Part shown: positions 1 through 23,558 of the stretch, in pieces
How positions within the stretch are numbered: the stretch's first letter is position 1
How the letters are laid out: each line of letters opens with the position of its first letter
Source of the DNA: a virus
Reading direction: 5' to 3' (one strand)
IMG/VR virus record: IMGVR_UViG_3300006051_000118
Location: 1-23,558 of that record
DNA: 23,558 bases
Notes under the pieces: model-generated
Told to the model about the DNA's origin: nothing
Databases searched by the model: none
The model's input: only the letters and a program-made list of their open reading frames with translations
Program-made: the position numbers and the translations under genes

Positions 1-363
1 TCAGGCCGCTCCGCTGGCGGCTGGGGCGTTTCCCTCATCACCATTGAAGTGGTGCGAAAGCGCCGCCGAAAATGCATCCGCAATGGTCGGGAAATGCTGC
101 AGCTTCAAGGCATTGATGGCCTCGAATTTCTCACCGCGCACAGTGAGCAATTCGATCGCAGCGACGGTTGCAGACACCTCGACACCCGAGAGCCGAAGAA
201 AAAGGTCGCCCATCGACTTACATTCGAGGCGAGTGGAAACAGCTGACAAGCCGCCGAGCGTAGCCGCAATGACCAAAGGCACATCACCTGCCCAAAGAGC
301 GACTTCGCCGCGCGCGCCGTTCACCTCAAGGGGGAACGCTTTCTTTTCTTTCTTCTCCGCCAC
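1..363 (-). CDS. GTA-gp10-like tail protein, probable tail assembly chaperone (120 aa)
   Basis: A complete gene whose TGA stop occupies the first three bases of the window. It follows the tail tube gene by 3 bases in the late operon, the place where siphophages and gene transfer agents carry a small tail chaperone before the tape measure gene. The sequence (a charged start, then GEVALWAGDVPLVIAATLGG and a mostly helical body) resembles the GTA-gp10/GTA_TIM family of short tail proteins. No catalytic motif is expected or seen. Whether it has a frameshifted extension as in lambda gpG/gpGT cannot be judged, because the downstream bases lie outside the window. The tail role rests on position and family resemblance; the exact role is inferred. 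Confidence 0.75.
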   Translation of the reverse strand: MAEKKEKKAFPLEVNGARGEVALWAGDVPLVIAATLGGLSAVSTRLECKSMGDLFLRLSGVEVSATVAAIELLTVRGEKFEAINALKLQHFPTIADAFSAALSHHFNGDEGNAPAASGAA

Positions 364-366
364 TGG

Positions 367-801
367 TTAAGCCTCCGCAACAAAGGCAAGCGGACCGGCG
401 GCAACGAAAGTCGCCGAGAAATCCATATTGCCTTCCATTTCGCCGCTGAACTCGAAGTCCGAGACGAACCAAGGGCCGGTGTAGGTGCCGAGGCCAGGCA
501 CGATGACCTTGGCGTTGAACTTGGTGGCGTCGTTGACGTGCGTAATGAAAGCCGTCGTCTCAGCGCTTTTCACGAACTTGCCCGACCCTGAGAAGGTGCG
601 GTTCTTGATACCCGGCTCCGCCGTCTTTTGAGGCGTGGCGTCAGGGTTCAAACAGTCTGGAATGGTCGTATCGACCTCGTTCGCAGACATGTTGAATGAC
701 CGCGTCGTGACGCCGCAAAGATTGTTGAATTCTTCCGGTCCCGGCGTGGTGTTGCCATCCCCGATTTGGATGAGGAGCTTGCGGCCGATCTGCTGTACCA
801 T
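367..801 (-). CDS. phage major tail (tube) protein (144 aa)
   Basis: The protein forms the stacked rings of the tail tube. It begins MVQQIGRKLLIQIGDG and continues with the beta-rich pattern typical of TP901-1/GTA-type major tail proteins, including NNLCGVTTRSFNMSANEVD near residues 26-45 and a C-terminal half matching the usual 'tail tube with added subdomain' layout. Its length of 144 residues is normal for the family. It lies between the tail completion gene (818-1228) and the chaperone-like gene (1-363), which is the standard siphophage order. Nothing is broken or unusual. Confidence 0.85.
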   Translation of the reverse strand: MVQQIGRKLLIQIGDGNTTPGPEEFNNLCGVTTRSFNMSANEVDTTIPDCLNPDATPQKTAEPGIKNRTFSGSGKFVKSAETTAFITHVNDATKFNAKVIVPGLGTYTGPWFVSDFEFSGEMEGNMDFSATFVAAGPLAFVAEA

Positions 802-817
802 TTTAATCTCCGATGGT

Positions 818-1228
818 TCAGGGCGTTTCGATGACGGCGCGCAGTTCGATCACTGCATGGCCGGTGATATTGTCGCGATCGTAAAAGACACGGTCGCCAC
901 GGTGGTCGAGCGTCACCAGCGCATTGCTGGGTAGCGCGAGCGGGTAACCATGCAAGGCTTCCCCAATGAGAAATGCGATAGCGCGAACGTCCTGCAGGGC
1001 GTTCGGGGTTTCAGCGAAAGCGTGGATGACGAGGCCTACAGTCGACGATCGAAGCTCAGTGCCGTCTGCCCGGCGGACATCCGCCTCACCCATGACGACA
1101 TAAGGAGGAGAATTGACTTCACCGGGCTTCAGGAAAACGCGGCCTTCGCCGATCAAATCAGTCAAGGGCGCATAGGTTCTCAACCGGGCAGCCGCCAGCC
1201 CGACAAGCTCATGTGCTGGCGCTGCCAT
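818..1228 (-). CDS. DUF3168 tail completion / tail terminator protein (136 aa)
   Basis: DUF3168 proteins (SPP1 gp17-like) cap the tail tube and join it to the head. The start AHELVGLAAARLRTYAPLTD followed by the GEGRVFLKPGEVNSPPYVVMG stretch in the first 50 residues fits the family: a helix that packs on the ring, then a beta strand beginning with a conserved proline-rich turn. The later DRDNITGHAVIELRAVIE strand closes the fold. Its start codon abuts the stop of the HK97 gp10-like gene, so the two are probably translationally coupled. Confidence 0.82.
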   Translation of the reverse strand: MAAPAHELVGLAAARLRTYAPLTDLIGEGRVFLKPGEVNSPPYVVMGEADVRRADGTELRSSTVGLVIHAFAETPNALQDVRAIAFLIGEALHGYPLALPSNALVTLDHRGDRVFYDRDNITGHAVIELRAVIETP

Positions 1229-1717
1229 TTATTTCTTCCTGTGCTGCCGGATGGCCTTGTTCAGAGCGTTCCGAACCTTCTTCTTCGCCTCGGGCTGGTA
1301 TGCCCGCCAAGTCGGGAAGATGTGCGGAAATGGTCGCGAGCCGGGATGCTGGTAACCGCCACCCTCACGCATCTTCATCTGCCCCAGAACCGTGCCTCCG
1401 CCCTTCTGGGTATTATGGGGCGCTGTGCCGAACTCCAGAAATCGCCAGATGAACTTGGCGAACAGTCCGGCCGCGCTCGGGTCTTTAGTCGGCGCGCGCC
1501 CTACCGATTCTGTCGCTGGACGATCCGCAACGCGGTCGCCCTCGATACTCTCCAGATAATCAAGACTTTCGCCAGTCGGCGCTCTGCGCTGGACTTGAAC
1601 GGCAAGTTCCTTCATCGCGTCGAGCTTGGCGTCGGCAGTGTATCGGTCGGCATCAGGGATGATCGCGTTCAAGCGTTTCATCAGCGCCGCGCGACCCTGG
1701 ACTTTAGCCTTCAGCAT
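1229..1717 (-). CDS. HK97 gp10 family protein, head-tail/tail component (162 aa)
   Basis: HK97 gp10-like proteins act at the head-tail joint and tail terminator. The pattern here is usual for the family: MLKAKVQGRAALMKRLNAI, a long amphipathic helix with AVQVQRRAPTGE near residues 50-60, then FAKFIWRFLEFGTAPHN and the conserved 'HPGSRPFPHIFPTW' motif around residues 125-140. A highly basic C-terminus ends it. The start overlaps the upstream 59-residue gene by 14 bases. Calling it a structural protein is secure; its exact position in the virion is inferred. Confidence 0.85.
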   Translation of the reverse strand: MLKAKVQGRAALMKRLNAIIPDADRYTADAKLDAMKELAVQVQRRAPTGESLDYLESIEGDRVADRPATESVGRAPTKDPSAAGLFAKFIWRFLEFGTAPHNTQKGGGTVLGQMKMREGGGYQHPGSRPFPHIFPTWRAYQPEAKKKVRNALNKAIRQHRKK

Positions 1718-1883
1718 CAGAGGATGCGCGGCTGTGGCTTTTCACCTCGACAGCTTTGCCGCCGGCAATCGCCTCATCAGCGCACTCGCGGCGCACTGTC
1801 AATTCCATGCCAGCCTTGTACTCGATGGTCTTTCCACCTGTCGGACGATAATCGAAGTCGCCCGTAAATCGCACGCGAGCCAT
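1704..1883 (-). CDS. small conserved phage protein (59 aa)
   Basis: A short gene that is easily missed. It starts at the ATG at 1883-1881 with a strong AGGAGG ribosome site 4 bases upstream and ends in TAA at 1704, overlapping the next gene by 14 bases. The product begins MARVRFTGDFDYRPTGGKTI and continues YKAGMELTVRRECADEAIAA, then a basic tail. It fills the otherwise empty gap between the head closure and gp10-like genes. The type is familiar from this position in rhizobial prophages, but its function is unknown; a minor structural or assembly role is a guess from context. Confidence 0.75.
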   Translation of the reverse strand: MARVRFTGDFDYRPTGGKTIEYKAGMELTVRRECADEAIAGGKAVEVKSHSRASSDAEG

Positions 1884-1891
1884 GCTGCCTC

Positions 1892-2251
1892 CTATGCGGC
1901 CACGCCGCTCTTCGCCTGAAAATAGATGAAACCCGGCATGGTCAGACCGTCAGGCTGCGCGTTGATCGCGTATTCGCGCTCAACGCCGTGATCTGTGATG
2001 ATCATGCGCCACTCAGAGGTGATCTGCCGCGTCTGTGTGGATGCTCGAACATAAACGTTGAGGACTTGCGTCCCTTCCAGCCGAGCGGCAACGACGGCTT
2101 CAGAAAGCCCCCCTGGACGCAGCGCGACCCACACCTTGAACTTCTCTTCCCACTCGCCGGAAACCGGGTTCCCATAACCGTCATCGCCGACCGCTCTCGC
2201 CTCGAAACGCCCACGGTTCTTAAAATCTCCGGCCTGAAGCTTCGGTGCCAT
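1892..2251 (-). CDS. head closure / head-tail adaptor protein (119 aa)
   Basis: A member of the SPP1 gp16 / head-tail adaptor family that plugs the connector after DNA packaging. The family signature is the beta-barrel opening with KNRGRFEARAVGDDGYGNPV, then a strand with WVALRPGGLSEAVVAARLEG around residues 41-60 and the C-terminal ITDHGVEREYAINAQPDG strand pair. The length matches the family. It is 3 bases downstream of the connector gene and 8 bases upstream of the 59-residue gene. Confidence 0.85.
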   Translation of the reverse strand: MAPKLQAGDFKNRGRFEARAVGDDGYGNPVSGEWEEKFKVWVALRPGGLSEAVVAARLEGTQVLNVYVRASTQTRQITSEWRMIITDHGVEREYAINAQPDGLTMPGFIYFQAKSGVAA

Positions 2252-2254
2252 AAA

Positions 2255-2551
2255 TCACACCCGCAACAAGCGATATGGGTTGATGAGCATCTGCGCGGCA
2301 GATGGGATACCTTCACCACCACTACGATTTTCGAACAGATCGCTCACGATCATGAGCGCAGCAACCTTGAACACGCTTTCAGCGCCGAGAGGCACGAGCG
2401 TGACGTTGCAATACTGGAGAACAGCCTTCTCAGCGGCATCCATGTAGGCCTGAATGGTCGCGTCGTCATCGCTTGTGTCGACGTGAAGATGCGCCTTGAC
2501 CTCTTCCAAGGTATAAAGCGGTCCTAGTTCTTTGATGACGACGTTTCCCAT
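2255..2551 (-). CDS. head-tail connector protein, gp6-like (98 aa)
   Basis: Connector proteins of the HK97 gp6 type form a ring below the portal. The sequence has the all-helical fold of the family: YTLEEVKAHLHVDTSDDDAT near residues 13-32, a long helix with YMDAAEKAVLQYCN, and the C-terminal PSAAQMLINPYRLLRV, whose 'INPYR' ending is typical. I chose the ATG at 2551, giving MGNVVIKELGPLY. A longer reading to 2680 would overlap the neighbouring gene and adds a basic, unlikely stretch. Confidence 0.82.
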   Translation of the reverse strand: MGNVVIKELGPLYTLEEVKAHLHVDTSDDDATIQAYMDAAEKAVLQYCNVTLVPLGAESVFKVAALMIVSDLFENRSGGEGIPSAAQMLINPYRLLRV

Positions 2552-2561
2552 AGATCGGCCC

Positions 2562-2756
2562 TTACGTATCAAGAGATTTGTTCGCGAGAGGCGGCGCCAT
2601 CTTGTTCTTGACCGGCGGAGCAACCTTTGCGGCACCATCGCCGGCCTTGCGGACCGCTCCCAACGCTTCCAAACGGTCAAAATCGACCTTGTCGAATTCG
2701 CGCTCAGATCCTTCGGGATCGCCGTCCAGCGGCTTAATGAGAATTGCCTTGATCAT
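2562..2756 (-). CDS. small hypothetical phage protein between capsid and connector genes (64 aa)
   Basis: Starts at the ATG at 2756 with a perfect AAGGAGG site 5 bases before it. The product begins MIKAILIKPLDGDPEGSERE and has a short beta-like start, a helical FDRLEALGAVR segment and a basic, proline- and alanine-rich tail. It lies between the major capsid gene and the connector gene, separated from the former by a hairpin (2780-2804). Small proteins in this slot are common in rhizobial siphophages. The function is unknown; a minor head role is only a suggestion. Confidence 0.72.
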   Translation of the reverse strand: MIKAILIKPLDGDPEGSEREFDKVDFDRLEALGAVRKAGDGAAKVAPPVKNKMAPPLANKSLDT

Positions 2757-2779
2757 GACTACCTCCTTCGGTTCATGAA

Positions 2780-2804
2780 ACCGGCGCCACAGAGCAGCGC
2801 CGGT
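2780..2804 (-). terminator. hairpin after the capsid gene (attenuator or mRNA stabiliser)
   Basis: An 8-bp perfect inverted repeat, ACCGGCGC / GCGCCGGT with a 9-base loop, lies 20 bases downstream of the capsid stop in the direction of transcription. It is followed by TTTCATGAACC rather than a real U-tract, so it is probably a partial terminator or an RNA-end stabiliser that sets capsid messages above those of the next gene. That role is inferred from position. Confidence 0.5.
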
Positions 2805-2823
2805 CGGTATGAGCCGAAAAAGA

Positions 2824-4137
2824 TCAGGTCACGCGGCCGAGATCGCCATAAACGATGGCCTGCGGGCGGTAGATCGCCAGCGCAAGACGCTCTTCTGCGC
2901 GGATGGTGACCTTGTTGCGGACGAAGTTGTCCTGATCTTCGGTCGAAACATCGACAGTCGCGTCCTGACGGTCGAAGATCTGGGCCGCAAGATTGAAGGC
3001 GCCGACGAGAGCCTTGTCGACGCCCATGGCCTGCGTTTCCACCACAGGCAGGCCCCACAGGGTCTTCTGGATCGTGCCCTGCGGATTACCGATGATGTAA
3101 CGACCGGTGTCATCCTTCTGCATTTCGATCGCGGCCATGTCGATCGGGTTCATGACGATACCGTTCGGCGGATATTCCGCCAGCGCGGCCTGCAGAATGA
3201 TCAAACGAATGGTATCGAGCTGCGTGGTTGCAGCCAAACCGCCCGGAGCGGCGAAAGCCGTCGCGGCAGTCACCAAGCCAAGGATGTTCTGGCCGACGCC
3301 GGAGCCGTTGAGAAGCTGCTGCTCTTCGACGTAGGACAGGCCGTAGCGCAAACGCTGGTCGATGATCGAGCGCAGGCCGGGAGCGTCCGCAAGAATTTGC
3401 ACCGAAGTGCGCATCCAGTGGGCGATGGTCCGAACGTTTGCGACCTTGTCTTCGAACTGCAGTTCCGACTGCGGCTTGAGGGCGCCTTCGGCAACCGGCG
3501 CGGCATTATTGGTGAATAGCTTCTCCTGTTCGTATTCGATCGAGCTGCTGGAGGTCTCACCAGGCATCAGGAGCGAGCGAACGGTCATACGGCGCTGTGG
3601 CAGCTCAACCTGCATGCCGCGACGGTCGGAAGGGATCAGCGCGCCGGCAGAGCCGGGTGCATCCGTCGTCAGCGAAGTAATATCCTTCACCTCCACGAGA
3701 ACCCGCCCACGCGGACGGGTCTGGCCGGCAAATGCCTTGAAGTTTTCGTCCTCGACGAAACGTTCGCCGGCCGTGCGGGCTTCGTCACCGTCGCCGCCGC
3801 GCCGCGCCATCTTCTGGTCGAGCTCATCAAGGCGAGCCTTGGCATCGTTCATGCCCTTGATCGCCTCGTCCGCCAATTCCTTGGCAGTGGCCGCCAGCGG
3901 GGCACCCTTTTCGGCCTCGGCAAGCGCTTTTTCGGCGATTTCCTTGACCTTGTCGTGCTTGGTCTCGAATTCGCGCTTGAACTCGGCAGCCAGCTCCGCA
4001 GCCGTCTTGCTGCCATTGCCACCGGAGCGATCCGGCATATCGAACATGATGCGCGGGCCGAACGGCATGGCCGCCATGGACGCCACGGCAAAGGCAATCG
4101 ATCCGCCACCAAGGATGGCGAGTTTACGTCCCGACAT
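2824..4137 (-). CDS. major capsid protein, HK97 fold, with N-terminal scaffold (delta) domain (437 aa)
   Basis: Builds the icosahedral shell. After about 40 residues, residues 45-115 form a charged coiled coil (repeated K/E/A helices, then AKARLDELDQKMARRG) that matches the delta domain acting as internal scaffold and later removed by the prohead protease. The HK97-fold body follows from about residue 145 (SLTTDAPGSAGALIPSDRRG) and ends with EERLALAIYRPQAIVYGD, a typical P-domain/A-domain ending. GGAGG lies 5 bases before the ATG. The protease gene is directly upstream, as expected for a processed capsid. The first 30 residues look like a hydrophobic segment, but this is probably part of the delta region and not a signal peptide. 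Confidence 0.93.
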   Translation of the reverse strand: MSGRKLAILGGGSIAFAVASMAAMPFGPRIMFDMPDRSGGNGSKTAAELAAEFKREFETKHDKVKEIAEKALAEAEKGAPLAATAKELADEAIKGMNDAKARLDELDQKMARRGGDGDEARTAGERFVEDENFKAFAGQTRPRGRVLVEVKDITSLTTDAPGSAGALIPSDRRGMQVELPQRRMTVRSLLMPGETSSSSIEYEQEKLFTNNAAPVAEGALKPQSELQFEDKVANVRTIAHWMRTSVQILADAPGLRSIIDQRLRYGLSYVEEQQLLNGSGVGQNILGLVTAATAFAAPGGLAATTQLDTIRLIILQAALAEYPPNGIVMNPIDMAAIEMQKDDTGRYIIGNPQGTIQKTLWGLPVVETQAMGVDKALVGAFNLAAQIFDRQDATVDVSTEDQDNFVRNKVTIRAEERLALAIYRPQAIVYGDLGRVT

Positions 4138-4170
4138 GGGAACCTCCAGTTTTCGGTTGAAATCGGGCTT

Positions 4171-4845
4171 TCAGCCCACAAGGGCGCGAAGAAATTCCAC
4201 GCCGTCATCGGCCGCGTCGACAGGTTCCCCCTGCCCCTTCAAGCAGATACGCGCGGCGCGCTCCGCCTGAGAATTCGAAAAACCTACCTCAAGGCCCTTG
4301 AGCCAGGTCTCGAATTCACGTTCCGTCAGCCGGTCCCCGGCCTTCAGCTTTTCGGTCAGCTCATGCACGGCCTTCGCCGCCTTAACGCTCTGAACGACCG
4401 CATTTTCATTGGCGCCGACAGACACGACGCTGACCTCAATCAGATTGAGCTTTTCCAACGTCCAGATGCCGGTCTCGTCGTCGACACTGTGTTTTTGTAT
4501 CCGGTAGCCAATGGACAGGCCGTCGATGTCACCGGCCTTCAGCAGTGCATAGGCTTCGCGGCCGCGCTGCACTTCCATATTCAGCTTTCCCTGCATCAGC
4601 AGGCCGTGATCGTCTTCCTTCGCGGAAACCCACTTGCCGATCGGCTCGTCACGATTGTGCTGCCAGAACATCTTGGGCATGGTGCCCTTGGCTTTGTGGG
4701 CGGCCAAGCTCTCGGTATAGGCGCCGACCGCGATAACATCGCCGTAAACGTCCGGCTCACCGCCAAACGTCGAGCCATAACCTTCGAACTCACCGGTATC
4801 CTTGAGCGACTTGATCTCAAGAATCGGAGCCGTTTTCTTGTCCAT
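4171..4845 (-). CDS. HK97-family prohead protease, peptidase S78 (224 aa)
   Basis: Cleaves the capsid delta domain during head maturation. Counting from the chosen start (MDKKTAPILEIKSL), the catalytic His is H63 in MFWQHNRDEPIGKW and the Ser is S111 in the DGLSIGYR motif, both classical for S78 proteases; the third member of the triad would lie in the LNLIEVSVVS strand. A GGAG site 6 bases upstream supports the start at 4845; a start 21 bases further upstream is possible but lacks this spacing. The gene overlaps the portal gene by 29 bases and precedes the capsid gene. Confidence 0.92.
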   Translation of the reverse strand: MDKKTAPILEIKSLKDTGEFEGYGSTFGGEPDVYGDVIAVGAYTESLAAHKAKGTMPKMFWQHNRDEPIGKWVSAKEDDHGLLMQGKLNMEVQRGREAYALLKAGDIDGLSIGYRIQKHSVDDETGIWTLEKLNLIEVSVVSVGANENAVVQSVKAAKAVHELTEKLKAGDRLTEREFETWLKGLEVGFSNSQAERAARICLKGQGEPVDAADDGVEFLRALVG

Positions 4846-6100
4846 TTCGATCTCCGTTGATGGCATTTACGAGCGGAATGTCCTGCATCTGCACCGTCAC
4901 GACATCGCCGCCCTCGATTGGCGGCAGGTTTTCCAGCGCGCGGCACTCGTTTCGGGTGGCAAGGCCCATGCGGATGGCCTTCTCGTAAGCCTCATACCGA
5001 CTGGCGGTATCGCCCCGGAGCAGGCCTTCCAGATTGAATTCGATCGTGATGCCCTGAGACCGGCGCTCCGAGAGCGGAATAAGCTGCTTCTCGACAGACT
5101 GCTCCATGCGCTTAAGGCGCTTGCGAAGGGCGAATTTCTGGAAACCGAGGACATCGGCCTCCTTGCCGGTTCCCCAGTTCGAGGCTTTATCCCCGAAGCC
5201 GACCATCGCCGGAGGGACGCCAAATATCCGGCAGATCTGCTCACCACTGAATTTCCGGCTTTCCAGCATCTGCGCATCCTGCGGCTTGATGGAAAGCTGC
5301 TGCCAGGTCAGCCCGTTGTCGAGCAACATCGGTCGGCCGGAGCGCATGGCGCCGACATACCGCTCTTGCAAGATCCGCTCCAAATCCTGCCGCTGCTCTT
5401 TCGAGAGCTGCTGATCAGGCTTTGTCGAGAGGACGCCACCGGGGTTGACGCCATTCTTGAACATAGATCCGGCAGCATCTTCTGCGGCCATCGCATCGGA
5501 AAAAACGCTGCTGCAGATTGAGAGCGTCGAAGATCCGGAAACACCATCGCCCAATGAACCCCGAATATGCAAAACATCCGCACTACGCCTGACGTAACTG
5601 CGGCCATTATCCGACCAAGAATACTCTAGGTCGCCGTCCGGCTTTCGGGTTACCTTCATCCGGTCTGGGCGGATCGGATGGAGGGCCGTAACGATGCCGC
5701 CGGCGCGGCGCTCGATCAGAGCGTATGCGTTGCCGTAAAGCTCAACGCTCGCGGCCATTACCTCCCAGAAATCCACCGCCGTCTGGTCAAAGTTAGGGCT
5801 GTCATGCAGCACGAAGTACAGCGGATGATCCTTCGCTACGGTACGAACGCCGTTTTCCGTGCGGTATATCATCAAAGGCAAAGAAGCGATTGTGCCTGCG
5901 ATAAGCTGGACACAAGCCCACGTGGCCGAAAGGCCGACCGCCGCATTCGCCTGTCCATATCGACCATCTTGCCAATCGGCCAACGTCACCTGATTGGTCG
6001 TAAAATTATCGCCGTTCTCGGTCGAAGCAGCGCCCGAACGCCACGGTTCGATGTCCTTCACGCCACTGAGGCGCGCCATAATTCGCCCGAACCGGTTCAT
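4817..6100 (-). CDS. phage portal protein, HK97 family (427 aa)
   Basis: Forms the dodecameric ring through which DNA enters and leaves the head. Family signatures include VGLSATWACVQLIAGTIASLP near residues 55-75, the ELYGNAYALIER motif, IRPDRMKV, a long stem-helix region, and the wing/crown segment FGVPPAMVGFGDKASNWGTG. The length is normal. I chose the ATG at 6100 because it gives a 4-base ATGA overlap with the large terminase stop; a GTG at 6118 would add six residues. It sits between large terminase and prohead protease in the canonical packaging-head order. Confidence 0.93.
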   Translation of the reverse strand: MNRFGRIMARLSGVKDIEPWRSGAASTENGDNFTTNQVTLADWQDGRYGQANAAVGLSATWACVQLIAGTIASLPLMIYRTENGVRTVAKDHPLYFVLHDSPNFDQTAVDFWEVMAASVELYGNAYALIERRAGGIVTALHPIRPDRMKVTRKPDGDLEYSWSDNGRSYVRRSADVLHIRGSLGDGVSGSSTLSICSSVFSDAMAAEDAAGSMFKNGVNPGGVLSTKPDQQLSKEQRQDLERILQERYVGAMRSGRPMLLDNGLTWQQLSIKPQDAQMLESRKFSGEQICRIFGVPPAMVGFGDKASNWGTGKEADVLGFQKFALRKRLKRMEQSVEKQLIPLSERRSQGITIEFNLEGLLRGDTASRYEAYEKAIRMGLATRNECRALENLPPIEGGDVVTVQMQDIPLVNAINGDRNGQENGSDS

Positions 6101-7806
6101 GCGTAACTCTCTATCCACGCTTCCGCATCGAATGCAGGAGCTGCTTCAGGATTTCGGCTCATCAGCATGACCGCCGCAAATGTCGCGATCAGCGGGTCAA
6201 TCTTGGCTTTGCCGGATGTCTGTTTCTCAACCACCACGGCGTTTCCGCGCTGGATGACCTTGGCGTTGCCGACCGAAAACGTCATCAGGTCCTGACCGCC
6301 GTGGGAAAATGTCCCGTCTTTCAGCTTTCGCTCCAGCCCCCACACCGCCGGGGACAGCCGAAAACCCTGACTGACTGACACCAGGAGCGGGTCACCCATA
6401 CCCCTGGACGCCAATTCGTCGATGATCGCCGCAACGCCCTGCGGGTCGAAACCGATGCCGCCTGCCTTCGGCAGCAAACCTGCATCACGGATCCTCTCGC
6501 AGACATCAGCAACGCCGAGAATGTCGGCGACTGTATCGTCGCAAAAGGTCAATTGACCGAGATCAGCAATATCCTGCAGGCGAGAAGCGATATCCTTGCG
6601 AAGGTCCAAGACATCTCGCTGACACCATGCATGCGACCAGTGCAACCACCGACGCGTCGTCTTGCATCGACCGATGACGGCAGCTGCAAGCAGATCGTCA
6701 AGACCGCCGCCATCGACGCCGACAACCGCAACCTCGGATCGTTCGATCAACTCGTCCAGATCCTGAAGCCGGTCATCCTTGGCGCTTTCCCAAAAGTGAG
6801 CACCGCGCCAGCTGGTACCGTTGATGGCAATGCCGATCTCAATATTGAGATGCTGGCTCGCCCAGATCGAGAAGTCGCCGACGCCCTTTTCCTTCGCCTC
6901 CCTGAATTTTGGCAGAAGGCGTCCGATCGTCACTGATCGGTTGATATTTGGCAGGACAAGAGGCCAGTGCTTGGGGTTTTCCCAAGGCTTGCTCTCATCC
7001 GACTGCATCGCCGCCGGAAACTCGTAGAGCATCGGCAGCGTTTCACCTTCGGTAAATTCCCCGTCGCGAACAGCGCGCGCCAGATCAAGTTCCGATTTGA
7101 ACACGCCCGCCGGCGGCTCAACCGACTGCGTCGTGATGATGATCACAAACCCTTCTGGGTTTGCCAGGATACCGCCGTCGATCTGCGACATCACCTTGGC
7201 TGCGTAAGCGATTGTGCCGAGCTCGTGCAGCTCGTCGACAAGAACCCCAACTGGCTTGACGCCCGTCATCACCTTGCTGTCGAACGATTTGACCTTGAGT
7301 TTCGCACCGTTCTTGCGGTCCTCGATCGTCTTGACGTGGTCCTTCGCGTGAAAGCGCTTCTTCAGCCACGGATCAGCATCGACCATGCCCTTCGCCTGGT
7401 CATATGCCAGTTCAGCCGTGGCCTGCGTCGGGCCGACAAGAAGAAACTCCGCGTTTGGCCGTCGATTTCTCAGCAGCGCGGTCATCATGATCGCGGCGCC
7501 GTTCGTCGTCTTAGAATTCTTCTTCGGCACGAGCTGGAAGAACTTCTTCACCGGCCGGTTGATGATGAGAGAGCGATCCTCGCTCATTTCCACCAGGCCA
7601 AAGATCGCCGAGACGAAATCCCTTGCCCACTGACCAGCGACGTCGCGCAGGAGCGGCTGACCGGGAACGTCTGGCAGTCGTAGTTTGTTGAAAACGACGA
7701 CTGCGGCGTCTGCCTCTTCACGGTCAATCGGCAGATTGTCGGGAAGAGGCGACCGACCGTCCTTCAGCTTTTCAAACCAGTCAGGGCAGGAAAGATCCAG
7801 CATCAT
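6097..7806 (-). CDS. terL: terminase large subunit, Terminase_1 / HK97 type (569 aa)
   Basis: The ATP-driven DNA packaging motor and genome-cutting nuclease. Residues 93-103 carry the Walker A variant VPKKNSKTTNG used by this family, and residues 186-195 (VGVLVDELHE) carry Walker B with the catalytic Glu. The RNase H-like nuclease begins near residue 358, with the first metal-binding Asp in VVGVDGGGLDD (D365), and further acidic residues follow in LTFCDDTVADI. HK97-type terminases cut at cos sites with help from an HNH protein, which fits the HNH gene at 8564-8935. The start overlaps the small terminase stop (ATGA). The gene is full length. Confidence 0.95.
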   Translation of the reverse strand: MMLDLSCPDWFEKLKDGRSPLPDNLPIDREEADAAVVVFNKLRLPDVPGQPLLRDVAGQWARDFVSAIFGLVEMSEDRSLIINRPVKKFFQLVPKKNSKTTNGAAIMMTALLRNRRPNAEFLLVGPTQATAELAYDQAKGMVDADPWLKKRFHAKDHVKTIEDRKNGAKLKVKSFDSKVMTGVKPVGVLVDELHELGTIAYAAKVMSQIDGGILANPEGFVIIITTQSVEPPAGVFKSELDLARAVRDGEFTEGETLPMLYEFPAAMQSDESKPWENPKHWPLVLPNINRSVTIGRLLPKFREAKEKGVGDFSIWASQHLNIEIGIAINGTSWRGAHFWESAKDDRLQDLDELIERSEVAVVGVDGGGLDDLLAAAVIGRCKTTRRWLHWSHAWCQRDVLDLRKDIASRLQDIADLGQLTFCDDTVADILGVADVCERIRDAGLLPKAGGIGFDPQGVAAIIDELASRGMGDPLLVSVSQGFRLSPAVWGLERKLKDGTFSHGGQDLMTFSVGNAKVIQRGNAVVVEKQTSGKAKIDPLIATFAAVMLMSRNPEAAPAFDAEAWIESYA

Positions 7807-8258
7807 TGCATCGTCTGCGGGATTGCGCCTTCCCAGTCATCCGGCGGACTGTCCGCCTCGATACGGGCCTGCTCCTTTTTGCCGACACGATCTTTCGCCC
7901 GCTCGACCTGCTCTCCAAAGATATCGCCGACCGCCGCATCGTGACGCCGGAAATATTCCTTCATGGCAGCGACATTCCCTTCGCGCCCCATATTCCAGAG
8001 GGTCAGGATGCCGATTGCCTCAACGCGATCGCGGGCCACATCCCTCGTCTTCAGAACTGAAAAATAATGCCGCTTCAAAGTCGGTATCGTGATGCCAACG
8101 GCGCCAGCGATCCGCTCGTTCGTCCAACCCTGCGCCAAAAGGAGCATGATTTTGTTGATGTTTTCCTTCGTCGGCACGTGTTCTGGCCTGCCGCGTTTCC
8201 CGGCATTGCGCCTCACGGGATCGCCAAACAGGTCGAAAGCCGTCTCAGAATTATCCAT
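7803..8258 (-). CDS. terS: probable terminase small subunit, HTH protein (151 aa)
   Basis: Located directly before the large terminase with a 4-base overlap, where the DNA-recognition subunit is expected. The N-terminus has a basic RRNAGKRGRPEHVPTKE stretch, followed around residues 35-65 by a helix-turn-helix, LLLAQGWTNERIAGAVGITI and then TLKRHYFSVL. The C-terminal half is long and helical, suited to oligomerisation. The sequence is not close to any well-known TerS family that I recognise, so the call rests on position plus the HTH. The message begins with a weak GGA site followed by a run of eight T. Confidence 0.65.
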   Translation of the reverse strand: MDNSETAFDLFGDPVRRNAGKRGRPEHVPTKENINKIMLLLAQGWTNERIAGAVGITIPTLKRHYFSVLKTRDVARDRVEAIGILTLWNMGREGNVAAMKEYFRRHDAAVGDIFGEQVERAKDRVGKKEQARIEADSPPDDWEGAIPQTMQ

Positions 8259-8297
8259 GCCGAAAAAAAATCCGTGAATGAGAGGGACGCGGGTGCG

Positions 8298-8314
8298 GGG
8301 CCGCCGGCCCTTTT
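8298..8314 (+). terminator. short GC hairpin with T-run, possible plus-strand terminator
   Basis: GGGCC-GCC-GGCCC at 8298-8310 is followed by TTTT. Read on the plus strand it has the form of a weak intrinsic terminator, although no plus-strand gene lies just before it, so it may only damp antisense transcription into the small membrane-protein gene. Close by is a run of eight C (8329-8336). The function is uncertain. Confidence 0.3.
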
Positions 8315-8407
8315 GAACTTTTGACCCGCCCCCCCCTTCGAGACGGGAACCGATACCGCCGTCATGGGTTGATGCGGCTCACCTGCCGATCATCAAAGGA
8401 CGCCCGC

Positions 8408-8563
8408 ATGAACACCGACAAGAAAGCCCGTCGCGGAATGACCACCTACGTTGCAGTGATCTTCGTGCTCGGCCTCATCATTGCTGGCGCTTACGTTCTC
8501 GTACTGAAACCCGGTGAGACTTCAGACCAGCCCGCGATCGAGGCAGTCAATCCGAACGGCTAA
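8408..8563 (+). CDS. small single-pass membrane protein, possible moron (51 aa)
   Basis: The only plus-strand gene within the late region. The ATG at 8408 follows AAAGGA by 6 bases. The product has a positive start (MNTDKKARRG), one clear membrane segment at about residues 13-33 (TTYVAVIFVLGLIIAGAYVL) and a polar acidic tail outside or in the periplasm. Its TAA stop directly abuts the TGA of the convergent HNH gene with no base between. The opposite orientation, small size and lack of an operon partner suggest a moron: a gene expressed on its own, possibly from the lysogen. No family is recognised. Confidence 0.6.
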   Translation: MNTDKKARRGMTTYVAVIFVLGLIIAGAYVLVLKPGETSDQPAIEAVNPNG

Positions 8564-8935
8564 TCACCAACCGAGCCGCGCCCGCTCCTGCTTCTGTTTC
8601 TCGCTGTCGTGGTAAGCCTTGGTCACCGTCTGGAGATTATTGATATCCCAGAACAGACGCTCGTCACCGCGATGCGGCTCCTTGTGGTCGATCACCGGGC
8701 TGTTTGGCTCGGGATGCTTGCCGGTGCAAATCACGCCAGTCTGCTGGCATGTCCAGTGATCACGCTTCAAGACCTCGATCCGAAGCGCCTTCCATCTCTG
8801 ACTGTGATACCACTTGCGCCAAGGGATCACCTTCTCGCGCTCATTCAACCTTGCCTTCTCATCACCAGGCGCACGACCGATCCGTGACGGCATCGAGGTC
8901 AACCGAGGTGGAAGAGACTTGAGACGAGGAGGCAT
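8564..8935 (-). CDS. HNH endonuclease of the packaging module (123 aa)
   Basis: HNH proteins next to terminase support cos cleavage in HK97-like packaging. The ββα-metal core spans about residues 60-112: CQQTGVIC, the DHKEPHRG motif with H84 as the general base, DINNLQTV with N100, and H109 in AYHDSEKQKQE, which is the usual ending in this phage family. The N-terminal 40 residues are basic and probably bind DNA. The start is uncertain because neither the ATG at 8935 nor the one at 8893 has a good ribosome site. A terminator hairpin lies 16 bases upstream of the start. Confidence 0.85.
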   Translation of the reverse strand: MPPRLKSLPPRLTSMPSRIGRAPGDEKARLNEREKVIPWRKWYHSQRWKALRIEVLKRDHWTCQQTGVICTGKHPEPNSPVIDHKEPHRGDERLFWDINNLQTVTKAYHDSEKQKQERARLGW

Positions 8936-8940
8936 ACTCT

Positions 8941-8971
8941 AAGAACACAAAAGGCGACCTCTCGGTCGCCT
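8941..8971 (-). terminator. intrinsic terminator between NusG-like and HNH genes
   Basis: On the minus strand, an 8-bp perfect stem AGGCGACC / GGTCGCCT is closed by a GAGA tetraloop (GNRA type) and followed at once by TTTGTGTTCTT. This is a classical Rho-independent terminator for the early operon, placed after the NusG-like gene and before the HNH, terminase and head genes. Late genes could be read from upstream only if it were bypassed. Confidence 0.75.
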
Positions 8972-9135
8972 ATCATCCTATGCAGCAGCACTTGCCCTGA
9001 CTTCGCACCTCTAAAACGAGGCTGTCAGAGCCGGGGCCGGAGGAGAACATCAATCCCCTAAGGGAGCATCAGACGCTCCGGTCATCCCGCAGGCAGTGGC
9101 GAGACTCGCCGCTGCCTTGTCCGACTCGATAAACC
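8972..9135 (-). other. structured non-coding region downstream of the NusG-like gene
   Basis: No gene is supported here. On the minus strand three more inverted repeats precede the terminator. The first is AGGCAG/CTGCCT with an inner GGCGA/TCGCC (9091-9117). The second is GGAGC/GCTCC with a 7-base loop (9063-9079). The third has an outer CTGAC/GTCAG stem (8997-9001 with 9024-9028) around an inner CCTC/GAGG hairpin (9008-9021). With the terminator this gives about four stems in 200 bases, the look of a structured leader or an antitermination signal. The role is inferred; the structures are read by eye. Confidence 0.45.
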
Positions 9136-9825
9136 TCATGCGGCTAGAGAGTCAATATCAAGCTCCACGGGCCTCATGCTGCCGAAAAGATTGATCTCAA
9201 CCTCGGCACGCCAACGGCCGGATGCCACCTTGCGCACCACTGCCTGAAAGTCTGCGAAAGGCCCGCGAGCAATCGTTACATGCTCACCGACCGATACCGG
9301 AATCTTCACCTCATCGGGCTGAACACACTCACCTTTCTTGACACCAAGCATAAGCGCATCCATGACCTTCGGTGGCATCAGAAACGGCCTTCCGTCTTGG
9401 CCCATGATGCCCTTGAGGCGTGACGCTGATAGAACACCGACGAACGCTTCCTCTGTCGGAACCACGCGAACGAACAGATAGCCACGGAAGAATGGCCGAA
9501 AGATATCCACAGGCTTAAGGCCACGACGGGGGCGCGTCCTGAACTTTTCCATCGGGCACCAGCTCTGAATATGGCTCTCGCCCAGTTCTTCGCCGATTAC
9601 CTGCTCACTGCCAGACCGACACGTTGCAACGACCCAACGCGCCATCCGGTCGAAGCCAGGGGCATCCATGCCCGCAGCCTGAACAAGATGACCGCGAGCC
9701 GCACGAGCAGCCTCCGCCTTTTGCTGGCGCTCGTAGAGACGAGCACGCTCATGCGCCGATAGCTGGGCCTCGACCATGGGCCGGAAGCTGATCTTCTTTC
9801 CGGTGATCCTATTCTGCATCATCAT
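9136..9825 (-). CDS. NusG-like transcription elongation/antitermination factor (229 aa)
   Basis: NusG-family proteins bind RNA polymerase through the NGN domain and control pausing and termination. The NGN domain covers about residues 62-165, from ARWVVATCRSGSEQ through the signature FFRGYLFVRVVPTEE (112-126). A KOW motif follows at 177-204, in VSVGEHVTIARGPFADFQAV. Residues 1-60 are an extra charged helical extension absent from host NusG. Three ATGs in a row (9825, 9822, 9819) follow GAGGGTAAGGG; the gene overlaps the initiator gene by 17 bases. It is the last early gene before the late operon, the place of lambda Q, so late antitermination is the probable job, but this is not shown by the sequence alone. 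Confidence 0.85.
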   Translation of the reverse strand: MMMQNRITGKKISFRPMVEAQLSAHERARLYERQQKAEAARAARGHLVQAAGMDAPGFDRMARWVVATCRSGSEQVIGEELGESHIQSWCPMEKFRTRPRRGLKPVDIFRPFFRGYLFVRVVPTEEAFVGVLSASRLKGIMGQDGRPFLMPPKVMDALMLGVKKGECVQPDEVKIPVSVGEHVTIARGPFADFQAVVRKVASGRWRAEVEINLFGSMRPVELDIDSLAA

Positions 9826-10972
9826 AACCCTTACCCTCGTTGAGTTTCGCCTCAAAATCCGCCATCGCATCTTCCGGCTGACCCGCCGGGAAATAGAGCC
9901 ATTCATGACCGGTTGCCGGCAGCCACGGCCATCCGCGACGATCGTGCATCGCCTTCCATTCGGCGGCGAGATCGCTGTCGCGGTGGACCTTCTCGAAGCC
10001 CTCGGAGACGACCAGAAGCTCCGGCAGCACCGACGCGCCTTTGGCGTTTGCCGCCAGTTCATGCAGGGTATTCACCTTCGGCCAGCCGTACTTGGAGCGA
10101 CGCTCCATCTCGACAGCCTTTGCCGCCTCAGCGCTCTGGCTGGCCTGATTGCGCTGGAAAGCCGTCATCACCGGCCATGCCGTCGCCATCGGCTTGAGAA
10201 GCTCGGAAAGGCGAAGCGCCATCCATGCACGGCTGAACGGGTTGTGCATCGAGGCAGGCGCCACATCGGAACGAGGATCTTCCAGACGCTCCCAGGCACG
10301 TTCCTTGAGGTAGACCGCCGGGAATGTGAAACTGCCGCCTTTGCGGGCCTTCACCGCAGCAACGAAAGCTGGCGTCTTCTCGATGCAGGCAGCACGCTGG
10401 TCTGCCGTAAGCTCGTACCAGTTTCGCCGCGTGGCATCCTCACTGCCGTTGGGATAGGTCGGCCAGGTCGGCCACCAGCGGAGGAAATCACGCTCGATCT
10501 TTTTCCTGTCTTCCCCGGAAATCGCGCTCGCGCCCTCTCTCTCAGGTTCCTTTACAGGTTCTCTTACTGGTTTAGCGGACTCCATTGTCCGGTTCAAAAC
10601 GTCGATTTTGTCCGGTTCAAACTGCTGATTTTGTCCGGTTGAAGCCTCAATATTTGAACCGGACAAATTGTCCGCCTCAAGATTTTCGGTCGCCGCGATG
10701 AAGCCATCCTCGAAAGAAAGCGAATAGCGGTTTTCCTTGCGGAACTTGCCCTGCCGCTGCTCGACCCAGTTCACCAGCCCCTTGGCGCGCAGCGAGACGA
10801 GATGACGGCGCACAGAGCGCTCGTCGATCTCGCAGGCCTCGGCAAGGTATTCCTGAGACGGGAAACAGCCCAAAACGGGATTGTGGCAGTCGGACAGGTG
10901 GAACAGAACGCGCGCCTCTGCGCAGGAGACGCCGCGAACCGTGGCGGCCCAATTGGTGGCCTTGTGGCTCAT
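9809..10972 (-). CDS. phage replication initiator-like protein with N-terminal HTH (387 aa)
   Basis: Residues about 15-65 form a winged-helix/HTH_36-type domain (SCAEARVLFHLSDCHNP, then SQEYLAEACEIDERSVRRHL and VSLRAKGLVNW), as found in many phage replication initiators. A polar linker follows (about 97-150), and a second, tryptophan-rich domain starts at KKIERDFLRWWPTWP. The DNA encoding the linker holds an iteron cluster (10585-10681), the same design as lambda O, where the origin lies inside the initiator gene. It overlaps its neighbours on both sides (ATGA upstream, 17 bases into the NusG-like gene downstream). No helicase loader is recognised nearby. Initiator function is inferred from domain plus iterons. 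Confidence 0.72.
   Translation of the reverse strand: MSHKATNWAATVRGVSCAEARVLFHLSDCHNPVLGCFPSQEYLAEACEIDERSVRRHLVSLRAKGLVNWVEQRQGKFRKENRYSLSFEDGFIAATENLEADNLSGSNIEASTGQNQQFEPDKIDVLNRTMESAKPVREPVKEPEREGASAISGEDRKKIERDFLRWWPTWPTYPNGSEDATRRNWYELTADQRAACIEKTPAFVAAVKARKGGSFTFPAVYLKERAWERLEDPRSDVAPASMHNPFSRAWMALRLSELLKPMATAWPVMTAFQRNQASQSAEAAKAVEMERRSKYGWPKVNTLHELAANAKGASVLPELLVVSEGFEKVHRDSDLAAEWKAMHDRRGWPWLPATGHEWLYFPAGQPEDAMADFEAKLNEGKGYDDAE
10585..10681. repeat. iteron cluster inside the initiator gene, candidate replication origin
   Basis: Five copies of TTGTCCGGTTCAAA or close variants. Direct copies lie at 10585-10598 (exact), 10608-10621 (exact) and 10631-10644 (ends TTGAAG), spaced exactly 23 bp. 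An exact inverted copy lies at 10653-10666, and a degenerate direct copy at 10668-10681 reads TTGTCCGCCTCAAG. The repeat is far too regular for coding constraint, since the encoded linker is not repetitive. Iterons in the middle of an O-type gene are the standard lambdoid origin arrangement. Confidence 0.75.
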
Positions 10973-11301
10973 GCGTCACCAGCCTTCGGCTTATTCGGCC
11001 GATCGTCCGTGCCCGTACGGCGCTCCTCATAGGCAATCAGGAAAGCAATGCAACAAGCCGCATGCCATAGGTGCGAGCGCCCGGTTTCAGCATCGCGGGA
11101 TTGCCCCGCCCACCATGCCCACAGATGACGCATGAGGGCGCCGAAGACGCGGCTCCACGCCATGCCGCGCTCCCAGTTGCGAACGCCATACTTCCCCGCA
11201 CCGAAGGTGAGGATATCGCCGACAGCCGTCATCAGCTCCGGCGGTATAAGTTCCATCTGCGGCTTGCCCGCATCATCCTTGCGCCCCTCTCCGCCGCTCA
11301 T
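10969..11301 (-). CDS. DUF5664 protein, dATP/dGTP diphosphohydrolase-like (110 aa)
   Basis: The family (phage dATP/dGTP diphosphohydrolase N-terminal domain) belongs to the all-alpha nucleotide hydrolases related to MazG. The key family segments are present: LIPPELMTAVGDILTFGAGK, YGVRNWERGM, MRHLWAWWAGQSRDAETGRS and HLWHAACCIAFLIAYEE, with the histidines and acidic residues that would bind metal. Pool cleaning or tuning of purine dNTPs during replication is the likely role. It overlaps both neighbours by ATGA, so it is tightly coupled to the initiator gene. Its length is normal for the short phage form. Confidence 0.8.
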   Translation of the reverse strand: MSGGEGRKDDAGKPQMELIPPELMTAVGDILTFGAGKYGVRNWERGMAWSRVFGALMRHLWAWWAGQSRDAETGRSHLWHAACCIAFLIAYEERRTGTDDRPNKPKAGDA

Positions 11302-11948
11302 CGACCGATCTCCCGCTCGATGCGGCGCGCCAGCGAGCGCAACTCGTCAACCTTCGGCACGAGAGCGTTGAACGCCTCTCGGCTGGCCGCTGCCGCCGCA
11401 TCCGCCTTTTTGGTGAGGTCCGAGACCTCCGACATCGCCGCCGTCACCTGAACCTGCTTTTCCGCATATTCGTCGAACAGAGGATTGGAGCCTGCAGGAC
11501 CAAAGAACTCGTCACGCGTCTTCGTCACCCAGTCGCGCGGCACGCCGAGATCCTTGGCAACGGCGGTATCGGTCCAGGGCGTCTTGTAAGCGTCCTTGCC
11601 ATAGACCTCGTCGAGTTTTTCCATGATGATGCGGCGGTCTTCACGCGTGCATTCGCGCGGCGGCTCCGCCATCGGAGCCGGACTGGCTACGGCGTTGGTC
11701 ATGTTCTTTGTCGCCTTTCGCTGGGCTGGGCGGGCGTGAAGAGGGCAGAAGTCCTTGCGAGCGGAGCTTCCGACCGACCATCCCTTGTTCTGGAAATACT
11801 GCTGTGCCGCGACAGGCGGCCGGCGCTTGTGGCCCGTCTGGAACGGGTGATAGGCAACTGCGCCACAATGGGCGCAGCTGATCTTCATGGCTTTGAGCGG
11901 GTTGCCCTCGACCGAGATGCTCTCTTCCGGAAAGGTCCGATCGGTCAT
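11298..11948 (-). CDS. hypothetical phage protein with zinc-ribbon-like start and coiled-coil end (216 aa)
   Basis: Not recognised as a known family. Near the N-terminus KISCAHCGAVAYHP and later DFCPLHARP give a CxxC plus a CxxH pair, consistent with a small zinc-binding domain. The middle section around residues 98-140 (CTREDRRIIMEKLDEVYG, then TDTAVAKDLGVPRDWVTKTR) looks like a winged or simple helix-turn-helix. The last 60 residues form a coiled coil. The start at 11948 (MTDRTFPEES) gives an ATGA overlap with the preceding gene. A DNA-binding role in early regulation or replication is possible, not shown. Confidence 0.75.
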   Translation of the reverse strand: MTDRTFPEESISVEGNPLKAMKISCAHCGAVAYHPFQTGHKRRPPVAAQQYFQNKGWSVGSSARKDFCPLHARPAQRKATKNMTNAVASPAPMAEPPRECTREDRRIIMEKLDEVYGKDAYKTPWTDTAVAKDLGVPRDWVTKTRDEFFGPAGSNPLFDEYAEKQVQVTAAMSEVSDLTKKADAAAAASREAFNALVPKVDELRSLARRIEREIGR

Positions 11949-12490
11949 GCCGCCCAACCTTTCTGCCAGTCCTGAAAATCGGTCCGCAGCTTCAGGAAGC
12001 GCTGGCGCGCCACCAGATCGTCATTCAGTTCCGATTTCGACTTGATGTTCAGGATGAACTTCATCCGCGTATCGGCAGCCTGCGCCGAGGCGATGGCGCC
12101 GCCCGGTCCCTTGCCCTCCAGGAAGCGCCAGAAAGCCACGCTGTCGCACAGCGCCTTTGCCGTAAAACCCCAGTTTTCCTTACGGCCACGGTCGTGCATG
12201 TTGGCGAGCTGACCACGCAATTCGCGCACATTGTCGACGGCGCGGCCGATGGTGCCAAGCAGCAGGAACAGGTGATCCAGCGCGCCCGCGACGAGATCCT
12301 GCTCGTCCGCCGATGCGTCAGGATGCAGCGTGAGAATCCGGGATTTCTCACCCGTCGTGCGATGCGCGACGATATGATACCCGTCGTCATCGGCATCGAT
12401 ATGCCAGGTGTCGCCAGCAAGGCGTTGAGTAATCTGACGAAGCCGCAGGATGACCTGTTTTTCGTGCTCACGGTCGTGGGGCGTGCTCAT
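11945..12490 (-). CDS. hypothetical early phage protein (181 aa)
   Basis: No family is recognised. The first half is mixed alpha/beta with a DTWHIDADDDGYHIVAHRTT strand pair. The second half is helical and includes NWGFTAKALCDSVAFWRFLE, then a lysine-rich FILNIKSKSELNDD segment. No catalytic motif, membrane segment or signal peptide is visible. It lies between the methyltransferase and the zinc-ribbon protein with ATGA overlaps at both ends, so it belongs to the same early operon and probably to DNA metabolism or regulation. Confidence 0.72.
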   Translation of the reverse strand: MSTPHDREHEKQVILRLRQITQRLAGDTWHIDADDDGYHIVAHRTTGEKSRILTLHPDASADEQDLVAGALDHLFLLLGTIGRAVDNVRELRGQLANMHDRGRKENWGFTAKALCDSVAFWRFLEGKGPGGAIASAQAADTRMKFILNIKSKSELNDDLVARQRFLKLRTDFQDWQKGWAA

Positions 12491-13851
12491 GCCGCCACCT
12501 CATCGGCCTCAGCGGCCATTTCGACAGGCACGTAATCGGTCCAGTTCACCCGGATATCGACTGTCTGGCTTCCGTACGTGCCGTCCGGCTGCAGCTCCCA
12601 GATGAACCACGCCGTGTTCATGCTGCTGGAGGCAACCGGCCCGGTCCAGCCGTCGCGATGCATCATCGGAAGACGGCGGGAGAAGGACAGCTTCCGCGCG
12701 GGCGGGTTTTCGTCGAGCACGAAATTCCGTTCCGGATCGTCATATCCGAACCAGAAATTTGCGTTCAGCAGCAGCGCCATCTTGCGCGGACGGTGGACCT
12801 TGAGGGCGTGCGCCACGAACGCGTTCAGGACCGCGCCGTAAGGCGGATTGGTCACGATATCCGGGCGATCCTCGAACGCCTCAGTCGTGAGGAAATCGGC
12901 GACCTCCTGAAGCTCGCCATGCGCCGTCGCCGTGCCGTAATCGACGAGGTCGGAGATCCGCACATCATAACCGGCATCTTCCATCGGACGGCTGGTTGCG
13001 CCGCGCCCGCAGGAAGGGTCCCACACCAGCGACCCGAATTTCTCCAGCGCCAGCAGCGTGAACATCGCTTCCGGCCCGGTTTCGTAAAGATTGTTTCCGC
13101 GCTCTTCCTTCGTCGCCGTCTTGGTGCCAATCGAGGCGCGAAGGCTCGCACGGGTCGGCTCCAGTCCGGCCGCGAGGCGTGCCGCAATGGCGCGCTCCGC
13201 AATACCCGGCTCCCGCCGATCCGCATCCAGCAGCTTTTTGGCGTAATGCAATTCCTTGCGGGTCAGCCCCGCCTCTTCCGCCGTAAAAGCGTTCTCGTCG
13301 GGAACGCTTTTTGGCCGTCCTTTCAGCGTCTTGCCTTCCTGCCCCGCCTTCTCCCATTCCTCGGCAATGCGCATCTTGGCCTTCACCTCGATGTCGAGAG
13401 CGTCAGCCTGAATGCGATGGCACGCAGCAAGACTTTCCTTCAATTTGAAGCGGGCGGAGAAGCTGGCGCCAGCCTTGGCTTGATCATAAACGCCCTCGGC
13501 AAGCTGGCGCGCGGCGAAAACGTCGCCATCGGCAAACATCAAGCGCGCCTGGCTGTTGCGCACCGCCAGAGCGGTGAGACCGGTTGACGCCTCTGCGGAG
13601 GCCGCCACGACCTCGCCGCCGGAAACGCCGGCATCGAGCCATGCCAGCATCTCCCGCGCCTTGTCGGTCGGGTACCAGACAGAAGCGGCCTTCTTGTCGC
13701 GGTCGAGATATCCGTGCGCGTTGACGTTCGTCGCTGCGGTGCGTTCCGCCTGCCCATTATCTTCGAAGCGACCGGCAGCAACAGCGACGCGGACGATATC
13801 CAGACCACGCGGGCCGGGAACCTTGAATGGTTTTTTCTGTGGCACGGCCAT
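12487..13851 (-). CDS. class I SAM-dependent DNA methyltransferase with helical N-terminal region (454 aa)
   Basis: The C-terminal half is an amino-methyltransferase: the SAM-binding motif I is VWDPSCGRGATSRPMEDAG (D278 onward) and the catalytic motif IV is DIVTNPPYG (N335-P-P-Y338), the N6-adenine type. The N-terminal 250 residues are mostly helical and contain an ALTRKELHYAKK-like segment (residues 193-206) and a basic ASLRASIGTKT section that may bind DNA, in the manner of ParB-related helices. No cognate restriction gene is present, so it is an orphan enzyme that probably protects phage DNA or marks it for timing. Target bases cannot be read from the sequence. Confidence 0.82.
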   Translation of the reverse strand: MAVPQKKPFKVPGPRGLDIVRVAVAAGRFEDNGQAERTAATNVNAHGYLDRDKKAASVWYPTDKAREMLAWLDAGVSGGEVVAASAEASTGLTALAVRNSQARLMFADGDVFAARQLAEGVYDQAKAGASFSARFKLKESLAACHRIQADALDIEVKAKMRIAEEWEKAGQEGKTLKGRPKSVPDENAFTAEEAGLTRKELHYAKKLLDADRREPGIAERAIAARLAAGLEPTRASLRASIGTKTATKEERGNNLYETGPEAMFTLLALEKFGSLVWDPSCGRGATSRPMEDAGYDVRISDLVDYGTATAHGELQEVADFLTTEAFEDRPDIVTNPPYGAVLNAFVAHALKVHRPRKMALLLNANFWFGYDDPERNFVLDENPPARKLSFSRRLPMMHRDGWTGPVASSSMNTAWFIWELQPDGTYGSQTVDIRVNWTDYVPVEMAAEADEVAA

Positions 13852-13853
13852 GA

Positions 13854-14339
13854 TCAGCCCTCCGCCATATTGGCGCGGACTTCGGCGATTTCACGCTCAA
13901 GCTCGCGGAGTTGCTCTTCGATAGCTTTTTTGTCGGCGGCGCAGATCCGCCCGTCAGCGCGCGCTTCGCGCAGAGCGTTGAACACGTCCATGGCCTCCTT
14001 CATGAAGTCCATGACGTCGCCGTCCGAGAGCTTGTGCGCCTGCGGCTGCTGGCCATCTTCTGGCACAAGACGATAGCCCAGCTGACGCGCGGCCTCGGAA
14101 ATGATCATCGGGCTGCCGGCGCGGCGATCAGCCTCGACGGCAACATCGACCCCGATCACCTTCTCGAAATTGTCGGGATCATGGATATCGATGTAGCGCG
14201 AAAGCACCGGTCCGCTGACACGGGTTAATCGTGCGAAGGAGGTCAGGCCGCCGCCAAGCTTGAGGCAAACCGCCGTCGCGCCTTTGATGGCGATAACGCC
14301 CTCGTCTTCAATCGTTCGTATGCTGCCATCTGGACGCAC
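13854..14339 (-). CDS. CII-like phage regulatory protein (161 aa)
   Basis: Begins at a GTG (14339) preceded by AAGGAG at 7 bases, giving RPDGSIRTIEDEG after the start. Residues about 20-50 contain an HTH-like stretch (ATAVCLKLGGGLTSFARLTR, then VSGPVLSRYIDIHD), followed by DVAVEADRRAGSPMIISEAA, a pattern met in CP76/CII-type regulators of phages. The C-terminal 50 residues form a charged coiled coil for oligomerisation. It is the second gene of the leftward early operon after cro, the position of lambda cII. A TTG at 14360 is a possible alternative start without a good ribosome site. Confidence 0.65.
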   Translation of the reverse strand: MRPDGSIRTIEDEGVIAIKGATAVCLKLGGGLTSFARLTRVSGPVLSRYIDIHDPDNFEKVIGVDVAVEADRRAGSPMIISEAARQLGYRLVPEDGQQPQAHKLSDGDVMDFMKEAMDVFNALREARADGRICAADKKAIEEQLRELEREIAEVRANMAEG

Positions 14340-14449
14340 GTTAGCGCTCCTTGCCGTCAAGGTACGGTTTTCGAGAAAGGATTCCGTGATTGCCGCGCGA
14401 GGGCGGCCTAGAGATCTGCCATCAGATCAAGGAGGCCCGCATGCCAGAC

Positions 14450-14494
14450 CAACCAGAAAAGAACCGCCGGAGCACGAAGGTCCGCCGCTCCGGC
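14450..14494 (-). terminator. tR1-like intrinsic terminator between cro-like and cII-like genes
   Basis: On the minus strand GCCGGAGC pairs with GCTCCGGC (8 bp, 13-base loop), followed by GGTTCTTTTCTGG. Downstream of cro and upstream of the CII-like gene, it is placed like lambda tR1 and may limit early leftward transcription. A second overlapping stem (CCGCCG/CGGCGG, 14482-14496) could compete with it. Confidence 0.6.
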
Positions 14495-14550
14495 GGCCAG
14501 TCACGCAACCGCCTGCCTCACAGGAGCAGTTGCGCGGGGAGAATTTTGAA

Positions 14551-14570
14551 GGCCGCATCATTCTGCGGCC
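14551..14570 (-). terminator. hairpin at the 3' end of the cro-like gene
   Basis: GGCCGCA / TGCGGCC (7 bp, 6-base loop) straddles the cro-like stop codon (14558-14560). The following minus-strand bases are TTCAAAATT, a poor U-tract. It may protect the 3' end of the cro message or assist the stronger terminator just downstream. Confidence 0.4.
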
Positions 14571-14773
14571 TCTGGCATGTCAAAAAAGAAGCGGTCTTCC
14601 CACTTCACACCTCGCGTCTCAGCAGCCGCTCTGATTGCACGCATATCATCGAGCGAGGGCGATACGCCGCCTTCCCAACGAGACACGGACGCCTGCGTCA
14701 CGCCTGCGATCGCCGCAAACTCCGACTGAGTGAGGCCAAAAATCTTAGTGCGGATGTGTTTCAACGCATTCAT
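14558..14773 (-). CDS. cro: Cro-like HTH regulator, XRE family (71 aa)
   Basis: A short DNA-binding protein in the position of lambda Cro: first gene of the leftward early operon, divergent from the CI-like gene. The HTH spans about residues 12-36, with GLTQSEFAAIAGVTQASVSR then WEGG. The remaining 35 residues are helical and probably form the dimer face. The ATG at 14773 has no Shine-Dalgarno sequence and lies 7 bases downstream of the -10 box, so the mRNA is likely leaderless. It should compete with CI for the operators described at 14784-14832. Confidence 0.82.
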   Translation of the reverse strand: MNALKHIRTKIFGLTQSEFAAIAGVTQASVSRWEGGVSPSLDDMRAIRAAAETRGVKWEDRFFFDMPEAAE

Positions 14774-14779
14774 ATGCGT

Positions 14780-14807
14780 ATAATATGCGCATACGTATGT
14801 TTTGCAA
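14780..14807 (-). promoter_or_regulatory. leftward early promoter (cro/early operon)
   Basis: On the minus strand TTGCAA (14807-14802), a 16-base spacer and TATTAT (14785-14780) form a sigma-70-type promoter whose start would fall at about 14773, the A of the cro ATG. Operator copy 14784-14799 fills the spacer and touches the -10, so repressor binding would block polymerase. The same layout recurs at 15553-15580. Confidence 0.65.
14784..14799. promoter_or_regulatory. operator OL1 (repressor site in the leftward promoter)
   Basis: TATGCG-CATA-CGTATG, matching the consensus TATRCG-N4-CGYATW built from the four good copies in this region. It sits in the spacer of the leftward promoter. Confidence 0.6.
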
Positions 14808-14816
14808 GATTGAAAA

Positions 14817-14832
14817 TATACGCGTTCGCATT
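14817..14832. promoter_or_regulatory. operator OL2 (repressor site between cro and cI starts)
   Basis: TATACG-CGTT-CGCATT fits the operator consensus. Its centre is 33 bp, about three helical turns, from OL1, which suits cooperative binding. It lies between the leftward -35 and the CI start and may also affect cI transcription. Confidence 0.58.
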
Positions 14833-14866
14833 TCCCAGTCATCTGACGTGCCGATAGGCTCGTGCC

Positions 14867-15490
14867 ATGATGACAATTGATGAAAAATTGCGCCGGATAA
14901 TGCGCGCGACTGGCTGGAAGCAGGCAAAGCTCGCAGAACATTTTGGTGTGACGCAGGCCACAGTCAGCCGTTGGTTCTCTGGTTCTGAACCCGAAGGGCC
15001 AAGGCGAGACGCTATTAACGCAGCCTACGAAGAACTCATCGACCACGGCCCGCGAGAACAGAGCGGCACCACGGTTGCAGTAATGGGCCGAATAGGTGCT
15101 GGCGCTGAAATTCAACCAGACTTCGAACAGACCCCGCCGGAAGGCCTGGAACAGATATGGATACCGTTCGAACTCGACGAGGAACTGGTTGCCTTCGAGG
15201 TAATAGGTAACTCGATGCTCCCAGTGTATCGTGAAGGACACGTGATAATCTGCTTCAAAGAGCAGAAGCGTCCGATCGACCATTTCTTTGGCATAGAGGC
15301 AGCTGTCAGAACGACCGATGGTCGTCGTTTCCTGAAAACAATCATGAAGGGCGGCCAAGGCGTTGACCTTCACTCTTTCAATGCAGACCCGATCATCGGC
15401 GCCAGCCTCGAATGGATCGGCGAGATATTCGCGGCACTTCCCAAAAGTTCTGTTCGACGCCTCGAACAAGCCAAAAGCCCGACATTGTAA
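14867..15490 (+). CDS. cI: CI/LexA-like phage repressor with S24 peptidase domain (207 aa)
   Basis: Maintains lysogeny by binding the operators on both sides of its gene. The N-terminal HTH covers about residues 15-40 (GWKQAKLAEHFGVTQATVSR, then WFSG). The C-terminal S24/LexA autoprotease has a likely Ala-Gly cleavage site at A78-G79 in VMGRIGAGAEI, the catalytic Ser S116 in IGNSMLPVYREG, and the catalytic Lys K157 in RRFLKTIMKG. RecA-stimulated self-cleavage after DNA damage is therefore expected. The ribosome site is weak (TAGG region), consistent with low CI levels. Its own promoter could not be assigned with confidence. Confidence 0.9.
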   Translation: MMTIDEKLRRIMRATGWKQAKLAEHFGVTQATVSRWFSGSEPEGPRRDAINAAYEELIDHGPREQSGTTVAVMGRIGAGAEIQPDFEQTPPEGLEQIWIPFELDEELVAFEVIGNSMLPVYREGHVIICFKEQKRPIDHFFGIEAAVRTTDGRRFLKTIMKGGQGVDLHSFNADPIIGASLEWIGEIFAALPKSSVRRLEQAKSPTL

Positions 15491-15501
15491 CCGGACAGCC
15501 C

Positions 15502-15517
15502 AATCCGTATACGCATA
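15502..15517. promoter_or_regulatory. degenerate operator half (OR3-like)
   Basis: AATCCG-TATA-CGCATA has one perfect and one poor half-site of the operator consensus, 12 bases after the cI stop. It may be a weak third site; support is limited. Confidence 0.3.
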
Positions 15518-15529
15518 AGATGCGCGAAT

Positions 15530-15545
15530 TATACGTTCGCGCATT
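15530..15545. promoter_or_regulatory. operator OR2
   Basis: TATACG-TTCG-CGCATT matches the operator consensus. Its centre lies 31 bp upstream of the centre of OR1, just before the -35 of the rightward promoter, mirroring OL2 relative to OL1. Confidence 0.58.
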
Positions 15546-15552
15546 TTTTTGA

Positions 15553-15580
15553 TTGACGATTATACGTATGCGCATATTAT
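15553..15580 (+). promoter_or_regulatory. rightward promoter (right-arm operon)
   Basis: TTGACG (15553-15558), a 16-base spacer and TATTAT (15575-15580) form a good sigma-70-type promoter that would start near 15587 and drive the genes from 15615. The box spacing and operator placement are the same as in the leftward promoter at 14780-14807. Confidence 0.65.
15561..15576. promoter_or_regulatory. operator OR1 (repressor site in the rightward promoter)
   Basis: TATACG-TATG-CGCATA, the best match to the consensus, fills the promoter spacer and runs into the -10. With the -10 it shares a 19-base sequence exactly with OL1 in inverted orientation. Confidence 0.62.
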
Positions 15581-15614
15581 GCATCCATTCAAATCGCATC
15601 GAATGGAGTGTGTA

Positions 15615-15800
15615 ATGCCCGAGACAGTTTCTGAACCTTCACGCAATACCATCGTCGAGATCGCGTCCGTCATGCGTGCCCATCCCGGCGCCACCGATAC
15701 CGAGATCTGCCAGATCGGTTGCTTCACGCGCCGCCAGATCGACCAGTACGGAAAACAGGCCGCCGAGCTGGCGGGCCAGCAGTCCGAAACCCGGAACTGA
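15615..15800 (+). CDS. small protein with HTH-like segment, first gene of right arm (61 aa)
   Basis: Starts at the second ATG (15615) with GGAG 6 bases upstream; an ATG at 15603 lacks such a site. The middle part (IVEIASVMRAHPGATDTEIC, then QIGCFTRRQIDQYGKQAAEL) reads as a helix-turn-helix-like pair of helices. It is the first gene under the CI-controlled rightward promoter, so it could be a delayed regulator, but no family is recognised. Confidence 0.7.
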   Translation: MPETVSEPSRNTIVEIASVMRAHPGATDTEICQIGCFTRRQIDQYGKQAAELAGQQSETRN

Positions 15801-15804
15801 TCCG

Positions 15805-16032
15805 ATGCCGGCCGCTGACTTCACGCCCGACAGGAGCCTGACCTTCCGGACGCCGCCGCCGATCGAGGCCGTCCGTCCGAAGCAAAGCCATTTCCGCGTT
15901 CATCTCGCGGACGGCACGAAGCACGATGTTTCAGCGGCCTGCGCAGATGACGCATCCCGCCACGTCGGCAAGCGATTTCCCGACATCAAGATCACCAAGA
16001 CCAAGCTGATCCGCGACGCGGGCGCAGCCTGA
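15805..16032 (+). CDS. small hypothetical phage protein (75 aa)
   Basis: The ATG at 15805 is 4 bases after the stop of the preceding gene, in the same operon. The product opens MPAADFTPDRSLTFRTPPP and has a beta-rich centre (HFRVHLADGTKHDVSA) followed by a helix and a lysine-rich FPDIKITKTKLIRD end, a fold reminiscent of small phage nucleic-acid-binding proteins. No motif gives a function. The ribosome site is weak, consistent with translational coupling. Confidence 0.65.
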   Translation: MPAADFTPDRSLTFRTPPPIEAVRPKQSHFRVHLADGTKHDVSAACADDASRHVGKRFPDIKITKTKLIRDAGAA

Positions 16033-16091
16033 ACCGCTAAGCGCGCCGCTGCCATTCAGCGTCGGGCACTGCCTCAACCGGGAACAAACCC

Positions 16092-16454
16092 ATGAAGATC
16101 ATCCGTGATGCCAAAACCCTGTTGGGCATGCTCGAAAGCGGCAAGCTCAACGAAGAACTTTCCGCCACGCTGCAGGAAACCCAGCGCGGCCTTCAGGAAC
16201 TTGCCGAAGCCCAGCCGACCCGCTCGTTTTCCGCGACCGTCAAACTCGAACTGAAGCTGACCGCCAAGGGCGAGATGATCCAGTTCGATGCCGACATTCC
16301 TGACGTGAAGATGCCGAAGCTGCCGCGCCGCTCCAGCGTGTTCTTCCTCGTCGACGACGGCAGCATTTCCACCGAGCACCCGCAGCAGCTCGACATGATC
16401 GGCGGCCCTCGCGAGATCGAGCGCGGCCAGTCGCCATTCACTCGTCCCGCCTGA
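16092..16454 (+). CDS. hypothetical phage protein (120 aa)
   Basis: Starts at ATG 16092 after a 59-base gap. The N-terminal 40 residues form one helix (LLGMLESGKLNEELSATLQE); the centre is beta-rich (FSATVKLELKLTAKGEMIQF, then DADIPDVKMPKLPRRSSVFF) and ends with a proline-rich tail. It directly precedes the DUF2303 gene, a pairing I recall from rhizobial prophages. No enzymatic motif is seen. A partner role to the DUF2303 protein is a guess from the constant neighbourhood. Confidence 0.72.
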   Translation: MKIIRDAKTLLGMLESGKLNEELSATLQETQRGLQELAEAQPTRSFSATVKLELKLTAKGEMIQFDADIPDVKMPKLPRRSSVFFLVDDGSISTEHPQQLDMIGGPREIERGQSPFTRPA

Positions 16455-16497
16455 TCGGCGAGCACACCCTCACCTTTCCTCAATCGGAGAATGAACC

Positions 16498-17454
16498 ATG
16501 GACCAGCTGTCCGAAACCGCCGTCAATGCCGTCGCCGAACTCGCCAAGAGCGCTGGCGCAACTGTCCTCACCATTTCCGCCCCTTCGAATGCCAAGGGCA
16601 TTCCTTCATCGGTGCCGGCTCTTCTCGACCCGAAGACCGGCAATGCCACTGGCTTGAAGCCGCTCTTTGACGCATGGCGCGACACGCCGGACCGCAAGTC
16701 GGGCACCGCACGCATCACCACTCTGGAAAGCTTCATCGATCTGACCAAGCGCCACGCGACCGAGAATTCCGCCATCTTCGCCGCGACCGACTGGAAGGCA
16801 CCGTCACTCCTGACCGTCGTCGATTACCACCACAAAAACACTGATGTCGCGAGCACCGAAGGCGAGGTCATCGGGAAGGAAGTCGGCAAGCCGGAGAACG
16901 GCAAACACCGCATCGAATACAAGTTCCCGCTGTCCGAGGAATGGCAGGCTTGGGTGAAGATGGACAAGCAACCTCTCAACCAGCAGGCCTTTGCCGAATT
17001 CATCGAAGATCACATCGGCGAACTTGCATCGCCGCATGAAGACGAGGTGGCTTTCTGGCAGGACAAGCTCGGCGGCAAGGTCGCATATCCGCACGAACTG
17101 AAGATGCTGTCGATCGGCCTCAAGGTTCACGCCGAAACCCGCGTGTCCAACAACGTCACGCTGCAAACCGGCGAAGGCGAACTGACCTGGGAAGAAACCC
17201 ACCGCGACATGAAAGGCGACAAGCTTATCGTGCCGTCGCTCTTCATCATCCAGCTGCCACCGTTCTTCATGGGCGAAGCTATCCGCCTGCCGGTGCGCCT
17301 GCGCTACCGCGTTCGCGAAGGTTCGGTGGTTTGGATATTCCAGATGTATCGCCCTGACGTCTACGTGACCGAGCAGGTCATGCGCGACATGGAGCGTGCG
17401 GCCCGCGAGACCGATCTGCCGGCCTATCAGGGCACTCCGGAAATGTCGGCCTGA
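16498..17454 (+). CDS. DUF2303 family protein (318 aa)
   Basis: DUF2303 proteins are common in alphaproteobacterial and other prophages and have no settled function; they often lie among early or recombination genes. The family layout is visible: a helical N-terminus, LESFIDLTKRHATENSAIFA near residues 82-101, LLTVVDYHHKN, WQAWVKMDKQPLNQQAFAEF at about 142-161, and the C-terminal beta-rich LPVRLRYRVREGSVVWIFQM. GGAG lies 8 bases before the ATG. It is the largest right-arm gene apart from the integrase and the Ea22-like gene, and is intact. Confidence 0.85.
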   Translation: MDQLSETAVNAVAELAKSAGATVLTISAPSNAKGIPSSVPALLDPKTGNATGLKPLFDAWRDTPDRKSGTARITTLESFIDLTKRHATENSAIFAATDWKAPSLLTVVDYHHKNTDVASTEGEVIGKEVGKPENGKHRIEYKFPLSEEWQAWVKMDKQPLNQQAFAEFIEDHIGELASPHEDEVAFWQDKLGGKVAYPHELKMLSIGLKVHAETRVSNNVTLQTGEGELTWEETHRDMKGDKLIVPSLFIIQLPPFFMGEAIRLPVRLRYRVREGSVVWIFQMYRPDVYVTEQVMRDMERAARETDLPAYQGTPEMSA

Positions 17455-17521
17455 CACGTCCGCTTCGCCTGGCCGCATGCCACCCCTCATGCGGCCTTCG
17501 AAACGGATGGAGGTCCAGTCC

Positions 17522-17743
17522 ATGCAATCCAAAGATCACGTCACCACCGATGATCCCGGCCCGCGCGGCGCCGAGCACATGCATTTCGAAGGCGAGGCCA
17601 AGCGCCGCGCCAACGCCGTGCCGTCTCGCGGCCTCATTGGCGCGATGCTTGTCATCGCCATCCTTCTCTTTTTCGCGGCAGGCGCCATGGCCTGCCAGCG
17701 TCTCGTCGAGTTCAACACCCATCTTTCGCGGGAGCTTGTCTGA
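17522..17743 (+). CDS. small single-pass membrane protein (73 aa)
   Basis: GGAGG 8 bases before the ATG at 17522 sets the start. A polar N-terminal part of about 38 residues is followed by one clear membrane helix (LIGAMLVIAILLFFAAGAMA) and a short tail (CQRLVEFNTHLSRELV). Such small membrane proteins in early arms often act on host functions or superinfection, but no family is recognised. It overlaps the next gene by one base (TGATG). Confidence 0.72.
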   Translation: MQSKDHVTTDDPGPRGAEHMHFEGEAKRRANAVPSRGLIGAMLVIAILLFFAAGAMACQRLVEFNTHLSRELV

Positions 17744-18072
17744 TGGAAAATATCTTGCGCCTACCGGTCGCGGTCCGCCGCTTTCCGCGTCTCGCCTTCG
17801 ACAATACACGCCCTGAAGACGTTGCCGCCGAGCAGCGCCGCATGGACGAGCTGTACGCCACAAGGAACTACCTGCATGCAGCGCTGACCCACATCAATCG
17901 CGAGATCGATGGCGTCTGCGTGCCGCAGCGCGGCATCCGCGACGCCATCCCTATGGTCGAGGCTGCCCTGTTTCACAATCTCACGCTCGACGGCTGCAGC
18001 GAGACGGACCGTCCGCTGCGCAACATGCTGGTCGCACGTGAAGAACTCAGGGATACGAACAATGCCTCGTAA
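17743..18072 (+). CDS. hypothetical helical phage protein (109 aa)
   Basis: Coupled to the membrane-protein gene through TGATG. After a basic start (VAVRRFPRLAFDNTRPED) the chain is a long helical hairpin: VAAEQRRMDELYATRNYLHA, then ALTHINREID, with a second helical section to the end. No catalytic motif is seen. It overlaps the next gene by 11 bases, so the three genes 17522-18391 form one translation unit. Confidence 0.7.
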   Translation: MENILRLPVAVRRFPRLAFDNTRPEDVAAEQRRMDELYATRNYLHAALTHINREIDGVCVPQRGIRDAIPMVEAALFHNLTLDGCSETDRPLRNMLVAREELRDTNNAS

Positions 18073-18391
18073 TCACCTGCGTCAGCCAGCTACGGCCAAA
18101 TCCGCGAGCCTCGACCCCGCACAGGTTCGTAGCGCGATCGAGAGTGGCGCCCGCGCCTACGAGGTCGCCGAGCGTTTTGGCATCACCGAATGCATGCTTT
18201 CGCTCTTCATGCGCCGGCACGATATCGCCGTGCTCGCCAGCGACCGCTTGCCGCCGCCGGATCTGTCGCGCCCTGATCGTATCATCGTCTGGAAGTCCAT
18301 TCCTGACCCCATGTCCGGCGTCGCCCGCCGCAAACGCTTCGCTCTGCCGCGTATCAGCATGCAGGTCGCGGCGATGATGGAGACACAGTGA
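18062..18391 (+). CDS. small HTH-containing phage protein (109 aa)
   Basis: The ATG at 18062 overlaps the preceding stop. Residues about 20-50 (RSAIESGARAYEVAERFGIT, then ECMLSLFMRRHDI) form a helix-turn-helix resembling the DNA-binding region of recombinase or transposase-type HTH_23 domains. The remainder is basic and proline-rich without a catalytic domain. It is likely to be a DNA-binding accessory protein; its target is unknown. Confidence 0.68.
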   Translation: MPRNHLRQPATAKSASLDPAQVRSAIESGARAYEVAERFGITECMLSLFMRRHDIAVLASDRLPPPDLSRPDRIIVWKSIPDPMSGVARRKRFALPRISMQVAAMMETQ

Positions 18392-18392
18392 T

Positions 18393-19103
18393 ATGTCGCA
18401 CCCCACGAAATTCGACGGCAGCAACCTGATCATGCGCGCGCCCGCCGGCGCCGAGAACGTCCAGGACATGCACGTATTTCAAACGCGCCACTCCTGCGTT
18501 TCGTGCTGGACGGTCTCAGGCGATGAGCTTGCCGAGATCAATGCCACCGGAAAGATCTTCCTGTCAGTCCTCATGGGCGGCCAGCAGCCACCGGTTTACG
18601 TCGGCTCCGAATCCACGTGCCGCGCGGTCATGGTTGACTTCGGCCCCGTCTGGCCGATGACGCCACGTCCTGCGGCCCCCGCACACTCTGACACCGATAA
18701 GACGCAGGGTCAGTCAAAGTTCGAACTGCGGCGGCTTGCGAAGGTACTTTGGGACGCGCGCAACAAGATCGCCGATCCCGATACCTCTGACGGCAAATCC
18801 GCAGAAGACAGCGCCGCACTATTTCGGCGCATAGCCATGGACGCCTTGTGTGCCGACACCACACCGCCCTCGACGCATTTGGTACCGGTAGAGCTGTGCG
18901 ATCTGACATTCGCAATTCAGCACAACCCGCGCTGCCCCTCGCCTTGGTTGGTTCGTTTGGTCGGCAAGAGCGGCACCATCGACATGAAGCCATACGGTGG
19001 TCCGTTCGCCTTCATGAAGCATGAAACCACCGATCGGCTCGGCTTCGGCAAGACGCTGGAAGAAGCTGCTCGCGCTGCGCTCGCCACCACGGAGGGCCAG
19101 TAA
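18393..19103 (+). CDS. hypothetical two-part phage protein (236 aa)
   Basis: Begins one base after the preceding stop. Residues 1-90 form a compact domain (NLIMRAPAGAENVQDMHVFQ, CVSCWTVSGDELAEINATGK, then FLSVLMGGQQPPVYVGSES) that looks like a stand-alone small protein family of rhizobial phages. After a short linker rich in P/A/S/T, residues 105-236 form a second domain starting KFELRRLAKVLWDARNKIAD. The layout suggests fusion of two modules. No catalytic residues are obvious in either part. Confidence 0.72.
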   Translation: MSHPTKFDGSNLIMRAPAGAENVQDMHVFQTRHSCVSCWTVSGDELAEINATGKIFLSVLMGGQQPPVYVGSESTCRAVMVDFGPVWPMTPRPAAPAHSDTDKTQGQSKFELRRLAKVLWDARNKIADPDTSDGKSAEDSAALFRRIAMDALCADTTPPSTHLVPVELCDLTFAIQHNPRCPSPWLVRLVGKSGTIDMKPYGGPFAFMKHETTDRLGFGKTLEEAARAALATTEGQ

Positions 19104-19104
19104 G

Positions 19105-19470
19105 ATGGACGCTAAGCAGCTTCACATCCTGCAGCACTCGCTGGGCCTCGACGAGTATGGGCGCGGCTCGTTCTACCGGAACCGCTTTGTTACAGGCGTC
19201 GGCAGCAAGGATCACGCCGATTGCATGGCGCTGCACGAGCAAGGCTTCATGACGCGCGTTGCCAATGTCGAGATGTTCGGCGGCGACGATTATTTCACCG
19301 TCACCGAATTGGGCAAGCTCGCTGCTATCGAGCACAGCCCAGCGCCGCCGAAGCTCACCCGCAGCCAGCAGAACTATCAGGACTGGCTGAATTACGACAG
19401 CGACCTGCCTTTCATCGAATACGTCAAAATGAAATCGCACCTTCGCGCCAAGGAGGCTGGACGGGCATGA
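19105..19470 (+). CDS. hypothetical phage protein (121 aa)
   Basis: Starts at ATG 19105, a base after the previous stop, with GGAGGG upstream. The N-terminal half carries the pattern LHILQHSLGLDEYGRGSFYR and FVTGVGSKDHADCMALHEQG, met in a broadly spread set of small phage proteins of unknown function. The rest is predicted mixed alpha/beta, ending with a lysine-rich helix. It overlaps the next gene by ATGA. Confidence 0.78.
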   Translation: MDAKQLHILQHSLGLDEYGRGSFYRNRFVTGVGSKDHADCMALHEQGFMTRVANVEMFGGDDYFTVTELGKLAAIEHSPAPPKLTRSQQNYQDWLNYDSDLPFIEYVKMKSHLRAKEAGRA

Positions 19471-19700
19471 CCGACACGAAGAACATGATGCAGTCCATGG
19501 CGTCTGCCCTCGACGAAGTCCTCAATGAAAAGGGGAAAAAGAAAAAGAACGGTTTCGTCCTTCTGGTTTTCCCGCTCGACCGGCCGGAAGGCCAGCGCAC
19601 GAACTACGTCTCCAACGGCCAGCGCCAAGACATCATCGTCGCGCTTAAGGAGATCATCGCTCGCTTCGAAGGCCAGCCGCAGCAGAGCGGGAGGGCGTGA
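19467..19700 (+). CDS. small hypothetical phage protein (77 aa)
   Basis: ATGA overlap with the preceding gene and AAGGAGG 10 bases upstream support the start at 19467. The product has a helix (MMQSMASALDEVLNEKG), a KKKKN turn, then a strand and loop (FVLLVFPLDRPEGQRTNYVS) and a final helix, the arrangement of small beta-strand proteins of unknown function often seen next to MazG-like genes. The lysine run is from a poly-A-rich stretch but the frame is intact. Confidence 0.72.
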   Translation: MTDTKNMMQSMASALDEVLNEKGKKKKNGFVLLVFPLDRPEGQRTNYVSNGQRQDIIVALKEIIARFEGQPQQSGRA

Positions 19701-20050
19701 TGAGTATCACCCTTTGGAGACCAGAGCCGAACGTGCTCATTCATCAGGCGCTCGGCAAAGCTTGTGAAGAAGCTTCAGAACTGGCGAATATCCTCGCCCG
19801 CTGCCTTATCCAAGGTCTTGACCAGAGCGAACCAGTGAGCGGAAAGCCAAATCGAAAGGCGCTCTCGGATGAGATCGCAGACCTCGATGCGGCCGTTCAA
19901 TGGCTGCGCGAGCTTACCGGCGAAGAATATGATGAGGAGCGGGCCGACAGGAAGCTGAACGGCTTCCGTCAATGGCAGCGCATGCTCGAAGCCGACATGT
20001 CCGCCCCATCACCCAAAACGCATGTGGGAGGGTCTGGCAATGCGGATTAA
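19700..20050 (+). CDS. MazG-like NTP pyrophosphohydrolase fold protein (116 aa)
   Basis: The all-alpha MazG-type metal site is present as E23-E24-x-x-E27 in ACEEASELANIL and E58-x-x-D61 in SDEIADLDAAVQWL, one helix after the other as the family requires. Such proteins hydrolyse nucleoside triphosphates or alarmone-like substrates and can tune host (p)ppGpp or nucleotide pools. The start at 19700 overlaps the previous stop as TGATG, with GGAGG upstream. It overlaps the next small gene by 11 bases. Substrate is not predictable. Confidence 0.78.
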   Translation: MSITLWRPEPNVLIHQALGKACEEASELANILARCLIQGLDQSEPVSGKPNRKALSDEIADLDAAVQWLRELTGEEYDEERADRKLNGFRQWQRMLEADMSAPSPKTHVGGSGNAD

Positions 20051-20171
20051 GCCTATTTTCGCTTGGTACGATCTCTGGATCGGAGCCTTCTACGACCGCG
20101 CTAAGCGCCGTCTGTACGTATTCCCAATCCCTTGCTTTGGCTTTTATGTGGAGTGGTCTGATGCAGCTTGA
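20040..20171 (+). CDS. small conserved phage protein, 'FAWYDLWIGAFYDR' type (43 aa)
   Basis: A very short gene with GGGAGGG upstream of its ATG. The product (IKPIFAWYDLWIGAFYDR, then RLYVFPIPCFGFYVEW) has the aromatic, tightly conserved look of a small protein found in many siphophages. It overlaps genes at both ends by 11 bases, confirming its place in the operon. Function is unknown; the hydrophobic centre is too broken for a membrane helix. Confidence 0.78.
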   Translation: MRIKPIFAWYDLWIGAFYDRAKRRLYVFPIPCFGFYVEWSDAA

Positions 20172-21492
20172 TTGGAGGCCCTGCAAATGCCGAGGGCGGT
20201 TTGACGTGCCTCTAGGCGCTAGAGACAGGTTTGTCGATGCGGTTACGCCTGATGGGATCGTGACTGACGCATCGGACAATATCGATTGGGGCAAGGTCAG
20301 CGAATGGCGTTACGCCCAGCCAGCACCGCCGCAAACGAATGTGAGGCCAGAAAAGGCGCACCCTCTTGCGCAATTCGGTAGCCCAGACGTCGCGCCTCTG
20401 GGTCTATACCGGGTCTATTGGAAGTCTGGCGGCTCGTCACTCGCGGCCATAGGCATGATGGAGAACGGCGACCGCTGGATCGCCCCCACGAACTGGATCA
20501 GGCCCGGAACGGTTGCCTCTGCTGGGGAATGGGGAGAGATCGAACGGCTAGAGCCAATCGAGCCGCCGCCCGAAAATCATTTGGCGGTGAGCATCAAGCC
20601 GCTCGCATGGGAAGAGGGCAACCCGGCCAATAACTACCCGGTATGGCGGGCACAGTGCTATGCCTTGGGCTTCTCGGCGAAAATCGACAAGGGCGAGCCG
20701 CTGATGTACGGCAAGTTCCCTGTGCTCATCAATGGGCGGAACGTGAGCGAGAAATTCGGCACCCTTGAGGATGCAAGGGCATTCATTGAAGCGGATTATC
20801 GTCGCCGCGTCTTGGCTTTGGTCGAGATCAGCACCCCGCCGCAAACGAATTTGGGAAGGCCCGCACCGGTCCGCCTAGGTGCAGGCCTTCTGCCGGACGC
20901 GGTACATGGCATTGACCACATAGAGTCTGAAGATGCGGCTTCAAGCATGTCACTAGATAACCATAATATTTTAACGGCCTCATTAAGCATCAGGCCTCAC
21001 GCGGGGAACAATGGGGGATCAAACAGAGAAACGTCGGGAACGTGTTGCCCTTGTGACCCTAATAATGACCCCAATAACGAGAACATCCAGCCACCCCAGA
21101 ACCATTCGCTCCGGCCCACGATCGCATCAAAGCCGGAAGCTCAGCCTGAGAAAGATAATGCCGGGAAAAGCGATGATGACGGTCCACACCCATCCGTAGG
21201 TTCGCTCGAGGGCGCTAAGGCTAGAGCCATCGACGAAGTACCAATTGTAGCTGACGCACTGCAGTACAGCAGCCAGGATGAACATCGTCGCTATGATCCT
21301 CAACAACCATTTCTCCATAAGCCTCACTACCATTCGACCTTGCGCACGGCAATTTTAGAGGAAGCCGCCACGGTGGCCGAGACTGGCGACTATTATGGAC
21401 AGTTCCAGACGGCAGGTGACGAGCGTCGCGCGAAGGCGATCGCTGAACGCATCCGCGCCCTCGCTACCACCGGGGGATCGGCCAATGCCTAA
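20161..21492 (+). CDS. Ea22-like modular phage protein, with questionable middle section (443 aa)
   Basis: Starts at the ATG at 20161, within the end of the 43-residue gene. Residues 1-60 and 75-135 are short unrelated modules; residues 145-225 carry the SIKPLAWEE...YGKFPVLING pattern of Ea22-type proteins; the last 50 (TLRTAILEEAATVAETGDYY) form a separate helical module. These proteins are patchworks with no assigned function. The stretch from about residue 260 to 390 is low-complexity and hydrophilic, and overlaps a more convincing antisense gene (21127-21318), so this frame may be open there only by chance, or the gene may have received an insertion. The ends are better supported than the middle. 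Confidence 0.6.
   Translation: MQLDWRPCKCRGRFDVPLGARDRFVDAVTPDGIVTDASDNIDWGKVSEWRYAQPAPPQTNVRPEKAHPLAQFGSPDVAPLGLYRVYWKSGGSSLAAIGMMENGDRWIAPTNWIRPGTVASAGEWGEIERLEPIEPPPENHLAVSIKPLAWEEGNPANNYPVWRAQCYALGFSAKIDKGEPLMYGKFPVLINGRNVSEKFGTLEDARAFIEADYRRRVLALVEISTPPQTNLGRPAPVRLGAGLLPDAVHGIDHIESEDAASSMSLDNHNILTASLSIRPHAGNNGGSNRETSGTCCPCDPNNDPNNENIQPPQNHSLRPTIASKPEAQPEKDNAGKSDDDGPHPSVGSLEGAKARAIDEVPIVADALQYSSQDEHRRYDPQQPFLHKPHYHSTLRTAILEEAATVAETGDYYGQFQTAGDERRAKAIAERIRALATTGGSANA
20326..20850. repeat. 15-bp repeated motif in the Ea22-like gene
   Basis: CCGCCGCAAACGAAT occurs at 20326-20340 and again at 20836-20850, exactly 510 bp (170 codons) apart and in the same frame, each giving PPQTN. It flanks one module and may mark a recombination joint; it is not a larger duplication. 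Confidence 0.4.
21127..21318 (-). CDS. small two-TM membrane protein, antisense to the Ea22-like gene (63 aa)
   Basis: On the minus strand from the ATG at 21318 (an ATG at 21333 would add five residues and has AAGG upstream). Two membrane helices are clear: LLRIIATMFILAAVLQCVSY at the start and WVWTVIIAFPGIIFLRLSF near the end, with a short polar loop (VDGSSLSALERTYG). Codon choice has the high GC3 of rhizobial genes. The opposing plus-strand frame over the same bases is low complexity, which favours this strand. With the next two minus-strand genes it forms a cargo-like cluster. No family is recognised. Confidence 0.6.
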   Translation of the reverse strand: MEKWLLRIIATMFILAAVLQCVSYNWYFVDGSSLSALERTYGWVWTVIIAFPGIIFLRLSFRL

Positions 21493-21493
21493 A

Positions 21494-21751
21494 TCAGGCC
21501 AGAACGTGAGCTTCTATAGCCGCAGCGATGAAGGCCTCTCTGGCGGCCTCTGCCGAAGCGCGCCTCTCTACAGCATTGGAAACGACTATGCACGCCATGT
21601 CATATTTCGGCCCTCTGTCGATTGGCCATCGCTGGACCAGATAATGAAAAGCTTCGGCAGGGCCGCGGACGGCTTCAGAAGAGCCGTACCCAATTCTTAC
21701 ATAAATCGGCGCTACCCACTCTACTCCGTAGTGCCGCTCCTCGACATCCAT
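21494..21751 (-). CDS. DUF982 domain protein (85 aa)
   Basis: DUF982 is a short family found mainly in Rhizobiales, often in many paralogues on plasmids, islands and prophages; its function is unknown. The family pattern is complete: VEWVAPIYVRIGYGSSEAVR, a helix with AEAFHYLVQRWPIDRG, then YDMACIVVSNAVERRASAEA and AREAFIAAAIEAHVLA. GGAGG before the ATG at 21751 sets the start; a GTG at 21781 is less likely. It faces against the right-arm operon, one base from the end of the Ea22-like gene. This gene is the best single clue to the host group. Confidence 0.85.
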   Translation of the reverse strand: MDVEERHYGVEWVAPIYVRIGYGSSEAVRGPAEAFHYLVQRWPIDRGPKYDMACIVVSNAVERRASAEAAREAFIAAAIEAHVLA

Positions 21752-21829
21752 TCTCGCCTCCGTGCGATCCTCCGTCGCCACACGGCAATTCTACAAAAAA
21801 TCGTCGGAGAGAAAACACGAAAATTCGTC

Positions 21830-22009
21830 TTAGTGCTTGGATTGGTCGACCGACCAGAAGCCTTCCAGCCAAGCTCGGAAGCGCTCGCTGAACATGTCCG
21901 TAAAGTACGGACAGGCGAACGGGTTAAGTCCGTCGAGGGCAGCTTGTCGACCTTCCTCGACAATAGCAGCCCGTCGCTCATCGCTGAGCGTGGGGGGAGT
22001 TCTTTCCAT
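21830..22009 (-). CDS. ribosome modulation factor / CrpP-like protein (59 aa)
   Basis: The core IVEEGRQAALDGLNPFACPY and RAWLEGFWSVD matches the small Rmf/CrpP superfamily: EGxxA...G...NP, a spacer, then W-x-x-G-F/W. Rmf dimerises idle ribosomes; related CrpP proteins on mobile elements were linked, not without dispute, to quinolone tolerance. GGAG 6 bases before the ATG at 22009 sets the start; the frame remains open upstream to 22285 but without a site or family match. The function here is not established by sequence. It is the first gene of the minus-strand cluster. Confidence 0.78.
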   Translation of the reverse strand: MERTPPTLSDERRAAIVEEGRQAALDGLNPFACPYFTDMFSERFRAWLEGFWSVDQSKH

Positions 22010-22275
22010 GATGGACTCCGCACAGAGGCGAGAGCGCAAGCATCTCCCAGCCGCCGAGAAATCGGCGATACCAGCGAAGTAGAGCGCCAGTCCGATATTG
22101 CAATGATGGCACGGCCGCAAACGAGTGCCAAAGGAAGCGATGGAGGCCAGCCTGCATGGTGCCAGCCCCCATCTATGGTCAGCCATGGTGTGTTTGGCCG
22201 AACGCACCAAATAGGACACGTGGAGCTTGAGGGCAACATTTCGCGCGAAAACCATTCGAACGCGGAGGACGGCCG
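22010..22275. other. intergenic stretch between Rmf-like gene and small gene before int
   Basis: 266 bases without a supported gene on either strand. On the minus strand the Rmf-like frame continues open here, with a CHHCNIG motif, but lacks a good start. This stretch should hold the promoter of the minus-strand cluster; no convincing -35/-10 pair was found by eye. Confidence 0.35.
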
Positions 22276-22452
22276 ATGACAGCACAAGCCGTGGTCAAAA
22301 AGTCCGATCTGGACCGCATGGCCGCAATCGCCAACGAGCGGAATGTGACGGTTGAGATCGTGGAGGGCGGGCGAACAATTCGCGTGTCGCCAATATCTCC
22401 CGCTCAGGTGGATAGAATTCCGCTTGCGCCAAAAGGTGGAGTTCGGCTTTGA
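22276..22452 (+). CDS. small protein upstream of integrase (58 aa)
   Basis: GGAGG 7 bases before the ATG at 22276 is a strong site. The product has a helix (VVKKSDLDRMAAIANERN) and a beta hairpin (VTVEIVEGGRTIRVSP) and ends basic. Its stop overlaps the integrase start as TGATG, so the two are co-translated. Small proteins in this slot are frequent in rhizobial prophages; an excisionase or integrase-modulating role is possible from position, but it lacks a typical Xis winged helix. Confidence 0.78.
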   Translation: MTAQAVVKKSDLDRMAAIANERNVTVEIVEGGRTIRVSPISPAQVDRIPLAPKGGVRL

Positions 22453-23558
22453 TGCAAGATATGCCACGTAAACTGCCATTGAACGTTATCCGAGAGAAGA
22501 ACCGCCACGGAACCATCGTGTTCTATTATCGTGTCGGCAAAGGCCCCCGCACGCGCCTCGTCGGCGAACCGGGATCGGAAGAGTTCAAGCAGTCATATCG
22601 CGACGCGATCGCCGCAGAGCAACCGGCACGCCCCCGCCAACGAGGAGACAGCCGCACGCTGAAATGGCTCATCGGCCAATACATGGAAAGTCGCCAGTGG
22701 GCAGATCTAGCGACCTCCACAAGAAAGGCGCGCGGCAATCTCTTTATTCAAATGCTGAAAAATGCTGGCGATAGCTTCTTTGCCGATATCTGCAAAAAGG
22801 ACGTTGAGGCAGCTCTCGATGCGCGCGCCGGCACGCCAGGCCAAGCCAATGCACTCCTGAAGGCGCTGCGCGGCGTCTTCGAATGGGCAGTCAAAGCCGA
22901 CCTAACCGGCTTCGATCCGACGCATGGCGTCGACCGTCTCCAGTACAAGACGGACGGCTTTGAGCCATGGACATCTGAGGACGTTCATAAGTTCTGCATC
23001 AAGTGGAAGATCGGAACTCCGCAACGCCTGGCAATGGAGCTGCTTCTCTGCTCCGGCCTTCGCCGGTCAGACATCGTGCGCGCCGGTCGCCAACACATGA
23101 GCGGGAACACTTTCACGCTGCGGACCCACAAAACCGGCGCCGAGATCACCGTGGAGTTTCCAGATCGCCTCATGAAGGTGATCGAAAAAACGAAGACCGG
23201 TGATCTCGCCTTCATCGTCGGCGAGAATGGCCGACCGTTTACTGTCGAATCATTCGGGAACTGGTTTCGCAAACACTGCACGAAGGCCGATGTGGACAAA
23301 AGCGCCCACGGGCTGCGCAAGCTTTCCGCCACTTTGGCCGCAAATGCAGGCGCTTCATCGCACGAATTGATGGCTCAATACGGCTGGGCAACGTCCAGAC
23401 AGGCAGAAATTTACACGAAAAAAGCCGATCGCAAGCGCCTCGGAATTCGCGCTTCGAAACTGGTTGCAGAACAGATTGAGATCGAACTCGCCCCGCACCT
23501 AAATCCCGGTGCGGGAAACATTCAAAATACCGAAGCAAAAACAACGGTCAAAAAATAA
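22452..23558 (+). CDS. int: phage tyrosine integrase (368 aa)
   Basis: Carries out site-specific integration and excision. Numbered from the ATG at 22452, the N-terminal 70 residues form an arm-binding region (IREKNRHGTIVFYYRVGKG), residues about 70-160 a SAM-like core-binding domain, and the rest the catalytic domain. The catalytic residues are R204 (SGLRRSDI), K227 (RTHKTGAEI), H286 and R289 (HGLRK), W312 (YGWAT) and the nucleophile Y321 (EIYTKKADR). It ends at the last base of the window, so the attachment site, probably a tRNA gene, lies to the right outside it. The gene is intact. Confidence 0.95.
   Translation: MQDMPRKLPLNVIREKNRHGTIVFYYRVGKGPRTRLVGEPGSEEFKQSYRDAIAAEQPARPRQRGDSRTLKWLIGQYMESRQWADLATSTRKARGNLFIQMLKNAGDSFFADICKKDVEAALDARAGTPGQANALLKALRGVFEWAVKADLTGFDPTHGVDRLQYKTDGFEPWTSEDVHKFCIKWKIGTPQRLAMELLLCSGLRRSDIVRAGRQHMSGNTFTLRTHKTGAEITVEFPDRLMKVIEKTKTGDLAFIVGENGRPFTVESFGNWFRKHCTKADVDKSAHGLRKLSATLAANAGASSHELMAQYGWATSRQAEIYTKKADRKRLGIRASKLVAEQIEIELAPHLNPGAGNIQNTEAKTTVKK

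Follow-up and report, generated by a model that had tools for sequence, protein, structure and literature searches.

The lambda Q protein targets RNA polymerase that has started at pR', and promoter DNA (qut) serves as its loading site. LoaP binds a leader hairpin, and this hairpin is required for antitermination (PMC12691694). A 2025 paper on phiLM21-like prophages described a "transcription antiterminator" gene as conserved among them; in phiLM21 itself, it located an antiterminator and an HNH gene where the early region ends (PMC12429752). Late-gene activation in Alphaproteobacterial temperate phages appears little studied in the literature searched. Here, we compare these systems with a locus in a 23.6-kb virus record from IMG/VR (IMGVR_UViG_3300006051_000118), the whole 23,558 nt of which is referred to as the window. 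Judging from comparative sequence analysis, the locus probably carries a two-part processive antitermination module, in which a phage NusG paralog would be recruited by an RNA to the late operon. The module itself is strongly supported by comparison with its relatives, and from it we infer the antitermination activity.

The NusG paralog and its gene neighborhood

The early operon lies on the minus strand of the window and comprises a CII-like gene, a DNA methyltransferase gene, a replication-initiation gene, and the NusG-like gene, in that order. Annotation with Pfam and PHROG gave the order rep-HTH, NusG, terminator, HNH, TerS, TerL, portal, protease, capsid (Table 1), and phages phi3LM21, vB_MseS-P1, and vB_LagS-V1 show identical gene order or near variants of it. 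The position of the NusG paralog as the last early gene, claimed by the original prediction, is thereby confirmed and is conserved. The small terminase-like gene occupies the position of the annotated TerS of vB_MseS-P1, which weakly suggests the same identity for the gene in the window.

Table 1. Features of the locus in the window (positions in nucleotides)
Feature	Position	Strand	Details
Large terminase (TerL)	6097..7806	-	Pfam, PHROG
Small terminase-like gene	7803..8258	-	PHROG_12540, 9.4e-43 (unknown function); PHROG_309 terminase small subunit, 1e-4
HNH endonuclease	8564..8935	-	PHROG_589, 1.2e-25; first gene past the terminator
Noncoding gap, 200 nt	8936..9135	-	Conserved structured RNA plus terminator
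Intrinsic terminator	8940..8971	-	8-bp stem, GAGA loop, U-rich tail; AGGCGACC-GAGA-GGTCGCCT + TTTGTGTTCT at 8971-8952
Core element	8976..9052	-	Match to covariance model R1, 44.2 bits, E 3e-11; the window is itself 1 of the 63 rows of the model
P3 motif	8981..8992	-	AGUGC-UGCU-GCA; family consensus AGUGC-NNNA-GCUAUG
P1 stem	8994..9031	-	GCUCUGA (9031-9025) / UCAGGGC (9000-8994); encloses P2
P2, inside P1		-	GCCUC (9022-9018) / GAGGU (9011-9007)
Long-range helix X	9037..9081	-	CCGGAG (9081-9076) pairs with CTCCGG (9042-9037)
Hairpin A	9091..9117	-	13-nt arms, 92% complementary
NusG paralog, 229 aa	9136..9825	-	Helix 24-51, NGN 63-163, KOW 181-229
Replication-initiation (HTH) gene	9809..10972	-	Overlaps nusG, directly upstream of it

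Several neighboring features were recorded in passing. The methyltransferase (12487-13851, minus strand) is a phage DNA methyltransferase matching PHROG_799, and a protein with a dATP/dGTP diphosphohydrolase N-terminal domain is encoded at 10969-11301 (minus strand) in the same operon. Within the HNH-TerS interval of the late operon, the opposite strand (8408-8563) encodes a predicted 51-aa single-span membrane protein that has no Pfam match and is found elsewhere only in loci L007 and L008; it is an inserted moron-like gene. The same interval contains, at 8260-8340 just upstream of the TerS start, runs of 8 T and 7 G together with G/C-rich low-complexity sequence (minus strand).

Membership of the paralog in the NusG superfamily (NGN plus KOW), as originally predicted, is borne out by Pfam (NusG, 2.3e-12, residues 63-158), by an AlphaFold2 model (mean pLDDT, 89.4) that provided the domain limits in Table 1 and predicts the C-terminal domain as a beta-barrel, and by Foldseek. 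Among solved structures, the closest in fold were NusG, RfaH, and the NusG-RNA complex 8f5g, which is LoaP with its hairpin. The protein also matches PHROG_6386, "transcription antiterminator" (2.6e-34), as do all 79 family members scanned. The extra 60-residue helical start that had likewise been proposed is confirmed, as the AlphaFold2 model confidently places an additional helix ahead of the NGN domain. Scores against the NCBI/NCBIfam models fell far below their cutoffs for housekeeping NusG (TIGR00922; 54 versus 135.7 bits), RfaH (TIGR01955; 43.8 versus 144.5 bits), UpxY (NF033644; 53.3 versus 100 bits), and LoaP (NF033641; 47.9 versus 125 bits), and the protein was therefore considered a NusG paralog of another subfamily. 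The NusG proteins of phages phi3LM21 and PPF1 are overall only ∼26% identical to that of the window.

Structure of the RNA in the gap

The original prediction named LoaP-type paralogs as a precedent, but it overlooked the RNA: the whole gap between the NusG and HNH genes forms a conserved structured RNA. The fold of the gap RNA has a z score of -2.97, with none of 200 shuffles equally stable. Its layout is conserved in 108 loci, and the gaps of phi3LM21 and PPF1 have the same nucleotides and hairpins as that of the window.

Hairpin A keeps its position in most relatives with a different sequence. In locus L177, which carries an element of the window subtype, hairpin A is shortened or absent while the remainder of the element is retained; as such, this hairpin may be dispensable. 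Helix X in the window subtype (CCGGRG with CYCCGG) forms standard pairs in 15 of 15 sequences, one of its pairs occurring as A-U, G-C, and G.U. Within 9037-9085, one GGAG is common to helix X (CCGGAG/CUCCGG) and to a local hairpin (GGAGC/GCUCC), so that only one of the two can form at a time, possibly a switch between two folds.

For the core element, a covariance model was fitted, since RNAalifold on a MAFFT alignment recovered only 5 pairs and P2 was misaligned. The model gives clean, strong matches, and a profile made without the window still matches the window at 9045-8988 (E 1.1e-7). P1 takes the family form GCYYUGA/UCARRGC, and the arms of P2 covary (GCCUC/GAGGC, GUCUC/GAGAC, GUCCG/CGGAC, and others). 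Among 98 distinct sequences from the loci retrieved, 94.9% of cells were paired, and the covariation score was 0.231 versus 0.097 for shuffled alignments (0 of 500 as high) and at most 0.090 when slid. Because loci were partly retrieved by a 3'-core pattern that included the 3' arm of P1 and the family form of P3, but not P2, the conservation seen there cannot be counted as independent evidence. A second pattern, based on the upstream part of the window subtype, recovered a P1 pair changed to U-A (GCUCUGA/UCAGAGC) that lies outside the first pattern.

In the window-subtype table, G.U cells outnumber A.C cells by ∼25 to 2 over helix X, P1, and the terminator, as expected for an RNA read from this strand. 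Over the large alignment the two are even (33 versus 34), and the RNA-sense bias is confined to P1 inside its end pair and to the window subtype. The P1/P2 segment folds more stably on the opposite strand, so that the energy test lends no support to the sense strand. Two other interpretations of conserved letters were rejected. A "TTGACA" in P1 was discarded as a -35 box by inspection, given the varying P2 loop length and the presence of CTGACA in other members, and by the promoter scan described below; translation of a leader peptide from the conserved GCTATG was discarded by inspection, as loop lengths vary by 1 to 2 nt and no conserved frame follows.

The pattern for the 3' core motif occurs at no fewer than 120 places in IMG/VR. 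In a scan of 84,980 species genomes, 53 motif loci were found, every one in a record whose title names a Rhizobiales host; by our own estimate from base counts alone, ∼7 to 8 genome matches would be expected by chance. Weak model matches in four genomes (22 to 26 bits), with no NusG gene nearby, were set aside as chance. Exactly one element is present in 11 of 12 phage records checked. The exception, Labrenzia phage V1, keeps the order rep, NusG-like, gap, HNH and has a terminator-like hairpin of its own (L005, 5920-7014), but its gap contains another hairpin array (TGAACCC...GGGTTCA). No real match to R1 was obtained there (9.6 bits), and a search for relatives of its NusG protein found none; the gap may hold a second, unrelated type of guide RNA. 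Against Rfam, the element gave no match at gathering score, the best permissive E value being 0.38 or worse, and the RNA is not described in the open-licence papers searched. Provisionally, we regard the element as a newly recognized RNA family absent from Rfam.

Co-occurrence with NusG and the conserved terminator

Among the loci retrieved, all 153 with more than 900 nt of upstream sequence have, on the strand of the motif, a NusG-like gene whose end lies 86 to 182 nt upstream of it. The 8 element loci lacking such a gene all have less than 115 nt of upstream sequence. In the genome scan, the gene is present at 52 of the 53 motif loci, and the remaining locus is cut 56 nt upstream. Approached from the protein side, 397 Rhizobiales-order genomes contain 3 full-length matches to the NusG subfamily (227 to 239 bits), which are the sites of the 3 strong element matches; the other NusG matches among those listed score at most 133 bits, and most lack the N-terminal part.

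The two components also diverge together. In pairwise comparisons, element and NusG distances are correlated (r, 0.52 to 0.63), and partial correlations reach P of ∼0.003, the floor of 300 permutations. Element distance is uncorrelated with that of TerL (0.06), HNH (-0.04), or Rep (0.16). HNH lies about as near the element as NusG, yet shows no correlation of divergence. Given this strict association and co-divergence, the simplest reading would be that the protein recognizes the RNA directly. A different division of labor, in which the RNA itself is the antiterminator in the manner of put or EAR and the paralog contributes only processivity or specificity (as reported for conAn1/conAn2), is unlikely. 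The element, with multiple helices over ∼150 nt, is far larger than a simple protein-binding hairpin, and put and EAR work without a dedicated protein while the conAn2 RNA works with one (PMC9378689, PMC8955417); against this, tight co-divergence and near-exclusive co-occurrence point to direct recognition, and comparison through Rfam yielded no sequence match to either put or EAR.

An intrinsic terminator between the NusG gene and the HNH/terminase/head operon had been predicted, and one was found there. It has the longest stem and the most G-C pairs among terminator-like sites in positions 1-14000. As a class, such sites show no excess in 1-9200 (9 found versus 9.2 expected), and the significance of this terminator thus lies in its conservation rather than in site frequency. 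Among the loci retrieved, a sense terminator follows 91 of 111 nonredundant elements, starting 26 to 71 nt from the motif start, compared with 65 of 503 random windows (∼13%), 41 of 333 shuffles (12%), and 21 of 111 antisense sequences (19%). The other 20 elements (18%) have no recognizable terminator within 120 nt. Three main, unrelated families of terminator stems follow the same element, which makes read-through by a pairing that overlaps the terminator unlikely; a modified polymerase that ignores any terminator would fit this diversity better than alternative pairing with one terminator.

Promoter-like signals, scored against the sigma-70 consensus only, occur in the gap at 2.8% over 108 loci versus 1.9% at random, with no enrichment on either side of the element. 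This result bears on a reading that we consider quite unlikely, namely, that binding of the element by the paralog serves autoregulation of its mRNA or protection from Rho, the late genes having their own promoter. The element does lie in the 3' untranslated region (UTR) of the paralog's own gene, and NusG proteins act with Rho. Neither side of the element shows promoter-like enrichment, however, and it is an intrinsic terminator, rather than Rho-dependent termination only, that is conserved right behind it.

A further reading, in which the element acts in trans as a stable small RNA, either cleaved or released from the nusG 3' UTR, is improbable. A structured RNA of ∼150 to 190 nt with a terminal intrinsic terminator is a typical shape of a 3'-UTR small RNA, and the element has this form. 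An RNA acting in trans would nevertheless need neither a fixed place between the paralog and the late genes where neighbors have been exchanged nor co-divergence with NusG, and the elements lacking a terminator also argue against it. Finally, a DNA packaging site (cos or pac) is highly improbable: cos sites are often located just upstream of HNH-TerS-TerL, as the element is, and it contains inverted repeats, but its divergence follows NusG, with which it is strictly associated, without a significant link to TerL or HNH, the same element stands beside TerL families without phmmer similarity (two of the TerL reference proteins used share none detectable), and helix X and P1 show compensatory changes and sense-strand G.U pairs.

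Proposed mechanism and comparison with known systems

For the preferred reading, an RNA-recruited NusG paralog, we propose the following sequence of events. The last early gene would produce the phage-specific paralog, and ∼100 nt past its stop codon the same transcript would form the structured RNA (hairpin A, helix X, and P1/P2/P3), followed by the terminator, at which early transcripts would mostly end. Once accumulated, the paralog would recognize the nascent RNA and load, via its NGN domain, onto the RNA polymerase that had just made it. The loaded polymerase would then pass the adjoining and later terminators, allowing expression of the HNH, terminase, head, and tail genes. Such a circuit would build in a delay between early and late expression without a separate late promoter. 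The comparative data are consistent with this late-gene read-through. Tentatively, the scheme may be extended: the element, as an undescribed RNA family that accompanies Rhizobiales phages and prophages, could serve a new NusG subfamily as its dedicated guide, read with the help of the extra N-terminal helix. RNA and protein would then co-evolve in interchangeable pairs that set specificity, each phage antiterminating no late operon but its own in a cell with several prophages.

If correct, the proposal points to a testable switch for many rhizobial prophages, and a phage system would join the few RNA-recruited NusG paralogs known so far. It also supplies an RNA family missing from Rfam, and its many naturally co-diverged protein-RNA pairs could reveal the rules of recognition.

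Among known systems, lambda Q/qut/tR' shares the succession of last early gene, terminator, and late genes. The parallel drawn in the original prediction thus holds for position. It does not extend to mechanism: Q is not a NusG homolog and loads at promoter DNA, whereas the window has a structured RNA co-evolving with NusG, and the sigma-70 consensus scan of 108 loci revealed no promoter-like enrichment, at odds with a Q-type binding site embedded in a late promoter. RfaH shares the NusG-paralog fold and is recruited via a short conserved element; ops, however, is a non-template DNA hairpin, and the window protein scores 44 versus 144.5 bits, its C-terminal domain being predicted as a beta-barrel. 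HK022 put RNA and EAR are cis RNAs that make RNA polymerase ignore terminators, but they have no dedicated protein, whereas the window RNA co-diverges with a NusG paralog. The conAn1/conAn2 system of pLS20 is a two-part, protein-plus-RNA processive antitermination system (PMC8955417), but it serves conjugation operons of Gram-positive plasmids, and ConAn1 has been described as a separate protein type. GafZ of the Caulobacter gene transfer agent (GTA) provides a case of Alphaproteobacterial head-gene control by antitermination (PMC11150451), differing in that it works with host NusG at a promoter DNA element.

The closest counterpart is LoaP with the dfn/mln leader hairpin of Bacillus, which shares a NusG paralog gene adjacent to the target operon and an RNA element that precedes an intrinsic terminator. 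The targets of LoaP are antibiotic operons in Firmicutes, reached by way of a simple UNCG hairpin, whereas the window system, from Alphaproteobacterial phages, has a larger, multi-helix RNA 3' of the paralog's own gene, and its protein scores 48 bits against the LoaP cutoff of 125 and carries an extra N-terminal helix. Of the LoaP-like hallmarks, the RNA element and the terminator are present and conserved in the window, and binding of the paralog to the RNA is putative. By analogy, the arrangement is most likely of the LoaP/dfn-hairpin type rather than the Q type in mechanism.
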